Assembly: GCA_002205965.3 (NCBI GenBank)
Contig: NADL03000462.1
Span: 753,001 to 817,000 of the forward strand
Origin: Kappaphycus alvarezii
Taxonomy: Eukaryota > Rhodophyta > Florideophyceae > Gigartinales > Solieriaceae
Length of the DNA stretch: 64,000 nucleotides
Direction: 5' to 3'
The position numbers and the translations under genes were made by a program. Shown piece by piece: positions 1 to 64,000 of this stretch. How positions within the stretch are numbered: the stretch's first letter is position 1; each line of letters starts with the position of its first letter. The notes under the pieces are model-generated. The model was given only the letters and a program-made list of their open reading frames with translations, did not search any database and was not told the origin of the DNA.

Positions 1-266
1 GATGACTTCGAAGTATTCCAAGTATGCGAGGCCCATAATCTCACGGCGGAGAAGATACCTAAAATGGGTGTCGATCGGGACGAGAAGTTTAAAGGGCTAT
101 TGTCATAGTGCGAGTCGGTGTTTGTGGACGAGTTGCCAGGTGGCTTACCTCCAAAGCGAGATGTCGATCATGCCATCGAAGTCGACCCAGATGCTCGCCC
201 ACCACACAAAACACTTTATCAACTTTTACAATCCGAGCTAACCACCAAAAGGCCTAAATTTCTGAC

Positions 267-1437
267 TTGCTTCGCAAAGGTAAGATAGGGCGCAGAAAGT
301 CCCCGCATAGCGCGCGACTTTTCTTTGTGCGGCATAACGGAAAGTTACGGCCTGTGATTCACTATCGCGCGCTCAACCAGATTACTAAGAAGAACAGTGA
401 TCCCCTTCCAAGATCGGACGAAATGTTTGATTGCTTGGGCGACGCAAAATTCTTTTCTAAGTTGGACCTCAAGGACAGTTTCCATCAAATACGTGTGAAG
501 CCGGAGGATATTGAGAAGCCACCATTCAAGACCAAATATGATCACTTTGAACATCTTGTAATACCCATTGGGCTTTCTAATGTTCCCGCGACGTCGTATC
601 GTTGTATACATGGACGATTTATTGATCTTTAGAAATAAAAGGCAAGATAATTTGAAACATGTAAAAGGCCTAATTTCACATTTGAAGAAGGAAAAGTTGT
701 ATGTCGCTCCGAAGAATTGCTCATTCACGGAAGAAGAGATGGAGTTTCAAGGCATGATTGTGTGTCGAAATACTCTTCGCGTCAATTATGAGAAAATTTC
801 GGTCATCAAAACATGGCCACGTCCTACACCTTTAACAGAACTGAAAAGCTTTATTGGTCTCCTACAGTTCTTCAGAAGATTTACCAAGGACATTTCTAAG
901 ATTGCAGCGCCACTTACCGCCCTCACCAGGAAACGATCCTGCATTCGCAAAAGGAACGCTTCTTGTACCGAGACTTTCCGAACTCTCAAGAACGCCCTTG
1001 TTACAGCTCTTATACTTGTACCAAACGACTGGAGCAGGCCCCTCATTTTTCATGTGGATTCATCCCAGGTGGCTGTTGGTGGTAGGCTCACTCAACTGGA
1101 TGGTGCGGGATCTGATAGGGTAGCTGCATACTACTCGCGCAAATTGTCGGACTCTGAGCAGGATTGAACTGCAAACAAAAGGGAGCTTCTGGGGCTTGTC
1201 TATAATTTGAAGAGATTTAGGTGTTATCTTGAGGATCAAGTTTTGAAAATCTTCACTGACAATCAAGTCTTGCAGGCTTTTCTCGAGAAGAAGAATATCA
1301 ATCGCAAAGAAGCACAATGGCTCGACCTCCTTGGTCAATTAGGCATCACCAAATACAATTGGTTTAGGGTAAGGTTCACGTTCTTGGCAATGAATCTCCC
1401 CGTGAACCTCACGTTTTGCTGGGTGCTTTTGAGTTAA
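267..1437 (+). pseudogene. Ty3/gypsy reverse transcriptase-RNase H fragment
   Basis: Would synthesise element cDNA from RNA in the retrotransposon particle. At 267-632 the RT core is readable (LRPVIHYRALN, then FSKLDLKDSFHQIRV with the first catalytic Asp). The frame then changes and 568-1167 gives the YMDD active site (VVYMDDLLIF), the thumb (FIGLLQFFRRFTKDISKIAAPL) and the start of RNase H (FHVDSSQVAVGG). RNase H continues at 1207-1437 (FTDNQVLQAF). About 25 residues normally lying between the fingers motif and YMDD are missing near 590, so part of the palm is deleted as well as frameshifted. A TGA at 1165-1167 and another frame change interrupt RNase H. Confidence 0.85.
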
Positions 1438-1568
1438 GCAACATTTCAGTCTCGAAGGTCGCTCTATACTTTCACTTCGACAAGTTTTAAGCAAGGGTCC
1501 AGTTTGTCGGACCTATATTCCGGGCTCTGCGAGGCAAGCTTCCGAAAAAATCTAAGGAGCGGGACCGC

Positions 1569-2432
1569 GTGTGTCGCATCAAGGATTTGTTTAACTTGTA
1601 TAATGGTTTGACTTTGTACAAGAAGCTGTTTTGCGTACCAAGATCTTATGTTAGACAAATGTTACACTTGGCACACGATTTGAAAGTATCAGGTCACTTT
1701 GCTTTCGCCAAGACTTTGGTACGTCTCGATGGCTTCCACTGGAAAGGAAGACTGAGAGATTTCAAGAAGTGCTGGGCCGTATGCCTTTTGTGCCAGCGGA
1801 ACAAGGACAAAAATCAGAAGAAGATGACAGTACCTCAGCCTCTTGAAGTATCTGCTCACAGATGGGGCTCGATATCATCAGACTTCATCGTCAGTCTGCC
1901 GAAAAAGTCACACGGATTTGACGCGATCATCACTTATGTCGACCGGCTCTCCGGGAGTGTCCATTTTATGCCATGCAAAGTTGACGATGCGGCTTTGGAT
2001 GTCTCCAAAAGCTTCTTTGATAACATCTTCAGGCTCTATGAGTTACCAGATGAGCTTTTTATCGATCGCGATCCCAAGTTTACTTCAAATTTATGGAAGC
2101 AGCCTTGCGGTATTCGGACGAAGATGTCCACAAGTCATCATCCTCATACTGATGGTATTTCAGAGTTTATGAATCGTATGGTTGAGAAATTCAACCGCCT
2201 CGATTGTTCGCTCAATCAAAAGGACTGGGATTAGTTGTTTCCCGCTGCATGGTTTGCCTATAACTCGGCTGAGTCGGCCGGTTTGGGATGCAGTCCTTTC
2301 GAAATCGATCTCGGTTGGAAGTCCAAAGGGCCATTTGACTTGCTTTCGCATTCAAGAAATCTCCCCCCCGAAACCCGAATGGGAAAGGACTTTTTCACTT
2401 ATCCCCTTGGGGCCTCGTTCCTTCAGAGCTGA
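1569..2432 (+). pseudogene. Ty3/gypsy integrase fragment
   Basis: Integrase inserts the cDNA into host DNA. The H2C2 zinc finger is readable at about 1665-1800 (HLAHD, SGHFAFAKT, then CWAVCLLCQRN), followed by the catalytic core with W-SISSDFIVSLPKKSHGFDAI and the first two Asp of the D,D(35)E triad (DFI and DRDPKFTS). The third motif appears as HTDGISEFMNR, in which the normal Glu position lies near ISEF. A TAG at 2232-2234 interrupts the frame and the text continues as WFAYNSAES and GCSPFEIDLGWKSKGP, which matches the region after the gypsy core. Broken, not functional. Confidence 0.85.
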
Positions 2433-2530
2433 TTTCGAATGTTTTCAGGTCCCAATAAACTAAAAATGAGAGCACAGTAGATCCTCTTGTCAACTCAAAG
2501 TGTACAGTAGCAAGATTATCACCACTCTCA

Positions 2531-2606
2531 TCAGCATTTTCATTGCCAATCTAATCAATAGTTTCATCGCCAACATCATCAAAATTTTCATTGTCAATCT
2601 AATCAA
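2531..2606. repeat. Three tandem copies of a 24-bp unit
   Basis: The unit is close to ATTTTCATTGCCAATCTAATC plus three bases, with the middle copy diverged (TTTCATCGCCAACATCATC). Read on the minus strand the units give an acidic Asp/Glu/Asn-rich string with two stops, so this may be the remains of an acidic protein tail or just a minisatellite. Confidence 0.6.
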
Positions 2607-4250
2607 GATTTGCCCCATTAATGTTGAGTAGATGAGTAGTGTTGCTATCGCTTATCATGAAGAAACTGAAAAATCTAGGCATACAGAACTTAAACGCATT
2701 TCTTTGTCAATACGTACTTGTATGACAGTTATGACAATCATATATCAAAACAAACCCTTTGGTTTTATATACCTATAAAGTGAACCCAATTGCGTTTCTC
2801 ATTTCTAAGTAACGAGCGGAGAGTAAAGATTTCGTAAAAATGTCGGTAAGCTGGTTTTTCGTTTCAAAATACTTGATTGATACAACACGGCATTTTAAAC
2901 ATTCACGAAGTCAGCTCGAATCGATACAAGTTTGAAAAGGTCCATGCCATTATTCGGCCAGCGATTAGAACGAATAATATTGAAATTTCAGCTATGGTCC
3001 TGCAACTGCAATACTATTCGTATATATTAAAGAAGAAGCAAATTATCGATTATCAAATCTTTGAAAACATTACCTTAGTGAAATACCGAACAGCTTTAGA
3101 TTTACTTAAATTCGAAGTATATAAAACATTGACTACATTAATCAAAATAATAACCAAATTAATCAAACAACATTAAATCACAATTTCCTGTTAGCGATAT
3201 GAAACATGCTGTACTCGAAAGGAAAAAAGCGCAATCTTTAAAAAAACGGATTATGAAAACTGATCGCCTTTTCCTTGGAGTCTTTCATACTTTGTCGAAA
3301 GAAAATTCTGAATAGCGATTATTTCTATACAGTAATTCATTTTTGGGGTTGTTTTTCTTCACACAAGCATCACTCCAGTATACATCCAATTTCGTCCTCC
3401 TTCCCATACCATCACCTGTTATCTTCGAATCCATCTGTCCTTCACACCTCGAGCGTCACTATTGGTCCCTCCAGCTTCTCTTATCTCCTGTGTCTCGCAC
3501 CTTAAATAATTCAAAGCGCAGGAATTCGAATCCCCTAGCTCGCAATATGGATAAATATTTCATTACAGGAATAACGCATTAAGAAAATGATAAGCCTTTT
3601 CGTAGCTACATTGCAAACTTACTACCTAACACGAATTACTGTTATATCCACTAAATCTTTGTAGTAGAGATATAAAAAACTACTGAAATATTTTCGAAGC
3701 TATTATTGCGCTTCCCACAACGAACTTCTCAACTAAAAACCTATCCCAATCGATTCTTCGCGATGACGCTTGTGTTTCCGCTGCAAGATGCAGCCCTTCC
3801 CAACATCCGCTCCAGATTTTCCTGCCAGACCTTTGAAATTCTTGAAATACACAACTGTAGAGGAGGAGCTAGATTATTTTCCTGTGGTTACCGTGAGTAT
3901 AGCACGAATACGTACCGCCTCTGTTGCAACGCTCACTGCTAGCTCGCCAAAGCAAAAATCTATTTCACTCGAGTCCGATCTACCAACAAAACTTACACAC
4001 GCCACTGTTCCTCCACATAAAATTATAGATCGAGAATATGACTCCTCAGATATTTTTACTGTGCAATTGCCAAATTAATTGCAGTAAGTAGCACACTGCA
4101 AATTACTGTTGTCTATTAGGGATCAAAAAAAGTTTTCAACAATCCTTGCAAGCTTAGAAATTACGCTTTACAGATAATTTTACGTTTGTCTTGGTGTATG
4201 CTGTAACACACCACGACCCACATCCGGCGGCTCATGGTAACTGTAACAAG

Positions 4251-4271
4251 GGGTTTCCCATGCGGGAAACC
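4251..4271. repeat. Perfect 8-bp stem hairpin
   Basis: GGTTTCCC at 4252-4259 and GGGAAACC at 4264-4271 are perfect inverted copies around ATGC. It lies in otherwise featureless DNA. It could be a transposon end or a chance palindrome. Confidence 0.6.
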
Positions 4272-4984
4272 TTTATCGCGAACATAACAGGAGCCGTATT
4301 AATGGGTGAATAAATAAGTTAAAACTTACAGGGACAAGCACAGAGCTCAGTTTGATGCCATAAAAGTACAGGATCTGTGTACTGCATATATATCAAGCAT
4401 TCTTGATGACGTCATTGAAGTTTACATACGCTCGGCGACCTTATTTCTGAGAGCGAGAAATAAATTAGATCAAGCAAAAAGATGGGATATCTTCAAGAAG
4501 AAGCTTTGGTATCGACAGGAAAAGAAATCCAAAAAATAGAGCAGAACTTGGGCTATACGATGAAAAATATTGACTTTGAATTCAATAAGCCAAGATAGGG
4601 TAGAAAATAATTTGCTGCATTTCAAAAGCGTCTTCTGCAACATATGATACAAATAAATGGATGTCTCAAATGAGAAAGTCGAGATAATTATTGTTTTCAG
4701 AATTGAAATTGACTCCAAACAGCTTGAAATTCGAGAGAAAGGGCTCGGACTGCAGAAGTGGTGACCTGAAGAGGAAAAGAGAAATCCAGATTGGAGTCGC
4801 AAGAAGAGATATAATTTTGGAACTGGTTCAGAAACTCATAGAAAAATTGAACTAACAAGCTCTGTTTACAGTTTTACGATTTTCCTGCTACATCAATGTC
4901 TATTGTGGGCGGTTGAGGTTTTATTACTGCGAATAACGCAAAGGTTACGACTCCTATGAAGTTTCAGTAATTTGCTGTTTATCC

Positions 4985-5193
4985 TCTCTTTAAGATGAAG
5001 ATATTTCCTTTCGTCAGTGAGGTCCTCGAAGTTCCGGCTATTGCATAAGACCAATGGGTGCGTTGGTACTAGCCATTACGAAAAAGGATCCCTAGAACGC
5101 AGATGAGCACTGCCGGAGCACAGACGTTCACCCAAAGGAGGGTACGAATGAAGCTCTATGAAACAAGTAGGTTCAATTTGCGGGGGAGTAATG
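4985..5193 (+). pseudogene. Ty1/copia pol C-terminal tail and polypurine tract
   Basis: Short frames resemble the last segment of copia RNase H, including an ALPEH-like string followed by TFTQRRVRMKL, as in the LTKAL-x-F-x-R-x-GL ending of copia polyproteins. This is followed at 5181-5190 by TTGCGGGGGAGT, the kind of purine-rich tract that directly precedes a copia 3' LTR. The frames are broken by several stops. The assignment rests mainly on the tract plus the LTR-like start that follows. Confidence 0.4.
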
Positions 5194-5446
5194 TTAAGGA
5201 ATATAAAAGAATTCCTTGGAGGTGTTCACCACTTTTAGACCTGGTAGTTCGGAACAAAAGGGGTGCTTTCTTTTTCTCATCTATATTTATTCCTCGCGAG
5301 CTCCTTAAAAGTTGAGCTGCCCTACTACTAGAACTGTTACCTAGGCTACTAAACGTGGCTTTTAGAGGACTCGTGCCACCACAACCGCCTACAGTTCGAT
5401 CCTCCAATAGGAACATTTCTACCCTAAAATACCTAATAATTAGCTA
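5194..5446 (+). repeat. Possible Ty1/copia 3' LTR
   Basis: Begins TGTTAAGGAATATAAAAG directly after the purine tract, with a TATAAA-like sequence within 20 bp, as usual for copia LTRs. I cannot fix the 3' end: no clear CA terminus with a target duplication is visible, so the end given is approximate. No second copy is present in the window. Confidence 0.3.
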
Positions 5447-8400
5447 ACGATCCACCTGCTGTCCCAATACGACCCATGGCGGTCCAGTCCACTCTCCTTG
5501 GCTTACTAACTCTTCATTTTTGACTCTACTTACAGCTCCTATTGTACTCCCCAGGTACTGTGCAGGAAGTTTTGAAGACAAAGTCTCTCTGGTAGAACAA
5601 ACACTTCAGGAGCTCAGTTCCTCTCTACGAGGTAAATAGTTCGAATTTCGAGTGTTAAAGTGCTCACTGCAAGCGATCTACGGGTCTAGTGACTTACAAC
5701 CGGACTCCCGCCTGCCAAGAAAAAGATTCTGTCAGTTCCGGGTTGAACAGATTAGGCCGTCGTATAACATATTTTCCCTGGCGTCTTTTCCTTCGCCGCT
5801 GTTTCCCGATCAGTTAAGCTTTCTGTCATTGATCTTTAATTTTATAGGTAGAGGATAAATTTTCTTCTTATTACATCAAAATAGAATTATTGCAGATTTT
5901 TAAACGGCGATTACTGTTCCTGTAGTTATAATATTATTATTTCCCTTTTATTTTGTCAACGAGCATGAATGAGTCCATCGAGCGTCAAAAGATGTGAAAG
6001 ATAAGTCACGGTGGGAGACAGTGTTGGCCATGACTTGCACCGCTAGGGAGGATAGGGAGGTAAAAAGTTGGCAGTATTCGTTTGTGGCGCTAGTGCCGCG
6101 TCGGTGGAAGAAAGAGTGTATTCAAAGCATACAACTAGAAGAAAGATTCCTGTTTTGTACTACCTTAATGTACTCTCAATGATATTTTACTATGTGACTG
6201 TGAGGATATACGTCAATTTGTTTTTGAGATGTGGTAATTACAAAATTCAGGGAAAAATGGGTAGGTTTCAAAACCTAAAATCCCTTCTGACTACTTTTGA
6301 ACCGTGAACTTTATTGACAAATATTTGAAATTTTGGAAAATACGGCAAATCCATTTTTTAATAAGAAGCCAAGAGATGGAAGGGTTTAAGTAGTTTTAAC
6401 ATTTGAAGAAATGGTCCGTAGAGTGCATTTCTTTTCAAAATATTTTAATAATGTTTTTATGAATGAAGCTATGGAAGATGAAGGGTAAATTGAGGTCGTT
6501 CTCAGCGAATTTGCCGTGAATAAACTGCTGCCTTAGAGAAATAAAGAAATTTTCTTCCAAATCTGCATTTTCATTATAGTATCTTCCAACATCATTAAAT
6601 TTTAGAAATTGCTTCCTATTTCCTTCCTGCGAAGATAGGACCAGTTCTGAACCCTTTAAAGCATATTGTTACATGGGACCTCGTTGAAAAGCTGCCAAAC
6701 ACACACGTATCTGCTTTATAGTAATGTCATACTTGAAAAAACTGAAAGTTGACTTACTTGTAGAGTCCTTAAATGAAGTAACTTGGCAATACCATGATAA
6801 ATCTTATGAAGTATGAACACATGCGGTGTAGATAGCTTCATAATTGACAATACAGTAAAGATGGTCCTAACAGTTCCTTGCAAGATTTCCACGCTACCCT
6901 CACAGGAGGTATACAAACAGGCGACGAACTACTGCGTATTACAATTTTCGTTATACATAATGTCGTTTTAGCTTCTTTGAGACCCAAATTTATTTTTATA
7001 TGGGCGAAAGCGCCGTCGCATATATTTTCCATACATTTTTTTAAGTCTCGCAACTAAGAAATACAACTGTTTCTCTTTCAATACTATTAGAACTCTTTAA
7101 AAAGAGTATTAAAAGAAACTGGGGTTTGATGCATAGTAAAGTTCAAAGAATGAAGCAATAAACACTTAATCAACTATTTAGGACTTTTTGGGTCTTTGAT
7201 CGTAACCAATATGTTATTAAGCATTGATATTACAACATTGGCGGTATTTTCCAGTGGCATTCTGGAGGTCCCAAAATAAGGTTTTTTGTAGGAAACTACA
7301 CGGGACCCAAAAATGTAGAACTTCAACACAGTTGTAAAGATTATTTGTCCTTTTTCTAGTCTCTGCAATAACACCTGATCAGCAAAACCAAAGTAGAGGT
7401 GAATTGTTGATACATATTCATTAGATGCAGCTTGTTCTTGACATTCCTTGTAATACTCAAACTTTGTTCATGCCTCCTTCCTATAGTGCTTGGTAAAAAA
7501 TTTACTGCACTGATATCGTGGATCAATTGTTTCTACTGTATCCACATTCTTCTTCAACGTTATAAAAAGGTCGCAGAAATTGCTGCCAGATACATCGATT
7601 TGCAGCGTAGGCATAAGTACAGACAAATTTTTACAAATAGGCTGTAGATTTTAGGACCTTCGGTATCGGACTTAAATTCGCGTATTGCCGAAATTCCGCT
7701 TATGTTTTTGTCGTGTAGAGGCTGGTAACATCATTATTATCGACTTTCATCTCATGAAGCTGAGCCGTATGCGCTGCTAGCTTTAAAATAGCAGAAATAG
7801 CTGGACAACAAAGTTTCTTTTTGTTCATAAAATATTGAGCTGCCTCCCTTTCATCTCCACCAGTGGAATGTAACCTCTTGCTCTTTTGGAAAGGTGATCT
7901 GTTCCACATTGAACATTATTTTTTATTTCTTTCTCTGTGGCGGTTGCGAAACACATTGCAAGAATTTAATTTACTCGCTACAGATCAGTAAAGATTCGAA
8001 GAGTTTTTTTTATTGCGGCGACGGGCTGATCTCGATATTTATGATTGGTACTGACAAAGGGCCATTAAAATTTCAAAATATTTTTCGACAGCAAAGTAAT
8101 TCTGTGTTATACGTGTCGAAAGGGATATTGTTAGCTTGGTGAGTCGCACAAATCGAAGGAGATCTTCACTACGAAAAAATTATTATCAGGGTCAGCAAAT
8201 TCATTTCATAGATGAATGCAAGTCCATGGATGAATGCACGGATGGATTGTTATTACGGGAGCGTAGAAGCCATTAAATATTTATGAGAACACCTTATGGT
8301 CTTCTAGATCAAAATATTCAGGGTTCATTGTGGGTAATTTGGACAAGTAGATTGCACGGATTTGGGTTGCCACTCCAGATCACACAAAAGATTGTTGGCA

Positions 8401-8940
8401 ATTTTCTCTGCCTTCCAGTGGGGTTCTAAAAATAAATCCAGGATTGGACCGTGATTGTATACGGACATAGCGGGGATAAAAACCACCTTAATCTCCAAGA
8501 AAATCCGTTCACGATGCTCAGATATGCCTTCATGTGCGAAGCTAAAATAAAAAAACGTATTAAAAAATAATGAGGAACTTTATGTGTTGACATATACACT
8601 ATTGGGGTATGGAGAACAATATATACCCCGAAAAATAATAGGACAAGCAACAAAATGCTTGTGCTTGTATGAAGCACCTGCAACTCGCAAAAGAAAACAT
8701 CATGGGTTTACAGTATACAAACAGAGTAGAAAATTCATAGTCACCTAGCTGAATTGAAACATTCTGTAACCACTATATATTTAAAATACCGAAATAGGAC
8801 CAGGATCTCAAACGAGACAAAAGAGACAAAGAAAATTTTAATAATGTTTCTATCAAAGAAGCTCTATAGTAATAAGTACAATTACCATTTTTCTCAATCA
8901 CTTCAATTGAACAGCTGGGAAGAGACTAAAAAAGATTCCT
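5447..8940. other. AT-rich intergenic DNA, no supportable gene
   Basis: Open frames of 60-85 codons occur on both strands (for example 6838-7053 and 7174-7374 minus, 7894-8142 plus) but none contains a family motif, and base composition is uniformly AT-rich. Old unrecognisable element relics are likely but cannot be shown. Confidence 0.5.
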
Positions 8941-8944
8941 AAAA

Positions 8945-10619
8945 AATCTCCTTCTGATTCAAAAGTCCTTCTGATTCGATTCCAAGTGTCGTTAATGCAC
9001 TCCTCCAACTCCTCGATGGATTAAAATTGCTTTACGTAATGATATAACCGACGGGACGGTATGTACTACATGTTTTAAATGGGACTTAGATCAGGCGATT
9101 TCTAGTACACGCACGGGTCTTACTTCCCTGAGAGTAGCCAAATCTTTCGTCTGTGTACTCGGTATCACTTTGCTGGCGAAACAGAGGAGGAAATGGGAGA
9201 CCACCTGTAAAGGACACAGGAAAAAGAGACAGTGCGGAAGGCACTGGAAGGATGTCAGAAAGGGAAAAAACTCGGAGTGACCGAGGTGCACGAGGGAGCG
9301 GGGAATAGTAGCTCTCTTGGTGATGAGTTGAGAGCCTGAAGGGATTTTGATGAGTTCGCGCAGAATTGAGGAAAACAAGAAATAAATAAAGGAACAACGA
9401 CTATACTCCGCACCAGTTTGAGCAAAATGAAGCCTCGTCTACTCCGGACCAGACGTATAAAGGGAGGTAGGGATGAGAACCGGTTCGTATCCGGGAAAGA
9501 TAGGGTCGGGTCTTACTTTCCGGTGAACACAGACGTCCCGTAAAGAACAGTGAAGAAGCCGGGTTACCCCGAAAGTCACCAGGCTCCTGGCTGGTATCCA
9601 CTCATATACTCCGCAAGAGAAATGAAACGGGGCAAAGGAAGCTGGGACTAACTCAGAAGCGCAAGTAGTGTTGTGCCCGAAGTTCTTCTTACCTTTTACA
9701 TTTACTAAGGGAATACGGTTCGGCCGGCCTGTATATATCTAACTAGTCCGGGCACCTGCCCAGTGGACGCAGACGGTTCCTGATTAATGTAAGAAGCTAC
9801 CGAAAAATTATATCTAATTAAAATTAATTAGTCACTATCGAGTCACTAACGTGTCTTGGCACCTGCCAAGTGTGATATATGCACATCCATGTTACTACAC
9901 GATTTAGAAAGCCAAGGAAGCATTCAAAACTCATTCTATTCCAACCAATCTTTTGGCTGGTTATTCCTGTGCGTCGCTGCATTGTCATGCTGTAGGATAA
10001 AGGTATTTGCGACGTATTATTCAGTAAAAGGTAGAATTTTCTCCTTCAAAGCCGTACAGTGACCCTTAGAATCTCGTTTTTCTTAAATTAGAACATTACC
10101 AGATACACTGTAATATTAAATAGCAGGCAAAACCATAACTCTTTTCCCACATTACTGAAGAGATGAGAAATATTTCGGCTCCTTGCTTAAATTTTGCGAG
10201 TAATACGCGAAGCCGTCAGGACCGTCTAAATTGACCCTTTTCCGTTCGTCATTCCTGGCTTTCTTGTGTTCAATTCTCATTGCCGGAAATATTTTTTTAT
10301 ATATAATGTGTCGCTAGAGGATAGGAATTGGTGGATGTTCCCTACGTATAGCGATAATCGGAGGCTAGTTTTAGCCCCCTTACGTTGTATTTCCCAGTCG
10401 AGGCGGCTCGAAGTAAAGATCGAAGCTGAGTATTAGTTATCTCCTTCGGTCTCCGAAGCTTTCCTTTGGTTTTAGTACCCCTTGAGATGCAATAAAGTTT
10501 TGCACCGCCGTTTTAGACTTCCCGATAAATTCAGAGATCTTTCGTTTAGGATTCATCTCGTTGAATAGGGCCAAAATTGTGCCCTTCTGTTGGTCAGTAA
10601 GGCCGAATGATTGGCCCAT
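8945..10619 (-). pseudogene. Tc1/mariner transposase relic, split by an LTR
   Basis: A DDE-type cut-and-paste transposase on the minus strand. It starts at ATG 10619 with the paired-type helix-turn-helix (LTDQQKGTILALFNEMN, then RKISEFIGKSKTAVQNF). Minus-strand frames then give a VNLDGPDGFAYYSQNLSKE string near 10200, which is the element's catalytic-domain signature, and HDNAATHRN with KDWLE near 9930-9990, the second Asp region. The frame breaks off at WLSKS (about 9905) and resumes on the other side of an 799-bp insert as SPDLSPI (9085-9098), followed by IEELEECINDTWNRI, the normal C-terminus. Several stops and frame changes are present. No terminal inverted repeats were identified. Confidence 0.8.
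9101..9899 (-). mobile_element. Solo LTR inserted in the Tc1 relic
   Basis: On the minus strand the insert begins TGTAGTA and ends TACTAGA, near-perfect short inverted ends (one base from TACTACA). It is flanked by a 5-bp direct repeat, CGATT on the plus strand (9096-9100 and 9900-9904), the size made by LTR-element integrases. The host transposase reading resumes exactly across it. The body (799 bp) has no coding frame and contains a TATATA-like stretch near 9740. These are the marks of a solo LTR left by recombination. I cannot say whether it is copia or gypsy. Confidence 0.7.
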
Positions 10620-12434
10620 TTTTGTTGCTTAATGTTGAATAAAACTTTTCGGGTGTTAAGATAGTCGTGGGTGCTTCTTCCTGTAGAAAGTTGATCACGC
10701 CTTTTATATTCTTTGTGAAGCTATGGATTCGAAGACGATTTGGTCCCACTTTTTTCGTGCGAAAAAAAGGGTGACCGAGAAAAAAGGGTTAAGACGTGGC
10801 CTAGGCTGGCGACAAGCTGCCTGGTGGGGACTATTCGCACATCTATTGGTAGTACTAAAAGTCCGTGCCCTTCCCAGTTTTTAATTTGCAGCTCCTATAC
10901 GTGCAGTTGAATTTTGGTTCTTGGTGCTAACATTTTTTTCGGGGAGGTGTACTGCACAGTACTGTATTTCCGTATGGCCGTACTGTACGCGCGGCATAAA
11001 ATAAGTTGGCACGACACCTGTGCCAGGACTGGACTGCTGCAGAGTAGTTCATACCGTAGTAGGTACAATTTGCGGGCGCGAAAATAGAGGGCCAGATCCA
11101 CACAGCCAACCAGAGGTGTTGCGAAAGGCGATTGTCCAGCCTGGATCCGAAGGGCCTTCTTCTTGCTTCGCCCAGCGAAAGTCCTCAGACCACCACATAT
11201 TCCCCCTCCGAGACCGCCTTATCTCGCAACCAGACACGCACGCAAACTATTTGTACAGTCTGCAACCGCATGAAGCTTGCCTTGATCCCACGCGCTGCTC
11301 GTCGCCAAGTCACCGAAAGCCAACATGCCCCTCTCACCACCAGGGCTGACTTGGCCCCCAAGCAGAAATCGCTCAAACCGGTTCACTCTCCCTAACACCA
11401 TAATCGCCCAAAAGTCTCTGCAAACACGTTTTCCAACAAATGTCGAAGCTCGGGCCGTGGTATTCGATGCTGTCCGCTGGAGAGCAGGGGCAGCGTCCTT
11501 GGTACGGTAAGTGAGTGACTGTGCCTTTGGTCCGAGCGGGCAGGGATAGCGTCCATGATGCGGGAGGTTAGTGGCAGCGTTCGCGTTGTTTGCAGCACCA
11601 GTCTTGAGGACGGACTTCGAGATCAACAAGAAGCCGTGACCGCTGAGGAAAAGGAAAGGCCTTTTCTGCTTTGTTTCGGCGTTTTTTTGGTGAACGCGTT
11701 GACTACATTGATATTACAGCTGGAAGCTAACCGGAATTGCCGTGCAGGCGGCGTGCGAAGCGGCCCTAGTCAGGATGGACATTGCTGTAGACTACTAAAT
11801 GATAGAACAAAGGCGTTGATGGATTCCGTTGGGAACCGTGCCGGTACCCGAAAAGAAGCAACGGGCGATCGTGGAGACTGATTTATGAAGAAGGCGAGTG
11901 GTGGCATTTGATTTGGCCCCCGGCAATTCATGGGCGATGTTGAGCAAGGGTCTTTCGAGGGGAGAAGTGTTTGGTCTCACACATTGTAGCCCGCTTATTG
12001 GCTTGCTAAATTGTTCCTTCCCCCCGGTACTTCACACACCGTACAGTACAGTAGTTCGTACTTGTGTTCCTCACTGCTGCACGGAATTGCAACTTTCAGA
12101 GTCAGAAAATAAAACAATCAAGTCCGAACGGGATGGCTCAACTCAACCTACCGTACTGTAGGACACAATACTGTACAGAACAGTGCCCAAGCTTGTATCA
12201 GTACAGTATGTTCTCGGCATTCTTTTTCCAGGTTCCATTTGCCGCTGGCATGGATCACCGGGATACTGTATCATTTGCAACTCACTGCTCGAGCGTATCG
12301 GCCCATGCCAGTTTCAATTTGAAAGGTTTCTCGAAACAGATTCTTCCTTCCCCCACAACTACTCACGTACACAAATCGCATGCCTCAAAATTCCTCCATC
12401 GTTTCCCTCCAGCTAAAGTGTCATATACGCCACT
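10620..12434. other. Intergenic region upstream of the G-patch gene
   Basis: No gene is recognised on either strand, although several frames of 60-136 codons overlap each other at 11000-11900. A short hairpin lies at 10750-10767 (TTTTTTCG/CGAAAAAA). TACAGTA-type palindromic motifs occur at 10955-10967, 12041-12053 and about 12150-12209, the last group 220-290 bp from the G-patch start codon. Confidence 0.5.
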
Positions 12435-15299
12435 ATGTGCTGCCTCACCGACGCACTTGCAGAGCCTTGTTACACATCCGAGAGCAGCATTGGAAATCAA
12501 GCCCCGGCCATTCGTCATTCTCGTCAGGTGTCCAACCGTGCCCTTCCTGCTAAAAGCAGGGCCCGTCTCCAAAAACTCAAACTAATACGTAACCGCCGCC
12601 TGGCCAGAGACCAAATTTCAGGCTTCTCACTCACCTCTGACGACGAACATGATCGTTCTGCAACCATCCTATCCCTCAAGACCCTGTCTTCCGTCAAATC
12701 CCCTGCTGACCCAGCTCGTAATGCGGCTAAACTCAAGGCTACGCGGCGACTTGAAAAACGCTCAGCACTGAGTCGCATGCCACGTCCATCTCAGGTCGTT
12801 CAACATATTGATGAGGGTAGCGCATCGGACTTTGGTCTCGAGGAGGAAAGTCGGAGGGCTCATCGTCGCCGTGTGGCAGCCACTGTACTTGGTATTCAGT
12901 ATCTCAGCAGCAAAGGTGAACAGGAACCTGTCCCGCAATGGTCTCTTATGCGTCACGGCTTGGAAAAATACACACGCCTTATGCAACCTCCGAAAGAAGA
13001 CTGCTTCATCCGCAACCCTCTCACTGAACCCGCCCTACTCACACGCCACTACAGAGGCTCTTTATTTGCTGTTCAAAAGCTTGGAGAGGCCAGGAAAATT
13101 CGTAAGAAAAGCAAACCTCAAACATCTGAAAGTGATAGCGGTGATTGCGCAGACTGCGAATTTTGGGATGCCACGTCGGGATCAGAGTTTCTCTCCTCGA
13201 AAGAGCGCGAAAAGCCCGTCAAGTCTTTGCCCAAGCAAGTCAGGAAAGAAGAGAAAAAAGAGGACAAAGTGCAACCCTCCAAAGCTGATCTCGTGAGGCA
13301 AGTTTTGGCAGAGAGCAAGTCAGACGAGTCGGATTCTTCGAATAGTAGCAATAGCAGCAGTTTCGTTGGGGATGAATTCAATGCGCAGGACCCAGCCTAC
13401 GACAATAATTGGCAAGAAACCATTCATGAGCCCTCCGTAACGACACCAAAAGGTGAGCATGTGGTTATGCAACCTGACGAGGTGCAGCTACAAGGGGATG
13501 ATCCTAACGCAAACGGCCCACCTGAACGAGACTTTTTGGTAGAGATTTTCGAAATGATCGACAGAAATCCAAACGCGCTGACGGAGGTGCCTGCCAGAAG
13601 TGACGCCCCTACAACGGATGCGGAGGTAACAGTCGGCAGTAAAGGAAACAAAGATGTAAAAGAAAAAGGAAAACGGAGTGATGCCGCGCCGCAGAAGCCT
13701 GTATCTCAGTTTGACAAGGAGAAAGAGAAAGGAATGGTTTTTTGCCAGACAAAACCTTCTGCGAAGCGATCAAGACACGTATCCCAAGCTTCTCGTCACA
13801 CTACAGGACCTGAACGCCAGAAACGTAAACTGGATGACTCGCCGGTAGTGATTGATTTAGCTGATGATAATGAGAACGTCAATTATGGTAATGCGACAAA
13901 AATGATGGAGAAGATGGGGTTCACGGGCCGGCTTGGTGCTAAAGAGGATGGAGTTAAGGAACCGATACGCGCACCTGAAACTGCTGGACGATCAGGGCTG
14001 GGACTAGGGTTGTATAATCCACGAGGCGCAGATGACTCGATGAAGAGCCCAAATCCTATGGTGGGAGGTGGTAGCGGTGTAACAGCTGATGTTCACACAG
14101 ACGAATTGATAGACTTAAGCATGGATGACTTACCTGGACATTCGGGGACGTCTCAAGCAACGCATGAGCAAGAGTCTGCAAGTAGAAGCATTGAGGTCGA
14201 GGATGGGAATGCGGAGAAAGAGTTAGATGAGGAGGACGAATTCGAAACTGACCATGACGACTCACGTGTTGATAACGGGAGACGTGCTATCCTTGTAGAT
14301 GTTGATGTCCTAATTAAGAATAGTGAGAAGAGAAGAGAAGAGGCTTTCCGAAGTTTGATCAATGACCCTGCAAAGACGGATAAGTATGGGAAGGTTTGTG
14401 TTGAAAGAGTTCTAGTTGTGGAAAAGAAGGAATTGTGTGACGCAGACTGCATCAAAGAAATTGCGAGGTTAGCAGGGCTGGATAAGACTGCGGAACTGTA
14501 TGATTCACTTCAACAAGATTTGGATGATGCATTTGAGCAATGTGAGAAGGTTGAAGTAAATTTCGAATTGATTCGGATGTTGCAGGGGTACAGCGATGAG
14601 GTGCATTTTGGACTCTTTTACAAGGGAAGTGAGAAGAGGTTGAAAGCCGAGGTGGGTTCAGTTTATGACCTTGTGAAGGGGAGCAATGGAGTGATGAACT
14701 TGCCAGAGGCTTTCGTGACAGCGCCTCAAGTGACGGTGAGGAATGGAGATGAGTGGCCGTACAGTGGAACATGGCAGGATCTGATGTGTCGTGTAGGGGT
14801 GCAAGCGACACAAGGGGTCATTTTAGTAGGGGAGGGAGGTACTGGGATGAGTTGTGGGTTTGCAGCCGGCGTCATACTTGGTGCACGTACTATGACGATG
14901 GTAAGTGATGCCGACGGGTTGAAAATTCGTTTACGAGGGCAGGGCGAAGAGAAGGAGACGATGGATTTGCTGCTGGAAGAAGGAGAAAATACATTAAGAT
15001 GGAACAAAAGGAATGTGTTGGATAAGTTTTTGAAGGAAGAGAAGAAACGAGCGAGCCGAAAACGTGTAATGGCGTTGTATGGTGCGGACAGTTTGTGGTA
15101 CTGTGGGCGCGAGGAACTTGGGCCAAGGGATGGCTTTGGGGTTAATGTGGGCCGGTCTATGATCCGGTTCTTTAAATTGGATCGGGCGGAGTGGGTAGAA
15201 AATGAGAATGTGGTTGGGTTGTGTAGAAGAGATTATCGAAAGATGCGGGATGCTGGGTTCCCTGGAGTGCTCGAGGTGGACGACGTTGAAGACATGTAG
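12435..15299 (+). CDS. G-patch protein with HAD-like C-terminal region
   Basis: A 954-residue intronless gene starting at ATG 12435. Residues 1-480 are basic and Ser/Glu/Lys-rich, largely disordered, with several Arg/Lys clusters suited to nuclear import. Residues about 486-528 form a G-patch (KMMEKMGF, G-LG, GVKEPI, then GRSGLGLG), a motif that recruits DEAH-box RNA helicases in splicing and ribosome assembly. An acidic linker follows (570-615). The C-terminal 330 residues start AILVDVDVLI (Asp622 and Asp624, a HAD motif I pattern) and contain ILVGEGGTGMSCGFAAG at about 796-812, resembling HAD motif IV with Glu800 replacing Asp. The HAD reading is my inference from these two motifs and their order. 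The role is most likely nuclear RNA metabolism. Upstream TACAGTA motifs may be regulatory. Confidence 0.8.
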   Translation: MCCLTDALAEPCYTSESSIGNQAPAIRHSRQVSNRALPAKSRARLQKLKLIRNRRLARDQISGFSLTSDDEHDRSATILSLKTLSSVKSPADPARNAAKLKATRRLEKRSALSRMPRPSQVVQHIDEGSASDFGLEEESRRAHRRRVAATVLGIQYLSSKGEQEPVPQWSLMRHGLEKYTRLMQPPKEDCFIRNPLTEPALLTRHYRGSLFAVQKLGEARKIRKKSKPQTSESDSGDCADCEFWDATSGSEFLSSKEREKPVKSLPKQVRKEEKKEDKVQPSKADLVRQVLAESKSDESDSSNSSNSSSFVGDEFNAQDPAYDNNWQETIHEPSVTTPKGEHVVMQPDEVQLQGDDPNANGPPERDFLVEIFEMIDRNPNALTEVPARSDAPTTDAEVTVGSKGNKDVKEKGKRSDAAPQKPVSQFDKEKEKGMVFCQTKPSAKRSRHVSQASRHTTGPERQKRKLDDSPVVIDLADDNENVNYGNATKMMEKMGFTGRLGAKEDGVKEPIRAPETAGRSGLGLGLYNPRGADDSMKSPNPMVGGGSGVTADVHTDELIDLSMDDLPGHSGTSQATHEQESASRSIEVEDGNAEKELDEEDEFETDHDDSRVDNGRRAILVDVDVLIKNSEKRREEAFRSLINDPAKTDKYGKVCVERVLVVEKKELCDADCIKEIARLAGLDKTAELYDSLQQDLDDAFEQCEKVEVNFELIRMLQGYSDEVHFGLFYKGSEKRLKAEVGSVYDLVKGSNGVMNLPEAFVTAPQVTVRNGDEWPYSGTWQDLMCRVGVQATQGVILVGEGGTGMSCGFAAGVILGARTMTMVSDADGLKIRLRGQGEEKETMDLLLEEGENTLRWNKRNVLDKFLKEEKKRASRKRVMALYGADSLWYCGREELGPRDGFGVNVGRSMIRFFKLDRAEWVENENVVGLCRRDYRKMRDAGFPGVLEVDDVEDM

Positions 15300-16114
15300 A
15301 GTGGGGCCCTACGTATCTTTACGTAGTGCTTTTGTGAGTGGTGAGAACTCGAACAAGCTTGGCTCGAGATTTTAGCATTGTGACTCAGACGAGTGAAGTT
15401 GGGTCTGTTGGACTTTTAGGGTTTCGTATAGCTCTGACCCTTAGGTGACCCTCAGATGAGGCATAATGATGCTATGGTGAGTAGATTCGAACTTTCTGGA
15501 CCTGCACAGCATCAGCTGCGGCCTTGACAGTACAAGTAAAGCTGGAAGAGCATTCATCCCGGCCATGATCTGCAGAGATTTTAAGCATAGGATAAAGTGA
15601 AGGGGGCAGTGCTCATTGAAAGTGTGTAAAACATGACTTTTGACTTGGAACGCGAGGAGTAGTTGGCCGAGTCATTGGTTCGGAAGATTGCAGAAATCAA
15701 AATGTACAACATCAGGGTAACCTACACAAATTCAAAACCTCGCTCAGTAGGCCCCTTGGGTCCCTCTCTGCAGAAACCTGCCAACACGATGATCACCTTC
15801 ATCACTCCATTTTGACCGTGGCAGTTCATGTTTGAGTTGCCCTACCCCGCTTCCTCCGCCCCCCCCCCCTTGCAGAAATCACGACTGTTCTATTCATTAT
15901 GAACCGGTTTCTGTGTCGAGTGATCATAGCAGGCGTTAGAGCGAAAGAATGCAATCCGGGAATCAAGGCCTATGAGCATGACGGCCCCGAATTCCTACGT
16001 TACTCGTTGGCGGGACGGTACTCCTCAGCAAAAATATACAACTTTGTTCAGGAGCTACCGAATTGTACAGTACAGTGTACTGTACAGTGCAGTAGAATAA
16101 TAATAATAATAATA

Positions 16115-16146
<32 letters not shown>

Positions 16147-16358
16147 ATGTAATAAATAGCATTAATATTATGAGGTAATCCAATGCTAAAAACTGTAAGC
16201 TAAATCAAGATTAATATTGTACAGTACATCATTCGGCGTTCAAATATGACATTTTGGCTTGATATGGAATTAACGATGTCGTGTCCCGACACCGCTCCAG
16301 TTTGTCACCAGAGTGTCGACTTCCAAGCATTTTCACTCCCTCCCCAGACCTTTCACGG
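15300..16358. other. Intergenic region between the G-patch and NSF genes
   Basis: No gene seen. It contains a C12-like homopolymer near 15861-15874, a TACAGTA cluster at 16064-16092 (several overlapping GTACAGT and CTGTACAGT units), the AAT/ATT palindrome described separately, and another TACAGTA copy at 16219-16226 only 130 bp before the NSF start. Confidence 0.6.
16096..16145. repeat. (AAT)n-(ATT)n palindromic microsatellite
   Basis: About seven AAT units run directly into about nine ATT units, with the switch near 16116. The array is therefore self-complementary and can form a cruciform. It lies 214 bp upstream of the NSF start codon. Confidence 0.9.
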
Positions 16359-18617
16359 ATGTCTTCTTGGAACTTTCGAGGTCTCCTGCCTTCCTCCCTG
16401 CATCTCTCCGTTTCCTCGTGCCCATCCAATGACCTTGCTCGCACCAATGCCCTGTTTGTCAATCCCGCTGACTACCCGTCCACAACCGGACATGCCTCCG
16501 TCAAATCTGCGTCTGCTTCCTATATCTACCTCATTCAACAAAGCGAGCTGGTGAAACAAGGCTATCTGGCATTCAACAGAATACAACGAAAGGAACTTCA
16601 TCTTGGCCTTGGTGACAAAGTTTCAGTCACACCTTTCTCATGGCCACAGAAAGCACCACTTTACGCCGTAGCCGCCACGTTCGAAGTTGACCAGGCAAAG
16701 CGAGCAGATCCAATTCAAGTCGATGCTGATCAACTTATCGCTCAATGTCGTCGAAGACTTGATGGACACATTCCGAGTCTAGGGCAGACGTTTGTGGTTG
16801 ATTTTTATGGTAGCTCATTGGTAATCAAGCCAACATCCTTGGTCGCTGATGGCCCGCTTGAATATGCATCTATTGGAGATACAACGGAGTTATATTTCGC
16901 AAAGGCTCCCGGATCAACTGTCAAAGTGAAGGGTGCTGATAACCGTCCAAAGGATGTCTTCAAGGCAGATTTTAACTTTGAGAAGATGGGTATAGGCGGT
17001 TTGGACAAGGAATTTTCCGACATATTTCGGCGTGCATTTGCTTCCCGCGTATTTCCAGTAGATGTCATCAAAAAGCTTGGAATTCAACACGTGAAGGGAA
17101 TGTTGTTGTATGGTCCCCCAGGAACGGGGAAGACATTGATTGCCAGGCAGATTGGTAAGATGCTAAATGGAAAGGAACCAAAGGTTGTAAATGGCCCGGA
17201 GGTTCTAAATAAATTTGTTGGGCAAAGTGAGGAGAACGTTCGCAAATTATTTGAAGATGCGGAGAAGGACTACGCGGAGAACGGCGATTCATCAGAGTTG
17301 CACATCATCATATTCGATGAGATTGATGCAATCTGCAAGCAGAGAGGGATGAGCGGGAGCTCGTCCGGTGTTGGAGATACAGTTGTGAATCAATTACTGT
17401 CCAAAATTGATGGGGTCAACGCGCTGAACAACATTTTGGTTATCGGGATGACTAACCGTAAGGATATGATTGACGAGGCATTGCTTCGACCGGGCAGGTT
17501 GGAGGTTCATGTGGAAATCTCACTACCAGATGAGCACGGACGGCAACAGATTCTCACAATCCATACGGCCAAGATGAAGGAGAACAAGATGATGGGGGAG
17601 GATGTGAACATCGAATCACTTGCAACTCAGACGAAAAACTACTCTGGGGCGGAAATCGAAGGCTTGTGTAAGTCGGCAGCAGCCTTTGCACTAAATCGGC
17701 ACGTGGACTACCGTGATCTGCAAAAGAAGGTAGATGCGTCAGGGATGATGGTCATGATGGATGACTTCAGAAGGGCGTTGAGGGAGGTGCAACCAGCGTT
17801 TGGGATGGGGCGGGATGATTTCGCGCGATGCTTACTTGGAGGATTCCTGATTCATGGGGAGCGAATGCGAAAGTTGCTGGAGGCTGGAAAGATGTTTCGG
17901 GATGAGGTAGCAACGTCAGAGAGATCGCCTTTGGTGTCTGTCTTGATTGAAGGACCAGCAGGAACTGGAAAGACAGCTTTGGCAGCTTTGTTAGCTGTGG
18001 AGTCAGGCTTTCCATTCGTAAGGTTGGTGACCCCAGAGTCATACGTGGGCTATTCAGAGGTTGCAAAGTGTCAGGCGTTGGCAAAGGTCTTCGACGATGC
18101 TCATAAGTCGTCATTATCGGTAATTGTGCTTGACAATATCGAGCGAATGATTGAGTATTCCCCAATCGGCCCTAGGTTCTCCAATATTGTCTTGCAGACA
18201 CTAATGGTGTTAACGAAACAGGTGCCAGCAAAGGGAAGGAGATTATTGATTCTGGGGACAACAAGTTGCGCAGATGTAATGGAGCGGTTAGACTACAGGG
18301 AGGCGTTTTCGGCCGTGCTGAGTACGCGGACGTTAAGTGGGGACGAGATTGAGGCGATTGTGGATGGGAAGGCAGAAGCCAAGAGTATCAGTCAAGAGAT
18401 GGATGGGAGTCTGTCATCCCTGAGTGCTAGTGCAGTAAATGCCATCCAGTTTCGGTCAATGCGAGAAAAGGAACTGGCATTGCAATTGTTGGAAGCGGAA
18501 GGGTTAGGAGTGAAAAAGTTATTGATGATTTTGCATATGGCAAGGACGGAAACAGCGGGTGGGGGGTTCACTCTAGGAATGGAGAGGTTGACGGCAGTAT
18601 TGAAAGATGTTGTGTGA
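16359..18617 (+). CDS. NSF: N-ethylmaleimide-sensitive factor (vesicle-fusing ATPase)
   Basis: Hexameric AAA+ ATPase that, with SNAP adaptors, takes apart SNARE complexes after membrane fusion in the secretory pathway. The first in-frame ATG (16359) gives 752 residues, close to the usual 740. The N domain has CPSNDLARTNALFVNPADY and LSLGDKV-like sequence typical of NSF. The D1 ring has Walker A GPPGTGKT (252-259), Walker B IIIFDEID (Asp320-Glu321) and the sensor/arginine-finger region MTNRKDMIDEALLRPGRLE. The D2 ring has GPAGTGKT (532-539) and VIVLDNIERM, where DN instead of DE is normal for NSF D2, which binds ATP for assembly but hydrolyses little. No intron and no frame damage. The gene is complete. 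Confidence 0.97.
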   Translation: MSSWNFRGLLPSSLHLSVSSCPSNDLARTNALFVNPADYPSTTGHASVKSASASYIYLIQQSELVKQGYLAFNRIQRKELHLGLGDKVSVTPFSWPQKAPLYAVAATFEVDQAKRADPIQVDADQLIAQCRRRLDGHIPSLGQTFVVDFYGSSLVIKPTSLVADGPLEYASIGDTTELYFAKAPGSTVKVKGADNRPKDVFKADFNFEKMGIGGLDKEFSDIFRRAFASRVFPVDVIKKLGIQHVKGMLLYGPPGTGKTLIARQIGKMLNGKEPKVVNGPEVLNKFVGQSEENVRKLFEDAEKDYAENGDSSELHIIIFDEIDAICKQRGMSGSSSGVGDTVVNQLLSKIDGVNALNNILVIGMTNRKDMIDEALLRPGRLEVHVEISLPDEHGRQQILTIHTAKMKENKMMGEDVNIESLATQTKNYSGAEIEGLCKSAAAFALNRHVDYRDLQKKVDASGMMVMMDDFRRALREVQPAFGMGRDDFARCLLGGFLIHGERMRKLLEAGKMFRDEVATSERSPLVSVLIEGPAGTGKTALAALLAVESGFPFVRLVTPESYVGYSEVAKCQALAKVFDDAHKSSLSVIVLDNIERMIEYSPIGPRFSNIVLQTLMVLTKQVPAKGRRLLILGTTSCADVMERLDYREAFSAVLSTRTLSGDEIEAIVDGKAEAKSISQEMDGSLSSLSASAVNAIQFRSMREKELALQLLEAEGLGVKKLLMILHMARTETAGGGFTLGMERLTAVLKDVV

Positions 18618-18942
18618 AGAACAAGTTGCCGTTGCTTCCATGTGTGCAGAGGTCAGTGAAGGGGTCGGGTACCAAGTAGCTGCGCTATGAATAGTTAGTT
18701 CCATGTCCAACGGAAATGGCTGTAGCTGCGTGCTCTACGCGGTTCCGCCGAGATTTCTTGTGCCCACTTATCGGAAAAGTTGTTTCCCGGCAAGAGGCAG
18801 TGTATGGTATTGCCGCACGGTAGCGACGCTCTGAGTGACTCATGCAATTCGCGTGCACAATACATGGTTAACAATAAAAATCCTCGGTCCTGGGTATGAC
18901 GGAAAATGTACTGTTGTTATTTATTGGGTCATTTCCAAATCA
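18618..18942. other. NSF 3' flank, no gene seen
   Basis: Ordinary intergenic sequence with an AATAAA-like string at 18872-18877, a possible polyadenylation signal about 255 bp after the NSF stop. It ends at the TA dinucleotide where the Tc1 element begins. Confidence 0.4.
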
Positions 18943-18944
18943 TA

Positions 18945-20477
18945 CAGTGCGCGAATTTAGATTAGCACCACCCCTGAATATGGTTGTGCAGACTCAACAG
19001 AGCGGCAAATTTAAAAGCTTTTTATATCAATAGAGGCGTAAACTCAAACCATTGAAAGGGTAAGAGACTCAAGGCCATTGGAGGAACACACAAAAAAATA
19101 TTATAAAAAATTATTTTCCACCTTCGAATGTAGATTAGCACCACAATGTTTAATCAAGAACCATTACAACAATTTTATCGAAAAATAAACTTAATAGTCT
19201 GTTTTCGATCCTTGCCTCTCTTTCCAAGTAGATTTTTGATCAAATTGTGATCCAATTTTGCCCATTCGCTTGGTACAGTGTCGTTGAGCTCCTCAACAGT
19301 AGAAAACTGCCGATTGTTAGCATACACGGCCCTTGCCAGAACACCCCAGACGTTTTCAATCAGATTCAAGTCAGGGGATCGCGCAGGCCATGCCATAACA
19401 TGGCCTAAATTGCTCTGCATCCATTCCGATGACATGTGTGTGAGGTGTAAATGGATGCATTATCTTGAATAAATACCCACCTTAACGGCATCTTCTCATC
19501 TGTATAAGGAAGTAGATAGTTCTGCAGTGTAGCACAGTACTTCAGACTATCTTGATTCCCTTGTAGAATACCCAGATCAGAAAAACCGTAGGCTGAAAAG
19601 CAACCCCAAACAATCACCCCTCCCCTTCCTACCCTTCCCTTAGATAGAACAACTTTAGACTTGCGCATATCATGCCAGTAGTGACGAAACCAGTCTAAGC
19701 CGTCTAAATTATTTTTTTTCATCAGACCAGAAACCAATCCCCATTGATGCGTAGATTTATTGTGATACAAGCGGGCCCACTACAGACGAGCTTTTTTGTG
19801 TTATTTGGTCAAAGGCGGTTCTTTTTTCACCTTACAGAAAACGAAGCACTCTGAATCAGTTAAGAGGTGCTGAACGCGACGTTTGCCGATTGGCTGATCC
19901 AGCTCGGCCTTCAATTTTGCGGCTGAAGCCTTAGTCTTTGCGGCACTCCTCATCAATCCCCGAATAGCTGTTTTTGAGATTTTAGTGTTGTTTGTTGTAC
20001 CATAGATGTTTCCATAGCCTTCTTTGCTCTTAAGAAACCTTGAAACAACATTTTTTGTCGCTTTTTATGCGCTTTGCAACGGCTAGGTTGCTTAGGTCTT
20101 CCCCTTTTAGAGCTAAAATTGACCCTTTCTCTTGCTCGCTCAGCTGCTTACCTTTTCCCATTCTGTTGAATCTGAATTGCTGTGGCTCTACTCTTTGTAT
20201 CTACTAGTAGTCTCTTTTCCTATTTATAAAGCTTTAAAGCCTTCTGTTCTATTTCTATGTGCTTTAAAGACTGGTGGTGCTAATCTAATTTCGCCTAGCT
20301 ATTTTTCGTTTAGTTAATAACATCCATTTTCCTGCTCCATTTGATTTGGCGTTTACACCCTTTAAATTAATTGACACAATGGTCCGATTGACGTGCAAGT
20401 TATCGAGAACGGCCATTTTTTTGCCACTGAACGGTAATATTTTGTGGCGGTGCTTATCTAAATTCGCGCACAAAGCA
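18945..20477 (-). mobile_element. Tc1/mariner element with IR/DR ends
   Basis: Outer terminal repeats match in inverted orientation over 26 bp with two differences: 18947-18972 and 20446-20471 (GTGCGCGAATTTAGATTAGC). A second, inner copy lies about 177 bp inside each outer one: 19125-19144 on the left and 20273-20295 on the right. The left end starts CAGTGCGCG directly after a TA (18943-18944), the Tc1 target. The right end is decayed beyond 20471 and its limit is approximate. Total length (about 1.53 kb) is normal for Tc1. Confidence 0.88.
19175..20161 (-). pseudogene. Tc1/mariner transposase relic
   Basis: Starts at ATG 20161 with a degenerate helix-turn-helix (QLSEQEKGSILALKGEDLS, LAVAKRIKS). 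The catalytic half is read in two overlapping frames: 19405-19770 with HYWHDMRKSKVVLS, GGVIVWGCFS and the second Asp in FIQDNASIYTS, and 19175-19435 with WPARSPDLNLIENVWGVLAR, where the third acidic residue of DD34E sits. The first catalytic Asp, normally in SDEKKF ahead of NLDG, is lost (SGLMKKNNLDG). With a frameshift and stops between the N- and C-terminal halves it cannot encode an active enzyme. Confidence 0.9.
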
Positions 20478-20522
20478 TATTCTGTAAGTTTCAGTGTTAA
20501 AGACTAAAGTCACGTCGCATAT

Positions 20523-21916
20523 ATGCTGATCGAGAATATTGCTGAGTTTGAGTGGATGGTGGAAGTTATTGACAGTGTTTCGCACATTGTATCCACCATA
20601 CACGACCATAGGATGCTCAAGACTAGATTGGCTGAGTGCGCTGAAAAGTTAAATAGGATGGTGAAAAGAGGGCTAAGAAGGAAGGAAACAGAGTTGCAGC
20701 AGGCTGTTAGTGACCAGGAGAAAGTGATGGAGCTTGAACAAGAGTTGCTCAGAATCAGAGCGCTTCACAGACCTGCGGTAATGGTGGAAAAATTTTCTGA
20801 CACGCGATTTGCCACCGCCGAGCGCGTTTTAAGTTCCTCCCTCAGGGACAGGCCTGCGCTGCTTAAAGTTGTTGAATCAAACGCTGAGGAGCGGACAGAG
20901 TTCGAAGAGAGCTTGTACCGGGGTTCTGTTCACAGGAAACTGGATAGAAAAACAAAATTTATCGATCCGATATTGTCGCAATCGTTCCTGATGGAGGTTA
21001 TGAAGGCGCATGCAGTGTTTAAAGTTTTCAGGCGATACCTGCGGTTCTTCGATTCTGACGATGCTCAGATTTTCAAAGTCCTGCTTTTTACATTGCAGTT
21101 GGAGAAAGACATTCAAAATCTCCCTATTGAACAAGAAAGAAAGTATCATATAATGAGATTATACCTTCGTCGCCGGGATGGACCGGCATCACAGTCCACC
21201 AAAGTGCTGCTACTGCAGGACATACATTGCGTGGCTTACATCTTGGATCCTAATTCTGACCTGTCGAGATCACGAGAAGAAGTTTACAAAGAGAAACTGA
21301 GAAATGAGATAACAAGTTACTGCAAAGTGAAGTACAGTGACGTTCGGCAGCGTTGTCTCAAGGTAGGGAAAATGATGAGCTCTTTCGAGAAAGAACAAAG
21401 CTCTGAGGACATTATTAGGCTGTCAGACCAAAGTGTAGGACTGAAATATTACGTGGGTAAGCCGTTGCAGTATTGGAACTCTTACTCTCGCAGGGCCTAT
21501 GACTTCAGAGAATTCGCGCGACGTGTGTTGTCCTCATCTCCTTCTTCGACAGCCGTGGAGAGAAGCTTCAGCGCTTTTAAGCGGATACATACAAAGCTCC
21601 GAAATCTTCTAAAGAATGAGAAGGCAGCCAAGTTGATATACTGCTATTGGAACTTACGATTAAAACTGTCAGCCGGTTCATCGGATCGCATGATCATGTG
21701 GGACGACGAGGATCCGAACGATCAACTCACCGAGGAATTCAACGATTTTGTCACGACTTACAGCAGCCCTGATGCAAATCGAAAGAGTCAAGAGGAAGTG
21801 TGAATTCTTCTTCTGGTGGGGGAAGTTTTCTCAGCGTAGATGAAAGTGATAGCGACGGAAACATTTCATACGGCATATTCGATGTGTCGGATGATGATGA
21901 CTTTGATCCCGCCTGA
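20523..21916 (+). pseudogene. hAT-family transposase, 5' truncated
   Basis: hAT transposases cut and paste DNA and dimerise through a C-terminal hATC domain. The open frame 20523-21803 (426 codons) begins inside the family's core: the string LIENIAEFEWMVEVIDSV corresponds to the segment after the catalytic Asp region. It ends with the hATC hallmark SSPSSTAVERSFSAFKRIHTKLRN near residues 330-355. The N-terminal BED finger and first catalytic residue are missing because the frame runs back into the end of the Tc1 element at 20.47 kb. The normal acidic tail (SVDESDSDG, DVSDDDDFDPA) is readable in the next frame up to a stop at 21914-21916, so a one-base frameshift near 21780-21800 cuts it off. 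Confidence 0.85.
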
Positions 21917-22965
21917 GGCTTTGTGTGTTGGAGGGATGATGTTGGCGGAGGAAGAAAGGTGCAGGGCACGGGGCGCGGGGCGCGGGGCGCATGACGCAAG
22001 CAGCGGGATACAAGGTTAAAAAGAAGTTGCACGAGAGAGACGGAAGGCATCAACACATTAAGCAGATTGAGATGCTGAACGGAGTGGGGAAAAGGTGGGG
22101 AAGCGCAAGACAATTTTTCGTACAAATAAATAGGGGCGAGGAAGGGAACAATAAAGTGTAAATGGAAGAATAAAATTCAGATTGGAGTGAAAGAGAGCAG
22201 AGCCGGGGGGGAGGAAGTGAATAGTAAGATTCCGCGGGGCGGACGACGAAAGTTGCAGGATGCGGGGTGCTGCGAGCAGGGTAAACAGGAAATGGTACGG
22301 GAGAGACGAAAAGCATGAGTATGTGAAATAGGTTGAGATAATGAACGTAGTGGGCGGAAGGGTAGGGAAGCGGAGTTGGACGTCAGATGGCAAAGGAAAG
22401 AAGTCACAGGGCACAGGGCACAGATCGCAAGGTGAAAAGCAAAAGGTGGGAGGGATATGAGGGTTGTCAGTTTGTAGTTCGGGCGGATGAACAAAGTGCG
22501 TCCCTTGTGGGAAAGCGGAACGGGAGGGGTAGCAGTAGAATTTTTGCACGTCGAGTAAGGTATGAAGGGTGGAGGGTTGAAATGGCTTGTTGAGCGGTGA
22601 TGTTTTCGAGAAAGGCGTAAAAAGGCAGTGAGTTGTCAATGGATAATGGACAGCAGGGGATGGAGAGTGCAGAGTACGGGGTGCAAGGCGCATGCGGCAT
22701 GTAGTAGGCTGCAGAGCATAGGGAGGCTCCCTGAGGAAGCAGGGAACAGTGCGCAGAATTTGTTTCAGAATTTGGGTTACAAATTGTACGACTTACACAA
22801 TTGGCTTGCAAGATGTTACAGTTTACGTCGTCAATGGGAAAGAAAGCCAGTGACTGAAGCAACTTGAACTCAGGAGAGGTAATTGTTAATTGCTTTGAAG
22901 AGCAGCCCAAATCGTGATCCACGTGTAACAAAATGTGGATTTGAGGTGCTAAACTTGTCTGCACT
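21917..22965. repeat. Purine-rich diverged repeat region
   Basis: The plus strand is rich in G and A and includes short GC-repeats (GGCGCGGGGCGCGGGGCGC at about 21973-21991) and three or four diverged copies of a roughly 120-bp unit containing GAGAGACG and TTGAGAT/TGAACG strings at 22040-22080 and 22295-22350. The long minus-strand frames here are Pro/Ser/Phe-rich and reflect the pyrimidine bias, not a gene. Confidence 0.4.
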
Positions 22966-23187
22966 TTCTCATTCGCTGTCATAATTGTAAACTCAGGGGT
23001 TTCTCCCCAAATAATAGTAACTGAACCATGAAAGACATATCTCCTGAGAACTACTTAAAAGCTAAGAACGACTGTGCCAATTAAATTTGCTTTATATAAA
23101 ATCTACAAAATTTATTCAAAAAAGAATGGTTTCTTTAAGTCCATAATTATAAACTCAAGGAACTCTTTGGCGGGAAACTCGGACCTA

Positions 23188-24669
23188 CACTCGGCCAGAA
23201 ATGATAGGACAGAGGACCCAAAAAGCAATACAGTACTTTTCTCAGAGGCATTTTAAAAACTAATCTGACTATTAGAGTTTTTATATAGAAGAATGGTTAC
23301 AGTGCCCTCCTGTTTTATAAAATCGACATGCAGGTCCGAAGCACGTGCTAGTGGTGGGAACTCGCCGTCAGAAATGATAGGACAATTGGGCTCTACTGCT
23401 TTTACGTCGAAAGATATTGCCTTTAATCATCATCTAGTAGTGTGTTGGACCTCCCTTGTTCGTAAGGACTTCGATGGCTCTCGCATTCATGTATTTCAGT
23501 AAATTTTCAGTGTCACTATGGTCCTTCTTCTCCCAGCAGTCCACAATGCGATCAACAAGGTCCGTTTCGTTCGAAAAATGGCGCCCCCCGCCATAAACCT
23601 TGCGTGCAAGGTTGCCGCATTGATTTTGAATGGGATTGAGATAGGGGAACAAGCAGGCCACTTCATGAGTCGAATACTATTCTGACAAAACCATTCTAGA
23701 GCAGCCTTAGAAACATGAATGGGAGCATTATATTGCTGATATATCCAACGAGCAGGCATCTTCTCGTCGGCAAAAGGCAGTAGATAGTCGTTCATGTGCT
23801 TCAAATATGTCTCGGTGGTCTTTCTGCCCTTCATTGGCACAAGAGGCGTCTTACCGTGGCGCGAAAAGCCCCCCCAAAAAAACGAACCTGCCCCCAACGT
23901 TCTACCGACGGGACAAAATTTTAACTTCCTTTCTTAAGTCTTGCCAGTAGCTGTGCAGTCCATCAGGCCCATCTAAGCAAAATCTCTTCTCAGCAGAAAA
24001 AAGTACTAGCGACCAGTTAGCAGCATTACAGATGAATCTTTTTGAACTGTAAGTGAGCAATACAAGGGAGTTAATGCTTCACAGTACTAAAAGAGAAGTG
24101 GATGTAAAGGCGATCGTGCAACTCACGTGCTGAAAAATTTCCCTTTCCAGATTCCCGAATTTGTAGCCGTTCACCCGCTGGGGTGAGTTTTCGAGGCCGA
24201 CCCGGCGTCTTCTTTTTACTATAGCTTTCGATGTCCTATGGGAAGTTTTTCGCCACGTTGCGTCTGCGTTAGACTCTTTTGCAGATGTGGGAAATCTTAT
24301 AATTTTCCTCATACAGCGCGAGAATTTTTCCTTGTCCCCTCTCAGAGAAGTGGCAGCGGCGACCCATTATCAGAGCTTTTGTGCACCTTCGGGGGTCTCC
24401 AGGAGACCTAATTGGCTCGTTCTGAAGTCTATGAGCTTTCCACGAAGCGGGAAGTACTGTGCAACTGTTTCCGTCCTATCATTTCTAGTGGGGGTTTCCC
24501 ACCACCAGCCCATGGCATAGACTTGCAAGTCGATTTTATAAAACATAAAGGCCCTGTAACCATTCTTTTGTAAAGCAAATCCAACTGGCAGATTAGTTTT
24601 TAAAATGACACTGAGAAAAGTACTATACTGCTCTTTGGGTCCACTGTCCTATCATTTCCGGCCGGAGCG
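23188..24669 (-). mobile_element. Inner Tc1/mariner element nested in another
   Basis: Long inverted ends of about 230 bp: 23188-23420 matches the inverse of 24470-24669, including CCAGAAATGATAGGACAG-type sequence at the tips (23194-23211 and inverse of 24643-24662) and a second AGAAATGATAGGACA copy inside each end (23370-23384 and inverse of 24475-24490). TA dinucleotides flank both sides (23186-23187 and 24670-24671). Length is 1,482 bp. Confidence 0.9.
23434..24367 (-). pseudogene. Transposase relic of the inner Tc1 element
   Basis: An ATG at 24367 opens the helix-turn-helix (CHFSERGQGKILALYEEN) and soon meets a stop. Other frames give the linker GRPRKLTP, the LDGPDG string near 23975, then FFWGGFSRHGKTPLVP and YQQYNAPIHVS at 23496-23897. 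In the last, the second catalytic Asp of the usual QQDNAPIH is changed to Tyr. The C-terminal part (LNPIQNQCGNLARKVYGGG) has Gln in place of the third catalytic Glu. Two of three catalytic residues are thus altered in addition to the frameshifts. Confidence 0.88.
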
Positions 24670-24768
24670 TACGAAGGCCTAAACAGAAAAATAATGGGTG
24701 TAGCTGTAGCCAAGTGCTAGGCACATCCACTACGATCGCCAATTGCAAAGATCCCTAGAGGGTCATCA

Positions 24769-25700
24769 TTGTCCGAGAGAGAAAAGGGCGCGATAGATCC
24801 CCTTTCAGCGGACAAATTGACAACTAGAGCCATCGCAAAGAGAACCAAACGATCTCAGACAGTCGTATGTAAGTATCTGAAGAATTGCGCAAAGTATGGA
24901 ACCCAGAAAAGGAGCGGAAGACCCAAAAAGTACTCCGGGGCTACTCATCGCCACGTTACTAGAGAGGCATCAGCGACCGGCTATGGCGCGAATTGCGTCC
25001 GCAAGGACTTGCAACTAGACATTTTAAGAGCTACCGTGCTCCGTATGTTGCAGAAAGACCATAACCTCGAGTATTGCTAGATGAAGAGATCATTTTTCTT
25101 GACAGATTGTCATAGGAAGAAAACGGTGGAGTGTGCAACGGCAATGGCACAGTGGGAGCTTTCGAAGTGGAAAACTGTCGCCTTTTTTGACGAAAAAAAA
25201 TCAATCTTGATGGGCCGGACGGTCTAGCATGCTATTGGCATGATTTAAACAAAAAGGATGCGGTGTTTGACAAAAGACAGGATGGGGGACAGAGTGTGAT
25301 GTTTTGGGGATGCATTCTGTTTTATGGTTCATGCGATTTAGTCTTTTTAAATGGTCTCCAGGACTCTCAGAAGTATATTAGGACTTTAGAGAACAACCTC
25401 TTGGCCTGTGTCTCAATGAATCGTGGAGAAAATTGGATTTATCAACAAGATTACTGCCCTATTCATGTGTCAAGGGTTACCACGAAGTGGTCAGAGGACA
25501 AAAATGTCGAGCTTTAAAATGGCTGCCGCGTTCTCCCGATCTAAATCCTATAGAGAACCTCTGGGGGTGTTAGCTAGGGATGTTTGCAGAGATGCGAAGT
25601 AGTATAGTTCTGTCCATGAGCTCAAAGAATCTTTTGTCGATAGCTGGACTAGAATCGTGGAGAAATCGTGCAAAACCTCGTGAAGTCCTTGGCGCGACTC
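24769..25700 (+). pseudogene. Transposase relic of the outer Tc1 element
   Basis: The N-terminal helix-turn-helix pair is well kept (LSEREKGAIDPLSADKLTT, RTKRSQTVVCKYLKN, RSGRPKKYS). No ATG lies just upstream, so the true start is lost or was not conserved. A TAG at 25078-25080 interrupts, then AFFDEKKSI gives the first catalytic Asp. An A8 run near 25191-25200 shifts the frame; NLDGPDGLACYWHDLNKK then leads into 25263-25517 with QSVMFWGC and IYQQDYCPIHVS. The ending SPDLNPIENLWG is legible near 25540-25570 in yet another frame. All three acidic residues are still legible, so this copy is less altered at the active site than the one inside it. Confidence 0.88.
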
Positions 25701-25969
25701 TGTATTGCCGTACTGAACTCAAAAGGGGCAAAAATGCCTACCAAGTTCAATAAAGCCTGACTTTGTTCTTCAGATTTTTTCTGAGTTTCTAATAATGGGC
25801 ATAAAGAAACCAGTTTCTTATAAATATTTTTTTATTTAAAGCAAATTCAATTGCCACTGTTGCTCTCGGCATGCTAGCAGCTTTGAGCCGATATGTCGTT
25901 TGTTTTCAGGAGTTGAGTAGTTAAGGAAGAACCCCTGAGTTTATAATTATGACGCGCACTGTATGGTGA

Positions 25970-26297
25970 AAGGCGCCATTTTTGAACATACTTTACGGAT
26001 TGTGACAATAATAGACTTGTGGGACTGGATAGTGACTATTTTAGGCATGTATACCACGAGCTGTGAAGTATTGTGTAATGTGAAAACACATTGCGACATC
26101 CCGTAGACAAATGGGGGAATGTCAAATACAGTCCGGAACTTGCTGTTAAAATTTTACAAGCATGGTGTTGTTCAGCCCTACTAAGTAGTCAAATAAAAAC
26201 CTGTAACAAACACATTGTGAAACGCTTTACACATGTACAAAAGAGCGGATACTAGCAGATACTTAAGGAAAGGATACTCCAATAACTTCATAAATAA
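25970..26297. other. AT-rich spacer, nothing recognised
   Basis: Sequence between the outer Tc1 element and the MULE transposase. No open frame with family features. It may include the terminal part of the MULE element, but I found no inverted partner near 30.2-30.5 kb. Confidence 0.4.
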
Positions 26298-28871
26298 TTA
26301 CACATCATCCCTGGTTTCCTCATCCTCAAAACACTGCCTAAGAGGAAATTGTAGTGCGACATGATCAGGACGACCACAAAGAGAACAATTGTGTGTCCTT
26401 CTCCGTTGACAACTTGGACCTTGCTCGTACCAATTCTTTTTTCTTTTTCCACTGCTCCTCGATGGAATTCCTGTCAGTGGAGTTATAGTTCTTGTTATAT
26501 GCAAATTCTCACCAGCTGCTACAAGACGCTTTGCATCTTTTTTCAACTCATCAATAGCACACGGGGCGGGATATCCGAAAGTAATATTTTCATATTGAAA
26601 CTTCCAAGACGATGTCAGATATATCGCAGATAAAAACCGATGCATGGTAGATGATACGTACTTCTCCCAAAGAACTGCTGCACCATGATAACATGGCAAG
26701 CCGCTCCCATTCTTACTGTATGAACAGCAATTAGGGGAAGTGTTCGGATCTCTGCTTTAAATTACGTGTCGGACGGTGCTTCTATCTGTGACGCTGCGAA
26801 CACTAGCTTCCATTTGAGATGTTCCATCGAGCCATTTAACAGTGTTCTGGTAAACTGTTGACTCCTTCACTATTTGGACCAGAATTCGATTCACTTTAGG
26901 CGGCACAGGATCTGTGCATGTACTTGCCGCTGCTTGTTGACGTATAAATTTCTCTCTCTGGCTAAGAAAGACCTTTTCCAGCATTTTCCGCGGCTCACAC
27001 TCTTTATATGATTTTTCAATTCTGCTCCCATTCCGCTTTCCGCTCCTTGCGAGGTGATTATTGTATCTTCTAGATTTGAACATGCCATGTAAAGCTCAGA
27101 ATCCTCAAACTTACTCAAGTACTCTGCTTGTGTGCGGTAGTACTGACTCTTAGTAAAGTTGACATCTGCGACACTGTGCTTGTACAGAGCCTGATCGTAG
27201 AGACTAATTCCAGCGCTCTGCGGAGAACCAAGTTTGGTTCTTAGGGTTTTACGCACGTGCAGAGTATCAAGAAACAGGCAGACAGACTCCATTGTTCTCT
27301 TGTAGGCCGTATCAATTGATTTTTTCCATCAACAATTGTGGTCCGTTCCGGTACATCAAACCCCGGTATTGCGTTGCACGCTGTAAATACCTCGGACCAA
27401 GTCTGAAGTGACTCAGCCCCCACGAAATGTGCGAATGCTAAACAAAGTAAATGGTTGTTTTCATCATACCCAAGCACCTCAAAAATAGTTCCATAAGACC
27501 TGTCACCAACTCCTTCGCAGTGAGCAGCGTCTGCAGTATATGTGTTTCTACCTGTGCTGCAATAATTCTTTGCAACCGATGTAATAAAGAGAAAGCTATC
27601 ATAAGACAATAGTACCTGATTTCATCATCGATGTCCTTCACTGATGATCACTGACATAGTCCGCGTTAGATGGAGTGATCTCAGATGGCCTTCTGCCACG
27701 ATTCTGTTGTGATTGTATAAATTTAGCAGCCTTTCTTCTCTCCTCTTTCCTGTCAGTGCCGGAAAAAATGAAGATCTTCACTGTATGGGCCTCTTCCCTC
27801 AATAATCTGGCATAACCATCCAGCGCTGCAATTTCGATAGCTCTATTTGCGGATAGGTATCGAACAAACTCCCTTCTTACTGCCCTATAATGCTGTTAAG
27901 GGGTTTGACGACGATATATTGACTTGGCTTTGACGATATTGACAGTTTCCACTGTTTTCATATCTGTATTTTGCGCGAAGTCATCGAGGATAGCTCTTGC
28001 AATATGATTAGATGTGTACACCGGTTTGCAGAATGTATCCCGTTCTGCCTGTTCTATCCTCTCATTATTTCGCCCCAAGCATTCATTCCTATGCTGGACA
28101 TACTTGTTAAGCTTCCAAGTCTGGTGTCGCGGCTGCCAGTCAAATACAGTTGTGGCATTGCAGTTCTTATTCCTGCAAATCATCCTGACACGTTCCGATG
28201 TCTGCTCCACTTTCACTACCCGATATACGCCGAGATTGGCTGTATCTTCGCGAATTAATTTCTCTCATCGCTATCTTCCACTTAAATTTATACCTATCTC
28301 AAGCTTAACAGGAATAAACCTTGTGGGTTTCCATGAGAGAGCTCCAATCCGTCGTGTCGCAGGGCAACACGAGCTCTGTCAAGTGCACGCCTCCTACTAG
28401 CTCGTTTCTGTTCCTGACGTCATTGATTTCTTTGGATATCAGAAAGCTTTGATACGTCCTCTCTGATGTCCTTGTAGAAGACTCTTCAAATTCCACATCA
28501 ATTTCCTTCTCGAGAGCGATAGGCACATATATTTTGATCTCAAATCCGTCATCATCCCCGCTTTGAAAGTGGCCGCAGGACTCCCGACTACTTGTCTCGT
28601 TTGAATCTGGTGTTCCTGTTTCTATATTGTCCTTATCGTATTCCCTACCATCCCAAGAAATATTCCTACAAACGTCTGAAAACTTCGGATCTGGTAGATC
28701 TGCGTTCAAGTCAAAATTTGGCTGCCTGCTATCAGTGTCAGAATCAACGGCAGTAGGAACATGCAAATGGGTCTTTCCACCTCGAGTATTGTGTGCATTA
28801 CAGCTATCTTTTCGGTTTGCCAAAGTATAATCTGTATCGGTACGTACAGAAGTTAGCATCGTAGAGTTCAT
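26298..28871 (-). pseudogene. Mutator-like (MULE) transposase relic
   Basis: A DDE transposase read on the minus strand in several frames. 28871-28305 gives an acidic Asp/Ser/Glu-rich N-terminal region. 28216-27896 gives a WRKY/FLYWCH-type zinc DNA-binding segment (MICRNKNCNATTVFDW ending in HRNEC). 27609-27241 gives the MULE core (TADAAHCEGVGDRSYGTIF, then FAHFVGAESLQTWSEVF). Near 26740-26640 GLPCYHGAAVLW has the Cys-x-His of a SWIM zinc finger, and 26400-26330 gives a CCHC-type knuckle (CSLCGRPDHVALQFP, with the last Cys lost). The domain order is the normal MULE order. Frame changes near 27290, 26890 and 26720 make it inactive. Confidence 0.8.
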
Positions 28872-28976
28872 GTTATCCTCATTCCTGACACCTCCTAATT
28901 CCGCACCAAGAATTGATTCCTCGGTATCAAATCGAACTGTACTTTGCTGCTGAGTCCCAGCACCAAAGGCCTCTCT

Positions 28977-30222
28977 CTAATGCCTCCTCGTTTGCCTTTC
29001 ATCACGTTCCTGCCTTTGCCGTTCTTCGCGCTGTCTTTTTGCGTCCTGCTCCTTATCCCTCTGTACCTGTGACTGCCTACGTCCATATCTGGCTTTCCGT
29101 TCTCTGTAAATACGGTTAGATTTAGTCTCTTCTCCACTCAAATCGTCATTTGAATCATCTACATGATCCGCAATCGGGGATTCACAATAATGCTGCTCTT
29201 TAGTTTCCATTTCTTCCATTCGTGCTGCGGAACCACGTGTTCCGCTTTTATCCCTACCTGACCGCTCCCAGTGTTTTTTTATGCTATCTTTCGCCTTGAC
29301 TCGTTCAATATCAATGCTCTCGGAAGCTTTCCTTTCATTACGCTGTTCCGTGTGCATACCTGCCCCTTCATTGCCTTCTGCCCTCGTTTTATCACCCCTC
29401 TCTCTGCTCGCGGCATGAGACTTGTCATGTTCCGATCCAAAATCTCCCATATATCCAGGACGATGAGTAGAATCCTCCTGGTTCCTTTTAGATGTATTTT
29501 GCTCTTCAAGACGCCTCTGTATAGTCCTCCGCAACATTTCGGCAATTTTAGCCTGCTCACGTTCACGCTCTTGTTCACCATTATTTGTACCTTTATTATC
29601 GGTGCGTTGCTCAGAACCATGTTGATCTGAACCATGTAAATCTTTACCGTTTTCCTGGGACTTGGACATAGAATCAAACATATTTTGAAAACTCTTACTT
29701 CTGCTTCCTTCCCTCTCGATCTCTTCTTGTTGTTCTCGAAGAAGAAAATCTAGTAATTTCTCGTTCTCGGAAGGCTCATACGAATAAAGAACATCCGATG
29801 ACACTGTAAACCTAATAATTGCCCTCATCTCCACTTCCTCAAATGATTGCCCATTTTCAACTTGACTTTTTGCTCTCGAAAGTATTTTCATAGCGCAGCC
29901 CGCAGCGCGAAGATCACTTGCGGTACTCCCAGACAACTGATCTGGATGAACGAGAAAAGAAAGCCGTCGATGCCGGCGCATGATGTGTAATCTTACGATT
30001 GTTGGGCGGTCATTGTTTCTGGCATCTGGTGACGAATCCATATACAAGACGTCGAAATGAGGTGTATTACCGCTCGCAACAGTACCAAAATGGCGTAAGG
30101 CTTGTCGCCCATTGAGAGGCAAGGGTCTAATATGTTGGAAAATTCTCAAAAAACGCTTCTGAAAGTCTAAAAAAGGATTGGTATGCTTTTAAAGTGGTAT
30201 AAATGGATGGTTGAAGAGACAT
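28977..30222 (-). CDS. J-domain-like protein with charged C-terminus
   Basis: The open frame 28977-30149 contains a J-domain-like segment: FDVLYMD, MRRHRRLSFLVHPDQ and a following helix (AMKILSRAKSQVEN). The HPD tripeptide that stimulates Hsp70 ATPase is intact but is followed by Gln rather than Lys. The remaining 290 residues are very rich in Arg, Glu, Gln and Lys, probably long helix or coiled coil, like spliceosomal DNAJC8-type proteins. No ATG precedes the J domain in this frame. An ATG at 30222 opens an adjacent frame that would join it if the A6 run at 30148-30153 were one base shorter; the resulting leader is basic and Ser/Phe-rich and could be an organelle presequence. Either a true frameshift, an assembly error or a splice junction explains this. 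Gene real, start unsure. Confidence 0.6.
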
Positions 30223-31229
30223 GAAGATGTGGGGGACGTGTGTAAAATGAAGAGTGAGAGCCAAAGCACATCACCTGAGTGGTGATGTGAAAGGGTTGAT
30301 TATGTGTTGATGATTAGGAATTTTCCGTTTTTTAGGCGAAGGAAAGTTGATTAAATTGCATGTTTAACACTGTTACATTTTTAGTATCGTTTATTTACAA
30401 TGCGTCTTTGTAATACAGTATTAATACAAGTAACTTGTGAAAATACATTGTGACACTTTTAGGTTCCCGTGAATGCGCCTGATCTCCTTGATCAGTAGCT
30501 TACCGATGTTTCTTTTTCTTTAATATCATGGGTACCTAACAATAACTGTGAATATGCAATGGTGCCTGCAGTCGACATTGTCATGCGAGGTTTTTTCGCT
30601 TTGTGATTTTGGTCGATTCGCAATTATTCCTTTCAGATATGGTCTCTGTTCACAATTTGTGTCTGTTCATCTGTGTATGTCACCATCTGCATATACAATT
30701 TGAAAAAGATCACAAAGTAAGCCCAGCAACTTTTTACCGTGTCACAGACATATTTGCTCTTTATCTCTTATTTAATTGGTTTATAAATATAAAACTTGTA
30801 CGTTTCGCATGCGTATGGAATGCAAGTGCGGAGACCTGAACTTGAATACCGGGTTGTACATGGAACGAATGCAAGACGATTTACTCATGTTTGCCTTCGA
30901 TGATTGTATACGATAACTGCGAAAGATGAGATTCATTCGAGGAAGCCAATATGGTTTGGGTGAGCAGTAGGGACATCTATAAAGGATAGGGAAGCAGACG
31001 TTCTACTGTAAATGTGGAGGTAGCCGGCATTGGGGTGGAATTATCGGAGGCCTGCGAGAAGAAGTGAAGACGCAGAGAGAACAAAGCCGCAGCCAAAAGT
31101 TTAGGAAAAGAGATGAAGGGTCAGGTTTACTTGGTAGCGACAGGGAACAGAAGGAAGGTTACCTCTGGAGGAGATCGAGGAAATCACAATCTTATGATAA
31201 AGGATACCGCAGAACCCTGCTGATAGTCG

Positions 31230-31523
31230 ATGAATTCGAGTAGTCTAAAGGGTAAAGCTCATGCTCTGAGTACGATTCTGAACCGCATATATTTGCCGTT
31301 TGAAGTAAAAAAACGGGTTCTTTGTTGTCTCAAGCCCCACTTTTTCACCCCTTTGATGATCTCTGCGCTTCATCGGGAACCTCATCAAAAAGTGGACAGC
31401 CGTAAATTGACCGAGCATATACGGTGGTGTTCAAAGTCGCCTTTGACAAGGGGATTCAAGCTACAAACTATCAGATCAGGCGAGGATCGGCGTACTGTGA
31501 GTTTTAGGGGAATTCATCCTTAA
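31230..31523 (+). pseudogene. Possible non-LTR retrotransposon RT fragment
   Basis: The frame gives SLKGKAHALSTILNRI followed by LPFEVKKRVLCCLKPHFFTP, which resembles the segment after the palm of LINE reverse transcriptases, where the pattern is a helix, then K-x-x-V/L and a P before Y/F-G. No catalytic motif is present. The resemblance is weak and based on pattern only. Confidence 0.25.
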
Positions 31524-32277
31524 CGAACACCGGAAATACGACCAATACCAAGAAGGAAGACATCAGAGCTGGGTCAGTAGGAAGATTGAGGGCTGCTATC
31601 CTACAATGTCCGAGGAGGGTGGCATCTTTTTCGCCCAAAAAAACGATTACGATCAACTTGTCGGTAGCCAGAAACACTGCAGGCGTTATGTATTCCTGAG
31701 CGGCCATCGCCATGGCTAAGGATTGGGTTAGATTTCAGTAGTTGAGGAAAATTGCAGAAAAAGCAGAAAAATTGGAAAAGGAAGAATTGAAAGAAAGAAA
31801 ACTAACAAAGAAAACAAAACTGAAAGAAAGAAACAGTACTGGACTTGCAAAACCCGGTACTTTTAGCTCTTGCTGTCCTACTGGTGTTACTCAAGATCGC
31901 TTACTTCGAGAATCCGTCGCTGTCGTCGTCGCGTTCAGCACTGTAAGCACATCGCTCGCACCAGGAGTTTTTCAAACCGTTGATTTCTCGGCTTGCCCAA
32001 ATTTCAATGGGGGAATTTTCTTCCGTCCCCTTTGCTGGAGTAGGCACTGGTCAAGCCATAGCCGGGTTGTGTCTGTTTAGCACGCTCAATTAAATCTTTA
32101 AATGAAGGTCCAAGTTCCCCCCACCCTCTTATCTTCACTTCCCATGTAGAGTATCCACCGCGACATGTGAGAGCTGCAGCCTACACTGTATCTCTCTATC
32201 ACCTTGAATGTTGGGGGAATGTTTGGGTGCTTTAATGTTTGAAAGAAGTGGTCGGTTGGGGCCCGGAATATCTATAT

Positions 32278-32342
32278 GGATGACATTTTGCGACAACCTT
32301 GGATGTTGTCACAACCTTGGCTGTTGTCACAAAATGCCATCC
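32278..32342. repeat. Imperfect 20-bp inverted repeat with 18-bp tandem inside
   Basis: GGATGACATTTTGCGACAAC (32278-32297) is matched in inverse by 32323-32342 with two differences. The loop contains two copies of an 18-bp unit (ACAACCTTGG plus TTGTC). The whole can fold as a long hairpin. Confidence 0.7.
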
Positions 32343-32477
32343 AAAATGTCCAAAAACAGCGGCACAAAATTCCATCCCACCTTCGATTGGGAAAGTACAG
32401 TACTGTAATGTACACAACAGTATACAGTACTTTGGAGTTGTAACTTTACAGTACTGTGCGCTGAAACGTGAATGTTA

Positions 32478-32540
32478 ACAGTAAACCCTCGATAAGAGCA
32501 TCATGCGATAATTGAACAAGCCCGGTAAGAGCATGAGCAG
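32478..32540 (+). repeat. Pogo/Tigger-like transposon terminus
   Basis: CAGTAAACCCTCGATAAG at 32478-32495 closely resembles the terminal sequence typical of pogo/Tigger-family elements (CAGTA, then ACC-TCGATAA). No partner end was found nearby, so this may be one end of a decayed MITE. Confidence 0.35.
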
Positions 32541-34725
32541 TTGCTCCACAAAAAAGGGTGATTATGGCCCGATCTGCCACGTACGATGCATGACCGCTGA
32601 CCGCATACCAACCTGAAAATAGACGCTAAATTTTGATCAAAACTGGCCGCGTACAAAGTTCCGCTTCAGCATTTGAATTTTTATACATTGAAATATGGAT
32701 CGTTTTGCACGCTCCCTTCTCATTCACGCAATCCGTAACACGCCCACCACGACATTTTGCCCCGTCTCGAGCACTCTCCTAGCTACCGCGACCACGCTGC
32801 AGGCATGCACTCTCCATCCACCAGAAGCAGCGCAGTTTACAGGAGTACCAGCGCAGGAACAGGGATGCTACTGAGGCGTGGGCCACTTGACAACTGGGCC
32901 AAAAGAGCAGCTCCGCCTTGAAAATGTTCCTGGCCAGTCCGTTAACAGCCAAATTCTCAAAAACAGTGCCAAGGGCAACGCTCAAACGTCACGGGCTTCT
33001 GAATGATGACTGCTGTACGGCCTTCTATCGATGTTGGCATGCACTGAGTCTCGGTGAGCAAAGCGGTATGGCATAGACAACAATGGACACCTATTTTGCG
33101 AGAAGAAGAAAACAGATGTTTCACTGGTCCTGATTCCCATATACCCCCGTACAAAGCGCGCTCATATTGTCCACCGTCTTCGGGTGCTTAACGGGGGTTT
33201 GCGGCAAGTAGCAGCTGAGGTAATGTCAGAAAGATACAGTAGTGTCATCAATCAGTGGCATTTTCGTCTAATTAAAGCTGTGTCCATGCGTTGCAGCTTG
33301 CAACATTTACCATATGACTAGCGTTCTCGAGCACGTCGATGACGACGTTATCTCTAAGCGTTCAGCGGTAAATCAGTCAACCTTGGCCTTTACCAATCTA
33401 CAGATTTCAGTACCCCTCCAAAAACAGTCCTGAGTGGTCGAATGCCTTGCAGAATCGCGATGAGATCCATGTCCTCCACAACTTTGAAGTCCACTTTTAC
33501 GGTAAAAAATACTCCTACCCACACCGCTCCCTGGTTATAACGTTTCAACAGGCAGCATACTTCATTTTGGAGAAAATGGCACCCTGAGAAACATACATCC
33601 TGTAGTTTGGAAACCGTAGGCTTCTTGAAATCATAATTTGACAGACCTTTTGAAAGGTCTGCTTGTTTCCAACACTGTGATACACCGCTAGATCACCATA
33701 CTTTGTCATACAGGTCTACTTTGTTCCCGGATGTGAGTCAGATGTGCCAATGCAGCCAGAGATAACGCGCTCCTGACTGAGGCTTCCAGGCCTGATTGTT
33801 GTAATGTTCTATTGTTGCCCATTGAGTAACTACATTCCTTTCTCTGCGCTGCCATTAACGAGAAATTAAAAGGTATAGTCGTCACTTGGCAGTCTATATA
33901 GCGATAGAAGTGGAAGTTGGCAGAAATAGTCTACCACAAACGAGACCTCAAAAGTCTCTCTTTCAGCAGTAAGGAAAACACCCGCAGCGGTATTTCGGGA
34001 AGCTTGAGTGCAATGGCTTTGTTAGGACTTCAGCAGCCTAAATACTTCCAGTTCTCTTACACAGGGTGCGGGTTGAGGTCGTTGTTCGGAATTCCCACAT
34101 TACGCAATGGAGGTTGGTAGGGGATAATCCAACCTGTCTCGTTTCAATCGTAAAACAGGGCATTTATTGAAATTTCTACGGGCATTTCCAGAAAAGAACA
34201 GGCATATCCATTCGATCGCAGCGTCGATATGATTGCACATTGAATGCGAGAGTATTTCGGCTCCGATGTTATCTCCTCAGATATGTCTTCATCGTCAACG
34301 AAACAGTCCTGCGAATACATTGGCTGAGGACTGCGTTGAGCCAGAAAATGGTTGCCGCCTTTATTCGATAATTAGTTCTTTGAACTTCTAAGAAATACGC
34401 GAGATGAGGGATTTGGAAGCTGGCTCTTAATCTTTTCTTGTTACGAAGGAACAATGGCGCAACGGAGAAGTAACAAATGTCGATGGATGTCGCTACACGT
34501 GTCTCTAGACACTGAGTAGATGCAGAGATCAGGGAATCTTGTGCGAGATTTGAGTTGGTTAGAATTTCAAGAACAGATAGCAGCAATTCTTGTATGGCGA
34601 GCGACAGGCCCCGCGACTGAAGAAATGCCCGCCGCTGCACCAAACAGCATACGCAACTAAAGTTTCTTGGTTCGAGGCTCGTCTTTACAACAAGTGCTCC
34701 CTAGTCTCCCCTCTCAACTCTGTTC

Positions 34726-35529
34726 TTACTTCCTCCTATGTTTATCATACATCCCACCTTTACCATTCTTAGACTTCCTTCCCGCGTATTCATTTCCGTT
34801 CAATGAACCAAACGGACCTTCTCTGGTATCCCTTCCCTCCCTCCTCGGAGGAGTAGAGTTACCCTGTCTGACGGAAGGGTTTGCAGATATAAGAACTGAA
34901 TTCGGATTCTCCTCGGGAGAGCGTATCAAATACCCATGTTCGGATGAAAAATGCAGCCCCTCGCAGTCGCCCCGACGACATGCACTGACAAAAGTGTCGC
35001 TGATATCAACTCGCTGACGTTTCCGCGGGTTGACGTGCAATTTGCGAATGTCAGAAACTAAAGCATCGTCCCTCGGTACCCAGGCAACCGGAGTGGACGC
35101 ATTTGTTTGCGTAGCTGGGGCCGTGTGCTGCGGATTGACAGCAGTTTCGGGGTTGACACCTTCGACCTGCATGAGGTTACCTTGCGGTGGTAGTGGATGC
35201 TGCTGCGACTGCACATCATCGGGAGGAGAAGACGGGGCGTTGGGATTATGCGACGGGCGATTGTCCGTGGAAGACGAATGGGTAGGAAGTTCAGCGAGTT
35301 CCTGGGTGCAAAAATTGATAAGGTCGGCCGGAGAGAGGGGTTGATTGGAGCGTGATTTGCGGGCGGCCCATTGCATAATATGCATGTAAGTGGCACGAGA
35401 ACCGGCGTCACGGGCTTCGCGTTGTGCTTGAATGGATTGCTTGTAAAGAGATGCGAGGGCATTTGCGGTGTCGATGAAAGGTTGGCGGAGGGCGGTGCGG
35501 GATGCATTGGGATTGTCAGTCGGGTCCAT
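34726..35529 (-). CDS. HAPSTR1-like protein (C16orf72/UPF0472 family)
   Basis: A 267-residue intronless gene from ATG 35529. Residues 16-80 match the conserved helical core of the HAPSTR1 family in order: PFIDTANALASLYKQSI, then a helix ending MQWAARKSR, then SPADLINFC. In animals this nuclear protein works with the ubiquitin ligase HUWE1 in stress signalling. The rest is Pro/Ser/Asn-rich and probably disordered, with a basic RKRQR cluster (169-173) that suits nuclear import, and a basic C-terminus. The function in this organism is inferred from the family only. The upstream side carries an exact GTACAGTACTGTAC palindrome about 450 bp from the start codon, and the 5' leader (35530-35860) is pyrimidine-rich on the coding strand. 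Confidence 0.75.
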   Translation of the reverse strand: MDPTDNPNASRTALRQPFIDTANALASLYKQSIQAQREARDAGSRATYMHIMQWAARKSRSNQPLSPADLINFCTQELAELPTHSSSTDNRPSHNPNAPSSPPDDVQSQQHPLPPQGNLMQVEGVNPETAVNPQHTAPATQTNASTPVAWVPRDDALVSDIRKLHVNPRKRQRVDISDTFVSACRRGDCEGLHFSSEHGYLIRSPEENPNSVLISANPSVRQGNSTPPRREGRDTREGPFGSLNGNEYAGRKSKNGKGGMYDKHRRK

Positions 35530-35979
35530 GGTTTGGATTACGAGGTGGGTAAGGATGCGGGGGGGAAATCAACGAGCACTTTGATGTATGAGTTGGGAGG
35601 ACGAGTTGTGGAGCGGGAAGGATATCGAAGGGGTTAGGTGTGGGAAATAGGGACGTGGCACGGTGTGGTGCGGGTGGGGAAGGAAAGTATAGAGCGGGGA
35701 GGAGAGGGGGCTTTACTCGGAGCTTGAAGGATGTTTGTAAGCGCGGGGCAAGGAGGAATTCGGAAGACGGATGGCAATAAGTAACCGGGTGGAAAGGCTT
35801 GAAGAAAGGCAAGAAGTGGGTGATTCGCTGTTCGAGCGCGTGGGTGTCTGTTGACACGAGGGCACGGAAGAAAAATAGTGTTGTTCTGCGTTGGAAATAA
35901 CTATAAATGTTACAACCGGCCCACGGACACGACGTTCGTATGATGCAGAAGTAAAATAATGGTTATTTTTCGTGTTGCA

Positions 35980-35993
35980 GTACAGTACTGTAC
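35980..35993. promoter_or_regulatory. GTACAGTACTGTAC palindrome
   Basis: Exact 14-bp palindrome about 450 bp upstream of the HAPSTR1-like start. A related broken copy (GACAGTACAGTACAATACTGTACTGTA) follows at 36183-36209. The regulatory role is a hypothesis. Confidence 0.5.
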
Positions 35994-36474
35994 AATTTAT
36001 TAGTCCAAATCGAAATGAACCCACACCTGCAGCATCTTGAAATTTTATAAAAATTCTCACAACTGTAATTTCAATATTTCCAATTACAATTAAGAAAGGA
36101 ATTCAGGAATTAGTCTCAAGAGTCGAAAAATAGATAATCGAGACCAGTCATCATTCGTCTTGAAAAGAAAATGAACTAAATCGACAGTACAGTACAATAC
36201 TGTACTGTAAGGTTACACCGTGCTCGCCGAGTCACAGAGGTCTGTCAAAAATGAAAGCCTCGGCGTCATTCAACCAAAAATTACTTATTTTCAAAAGTCA
36301 GCGCCGCAAATCATCAACTCCCGTCCATAGCCGACTTTTTTTCAAATTTCTGCCTGTTGATATCTCTCTGAACCCCTCATCGCCCGCTGAATCGGGTTTT
36401 ATGCCTCCCCGCCTTTCACGCCTGCTAACCTCATACCCCGTTTCTCCGCAGGCCGGGGTTACTGATGTTTCAAC

Positions 36475-38460
36475 TTGAACCACTTTCGTGTATCGGCTGG
36501 CGTGGCGAACGTCAAGCTCTTTGTCCTTCTAATCTTTGTAACGGCATTTCATCCCATACGAAAGCGCATGCACAGAATCCGTGAGTTGCGATTTGGAACG
36601 CCGTGGTCCGCTCACCGCAAAGGTTTTCCTTCCCTCACCGTGTCTCGACAGCCGCCATTATGGACTAGCGGGGCTAGTTGCTCGCGCGGGTTCACTAGGT
36701 GTGGATACACTTCTCAATCACGGTCCGAGCCCATACGCGGCCACGCATCTGATGATAATTCAGTCCTACTCTCTGTGGATACTCGAAACGTCTGTAATAC
36801 TTTCCCAAGCTTACAAATGCTGCGTCAACTACCATCTCACGCGCCTTTACCACCCCGATTCATCAATATATTTTACGAGCGCATCCATCCCGCTTGTATC
36901 ATTCCATTGCATCACTCCATTTCCCTAGACCACCAACTTCGACAGGGAGATCCCTCCAACATTTTGCCTTTCTCACCAGTCGTTCACCTCTTTCCAAGAA
37001 ACTCTAAGCCTGCGGCCTCCTGGACCAATGATATTGACGACGGAAAGAAAGTCCGCCTTATCTCTATCGTCTGCAACACACTGAAGAACGTCGTGAAACA
37101 AACAGCGTGTCCAATTCCACTTTCACAGCAATCTTCAAAAACCCGCGCGTACTGGGCCACCACGTCCCCGTCCGGATTAGCACCTCCTACCGATATGATG
37201 GCCCTTTTTTTTGTCGCTGACCGTAGCCTTGCCATACCAGAGGTACAACTCTAGACCGACTGAATGTCACCGAAACTTACTGCATACTGTCACCTACGCT
37301 CTACTATTGTTCCTGTCCCAGAAGCCCACACCAAACTCAATAGCTACTGTGTCACTGCATCCCCGTGCAAGGTTCAGTACTTTTTCCGTCTTGTGCCTCC
37401 TCCTGGTGCACAACTTCATGCCGCTTAGCTCGATCACGAAAGAGTAGAATTCTGCTCTCGTCTCTACTCTGCCCAACTCTAATGCCCAAATTCAAATCCA
37501 GCATATCAATGGAGGAAGTGATGTCCTGGTACTGTCAGTTCTCATCATGCTTCATGCACTGATATCCTTACCGATGCGGCCCCCTACCCGATTACAACGG
37601 GATTGTTACCTGACTACTCCGGCGAACTGTCGCTTCGTCCGGTACTTTCACTCCTCATCCTTATTTCTTTGCTGCCCTCAATGTGCAACCCTTCGACCAC
37701 GACATCCTTGCTATTCACTCTGATTTCGGGGAATACGATCCAGAAGCATTCGCGTGACGTCTTGAACCTGTTCCGCGTACGCTTGTCCAGTCAATGTACG
37801 GCCCCGCTGCCTGCCGATAATGGGAACGGGCGACTAGAATCTGCCGACCCTCGCCAAATGCAACATAGCCTATATCCGCCACTGGACCCACTAAAACTTC
37901 GTTTCTCTGCATCTTCCTTTCCGCGTCTTCAAATCCCCTCTTCCCTACGATCTATCATGCTCCGTTGTCCTCTTGACACCCCGGTGTTTGGCGACCCTGG
38001 CTCGCCCACCAGTCCACATCATCATACTGCGATGGACCCAAAGGGCGACCACGCCACCATTTGCAGATCTGAGTCCCGCATTACGCATTGCGACAACACA
38101 GTTCGCAATATGCTGGTCCCCCCGCGTCTCACGCCTTGCTGGCTTCCAGACTCATGTTGAAGTCCCGCTTCTCGTTAGCGGCACTCCTCTTCGCACCGTT
38201 GATGCGTTTCCTGGAGCACGCTCCGGTTCCTTCCCCAGACGCACTTCCCTGCTCCCTACCCGCCTACAATGTCTCCGCCCACAGCCCGTACATATCCACC
38301 GTCATATGCCACGCCGCTCCTAGCCTGCATTCTGTTGCTGACCGTACCGAAGCCGATAACTTACGCGACCATGCCCAGTGACTCAGTCAAGCACCATACC
38401 TCTCCGAACCTGCCGACTCTCCGTAACTACAATGGAAAACTGTCTCCCTCGAGTCAGACA
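36475..38460 (+). pseudogene. Decayed non-LTR retrotransposon, copy A
   Basis: The frame 36475-37254 contains VLLSVDTRNVCNTF, the RT motif with the first catalytic Asp (compare VSVDAHNAFNRF in copy B at 46.6 kb), then LDHQLRQGDPSNILPFSPVVHLF, which aligns with the QGDP-LFSLVVHPL motif of copy B. The YADD motif is not legible. Around 37930-38160 there is a Cys/His-rich stretch (RCPLDTPVFGDP, DPKGDHATIC, RITHCDNTVRNML) of a kind that precedes the terminal endonuclease-like domain in related elements. Multiple stops; a relic. Confidence 0.6.
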
Positions 38461-38779
38461 CTCTAGGCGCCGCTTCTACAAACACCACGATTTTGAGGAC
38501 TAATCATGCCATGCGCCTCCCACTCCGCTCTGGTTTCTGCCCCCGTGCCACCACGCCCGTCCATATTCTTCACAGGCTTAGTTCCGTCATCTGGTCCCCC
38601 ACCGTCGCTGCAACATTGGCTTGGATCTCTCTGTGTCAGACCATGTCGTATGCAAGAATATGTGTCCGTAAGTTTGTAGCACAACACTTACGGATCAAAG
38701 TGTTATCCCACCCTAAGCACGCGCCAGCAAAACTGCTTTACTCTCCAACCGTGTTACAAATGATGGCATATGTTAAATA

Positions 38780-39373
38780 CTACTGCGCTCTCTTTGCGGC
38801 CTTAATATCATCCTCCAGTATATCCTTAATCTCTTCGTAAGCTCTGTCTAAGTCATCATTTACCACCACCTTGTCAAACAATCCAACCTCTTCTATCGCC
38901 TCCATTTCCTTCTTCGCATTGCCCAATCTCGTCAACAACATCTCCTCTGCTTCTGTGCCCCTGCCCCTCAACCTCCTCTCCAACTCCTCCATACTCGGCG
39001 GAGCGATAAACAAATACTTGGCCAACAATTCCTTCTTTCTCGCCGCTCGACACCCCTGCACATCAATGTCCAAGATACAAATCCGCCCCTGCTTCCTCAC
39101 ACTTTCCACAGCAGCGACACTAGTGCCATAATGACGTCCATGAACTTCGGCATGTTCTATAAATTTTCCCGCCGCCACATCAGACAAGATTTGGTCCGCA
39201 GTCGTAAAGTGATAGTGTACACCGTCTTGTTCTCCAGGACGAGGTGCACGAGACGTATGCGAAACTGAGAAGCCGAAGAACTTGGGATATTCCGAGCGCA
39301 ACTTTTCAATCAAGGTTCCCTTCCCGACGCCAGACGGCCCCGCTATCACGACGGCACTGGGTCCGTTTGTCAT
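38780..39373 (-). CDS. GUK1: Guanylate kinase
   Basis: Transfers phosphate from ATP to GMP, giving GDP and ADP, in guanine nucleotide synthesis. A complete 197-residue intronless gene from ATG 39373, the usual length. The P-loop GPSGVGKG occupies residues 12-19. The GMP-binding part follows (SHTSRAPRPGEQDGVHYHF, then KFIEHAEVHGRHYGTS), with the lid GRGTEAEEMLLTRL and the strand ILDIDVQGCR. No clear transit peptide is visible, so cytosol is the likely site. The gene is divergent from the sucrose-phosphatase-like gene across about 0.9 kb that carries an exact GTACAGTACTGTAC palindrome about 470 bp upstream. Confidence 0.96.
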   Translation of the reverse strand: MTNGPSAVVIAGPSGVGKGTLIEKLRSEYPKFFGFSVSHTSRAPRPGEQDGVHYHFTTADQILSDVAAGKFIEHAEVHGRHYGTSVAAVESVRKQGRICILDIDVQGCRAARKKELLAKYLFIAPPSMEELERRLRGRGTEAEEMLLTRLGNAKKEMEAIEEVGLFDKVVVNDDLDRAYEEIKDILEDDIKAAKRAQ

Positions 39374-40300
39374 TCTTTTGATATGTCCAAAAAGTAATGA
39401 GTGGAACTAATGTTACAGAGGCACGCACAGACCCGTCTCGAACGCGCTGCGGAGACTCAAGCGGCTGCTGCGACGCCAAAGTCACATGAGCTTAATTTGA
39501 GTGAAATGTGAAAAGGGCTCATTGCCTTGAATTACAAGTGCTGACTGATGCCAAACCAGTTGAACCTGCGACCGGTGTGGTATCCTGGCAAATCACATCC
39601 GAATGACGTCATGTCTGACAATTTGCGGAATTTCATCCAACTGCGAGCCATGTACTGTACTGGACTGTACGGAGAGGGCCGGTTGGAAAATCAATTGAAC
39701 CAGGCCATTGGACCATCCTCAATGCATATTGCTTGCTGCGGATCCGCCCCTCATTCCAATATCATTTTCTCTAAATCCTTACTGCACTCGAGAAATAATG
39801 AAGCACAGTTTACTACACAGTAGTGCTGTGCAGGACAGTACAGTACTGTACATTTCCTCTTTCGCATAGAATGCCTTCAAAGCTGTTGGGAGCTGTACAG
39901 TAGTACAGTAGCAAATACTGTAATTTTAGTTGATTTTCCTGTGGCCGCGATTCTTTGTAGATCGTTGATCCAATTCCTGTTCAAGGGGCCTGAGATTTTA
40001 AAATTGGCGCGTTTGGCGAAACGGATCTCTCTGATTTTTAGCTTGACTCGTGTTGTGGTTGAGTGGTCTGGCGCACCTCGTGCAGTCTTGAAGCACGCTA
40101 CGTTATATCACACACGAGTCCAGCGGCTGCATGGACGCCACAATATCGAGCGTTGCCGATGTAATTGTGATGACAACATGGCAGCGGCGTTTATATCCAC
40201 CGCGTGGCGCATATCAGGAAGTAGACGGACGTTAAACGAAGGAAAGAGATCGACATGTGGCAGACGCGGACGGATAGGCCGGGTTTGGATGGTGAATTCG
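39374..40300. other. Divergent intergenic region between GUK1 and the SPP-like gene
   Basis: Contains the exact palindrome at 39838-39851, further TACAGTA units at 39655-39672 and 39895-39920, and an uninterrupted frame continuous with the SPP-like gene from 39941 on. An ATG at 40178 in that frame would add a 41-residue basic Ser/Arg-rich leader to the SPP-like protein, a possible organelle presequence. Confidence 0.55.
39838..39851. promoter_or_regulatory. GTACAGTACTGTAC palindrome
   Basis: Exact 14-bp palindrome roughly midway between the divergent GUK1 and SPP-like start codons, so it could serve both. Function is unproved. Confidence 0.5.
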
Positions 40301-41023
40301 ATGTCCAAGCTGTTGGTGATCGATTTGGGGGCCATACTCGAGGGGTCTGGCGAAGAGGAGATCAGAACGTTTTCGGAGAGAGTGCACGTGGATCGAAAGA
40401 ATTCCAAAGAAGGGACGTACGTGGTGTATTGCAGCGATGAAAGTTACGGAAGCATGGTGAATCGGGTGGAGAAAGGTGGACTGGTGGAGGCAAATGCGTT
40501 GGTGGCATGGGGAGGTTCCGAGCTATACCAACAAGGGTACCGCACACCGGATCCGTATTGGGCCAAGACTGTCGGAAAAGATTGGGATCCGAAACCAGTT
40601 CGATGGGTGATGGAACAGTTTTTTGGAGCGGATGTGATGTTCAGTGCTGGTGAGGCGGAGTATGAGTTGGAATTCAAGCGGAAGAAGGGTAAGAAATGCG
40701 AGGAAGGGTTGTGCGAGAGGATCGGGGAAAAGTTGAAGGAAATGGGTGTAACGGGGAGGGTGGCAGAAAGGGAGGAGGGTGTAGTAATCATGCCGGCCGC
40801 GGGTGGCATGCAAGAGGTCATTGATTTTTGTTGCCTGATGCTTCGAATTGACGAGGAGAGTTGCTTTGTATTCGGAGAAAATCAGTTTGTCGACCGATAT
40901 CTGGGCAACTCGCGATGGGGCATCTGTGGGAAAGGGGGAAAAGAGGGAGAGAGAGTGTTTGTGTCTGACAAGGTCGGCGCAGGTGCTCTGCTGGATGGTG
41001 TGATGCATTACGCGGTGTTTTGA
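40301..41023 (+). CDS. Sucrose-phosphatase-like HAD protein, probably inactive
   Basis: From ATG 40301 the 240-residue protein follows the layout of sucrose-6-phosphate phosphatase: a strand with the motif I Asp (LLVIDLGAI), the SYGS helix, GGSELYQQG (compare GSEIY), PDPYWAKTVGKDWD, a C-terminal MPAAGGMQEVIDF strand-helix and AGALLDGVMHYAVF. Known family catalysis needs DxD in motif I, a Lys in motif III and GDSGND in motif IV. Here Asp8 is kept but the second Asp is Gly10, the Lys is absent (Gly-Gly-Met) and motif IV reads GENQFVD. The protein is therefore likely a non-catalytic relative, perhaps regulatory like the SPP-like tail of sucrose-phosphate synthases. Earlier in-frame starts at 40289 or 40178 are possible. 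Complete and intronless. Confidence 0.75.
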   Translation: MSKLLVIDLGAILEGSGEEEIRTFSERVHVDRKNSKEGTYVVYCSDESYGSMVNRVEKGGLVEANALVAWGGSELYQQGYRTPDPYWAKTVGKDWDPKPVRWVMEQFFGADVMFSAGEAEYELEFKRKKGKKCEEGLCERIGEKLKEMGVTGRVAEREEGVVIMPAAGGMQEVIDFCCLMLRIDEESCFVFGENQFVDRYLGNSRWGICGKGGKEGERVFVSDKVGAGALLDGVMHYAVF

Positions 41024-41666
41024 GAAAGGTAAGGTCTTGCTTTTGTTTTCACTTATTGTCTTCCTCTATGATGAGCAACAATTTGAATCTCGTTAATAAG
41101 GATACGTGACCAAATCGGTTGCGATGAACTCAACTCAACCATTTAAGTCTGAGAGGAACTCATAGCAGAGCACCTGGATCAACTGGCACGCAGAGCTTTG
41201 TTTTAACTTTGACGTGTGGTAACTTTATTTGATTGCGGCAACTAACAATGGGTTTTATGTCGGTGGAGATCATCAGGACTGTGTACGGCAGACGTAATTT
41301 TCGCAAGGTACAGTACTGTACATGAATAGTGTGGTACATAACTGTAATGATACAGTGAACCTACAATGCAATTTGGACATGTGTAAACGTGTGTTAACGG
41401 GATTGGCCCAAACATGGCAATTCGAAAAAATAGTCAGGGGCCGCAGAATAGTAGGCAATCTCACAGCGCTCGTAAGACCTGTGCAAACAACGTGTTACTG
41501 AAACTCTATTTGCTTCACCGATCTCACGGCCGCGCCATCGGCTCGTATTTCTGTTGTCCTCCTACCGCGAAACGCACCTTCCCTCTCCGTCAACGAAGTG
41601 CATTCCTCCGACCTCCCTTCTTCCGCTTACTCCCCCCTTTGGCTCGCGTTTTCCTGTGAACAAACA
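41024..41666. other. Intergenic region upstream of the MATE gene
   Basis: No gene seen. Holds an exact GTACAGTACTGTAC palindrome (41308-41321) 346 bp before the MATE start codon. The last 100 bp is pyrimidine-rich on the coding strand, as in the leaders of the neighbouring genes. Confidence 0.6.
41308..41321. promoter_or_regulatory. GTACAGTACTGTAC palindrome
   Basis: Exact 14-bp palindrome in the MATE upstream region, at a distance from the start codon similar to that seen at GUK1 and the HAPSTR1-like gene. Confidence 0.5.
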
Positions 41667-43223
41667 ATGCGCGCCTTCCTTGCCCCCACTACAACACTCC
41701 CATCCCTCCGCCCCTACCACTTGAATACAATACGTCTTTCCCGACCCACCACACATCGCTTTCGAACCCGCCCCTCTAGAGCTTCAGCCCTTGACAATCC
41801 CCCTCCACCTCCTTCGTCTTCCCCTCGCGCCCAAAATCCTCTATCGCCGCCACCACTTTCCACAAAATCACCATCCCCTCTCCTCTCATCCTCCATCGAT
41901 GCCTCCATTGCCCGTATATCCATTCCTGCCCTCGGCACGCTCGCTCTCGATCCCCTCGTTGCCCTCGCAGACATGGCGTGTGTTGGTTACCTCGGCGCGT
42001 CATGCCTCGCAGGTGTTGGTATCGGAAACAACATCTTCAACCTCTCATTCACCTGTTTCAACTTTCTTGGTATGGCCACAACCCCTGCCATCGCACGCGC
42101 CTATGCACGTAACGATCCGGAGGAGGCTTCGCGTCTTATTGCGCAGGCTCTGTGGGTCGCCGCTATGGCCGGCATTACCGCCATGACAGCACTCTCCCTT
42201 TTCACCAAACCTGTCGTCGCCTTTTTCGGTGCAAACGCCGCCATCTTGCCCCAGGCTGTCCCGTATTTGAGGGCTAGGATCCTCGCAGCTCCATTTTTTT
42301 TGGCTGCCATGGTTGGCAATGGTACTTTTCGCGGGTTTCAGGACACCAAGACCCCTTTGTTTGTGGGCTTATTGGCCAATTGCTTGAATTTAATCTTGTA
42401 TCCCACGCTGATATTTGGCTTTAGGATGGGCATTCGGGGTGCTGGTATTGCGATGGCCACTGGACAGATTTGCGCAGGTGCCGCGTTGATAGCGTTGCTC
42501 GTCTCTACAAAGAAGTTGCGTCCAGCCGATTTGACAAAGTTACCCCGACCCGGAGAGATTTTTCCGCTCCTTCGAACGGGAGCCGTGTTGTCTGTACGCA
42601 CCTTGTCTATCTTTTCGACAATTTCGTATGCAACAGCAACAGCGGCACGTATGGGCACCGTCCAAGTGGCCGCCTTTGAGATTGGACGCCAGATTTTTGC
42701 ATTGTTTGCAAAGCTGCTGGATGCCATTTCGGTCGCAGCACAGTCGTTGGTGGCCCTGGCTCTAGGAAAAGGTGACTATGGCTTGGCAAGGAAAACTGCA
42801 AATCGTATTTTGCAGTTGGGTTTAACAATGGGGTGTGGCTTCGTGGGATTGCTCATGTTGATAATGAATCAGGCGCCTGCGTTTTTCACCAGTAATCCTG
42901 CAGTACGAGAGGCAGTGTCGGCCACTTTCCCATATATGGCGCTAGTGCAGCCTATTAATGGGCTGGTATTTGTGTTTGACGGCATTTACACAGCTGGCAG
43001 GCGGTTTACATCGCTCTCAACAGCAATATTCATTGCCGCGTGTTGTGCCAGCTCGTTTTTGTACGTTGTGAGAGTGAAGGCACTGCCGCTGCAGTTTGTT
43101 TGGGTAGGGTTGAATATAATGATGGTCTTGAGGGCATCATTATTGGGCCTTTTGTACTTCACGCGGTGGTCGCCGGTGCCACGGCCACGGCATCAGCCAA
43201 AGGATGTCGGAAATGGTATTTGA
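41667..43223 (+). CDS. MATE-family (DinF-type) transporter, probably plastid
   Basis: Multidrug-and-toxin-extrusion antiporters export organic molecules in exchange for H+ or Na+. The first in-frame ATG (41667) gives 518 residues. Residues 1-75 are Pro/Ser/Arg-rich with almost no acidic residues until Asp, consistent with a plastid transit peptide. Twelve hydrophobic segments follow, starting with ISIPALGTLALDPLVALADMACVGYLGASCLAGVGI, which has the PLVALAD-A-VG-LG signature of the DinF/EDS5 subgroup. Other family strings are NGTFRGFQDTKTPL, GIRGAGIAMATGQ and FDGIYTAGRRF. The substrate cannot be told from sequence; plant relatives in the plastid envelope move phenolic compounds such as salicylate precursors. 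Complete, intronless and undamaged. Confidence 0.9.
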   Translation: MRAFLAPTTTLPSLRPYHLNTIRLSRPTTHRFRTRPSRASALDNPPPPPSSSPRAQNPLSPPPLSTKSPSPLLSSSIDASIARISIPALGTLALDPLVALADMACVGYLGASCLAGVGIGNNIFNLSFTCFNFLGMATTPAIARAYARNDPEEASRLIAQALWVAAMAGITAMTALSLFTKPVVAFFGANAAILPQAVPYLRARILAAPFFLAAMVGNGTFRGFQDTKTPLFVGLLANCLNLILYPTLIFGFRMGIRGAGIAMATGQICAGAALIALLVSTKKLRPADLTKLPRPGEIFPLLRTGAVLSVRTLSIFSTISYATATAARMGTVQVAAFEIGRQIFALFAKLLDAISVAAQSLVALALGKGDYGLARKTANRILQLGLTMGCGFVGLLMLIMNQAPAFFTSNPAVREAVSATFPYMALVQPINGLVFVFDGIYTAGRRFTSLSTAIFIAACCASSFLYVVRVKALPLQFVWVGLNIMMVLRASLLGLLYFTRWSPVPRPRHQPKDVGNGI

Positions 43224-43995
43224 CGGCGATTGTGAGGCGATCAGGCGTTCCTGAGTCAAGTTGTCGTTGAAGAATACATAAGTAGTTGTGTAGAAAGACT
43301 AGAGGTGTCGCGATTTAGAATACGCCGAGGACTTGTCTTATACTGACTGTAAATGATTGCAACTGCTCCTTTAACTGTACGGAAGTGATTGCACCTAGTT
43401 CACCGGATCTGCGTGCAGTGTCGCAACATATTTTCCGCTTTGAGATTGTTGTCCGATGACCTCACCAGCCCTGAAGCGGACTTGTGCAGATAGTGATGAT
43501 GGGAATGGAGTCGAAAATGCCAATGCCTGGGTAATATTCTGGGACTCATTTCTTGTGAGTCATTCTTACATTGCAGCATTCTGCGAAGATATTCCAAGAG
43601 CGGGTTTGCGTGTGTACATGCAAACGCGGGCCTTCAGAGTTCGAGATCCGGCTCACGCAGGTTGAAATTATCCTCTAGCAGCTCATTTACTCCAACAATA
43701 TGCCATCATTTCTACGAACTTTGAGAATCAGTATCACTAAGCAACTACGTGTTTGACTCCCCAATTCTTCCTCGGTCTGAAAACCAGTATGTTCCTTTTT
43801 CTTTTCAAATCAACTTTTAAGATTAACAAAGTCAACGGTCTTTCTGATGCCAACGGTTCAGAAGACGGGGAAATGTTTGGGTGATTTACATTTGGAAGAT
43901 ACGTACGGCTAAGTTCCGGAATTATCCAGACAGTGACTACGTCGTAAACATGAGTTAACATGTGTGTGACAGACCGCCACGCACCATCGCTACTC
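43224..43995. other. Intergenic DNA downstream of the MATE gene
   Basis: Short unconvincing frames only. No element or gene recognised. Confidence 0.5.
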
Positions 43996-44365
43996 ACTGA
44001 ACCACCGCCTCGTCAAGGTCCAGCTCCTCTGCTTGGTCAACGGCGTCATCGACGCCATCGCCGTCTTCAGAGTTAAAGTCAGACCAAACCATCCATGTCC
44101 AAGGCACCCAGAACTGCATAGTTCCGTACGGCCGCGTTAGAGCCAGGCCGGTGGCCATCTCCGTCCTCGTGAGAACCTCACCCGCGCGCCCAGTTGACGT
44201 CTGCCCATAGATGCCTATGGTATTTGTGATAGGGGCGGCTTCCAGGGAAGATAGGGGCTGCTCATCACCAGATGGTGACGGGCGTGAGGGGTTCGGTAGA
44301 GACGAAGGGTTGACCGGGAGATTGTCCCTGTTGGGAGCCCAGAATGCATTTATTTCTATAAAGGG
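43996..44365 (-). CDS. Unrecognised terminal-exon-like open frame
   Basis: On the minus strand an uninterrupted frame of about 120 codons runs from about 44365 to a stop at 43996. It has a Pro/Ser-rich first half, a middle with GIYGQTSTGRAGEVLTRTE and WVPWTWMVWSDF, and a strongly acidic tail (DGDGVDDAVDQAEELDLDEA). No ATG lies near its beginning. A pyrimidine stretch ending TATAG at about 44352 could be a splice acceptor. The composition is protein-like and unlike neighbouring noise, but I do not recognise a family. It may be a last exon, or a piece of an element. Confidence 0.3.
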
Positions 44366-44676
44366 TGGTCGTCAAACTATGCCATACGACGGATTACGGA
44401 ATACTCAGGTTTAGAAAGACCCCCGCCGTGACACGGCATGCGAACCAGCAGAGTAGTAGTACTACTGTAACACCCTACAAGCCCCACTGCACGTGACCGA
44501 TGTGGTCCATCCAGTTAGCTCGTAACTGAATAGTCGGTCAGTCGGTGTACACTCAAGATAAGTAAGAAGAGTAAAAGATTCTCTCTACAAGGTAGAATAA
44601 CTGAAAGGCTGCAACATTTGGCCTTCACCATGATTGAAATGGAGCGGCACAATCGTCGATAACCTCGGAAGACTTG

Positions 44677-44782
44677 TAATGCTTGTTATTTCTCTTTTAT
44701 TCCTTCCTGTCCTGTTTAGGCCAAGCGTAACCAACCTCCCTCTGTCATGGGCGCGGCACAGCAGTGCTGTAAGTACTGTACT
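44677..44782 (-). repeat. Shared 106-bp terminal module, inverted copy
   Basis: Inverse match of the module at 56131-56238 and of 49345-49466. The shared text includes GGCCTAAACAGGACAGGAAGG and the tip AACAAGCATTA (here at 44677-44687, read in inverse). It directly precedes the 5' part of the non-LTR element. Confidence 0.85.
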
Positions 44783-45597
44783 ATTGTTGTGCTCTACGCC
44801 GCGGACTCCAACGATCTCCTAAAAATACTCCGGGGGATCCCAAACATTTACGATGGCGCCCGCCTCTCCACCAGCCCGCTTTCCGAACTCATCGCCGAGC
44901 TCCCCACAACCGAGTGGAAAGTTGGCACTTGCGTCGCTGCTGCGCGCGAGGTTGCAAAGCTCAAGACGTGGCCTCCGAAATAACACTGGAAAACAGGAAA
45001 GCCCTGGCGGGAGCAATCACCCGCCTCATTGACGCCGCAGCAGCAACCCTTCCGAGAGGGGATGCTTTTGTTGAAAACTTCATCGCGAAATTCTACGCGG
45101 GGTGCGAAAACCTTGCTCCCCCAAAGACTGTATTGGATACGCAGGACACCCCAGGCGCAGCACCGGAGGCAGACACTCCACCAGCGGCCCACCACTACAA
45201 CAACGACGAGACCCCGGACGGTGGAGTGGAAACACTGGAGACCACCACAGTCCATGAAGAAACCGACAGAGCCACGCCACCGGCGACAAACAAAACTACC
45301 CTGGCCCCCACACCTAAAGAACCCTCACCTGTCAACCTTAGGGTCGCAAAACCCCAGGAAACAGGTGCGGCTCACCAGCTTACGCAACAAAACCGGACGT
45401 CCCTGAAGCCCCCCCCACACACACGGGGAAGACGAACGACGCACGAAACGCACCCGTGCCCTGTCACAACGCATGAAGGAGATGCGGACGGTGAAGGTAC
45501 AACTCGACCAATCCCCCCCACTGGGAAAACGGGCGGGCAAGGCCTCTCGCCATTAGCCCCTCCCTCCTTTCCCACTTCTCCGTATCAATGCCCCTGA
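44747..45597 (+). pseudogene. Non-LTR retrotransposon copy B, first open frame region
   Basis: 44747-44983 and 44914-45597 overlap and read as one protein with a frameshift near 44970: LIAELPTTEWKVGTCVAAAREVAKLK, then ITLENRKALAGAITRLIDAAAATL, then a long Pro/Thr-rich stretch. This is placed where LINE elements carry an ORF1 or the N-terminal part of a single polyprotein. I see no RRM or zinc knuckle, so the function is not shown. It overlaps the start of the next frame by 10 bp. Confidence 0.5.
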
Positions 45598-48594
45598 TGC
45601 CTCCGACGACTTCCTCCGCACCCAACGACCAGTCCACCCCTACCACTCCTCTTCCTTCGGTGTATGATGCACTGCACAGCCCGCTAAGGCCCTCGGACAT
45701 TTTCAACCGCATTCATGGGAACTGCATTCACAGTCTTGCCATATTGCTCATTCGACTCTTTCGATCCGCAGCAAACGCACGGGACGCAAAAGCAGTGCAC
45801 ATTGCCCTCCTCCGGATACATCTTCTCCCGACCGCTGTCTTGCGACGTTTAATCCGTGGGGAAGCCGGATGGCGGTCTCAGACAAGGCAAAGCCAAGGAC
45901 TCCGAGAAAGCATCCGCCGCGCCACCGCAGGCGAATGGAATGAACTTTGGAGAGAAGCCATCCAAGCACACCAGATTAGGGAAGAGCGAACCGTCCGACG
46001 TCGCCCGCAGCAAACCCAGACAGACAACAAGCGAGACCCAAAGTTTCGCCGGGCAGCCCACCTAGCTGCAGATGCACAATACGGGCGTGCGATGCGCACC
46101 TTACATCAGTCGCACATTGCGGACGTGCGGGACCCACACGTTTTGGAACGTCTGTGAGAGTTGCACCCTGCACCGAACTCCCTTGTGACAGCCCTCGACA
46201 CGAGAGACCTCCCGCTCCCGATGGACATCACTGAGGAGGCAGTCCTACACGCCGTCCAACGCTTGAACCCAAACTCCGCGCCGGGTCCGGACAGAATGTC
46301 CCCTCGGCTCCTTCGATTCTTGGCCAACACAACGGTGAGTCCTGAAGCAGGTGTGACGGGCATCTCGGCGCTAACTGCAGTTGTGACAAGACTAGCCCAA
46401 GGGGACTTACCAGACGACACAATCCCTCTGATCTCTTCTGCGACGCTGCTGCTCATCCAACCTCGGCCAGACAAGATTCGCCCCATTGCTATTGGGACGG
46501 CCTTGCGGCGACTCGTAACAAAGGTGCTCCTACGACAAGCAATAGAAGACACGAGGGAGTACCTCGCACCCTTGCAAGTGGCCAATGGCGTGCCCAGCGG
46601 ACTGGACTCCATTGTGCACGAAGCACGGAGACTGGTTGAGCGCCAGGACGAGGAGCGTTCAATGGTCTCCGTGGATGCACACAACGCATTCAATCGGTTC
46701 TCGAGACAGCGCATGATAAATTTGCTGCCGACTAAAGTACCGTCGCTGTGTCGTTTTCTGAACATGGTATACGCCCGCAACACGCCGTCGCTGATATTGC
46801 CCGTAGCGGCCACACATGACATCCCTAGCCAAGAAGGTATGCAACAGGGGGACCCTGCAAGCATGCTGTTGTTTTCTCTTGTTGTGCATCCATTAGCAAC
46901 AGAAATTGCCCAGCAGAAACAGCTTAGTCTACATAGATGGTATGCGGACGACTGCACTCTCATCGGCACTCATACAGAGCTCGAAAAGGCAGTCGACATC
47001 CTCAGCTCCAGAGGACTTGACCATGGCTTATATCTATCACGCAAAAACCCGTCTGTTCTGGCCGCACAGACTCGGTAACTGCACATCGCCACTATTGCAC
47101 CGCTTCCCAGTTGAGAACTTTTCCACCGAAGGCATCGACCTTCTTGGGGCCCCAATCGGGTCGTCACAGTTTATGGAAGATTTTCTGAACGAGAAAATCA
47201 GAAGCTGCAAGCACACATTGTCGCTGACTGACGGTATCGGAGACGCTCGAATTCGGTTCCACCTTCACCGGGTATGTGCATCCGCTTGCAAGCTTCAACA
47301 TGTGGTGAAGCTAACTCCGCCGAGTGTGACCACTGCCACTGCACTGAGATTCTACGACGACCAACTCGAATGTTACGCAAGCTCTAACAACGTGCCGATG
47401 ACTGATGCAGTTCAACAGCAGGTATCCTTACCTCTCCGCTATGGCGGTCACGACTTTACACCTATAGCAACGCTTAATTTCGCAGCATGTGCTGCGAGCA
47501 TAATTGACGCCGAGCTGCTGCGGAGCCCTGATGACAGTGGTGACACTAAACACCGATATGCTGAAGCGGATACACTCCTCCGGGAGTTTGTCCGACGGCT
47601 CCTTGTGTCCGTCACTAATGATGGCAGTCTTCCGGAAACTTTGACAGCGGCAAGCCTCGCAGCCAAGCCCGATAGTACATACAACATTCTGTATCGAGCC
47701 TGGTGCGAGTCTGCAGCAAAGTTCTTCTGGAAGGACGACGAATGGAAGAGGTTGCCAAACCCCATATCGCATTCAGAAGCAGATATTCGGCGAAGAATTC
47801 GACATCATGCATATTTGGAAACGCAGGCAGGGGCCTTCCTCACCGCACACCCCGCTGTAGTCAAACGAACGTCCAACGAGATGTGGACAGTGATGCTACG
47901 CCGTCACCTAGGAGTTCGCGTGTTTGACGACACCGCACCGCTGCAGTACGCTGAGTGCCATAGGCCCATGGACCTCTTAGGGGACTATGCAACAGACCTT
48001 TGTGACAAAGGTCTCGGGTGGACCAACCGGCACACAGCAGTTGTGAGAGTACTTGGGAGAGAGCTGTTTAAGGCAGCAGGAGTTGGCGTCCAATATGAGG
48101 TCAAATACCTACTCCCCGGACTGAATGCGCGACCCGCAGATATTCTGGTGCACCCGCGATCCGACGCATTGAACACACCGCCTCCTCTTCCAGTGGCCTA
48201 CGACATCACCGTATCCTCGCCATTCCAGGAGTGCTATATGTCAATGGGAGCTCGAAAAGCGCGAGCCGTTGCCAACGCAGCAGACAAGCGAAGGAGGAGG
48301 GACCTAGCCACGAAAGTGGCTGCCATTTCTGGCGACATCCTGCCTGGAAGATCAAGATTAGGATGGGATTTTGTGCCGCTGGCTTTTGACTCGTTAAGAT
48401 CACCTTCTGAGACGTCTTCAAAGGTCATAGAGAAATACGCGGCAGCTGTTGCATCGCGCAGCGGATGCTCTACGGGGGGGATGAAGACACGCGTATACCA
48501 GAAACTAAGCGACGCTATTTGGTCCACAAGCGCGGCATCAGTAATATGTCGTGCCCTGCAACACGCAGAAGTTAGTCACCCTATTCAAGAGTGA
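45588..48594 (+). pseudogene. Non-LTR retrotransposon copy B, RT and endonuclease-like region
   Basis: Reverse-transcribes element RNA at a nicked target. From ATG 45588 one frame runs through a TGA at 46155-46157 and on to 47078. RT motifs are in order: LNPNSAPGPDRMSPRLLR, RPIAIGTALRRLVTKVL, MVSVDAHNAFNRFSR (first Asp), MQQGDPASMLLFSLVVHPL and RWYADDCTLIG (YADD, 46936-46968). A one-base surplus in the A5 run at 47043-47047 moves the reading to the frame ending at 48594, which continues KTRLFWP and IDLLGAPIGSS. The far C-terminus has LNARPADILV (about 48123-48152) and VAYDITVSSPF (about 48195-48227), separated as in PD-(D/E)xK restriction-like nucleases. Two lesions only, so this is a young copy. 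Confidence 0.8.
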
Positions 48595-48750
48595 GTTCGT
48601 AGCGACTAAGAGTGTTGCACATATATATTACAGTGATAAAGACAAATACAGTACTGTGCCGTCCTCAGACCCCACCCTTCTCTTGGCATGCAGCGGGGAG
48701 ATACGCCTGGAAACCTCTACAGTAGACGTATCTCCCCAGGGTGCGGCGCT

Positions 48751-48764
48751 GTACAGTACTGTAC
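48751..48764. repeat. GTACAGTACTGTAC palindrome in the left foldback arm
   Basis: Exact copy of the 14-bp palindrome, here within a mobile repeat rather than a gene upstream region. Confidence 0.6.
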
Positions 48765-49023
48765 ATACGATGCCCATTGTGGGGTGGGGTACGTACAGTA
48801 CTGTATTTAACATACAGTAATCTACATACGTACCACACGCCCCACTGCTGAGGGTACGCTGCCGCCCCGGCCGTACCGCACAAATAGAGTGTGCGGCCAA
48901 ATTGTTTCCTTTCCTTCCGACCCTCGCTTCCCTGTTCACGCTGCGCCACCCTCCCCGGAGCCTTCTCCTTCCCACTACGCACGCACCAAATTCGGGGCCT
49001 TCTCCAAATTCGGGGCCTTCTCC

Positions 49024-49466
49024 GTGAGTAGTGGGAAATAAAAGGCTCCGGGGAGGGTGGCGCAGCGTTAACAGGGAAGCGAGGGTCGGAAGGAAAGGAA
49101 ACAATTTGGCCGCACACTCTATTTGTTCGGTACGATCAGGGCGGCAGCGTATAATCAGCGGGGGGTGTCGTACATAGATTACCGTGCGTGTGGTACGTAG
49201 ATCACTGTATGTCAAGTATAGTGCTGTGCGTACCCCACAATGAGCATCGTACAGTACTGTACTGCGCCGCACCCTGAAGAGATACTTCTAGAAGTTTCCA
49301 GGCGTATCTCCCCGCTGCATGTCAAGAGAAGGGTGGGTTTGGAGACACGGCACGGTACAGTACAGTACTATAGCAGTGTGCTGTGCTACGCCCATGATAG
49401 AGGGAGGTAGGTTACGCTTGGCCTAAACAGGACAGGAAGGGATAAAGGAGAAATAAGAAGAATCAC
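49024..49466 (+). repeat. Direct repeat, left copy (right foldback arm plus terminal module)
   Basis: Matches 55876-56238 in the same orientation. Both begin GTGAGTAGTGGGAA and end in the module with GGCCTAAACAGGACAGGAAGG and GAGAAATAA. The left copy has about 75 bp extra between them. The two copies bracket the Ty3/gypsy element and the H3-tail gene. Confidence 0.85.
49249..49262. repeat. GTACAGTACTGTAC palindrome in the right foldback arm
   Basis: Exact copy of the 14-bp palindrome, the counterpart of the one in the left arm. Confidence 0.6.
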
Positions 49467-50390
49467 ATGTTTCTGCGTCCAAGGTTCGCCATGACAGACG
49501 CCAAAAAAAAGCACCCCCACCTATACTTCGATGGATCCCTTTCCTCTGACATCGGACGTTTTCTTTTCGCGTTCGAGAAAGTCGCGATAAGAGGTAAACC
49601 GGACGACGAGAAGGCCCTCCGGGTCCTTTGCCACCTGGAGGGGGCTGTATTTGACGTCTGCTATAGCGCTTTTTCACGCAACGGGTCGTTCACCGAGGAA
49701 GCGAAGAATTATGATGTTGTGAAGAAGAAGCTGCTGGCGGAATTCGGTAAGAAGGTGAGCCCGGAAGAAGTGTTTCAGGAGGCTGTGACCCCTTCAATCA
49801 AGGCTGGAGATATAGGAGGGTCCCTTGCGTGACTTGATGTCCTATACAAGAGTGTCGGCTTTATTGGCACGGCATCATTTGGGTTTCTGCGCAGAGCAGT
49901 GGCGGGGCACCCAAAGTTGGCACATTTAGTCATGTTTTTGACCTCTGCGGACTATAATGGGCTCAAGAATACGATAGAAGACTTTCAGGATTGCAAGAAA
50001 GCTTTTTTCTTCTATCACGGGGAAGCTAGGGCGCCGCCGATAGCCCCAAGGCGGATTCTGCATGGGCCTGACGCTCGTGTAGTGAAGCCGCCTCAGCTGG
50101 AAGAGAAATGGAACCAGCTAGCAGGTCAGTTTGCGGAGCTTTCCCTCTTTGTGAAAAAACAGTTAGAGAAGGCAGGACCGGCGGCAGCTGTTGAAGAAGA
50201 CTATAGTTGCAGTTTATGCGGTCAAAGGGGACATCGTGCCACTCAGTGCCCTCAGAAACCACCCAGGAACACCCGTTGCTCCTTAGAGGCCACTCGGAGG
50301 CAACGTGCTGGTCAAAGGAGCGTCAGAATGAAGGCCGACACGTCGGAATCGCATGGGCAAGTTCGGAGTCGAAGGAGGAACTCTGCATGA
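49467..50390 (+). pseudogene. Ty3/gypsy gag, one in-frame stop
   Basis: Gag builds the retrotransposon particle and packages RNA. From ATG 49467 (or 49491) the frame encodes a capsid-like helical region (SSDIGRFLFAFEKVAIRG, LCHLEGAVFDVCYSAF, KKKLLAEFGKK) to a TGA at 49830-49832. The same frame continues without other stops to 50390 and carries a CCHC zinc knuckle, CSLCGQRGHRATQC, at about 50208-50250. The TGA stands where a Trp is plausible, so it looks like a G-to-A change. A Ty3/gypsy label follows from the pol order downstream. Confidence 0.8.
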
Positions 50391-50735
50391 AAGAGAAGGG
50401 CGACATAGGGCCTGTTATAGTCGTCAAGGAGTCTCTCAAGGGCGATGCGGTGGCCGCGGTAAAGAGAAGTGCGATGGCCAAGCCCTTCCGAAACAGCGCA
50501 GAGATAACATTATGGACATCGACGTGCTGATGAATAAGGCCCCTGTCTTCCGCCCGCGGACAGTCATTATGGCCCCTCAGAAGAATAAAAGAAAGAAGAG
50601 GAAGACCAAGGAGGCATGTAGCGCCCTCCAGGACCATGTCGGTAAGTAAAATGTGGTTGCGGAGTTGGCTTCGGCCTCTACAGGAATGAACTTCGGACAG
50701 CGTCTCCGCGCTTCGTCGGACGAAGCGGGAAACAG

Positions 50736-53700
50736 TTGAAGCGTTTGGTCTCCATGACTGTCCCGGTGACTCACGCCTGCACGTCGAATCAGCCCGAGGT
50801 CCCTCGACTGTTGAAGGTTGTAGCCGTGAAGGCTTATTTGACGGAGACACATGCCTTGTTGGACACGGGTGCAGTTCCCAATTTGATGTCTCGGGACTTC
50901 GGCGAGAGGCCGGCACTCGCTCCGACAGCCACTGACCGTCAGATCACCGTCGCCGATGGAACGGCTGCTCAAGTCTTTGGGTGTGTGCAGGAGGTTCCAG
51001 TCTCTTTTTAAACTTTGGTGGTGCCCTTGGGCTTCTTGGTGGTACGAAACGCTCCGTTTGACGCAATCATCCCCAGCGCCACCCTGGAAGCCATGCAGGC
51101 AAAACTGGATTACGGTCGCCAACAAGTTTCTTTTGCAGCAGGGAAGAAGAAGGTCCTCCTGCCCCTTCTCTACGAGCCGCCGGTGGTAGACGGACCTCGC
51201 ACCGATAGCGAGGATTTTTCATCGGCGGAGGAATCTGGGAATGTGCAGTTTGCGCCTTTGTCGCCCTCGAAGTCAGGAGATAGCGACGACGGCTCGGACA
51301 TAGAACAGGAGTTCGTGTTGGTGATCTTGAATGAGGAGCCGTATGAGCCCGATCTTGAAGGCAATGATGCAGAGCTGGACTCCGACATGGAGGATGAGAA
51401 CTAGCCTCTCTGCTGGGCACCAAGGTGAAACCCCTTGAGAAGAAGTACCAAGTATCGTTGGTGAAGGCCTTAAGGGATACCGACGTGATCGCCTGTGATA
51501 TCCACCACCTGAAGCCAGCCATGGTCCCGGTCGTACACTCTTTCGATCTGATTAATGACATCCCGATCCATATGAAGGCTCACCGGATGCCGCCGAAACA
51601 CAACGTTGTCTTCATGGAGGAGGTTGGGGAGTTGCTAGAAGCTGGACTTATTACGCCTTCGAGCTCCGCTTGATCGTTTCCCGTGGCCATAGCGACAAAG
51701 AAGGACGGGAGGCCCAGGTTCTGCGTCGATTACCGACAGTTGAATAGGGTGATGAAGTCAGACCGCTGGCCACCACCGAAGATAGAGGAGCTGTTCGACG
51801 ATCTGTCTGGTTCGAAGGTCTTTACAACTCTGGATCTGTGTACCGGATATTGGCAGGTAAGGATGGCCGAAAGTTGCAAAGAGAAGACCACGTTCGTTTT
51901 TAGGTATGGAACATACAAGTTAGAGGTCATGCCGTTCGGGTTAGTGAACGCGACTGCGACGTTCCAACGAATGATGGACGAAGTTCTCCGAGATCTACCC
52001 TTCTCCATGGTGTATGCAGATGACGTGGTCATCTTCTCCCAGACAATGGAAGAACACGTAGGCCATTTACAGGGGGTGTTCAAAAGGATTCATGAGGCAA
52101 GACTGAAGCTCAAGGTGACAAAGTGCAGTGTCGCGCACTCGGAGGTCAAGTTGCATGGTCACATGATCAACTGGACGGGCATAAAGGTCGACACCGACAA
52201 GATAAGGGATATAGCGGAAGCCCTCGAACCGAGGAATGTAACCGAATTGAGGGGTTGGACTGGCAGGGTACTATCGGCGCTTCATAAGGAACTTTGCAGA
52301 TAGTTCTGCGGTGCTGCACACGGCCACATCAGTTAAGAAGGCTTTCAAGTGGACTCCAGAGATGCAGGAGGCATTCGACTACTTCAAGGAAAAGCTGACT
52401 ACGCCACCAGTGCTATCGTTCCCGGACTTCGACTCCCCTTTCATAGTGGAGACAGACGCGTCTTCGTCTGCACTCGGAGTGGTACTCTCCCAGAAGAAGG
52501 AGGACGGAAAGGTACACCCCATCCAATTCGCGTCAAGGACGATGACGGAACAGGAGCGCCGCTATTCAATGAGCCTGAGGGAGGCTCTCTCTGTCGGGTT
52601 TGCCCTTAAGAAGTTCCGAGTGTATCTCTTGTCTGACAAGACGTTTGTGGTTTATACCGACCATCAGGCCCTGCAGATAGCGTTTAAAAAGAAGGAAATT
52701 CACGGGCGGCTCGCCAGGTGGCTGGATTAAATGGCCGAGTACGATTTCGAGGTGAGTTATCGGCCTGGTGTCGCCAATGCAGCGGCTGATTATCTTTCGC
52801 GCAAGCCTACTGGCGGCCGGAAGCATGGAGAAGACAAGGCGGAGAACTTCTAAGAAGGATTAGTAGCCACAATGTGCTGGGCCGATCCCAAATTCGCGGG
52901 CTTGGAACCCCGGCTACTAAATTTGGCAAGGTTCTTAGCAGGAGAAACGGTAAAATAAACGGACAAGAAGAATAAGACTGCGATAAAGAGTAAGGCGAAG
53001 AAGTTTGTGCTCTGGAACGACACACTGTTTCGGCGGGAGAAGGAGAGGCTACGCGTCGTACCCCCGCTGGGGCAACGCGTCGAGATACTAGCAACATTTC
53101 ACAACAATATAGGACACTGGGATGTTGGATCAACGCAAGAGATTGTCAGGGATCACTCCTGGTGGCCAGGGGTGTACCGCGACATCACGGAATACGTCGC
53201 TTCATGCGATGGCTGTTAACATGCTCGCAGGCCTCCGACCTACCACACAAACCTAAGAGCTCCCGTCACGGGACTCTTCGAAACGTTTTCCATTGACTTT
53301 GCTGGGCCATTCAAGTCGTCGAAAGCTGGGAAGAGATTCGAGTCAATCGCGGTGGAACACATGACTGGTTGGCCGATTGCGTGGGCAACGATGAACTCCA
53401 CTTCGGACATTGTGATCGTCAAAGATGAGATAATATTGCCATTCGGGCCGCCGAAGAGGTTCGTGTCGGACAATGCGACGGCATTTCTGGCCGTGTTGGT
53501 CCAGAGCTTTATGAGTGAACATGGAGTGGAGTGGAAGACCGTTCTCCCTTACGCCTCAATGGCTAAAGGGAGAGCGGAAAGGATGGTAGGCACTATCAAG
53601 CACGCGATCAAAATGTATATTGTTGAGAACGGCGGGGACTGGGCGGAGGTACTCCCGAAAGTGTTGTATGGTTACCGGAGGCGCGACCATTTGACGGCCC

Positions 53701-54098
53701 CCTCTCCCTTCCAAATGCTGTACGGCATCAAGCCAAGGATTTTAGCGAGCGACGCGGTGGCCCTACTGAATGAGGCCAGCGCGACGAATAGAGTCGTGGA
53801 GACCTTGGGGGAATCGCGCCTGCGCGCCGCTGTAAAGGAAAGGTCTAATACTTTACGGGAGCCGAAGGGCCGCGTGAGGAAGTTCGCGGTAGGAGACGAA
53901 GTTCTTGTCGCCAATGGAACGGCTTTCCATAAGACTAAAAAGTGGCCGGCGTTTGAGTCGTTCTTTTACGGGCCGTGCAGAGTAACGAAGGCCATCCGCG
54001 TTACGAGCTGTTATCTTCCACTGGTCGGGCGACACGCAAGGAGATTCACGCTCGGAGGCTGGTCCGATATTACAGAAGGGCAGAAGTTTACTAGGTGA
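50736..54098 (+). pseudogene. Ty3/gypsy protease-RT-RNase H-integrase, decayed
   Basis: Domains in order: aspartic protease (ALLDTGAVPNLMSRDF, about 50857-50905); RT at 51425-52303 in another frame (RPRFCVDYRQLNRV, FTTLDLCTGYWQV, MPFGLVNATATFQ and the active site VYADDVVIF at about 52012-52035); back in the first frame after a shift near 52260, RNase H at 52311-52730 (VETDASSSALG, YTDHQALQIAF); the H2C2 zinc finger (53090-53219) and integrase core at 53230-54098 (FSIDFAGPF, FVSDNATAFLA, KGRAERMVGTIK). In-frame stops at 51008, 51671 (TGA for a likely Trp), 52728 and 53217 break it. RT-before-integrase order defines Ty3/gypsy. No chromodomain is visible at the end. Confidence 0.88.
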
Positions 54099-54368
54099 AG
54101 AACGGAGAAGCAGGTAGAAGAATGGAGAATAAAGATGGGAGGACTGTAGAAGTAGAATCGATGGAACTCATTGGGATATCGTCCACGTTCGGAGGGTGGG
54201 TCAAGTGCTAGACGAGGGTCCAGCATGGCCCCTCTCACGGGCCTCGCGCTTCTGCTTGGTCCGGTTGACTCCTTTGCGGTGACGCGGGCGCTTAGAAATG
54301 TGCCCCCAGAGGATCACCAACCTCCTTACCTCGCGAATGGAGTAACATTCTGAGCGCCAGCCGACGCA

Positions 54369-55448
54369 TTATTCCAAAGCTCCGGCGGAGAGTTCTAGGA
54401 CGTGGGACTCGGAAGGGTCTCGGAGGCGTTCCAGTCCGACGTTCACCGCAACACAGTGGTTCATACCGCTCGAACCGGCTAAGGTAGCGATGTATACTCC
54501 CGCAGGAAGGCTAAGAAGGGAGGAAACGGATGTGTTGAGAGGTAAGACCGTCTGCAGGACCAAGTCCCCCAGAGGGAGGTGCTTCTGAGCGTCGCGAAGG
54601 TCACGCACGCCACCACCAGCACAGGGATCCTGCCGATTGGTTACTGCCATAGTGCGAAAGGTCTCGAACCACTTCTGCGCCTGATCTTTATCCCCAAGCT
54701 CGGTCAGACCGTTGGCGATGGATGCGCCGATGCAAACCTCATGACTGTCCGTGAATGGTACGAGACAAGGGGGGAGGAGCAGTTGGGGCCGTGGGGCCGA
54801 CAGAGGCTCCCGAGATCGAGTAGACAACAGAACCAATTTCCTGTTCGGATGGCGTTGACACCAGGAATGGATGTACAGGACTGCTCCAATCCGATCGGAA
54901 TGACCAAGCTCGAACCTATCGGAGTCGACGTTGTGGTGATACTCTTCTTTGTAACCCTCGAAGGCCAGGGTATAGAGGAGAATTATGTGGGTCTCCCCTG
55001 TCTCCTCGTCGGTCGCTCTGTATACCTTGTCCTCATTGCACCAGCAAACGTCCAGTATCGACCACGCACTCTTCGGAACCGACGTATACAAGCAGCGGTC
55101 ATGAGTTGACTCTGTGAGGCCAAGAGAGTACGCGTCGTCAAGCATCATCTCCTGACCGTCAAATGCGCAGACAAAGGGCGCAATCTGGCGACCGAAGAGG
55201 GCGTAGAACTCATCCTCCCTCACGGAAGTCGTGTTTGGCGATATTTCGGAGTACACCCTGAAATGGAACGGAGAGCCTTCACGGAACGAGATCTTGCAGG
55301 TGTCATGGCGTCCAAGTAGGCGGGCAGCAGCCGGGCGAGTGACCTGGGACGCGGTAAGTGGGGAGATCCGTGCCGCTTTCGCGACCAGCTGACCGCGAGG
55401 GGCCGCACCTCCTGTGCTCTTGGCGGCCGTCTGTCGTGTTCGTGCCAT
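54369..55448 (-). CDS. Histone H3-tail mimic fused to a protease-like domain
   Basis: ATG 55448 opens an undamaged 359-codon frame. Residues 2-29 align without gaps to H3 residues 1-28 with 21 identities: ARTRQTAAKSTGGAAPRGQL is the first part. Kept are K9, S10, T11, K23, R2, R17, R26 and S28; changed are K4R, R8A, K14A, K18G, A21V, T22A and K27I. The histone fold is absent. Residues 50-225 match nothing I know. Residues 230-359 resemble a papain-like or C39-like peptidase core: EVCIGASIANGLTELGD (Cys239), GMNHCVAVNV (His331) and RLRDPSES (Asp344), in the right order. The gene is convergent with the Ty3/gypsy pol (270 bp apart) and its upstream side enters the shared direct repeat. Its intact frame beside decayed pol suggests selection or recent arrival. 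H3 tail resemblance is certain; roles are inference. Confidence 0.85.
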   Translation of the reverse strand: MARTRQTAAKSTGGAAPRGQLVAKAARISPLTASQVTRPAAARLLGRHDTCKISFREGSPFHFRVYSEISPNTTSVREDEFYALFGRQIAPFVCAFDGQEMMLDDAYSLGLTESTHDRCLYTSVPKSAWSILDVCWCNEDKVYRATDEETGETHIILLYTLAFEGYKEEYHHNVDSDRFELGHSDRIGAVLYIHSWCQRHPNRKLVLLSTRSREPLSAPRPQLLLPPCLVPFTDSHEVCIGASIANGLTELGDKDQAQKWFETFRTMAVTNRQDPCAGGGVRDLRDAQKHLPLGDLVLQTVLPLNTSVSSLLSLPAGVYIATLAGSSGMNHCVAVNVGLERLRDPSESHVLELSAGALE

Positions 55449-55875
55449 CTGGCAGAGGTAGATCGCGGTGCTCTGCGGGTCAGTGAGGAAAGCTGAAGAT
55501 GAAAGGGAAAACAGGGGGAGTAGGGAGGGAGCGAGACGGAACAAAAGAAGAAGGAAGAGAAAAGAGAGGGGGGTCTAGGGTTGGGGATGAGGTTCGCGAG
55601 AAGAAAGCAAAGGCGGAAAGGAAGAACGGAGATCGCAAGGCCACGCTTCTTACCCCTCAGGCGACTTTACCCAGCCCTTGCGTAAGTGACTTCGCCCCTC
55701 GCCGTCGTCTCGCGCGCTCCCGCGAGTATACTGTCAGTCTTATTGCACCGCGGAACGTCTCAGCGTTCTCTTGCTCGCCGACGGGGAAGGACTCGGACAC
55801 AAACGCAAGGGAAAGGAGAAGGCTCCGGAGTTGGTGAGTGCAGTGGTGGGGAGGAGAAGCCCCCAGAGTTGGTAC
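55449..55875. other. Upstream region of the H3-tail gene
   Basis: A long purine tract on the plus strand (55496-55572), which is a pyrimidine-rich leader for the minus-strand gene. It could equally be the polypurine tract of the neighbouring Ty3/gypsy element, but no LTR start pairs with it. 55640-55875 contains GGAGAAGGCTCCGGAG-type units also found in the repeat that follows. Confidence 0.4.
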
Positions 55876-56238
55876 GTGAGTAGTGGGAAGGAGAAGGCTC
55901 CGGAGAGGGTGGCGCAGCGTGAACAGGGAAGCGAGGGTCTGAAGGAAAGGAAACAATTTGGCCGCTCACTGTATTTGTGCGATACTGCCGGGGGGCGTAT
56001 GATACATAGATTACTGTATGTCAAGTATAGTACTGTACAGCGCCGCACCCTGGGGGAGATACGTCTAGAGGTTTCCAGCCGTATCTCCCCAGTGCATGCC
56101 AAGAGAAGGGTGGGGTTTGAGGCACGGCAAATTACAGTACTTATACCACTGTGCTGTGCTGCGCCCATGATAGAGGGAGGTAGGTTACGCTTGGCCTAAA
56201 CAGGACAGGAAGGAATAAAGGAGAAATAACAAGCATTA
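55876..56238 (+). repeat. Direct repeat, right copy
   Basis: Same-orientation partner of 49024-49466, ending in the terminal module (56131-56238) with tip AACAAGCATTA. It includes a TACAGT cluster at 56029-56041. It lies about 430 bp upstream of the H3-tail gene start and may supply its promoter. Confidence 0.85.
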
Positions 56239-56880
56239 AAAGACTGTTGAAACCAATAGACAAACTGCGCTGTGTGCTTGCTCGCACACTGGGGAATTTT
56301 GACCCTTCTGGGATTTAATGTAAGCGTGGTCTCTACATTACGAGACTCGCTCTCGACTCCCTTGGAGCGGAATCCCCGGCCACTATTCTGTTTCTGGAAA
56401 CATTCATTCCTCGGATTGCGACCAGATAACCCACCCAGACGCGACTATTGGCATGCGAATCTATCAGCGTCTCAGCTGTGTTCTGTGGTCCTCGGTGGCT
56501 ATGGCCATCTTTTACTGCGCCCCATTACACCTGACCGAAGTTGGCCATCCCTTTAGTTCAGATTTGCAACTCCAAATGGGTTCCAACCAATCCATACATC
56601 TCAATAAAGACACACCCCTCTTCCCCCAGTTATTTCATTACTTAATGGTCGGTCAGTGAGTGTACAGTCCAGAAACATCTTGAATACAGTAGTAAAGTAA
56701 TTGATTCTTTACTTCATGGCTTATGAGGGAATACAAGTCCTAGCTAACAGTGTAAGATGAGACAGTAGAAGTTCATCGGTTCCCAACTTGGAAGTACGCG
56801 CTAGAATAGATGTTGCAATGGTAGACCATATGGTCGAATAGATTCGTTGCCGGAAACTGTAAAACGCCACTACACGACAC
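56239..56880. other. Intergenic DNA, nothing recognised
   Basis: No frame with family features. A TCGGTCAGT-x-x-GTGTACA string at 56650-56665 is similar to one at 44537-44553, hinting at a shared old repeat on the outer sides of the nested block. Confidence 0.4.
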
Positions 56881-57285
56881 AACTTCCTCTGGAACCTCCT
56901 CACGACCGACGTCTACCTACTTGCTGGCCTCGCTCACAGACAGGAAGTTTCAAATCCCGTGCCGGGTTCAGACCTTCGACGATCCGACATCCTCGTTCAA
57001 TGTGCACCAGAACCTACCGAAACGCTTCATGCGCTGTCGCAAGTCGCCTGCGATATCACTATCCGCAAGCCCATGGCCCGATACTTCCTCAAACAATCTG
57101 CATGGGCACCCTGCGAGGCAGCTGAACCGGCATATGTAGACGACCTAAAGACTTTCGACCGCTCAGCGGGAGCTGCGTTTAACCTGAGCTCGGATGCAAC
57201 TTTTTTCAAGCTTGTTTTTCATCTTGTTCCGCTCGCTTTGGTCTCCGTTGCGCCTAGTGTCCTAGTAGGTGACAAACTTAAATAG
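56881..57285 (+). pseudogene. Non-LTR element fragment, endonuclease-like end
   Basis: The frame 56959-57285 has LRRSDILVQ followed after about 18 residues by VACDITIRKPM, which aligns with ARPADILVH and VAYDITVSSPF at the end of copy B (48.1-48.2 kb). Nothing of the RT is present here, so it is a 5'-truncated copy of the same family. Confidence 0.55.
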
Positions 57286-57324
57286 TAATTTCGTAAGTCC
57301 AGTCCTTTTGACGAAACAGCAGCG

Positions 57325-57716
57325 TCAGTAGAGGGTTTACTCAAAGCCAAATTTCGTTAAGATATGGTACCTTTGTGGTTGATAATTCACAACTCACCAT
57401 ATTTTAACGGAATTTACCAGCCACATGTGATAACTTTGATCCAATAACAAAATTCATTTCGTTAACATTTTATCATAAACTGGTTTCGACAACATGGCGA
57501 AATATGATCAAAAAACGAAATTGTCGCACTGTGAACTTTGCGCAAGCTATGGGCGGGATTTTCTACAGTGCAAAAGTGAAAATATTACCCTTTACGCAAA
57601 GTTAACCACATTTAAAATTTGCGTAAACTCTAAAATGTAACCACATCTCCAAATATGGTATCCTCTCATAGCTAACCATATGTTAACGAAGTTTGGCTTT
57701 GCACAGACTCTGTAAT
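57325..57716. mobile_element. MITE with inverted ends
   Basis: CAAAGCCAAATTTCGTTAA at 57342-57360 and its inverse at 57684-57702 (one difference) sit just inside ends beginning CAGTAGAGG (left) and CAGAGTCTG (right, inverse). The right end abuts TA. The body is AT-rich and non-coding and includes ACGCAAA/TTTGCGT and GTTAAC units. The CAGT-start and TA site suggest a Tc1/pogo-powered element. Confidence 0.6.
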
Positions 57717-57842
57717 ATTAAAAAAAAAGTGAGGATGAAAAAAATGCGGAAGTTTGAAATTTTTATTTTGTTAATTTAATTATTACGCATCGACATACAG
57801 AATGATCTACTGCCCTCTATTCCCAGTGCCTAAGGTCGTACT

Positions 57843-59300
57843 TTGATTCTCAAAACAACGCAAATTTTAATACTTAATGCTTGCGTTATCAATGTTTTCA
57901 TCAATATTTGCGTAGGTCATCAATATTTGCACAGTTCTGCCAACACGAGTAACGGAGTTGCGCATGACTTTACGGTACTTAAGCCCCTTCTCAAAAACAC
58001 TGCAACAACCGTCATTCCCCGAAGATCCAAACCCAACAACCATCCCCGACCCCTCTGGGACTCCCTGCGCTCCCGCTCGTTGAACCCCTTCCAAGCTCGT
58101 ACGCCGCCGCTCCCCGCTATCTCGGCCGCCGAAAGTGGTAAGGTCGCTGGAAGTACCGCAGCAGCTGAAAGTACACCCCCTGGTGCCCCTTTCCGGCCCG
58201 ACGCTTCCCTCGTCAAGGACAGCAGGCTGCTGAGCCCTGCCGCCCCACTACTCCGCCATCCGAGGACATTTCGGACTTTCCAGTCCCTACTACGCACCCT
58301 GATCAGTCCTCGGGTTCCCCTCCGGTGGTGACCAAGCGTCGTTGCCCGGAGCGCATTGCAAACCCCGACGCGGAAGGTGACCGACTGGACACCCTTATGA
58401 CACGTTTTCCTTCGCAGGCCTTGTGCTAACGTCGGCCTTTGGTCCGCTCCCCGACGCCCTTACGCTATATCCGGTACCGGCCGCGACTCTGTGTCCAACG
58501 ACGCAAGCCGTGGACAATGCCGCCCTCTACATGTCGGCATGAGCTGCGCAATTTTCCCGGTCAGCCCCCCTGCATCTTCAACACACCCTCCAGCTGATTG
58601 TGTGTCCACGAACGGACTTGAAACTGACTCTCTCCCTCCCCTCAGCCCTGAGAAGCTGTCACGCTGCGTGGAGGCACTGTGCGCTGACGCCCGGTGTGGC
58701 AAGGCTATGCGCTCCCTCCATGATTCCCCGCTGGCTGATGTCAATAACCCTGGCGCACTCGCACAACTCCGTGACCCTCACCCTGCTCCAGCTCGGCTGA
58801 TTTTTCCACTTCCACTTCACAGCCTCCATCCACCCCCCTGCATTACGGATGCTGCAGTCGCACGGACTGCTGGCCGGAATCCCACTTGATTCTGCCGCGA
58901 GCCCGGAATTTACGCCCTCACAATGGTTCCATCTGCCGGCCACGACCTCCCTCAGCCCCGAGAGTGGTGTCACAGGCATCAGTGTCTTGACGAAACTAGT
59001 CACACGCATAGCCAATGGGGAGCTCCCGGTCGACATCCTCCTCCTGCTCTCCGCCCACCCTGCTACCCATCCAGCCGAACCCTGGAAAGATATGCCCAAT
59101 CGCAGTGGGTTCCGTCCTCTGGAGCCTAGTCAGCAAGACCCTGCTCCCTTCGGCGATTGAAGCCTCCCGTGAGTTCCTAGCCCCTTTCCAGACGGCTAAC
59201 GGCATCAAGACAGGCATCGATGCCATCATTCACGACACCAGAATTAATCTCCAACAGGTCCCCTATCACCCACACGTCGCCATGGTCCTCATTTGATGCA
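57843..59300 (+). pseudogene. Non-LTR retrotransposon copy C, 5' portion
   Basis: 58491-58889 contains ALCADARCGKAMRSLHDSPLADVNNPGALAQLRDPHPAP, matching LAADAQYGRAMRTLHQSHIADVRDP of copy B. 58849-59160 contains LSPESGVTGISVLTKLVTRIANGELP, matching copy B near 46340-46420, and 59015-59296 continues KICPIAVGSVLWSLVSKTLL and EFLAPFQTANGIKTGIDAIIHD. The element stops just before the first catalytic Asp motif. An AARRR-type alignment shows it is the same family as copy B, with frameshifts. Confidence 0.7.
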
Positions 59301-60131
59301 TAAAATGCCTTCAATTTTGTTGATCGGCAATCGACGTTAGAACTACTACCGACACGAGCCCAAACACTCGCTCGCTTCGTGAAAATGCCTTATGGTCGCA
59401 CGGAAACACCCTTGCTCATCCAAGACCGCGACTGTACTACTATTTGTTAGTACCCAGGGCACGCAACAGGGTGACCTGACGGACAGTGTAGTTTAATTTA
59501 ATTTAATGCTGGTACCTCCTAAACTAACGAGACAAGCGTGCGCGGCGCCGCTCTCGACATCTTCTAAGGACTCTTGCGCTTAGTCACTGTAGCTTCGGCA
59601 ATGCTGTGAATACCATATTATGATCTCAACAGCAAGGGACCTACAATTCAATATTTGTCAGTTACATTGACAGCCGACAGTACGCGGACTATTCATGCAC
59701 TCTACCCTTTTGGGCAGAGATCAATTCAAGTAAAATTTGTAGGGTTGCATTAACCTACACCCTAAGTACAGTATTTAGAGAGGTACTTTTAAACAGCAGT
59801 CCAGATTCGGAATCACCACTCGATAGTATAAAAACGTCGACACCAGACGACTCAGTAAAATCCGGGCAGACCGCTAGGATCTATATCTCTACCTGTGAAT
59901 AAGACTGCATAAAATCCTACTACGGTATCTGAAAAATGTTTGGCAATTGAGCTCCCGTAGCGGCGCCCACTTAATGAGAAAAATTGTTAGCGCCAGACCA
60001 AGCTTGCAAAAAGAGTCGTAAGGTTCTTCTAACCAGCGCCACTTGTGCGATAACAACCCTCAACAGCCACATAGACTTCTGAAGTAGTTTTCGAAGATTA
60101 TGCGATCGCTGGCAACCAATCTATTGTAGAA
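59301..60131. other. Intergenic DNA with a possible RT remnant at its start
   Basis: 59300-59480 may continue copy C (CIKCLQFC-like text and a THATG-type string before QQGDL at 59466-59480), after which no gene or element is recognised. Confidence 0.35.
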
Positions 60132-61030
60132 TTACTTATTTACAGTCAAAAATCCACGAGGTAGCTTCTTTTCCGGAATAATTGCTTTCAAAAATTCTAG
60201 GGAGCCTTGATATCTCTTGTCCAATATTATTCTCCATGAATTACCATACTTGTCGCAGTGGAAATCACTGTTATCAATTGAGCCATCACCTCGGCGCTTC
60301 ACAAACTCTGAAAGATGCAATTATTTCTGGCGATGTAAAATTTCCAGGTCCGAAACTGATCTCGGGTAGTGATCACTCGCGCCAATGCAAATACCATGCA
60401 CCAACATCGACACCTCCACCTTATATCCATAAAACTTATATTTTCCGCTGTAATACTTCTTTCCCACTTCAATATTCCCACTTGGACGAAAAGAATGGTG
60501 AGTAGTAACATCCGTAGCATAGCGAGCCTCCGGAAAGTTTTTGAACAACTGCTGACCCCCATGAAGCTGTTTCATAGTAAAAACGTGCCTCTATCTATCT
60601 TAAAATATTGATAACAGTACTCGAAATTATTGAACAAGAATTTCTTCACTAGACGCTCCAATGTCAGCGCTTTCATTCTAAATACTTTGACTAAGATTTG
60701 CCACTGGCCTCTGTGCTTAATAATGGTGAACAAAATGAGAAGTGCATCTTTTACCGGTGACCTTGGTTCTCTGCCCATTCCTACATTGTGCGTGCGACTT
60801 ATGAGCTTTTACAGGTCAGGCCATAGTGACGCGAACCGATCTGAGGAAAAAGTAATCATCCCCGCAATGTCTTCAGCCCCACTTTCGTCTTGGAATCGGT
60901 CAAAAATTGGGCAGGAAGAATCAGCGTTATCCTCATCTGTTTCTACTCTACGTGTGCAGCTCTATTTCTCAATATCGTTTCCCTCGCCATTGCAGCATCT
61001 GATAGAAGCTGGAGGGAAGCGGAGGCTTGT
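60132..61030 (-). pseudogene. PIF/Harbinger-type DDE transposase relic
   Basis: Minus-strand frames give, in order, an N-terminal region (FDRFQDESG, then FSSDRFASLWPDLY, near 60800-60900), a helix-turn-helix-like block (GREPRSPVKDALLILFTII, TLERLVKKFLF, 60640-60778), and the DDE core at 60321-60575: YATDVTTHHSFRPSG (first Asp), YYSGKYKFYGYKVEVSML, HYPRSVSDLEIL (second Asp). The C-terminal stretch at 60132-60320 has SWRIILDKRYQGSLEFLKAIIPEKKLPRGFL, the family's D-K-x-Y-Q-G motif. Frame changes near 60570 and 60310 break it. This DDE_4-like set of motifs is shared by Harbinger and related elements of algae and oomycetes. Confidence 0.7.
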
Positions 61031-61040
61031 GCAGGCGTAA

Positions 61041-61960
61041 TGTTGTAAGTGGGGACATGTTCGTCTTCAACTTGGTCGAATGGAGGGGTGGTTGGGGATC
61101 CTTAGGAGGCGAGCGCCAATGCCGTATTTGTAGTGGAGCAAAGGAACGGTGTGTAAAGAATCATAAAGAGTGTTACTAGCCATCGGTTTTAAAATGTGGT
61201 TTTAGAATCGAGAGGGGGGCTTTTTGCGTGTTGCACCTTCATGGCTCTATTTGGGGCTGTTTGGTTTTTTTGTGGTCACTGCTGTATAACAGAACTACAT
61301 GCACTCAATTGCATATTTCGTGAGTCAATTTTGAAATGATTGCGTGCGCGCGAGATTCACAAAAGATCGAGCGATTACTGTATTATCCCCTTATTACCTG
61401 ATATGTGCAGTTTGACCTCCTTCTTGGAGAAACTACTGTGAGCTTGGTACAAACATAGTAATCAGAACTCTATTTAGTTTAATACTTTTGCGTAAATCGG
61501 GAATGGAATTTTATTGGCTATTACGCCACTACCTGGTCATATTCGGTGTCAATCTAAAGGGCGATATTAATTGCGTCCAACCCATGATATGACATATATC
61601 TTCGGAGGAGTACCGGAACTTTATTCGAAAATCTGGGAAAATCTGCAGTATTTAATTCAGAATATAAAAAGGGATAGTCTCAGGATAAACCTCAAATCAA
61701 CTTGAAAATCCTGTACTTACGGCAGTGGGTGGCACGATATAGTACCACCCCGGTACAAAGCTTCAGGTATAGCACAATTTTGAAGTGCGCTTTATTCAGT
61801 TCATGAATTGAAGGAGGTCTATCATGTCGGATTACAAGATCCTGGTAGAATTTCGCTGATCAACAGCTGGCGAGTACATTTCCTGGATTCTTCCCTCTCC
61901 CTTTCATTAAAACAACGTTTTGCCTTCTGGAGGTAATGCGATGCATCCCTCATGTTGGTA
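61041..61960. other. Intergenic DNA, nothing recognised
   Basis: AT-rich with no coding evidence. May include ends of the two transposons on either side; no inverted repeats were found by eye. A small palindrome GTACCACCCCGGTAC lies at 61741-61755. Confidence 0.4.
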
Positions 61961-63632
61961 TCATACGCCCAACGTCAATTTGAGCCATAGTGTCACTCCC
62001 TGGAGGCAGTGGTGCTGAAAGCACGACAAAACCGTCGTCATCAGACTGATTCTCCCGATTAACAAATTTTACACTCTCTAGGAAATTCTCCAATACAAGC
62101 GCGTCTTCAACCAGTTCCTTGGTTACTTCGAAATTCTGTTCAATACTAAACCTACTTCGTACATCGTTTTCAGTAACAGGCTACATGACTTGTTGGTACT
62201 TCGTATCAGCCCAATTTAAAGACAAGCTTAATCTTTTTAGCATCATTAGAACCTCTTTGGTTTCTGTCTCGTCGAGATGTACACTCACATCCCCTCATGT
62301 GACGTTAACTGCACATCATGTTGCGCTGGTAATCATCTAGAACTCACCTAACATCGACTAATTGAGTGCGCTATGTCACTTAATTCCAAGATGAAACCAC
62401 CATGTGAAGCACATCAACCATATGAGGTTCAAAACTTTCCTTTAAACCTCTCAAACCTGCACTAAGACTATTATTGTTCTTTCTTCTCTGCTGCTGTATT
62501 TCTATGTCGTCGATGATCGCTCGCAGGAGAAGTTGTCGATACCGAGTTTTGAAAGCTGCAATTATTCCAAGGTCCATTGGTTGATGAACGGCAGTGCAGC
62601 TCGGTGGAAATGCCATGATTGTTTCCTGCTCTCTAACTTCCTGCAAGTCCGTACCATGAGGTTCAAAGTTGTACCTAATTAAAGCAACAGGAGTCGATGT
62701 TGTTCTTCTTATGAATGGTAGGAACACAAAATAAAACCACTTGCGAAAAGTAACGGTGTCAGACCATGCTTTCTTCTGACTAAAGTAGGGAACCGGGGGA
62801 CATCAAGTTTGATTTAATAAAATTAATAGAAAGTCTTTAGGCGATAAGGTTTAAAGACTAATGGAAACATCGAGGGTTTTCAGATTATCCAATGACTTCC
62901 ATGGGTAATTTCTGGGTGACATTTGCATTGGTGCATACGTAGGCAGTGATACGTTCTTTGCTCTTCATTTATTTTGTACCTATTACTGTTTTACGGTCTT
63001 CTTCTTCAACTATGTAGGTTTTGCGGGGAAGCAGTTTGTAGAAAAGGCCGATTTTATCAACGTTGTAGATAAAATATACGTCCTACGCCGATAACTTCTC
63101 TCTCAATTCCTCCATTTCTTTTGCCACGGGCATCGCAAATGCACTGAAATCCTCTACACCTAAAGCATTGGATCTTAAGCTATTGAGTTAAATATACTTT
63201 TGCACCCATCCAATAGGAGCTCTATATCTTTGCAGTCTAGTTTATTCATCGCACACCTTGTTCTCCATTGCATTAGATAAGCGGTTTAGTATCATCAGTG
63301 CTTTGTGCTGTAGAACTGGCTGCGTTACTGGCATCTTCAATGATCAGGCAAAAATGAACGAGCTGTAGCAAGTGGTCTTCAATAGTCGGATATGCAGGCG
63401 GTCGTAAAGATTTTCGAGGCAACGCCAGCCCCTTGGACTCAACTTGCTTGAGAAGGCTCGTTGCTCGCTTCTGGAGAGCGAAGACAGTTCTTAGAGAGAG
63501 GTAAAACTTTTTCATAATCACAAATGCTGTTTGTCCCGTGGTGAGCAGCCGTGATGCTTCGATTTGTTCAGTAAGATTGAGGTTGGTTCTTTTGGTCCGG
63601 CTTTTGGTTTGAGATTTCGCGACGGGAGCCAT
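61961..63632 (-). pseudogene. Pogo/Tigger-type (DDE_1) transposase relic
   Basis: ATG 63632 opens a CENP-B-like DNA-binding region (LTEQIEASRLLTTGQTAFVIMKKFYLS, then PTIEDHLLQLVHF). The minus strand near 63000-63070 reads VYNVDKIGLFYKLLPRKTY, the pogo motif containing the first catalytic Asp (usually YNVDETGLF). 62727-62380 reads FPPSCTAVHQPMDLGIIAAFKTRYRQLL, the LPPNTT-x-x-QPMD-GI motif. A possible acidic tail lies at 62110-61970 (LVEDALVLENFLES). The stretch between has several stops, so the gene is dead. Confidence 0.75.
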
Positions 63633-64000
63633 CGCAATGGTTCGAGGATTTGAAGCGCGAGACCTTGTCGGAATATTAGGGAAATTTGGAGGAACTGAGC
63701 AGTAATGACTTTATCAGAGATACAGAGAAAGTTCTGGATGATTGTTTCCGCGCCAAATGCTATTAGTTTTGGTGCTTCCAAAATCCCGTAAAAACTGTGC
63801 CAACGGTTCTGTAGTAGCGGTATATAGAAGTTGGCCCTATTCAAACGAGCACTATATCGTGACTACCCCCTGTAATGCCGAAATGGTCCCTTACGTTGAT
63901 GAATACTGTACTGTTAAAATATACCCCAATACTGTAATCCCAGAACCACATTACGGGGACGCACTGTCCTAACAAGTAACACTGTTGCACGAGCGTGCGG
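63633..64000. other. Window end, no gene seen
   Basis: Upstream side of the pogo transposase relic. No inverted terminal repeat recognised. Short ACTGTAA units occur near 63907-63945. Confidence 0.4.

What the first reader, a model, noticed from the sequence alone, without database searches (positions are those of the whole stretch)
54369..55448. A protein with a histone H3 tail but no histone fold, inside a transposon block
The sequence directly shows residues 2-29 aligning gap-free with H3 residues 1-28 at 21 of 28 positions, followed by about 330 residues unrelated to histones. Such length and identity cannot be chance. I know of no described family of H3-tail mimics encoded in or beside an LTR retrotransposon. 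Proposed role (inference): a decoy or anchor for readers, writers or erasers of the H3 N-terminus, letting an element avoid or exploit chromatin silencing.
Basis: partly seen in the sequence, partly recalled or inferred. Interest (0 to 1): 0.95.

Follow-up and report, generated by a model that had tools for sequence, protein, structure and literature searches.

The report
Retrotransposon-encoded histone H3 tail mimic
A family of jumping genes in red seaweeds carries, on its antisense strand, a protein that begins with an almost complete copy of the histone H3 tail but lacks a lysine that the silencing machinery marks, so it may be a decoy that jams the machinery that keeps jumping genes quiet.

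Summary
Window 54369-55448 (minus strand) encodes 359 aa whose residues 2-29 match H3 1-28 at 21 of 28 positions without gaps; no histone fold was found. It lies antisense between the integrase and the 3' LTR of a decayed Ty3/gypsy element. It is no isolated fusion: the host genome gave 119 matching pieces (a capped search), Chondrus crispus has homologues with the same tail, and six subfamilies keep the tail as their most conserved 29-column stretch. In 42 of 42 fetched loci with a detectable integrase the ORF lies downstream of it on the opposite strand. dN/dS is 0.23-0.46 in the four larger subfamilies.

The telling pattern: in 79 copies with a readable tail the H3K27 equivalent is never lysine (V37, M14, I12, F5, other 11), while K23-A-A-R26 is mostly kept; R8 and K9 never occur together; neither ARKS motif survives. 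Met or Ile at position 27 is reported to turn the H3 tail into a PRC2 inhibitor, and the host has a clear E(z). Best explanation: an element-encoded, oncohistone-like pseudo-substrate of H3 methyltransferases, used against silencing. Family and constraint are shown; the mechanism is inferred (about 0.45). Expression and binding are untested.

The parts
54369..55448 (-). H3-tail protein ORF (359 aa plus stop), antisense to the element
   Evidence: 119 matching pieces in own genome; Chondrus homologues
55362..55448 (-). Histone H3 tail mimic: Met plus the equivalent of H3 1-28
   Evidence: 21 of 28 identical, next best in window 10; PDB H3.3 E 5.9e-6
55365..55367 (-). Codon at the H3K27 position, Ile in this copy (AARIS; host H3 has AARKS)
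54372..54761 (-). C-terminal part with conserved Cys239, His331, Asp344, an order seen in papain-like enzymes (fold not established; likeness recalled)
   Evidence: C 45/49, D 46/50, H 40/50; no Pfam match, PDB matches shown are all to the tail
49023..49460 (+). Left LTR, alignable part
   Evidence: direct repeats with the right LTR
55875..56233 (+). Right LTR, alignable part; the ORF starts about 430 bases inside it and reads away from it
   Evidence: three aligned blocks of 88-91% identity to the left LTR
49899..50390 (+). gag-like frame with CCHC zinc knuckle
   Evidence: PF00098 E 6.6e-4, 20.1 bits, just under the cut-off 20.8
51683..52303 (+). Reverse transcriptase frame
   Evidence: PF00078 E 2.7e-31
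53352..54098 (+). Integrase frame, just upstream (in element sense) of the antisense ORF
   Evidence: PF00665 E 1e-5, 26.2 bits, under the cut-off 32.6; relatives beside the ORF in 42 of 50 loci

Best explanation
A lineage of Ty3/gypsy LTR retrotransposons in a red alga (the protein also in Chondrus) encodes, antisense between integrase and 3' LTR, an accessory protein made of an H3-like N-terminus (A1 to S28) on a conserved body of unknown fold. SHOWN: the architecture, its many copies, its link to the integrase, protein-level constraint, and loss of both methylatable silencing motifs (K27 replaced in every readable copy, mostly by V/M/I/F; K9 replaced, mostly by L, or stripped of R8). INFERRED: after removal of Met the tail enters H3-tail enzymes as a substrate look-alike, the hydrophobic residue at 27 occupies the lysine channel of E(z) as in H3K27M/I oncohistones and EZHIP, the ARTxQ end adds affinity, and PRC2 (perhaps also a K9 methyltransferase) is blocked, so that the element escapes H3K27me3 silencing. 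Transcription would start in or near the 3' LTR.
For: Of 90 copies, 79 have a readable tail: K27 equivalent Lys 0 of 79; V37 M14 I12 F5 T3 A3 G1 N1, stop or unread 3; R8 with K9 0 of 79; ARKS at 7-10 0 of 79, at 25-28 0 of 79. Without the filter: Lys 0 of 90, R8 with K9 0 of 90. Kept: K23 74, P16 72, T11 72, A24 71, A25 71, Q5 70, R26 66 of 79. Position 27 ranks 22nd of 28 in within-subfamily identity but 4th of 28 when V/I/L/M/F count as one class. The tail is the most conserved 29-column window between subfamilies: 0.518 vs at most 0.499 in 307 others, rest mean 0.346; the same with the 50 longer loci only (0.516 vs 0.499) and with 46 near-full copies (0.523 vs 0.496). Within-subfamily dN/dS tail/body: A .32/.37, B .23/.32, C .38/.46, D .33/.35. 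Seven of 7 foreign homologues with a tail have F or V at 27 (P0002-P0006, P0008, P0009). The host genome has an E(z): preSET_CXC over cut-off, EZH2 E 6.5e-59. Met or Ile at H3 27, or at the matching EZHIP site, lowers H3K27me2/3; Lys or Arg does not (PMC6513997, passages). E(z) knockout in the red alga C. merolae switches on TEs (Hisanaga 2023 as cited in PMC13353863, passage).
Against: No transcript, protein, binding or enzyme data. The commonest residue at 27 is Val, not Met or Ile; the passages I saw give no test of K27V or K27F. Subfamily F has Thr (2 of 2). R26 is missing in 13 of 79 and S28 in 55 of 79. In the host E(z) the residue aligned to one cage tyrosine of EZH2 (Y641, number and role recalled) is Val, so human K27M data may not carry over. 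Subfamily E shows weak constraint (dN/dS 0.82 tail, 0.64 body; 7 copies), F too few sites. K27 could have been lost once, early; several changes among V, I, M and F need one base only, so the class test is not free of bias. 125 of 150 listed integrase relatives have no listed H3-tail ORF downstream, so elements may do without it; but only 113 of 968 ORF candidates were scored, and the downstream regions could not be fetched.
Confidence: 0.45

Rival explanations
1. Docking tail: the H3-like N-terminus binds H3 readers, erasers or chaperones (PHD fingers, LSD1-type demethylases, RbAp48; recalled) to bring the body to chromatin or to titrate those proteins; loss of K9 and K27 only avoids being marked.
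For: A1, T3 and Q5 kept in 59, 59 and 70 of 79; Lys at K4 in 44 of 79 (all in B-E), Arg in 16 of 24 of A and 2 of 2 of F; start Met in 60 of 79.
Against: Does not explain why position 27 stays hydrophobic (4th of 28 by class) or why K23-A-A-R26 is kept.
Confidence: 0.25
2. Nuclear import signal: the tail is used as the H3 NLS for a Kap123-type importin.
For: K23 is among the most conserved residues of the protein (81/86); H3 K14 and K23 are the Kap123 contacts (PMC5677370, passages).
Against: The K14 equivalent is Lys in 17 of 79 and T/M/A/S in 23 of 24 of subfamily A, although B, D and E mostly have Arg there. An NLS does not need ARTxQ, STGG or a hydrophobic residue at 27.
Confidence: 0.1
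3. Self-substrate or lure: the body is a papain-like cysteine protease and the H3 tail is its propeptide, or directs it to H3-tail clipping or to H3-bound factors.
For: Cys239, His331 and Asp344 kept in 45/49, 40/50 and 46/50 copies; the aligned letters are also C, H and D in Chondrus P0003-P0005.
Against: No Pfam match; the PDB matches shown (60 of 144) are all to the tail; AlphaFold model too poor to use (mean pLDDT 36.9). The papain likeness is recalled, from no call.
Confidence: 0.12
4. Host-gene capture without function: a chance fusion with an H3 exon carried along passively, or a mis-assembly.
For: Most listed pieces contain stops.
Against: Tail in six subfamilies and in Chondrus; dN/dS well under 1 in the four larger subfamilies; codon use diverged from host H3.
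Confidence: 0.03

Closest known systems
H3K27M / H3K27I oncohistones
   Same: H3 tail with Lys27 replaced by Met or Ile beside A24-A25-R26; the window copy reads AARIS
   Different: Oncohistones keep the histone fold and sit in nucleosomes; here no histone fold was found and the gene belongs to a transposon
EZHIP (CXORF67), K27M-like peptide inhibitor of PRC2
   Same: Non-histone protein whose Met (or Ile) mimics H3K27M at the EZH2 active site (PMC6513997, passages)
   Different: EZHIP resembles H3 around K27 only and is a mammalian host gene (partly recalled); here the tail is copied from residue 1 to 28 by retrotransposons
Antisense ORFs of plant Retand elements (TRP28)
   Same: Conserved antisense ORF between pol and 3' LTR of a Ty3/gypsy element (PMC11963269, abstract and outline)
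   Different: No Pfam domain found here; carries an H3 tail; red algae, not flowering plants
Viral short histone mimics such as influenza NS1 (recalled)
   Same: A selfish element imitates the H3 N-terminus
   Different: Those copy a few residues (recalled); here 28 residues are copied, from the N-terminus on

Membership tests
Histone H3 | H3 N-terminal tail | tested here: met
   21 of 28 in the window copy; profile of 13 relatives vs PDB H3 E 4.1e-12, positions 1-39
Histone H3 | Histone fold after the tail | tested here: not met
   No Pfam histone match in any of 13 members; best PDB stretches end at residue 35-41 (60 rows shown of each)
Ty3/gypsy LTR retrotransposon (the carrier) | Paired LTRs, CCHC gag, RT and integrase in that order | tested here: met
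   LTR blocks 88-91%; RVT_1 above, zinc knuckle and rve below curated cut-offs; gypsy order RT before INT; frames broken in the window copy. No RT tree was made
K27M-like PRC2 inhibitors (EZHIP class) | Met or Ile in place of Lys27 in an H3-like context | tested here: inconclusive
   Met or Ile in 26 of 79 copies, the window's included; Val or Phe in 42 of 79; Lys 0 of 79: met in part of the family
K27M-like PRC2 inhibitors (EZHIP class) | Binds and inhibits PRC2 | not testable with these tools
   Needs biochemistry; only the presence of E(z) in the host was shown
Retand-type antisense ORF | Antisense ORF between pol and 3' LTR | tested here: met
   Window; downstream of and opposite to the integrase in 42 of 42 loci (LTRs not checked there)
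Retand-type antisense ORF | TRP28 domain | tested here: inconclusive
   No Pfam family over its cut-off; I did not check whether Pfam holds TRP28
Papain-like cysteine protease | Catalytic Cys-His-Asp in a papain-like core | tested here: inconclusive
   Three residues conserved in that order; fold unresolved

The most novel reading that the evidence does not exclude
Retrotransposons have independently evolved the oncohistone trick: a free-standing H3 tail, fused to a body seen so far only in this family, whose K27 (and K9) positions were turned into methyltransferase traps, so that selfish DNA disarms Polycomb silencing in red algae. This would be a first class of transposon-encoded oncohistone mimics.
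Probability: 0.4. Interest if true: 0.97.

Novelty: new variant of a known kind. Interest (0 to 1): 0.88.

Why it matters
Histone mimicry was known to me from viruses (short motifs, recalled) and from a mammalian PRC2 inhibitor. A transposon-borne family with a whole H3 tail, under constraint and lacking both ARKS silencing motifs in every readable copy, would be evidence of an arms race between transposons and Polycomb in a lineage where PRC2 is reported to silence transposons. It gives a natural mutational scan of the H3 tail (dozens of copies, at least two genera) that tells which residues such a mimic needs, and it makes the question 'do elements fight Polycomb?' testable with short peptides.

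Tried and rejected
Chance or mis-assembly: rejected. Recent capture of a host H3 exon: rejected on codon divergence. Known domain in the body: no Pfam family over its cut-off; PDB matches shown are to the tail only. Structure: one AlphaFold job on 7 sequences gave mean pLDDT 36.9, so I ran no fold search. Relatives in viral contigs: 35 stretches matched a pattern, none confirmed; phage records: no match. RNA families at gathering score and tRNAs in the window: none. The genome-contig scan did not run, the alignment being too diverse, and I did not repeat it. Searches for a K9 methyltransferase (PF05033), for SET domains (PF00856) and with a second subfamily's ORF did not complete. Whether the 45-65% identical integrases carry a divergent ORF is open. 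No held paper seen describes a transposon-encoded H3 tail; this rests on titles and starts of abstracts in the listings (20 of 43 listed; 4; 4; 7; no paper), in an open-access library only. One search (Kappaphycus genome) found no paper.

Rows dropped: 11 of 90 copies with under 11 of 28 tail identities (L008, L017, L019, L029, L031, L040, L041, L042, L069, L089, L094) were left out of the tail counts; unfiltered counts are. The script kept only the last ORF piece per integrase: its one same-strand case (C75, 3825 bases) also has an opposite-strand piece 433 bases downstream, by the coordinates. L041 was put in subfamily C by its tail but groups with B in the tree. The 40 short loci L059-L098 were chosen because the ORF's N-terminal part was expected there; one search repeats the window test without them.

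Full report
What is there. The ORF at 54369-55448 is on the minus strand and encodes 359 aa. Residues 2-29 match H3 1-28 at 21 of 28 positions without gaps; the next best in six frames of the window is 10 of 28. The PDB match is to H3.3, residues 1-41, E 5.9e-6. No Pfam family matches.

Where it sits. LTR-like direct repeats (49023-49460 and 55875-56233, three blocks of 88-91% identity) enclose a gag-like frame with a CCHC knuckle, RT and integrase on the plus strand. The H3-tail ORF lies antisense between integrase and right LTR. This copy is old: its gag-pol reading is broken into several frames, while the H3-tail frame is open.

The family. The window lies in a genome of 336,021,096 bases in 884 contigs. 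I take it for Kappaphycus alvarezii from its size (recalled, not tested). A search with the protein gave 119 matching pieces at roughly 100 places, 113 of 968 candidates being scored, so this is a lower bound. Near-full-length relatives run from 75% down to about 32% identity. In 50 fetched loci the window's integrase finds a relative in 42; in those 42 the H3-tail ORF is on the opposite strand and downstream of the integrase. From the other side, 25 of 150 listed integrases have a listed ORF piece within 4 kb downstream. The script gave 24 on the opposite strand at 277-1199 bases and one on the same strand at 3825, but the latter integrase also has an opposite-strand piece at 433 bases (coordinates). 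By integrase identity: 8 of 9 at 70% or more, 8 of 27 at 60-69, 5 of 47 at 55-59, 2 of 26 at 50-54, 2 of 41 below 50. Integrase and ORF-body distances correlate over 41 loci (r 0.588, 0 of 999 permutations as high), so the ORF has travelled with the element.

Other species. Protein searches found four Chondrus crispus proteins (P0003-P0005, P0009) and four unnamed ENA ones (P0002, P0006-P0008), 30-39% identical to the window protein; seven of the eight carry the tail (P0007 starts later; P0008 has one inserted residue). The tree puts P0003-P0005 and P0002 in one clade (100/100) apart from the 49 copies of this genome used, on a branch of 1.05 changes per column (midpoint root). Whether the Chondrus genes lie in LTR elements was not testable here.

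Selection. Subfamilies A-F were named by tail probes; the tree of 49 copies supports them, apart from L041 and with F represented by one long branch. Between subfamilies the tail is the best conserved 29-column stretch (0.518; best of 307 others 0.499; mean of the rest 0.346), and the next 15 columns are the worst (0.10). As the tail columns rest on more copies than the body, I repeated this with the 50 longer loci (0.516 vs 0.499) and with 46 near-full copies (0.523 vs 0.496). The margin over the best body window is small. Within subfamilies dN/dS for tail and body is .32/.37 (A).23/.32 (B).38/.46 (C).33/.35 (D); E is .82/.64 with 7 copies, F has too few sites. Most listed pieces carry stops, so these values mix selected and decaying phases, and the tail is not more constrained than the body by much on this measure. 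K23 (81/86) is among the most conserved residues. Host H3 genes have the ordinary tail; at shared residues the window copy uses another codon at 14 of 21 vs L051 or L052, so this is no recent H3 capture.

The pattern that matters. In 79 of 90 copies with a readable tail the K27 equivalent is V 37, M 14, I 12, F 5, T 3, A 3, G 1, N 1, stop or unread 3, Lys 0; unfiltered, Lys 0 of 90; in the separate codon map, Lys 0 of 87. Subfamily C has Met in 14 of 15, A has Ile or Val in 20 of 24, B, D and E mostly Val. K9 is Lys in 23 of 79, each time with R8 replaced; R8 with K9 occurs in 0 of 79; ARKS occurs at neither site. The flanks K23-A24-A25-R26 stay (74, 71, 71, 66 of 79). Position 27 changes often within subfamilies (22nd of 28 by identity) but stays in the V/I/L/M/F class (4th of 28). 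Seven of 7 foreign homologues with a tail have F or V there. K4 is Lys in 44 of 79, Arg in 16 of 24 of A and 2 of 2 of F.

Mechanism. Met or Ile at H3K27, or at the matching EZHIP site, lowers H3K27me2/3, Lys or Arg does not (PMC6513997, passages). The host has an E(z): preSET_CXC over the cut-off, and an 892-aa frame matches EZH2 at E 6.5e-59. H3K27me3 lies on repeats in the red alga C. merolae (PMC5405695, passages), and E(z) knockout there turns on TEs (Hisanaga 2023 as cited in PMC13353863, passage). The simplest reading is an anti-silencing pseudo-substrate. That RbAp48/p55 in PRC2 binds the H3 N-terminus is recalled and would explain why ARTxQ is kept. Limits: I saw no test of Val or Phe forms as inhibitors; the host E(z) has Val where EZH2 has one cage Tyr (number recalled); there are no expression data.

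Body. Conserved Cys239, His331 and Asp344 (45/49, 40/50, 46/50), also C, H and D in the alignment of Chondrus P0003-P0005, suggest a papain-like domain, but no database match and a poor model leave this open.

Known parts. Antisense ORFs between pol and 3' LTR are known in plant Retand elements (PMC11963269, abstract and outline). Histone mimicry and K27M-like inhibition are known. A transposon-borne whole H3 tail did not appear in my paper searches (listings; open-access library only).

Noticed in passing
44670-49005: Pieces of the same LTR in inverted orientation (44670-44763, 48663-48719, 48841-49005) surround a frame with reverse transcriptase at 46161-47078 (RVT_1 E 1.6e-14), by eye a non-LTR element inserted in an LTR.
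   Followed up: partly
20523-21803 +: hAT transposase C-terminal dimerisation region (PF05699 E 1.9e-7) in a 426-aa frame.
   Followed up: partly
1569-2234 +: Another integrase zinc-binding frame (PF17921 E 2.2e-10); the frame at 568-1167 looks RT-like by eye but was not scanned.
   Followed up: partly
16281-18617 +, 38780-39373 -, 41598-43223 +: By Pfam an AAA ATPase (CDC48_N-like start under its cut-off), a guanylate kinase and a MatE transporter, probably host genes.
   Followed up: partly
L099 298-2973 -: Host E(z): the residue aligned to one EZH2 cage tyrosine is Val; possibly relevant to which residue at 27 fits the channel.
   Followed up: no
L041 and L016: ORF pieces on both strands within a few kb, possibly nested or neighbouring insertions.
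   Followed up: no
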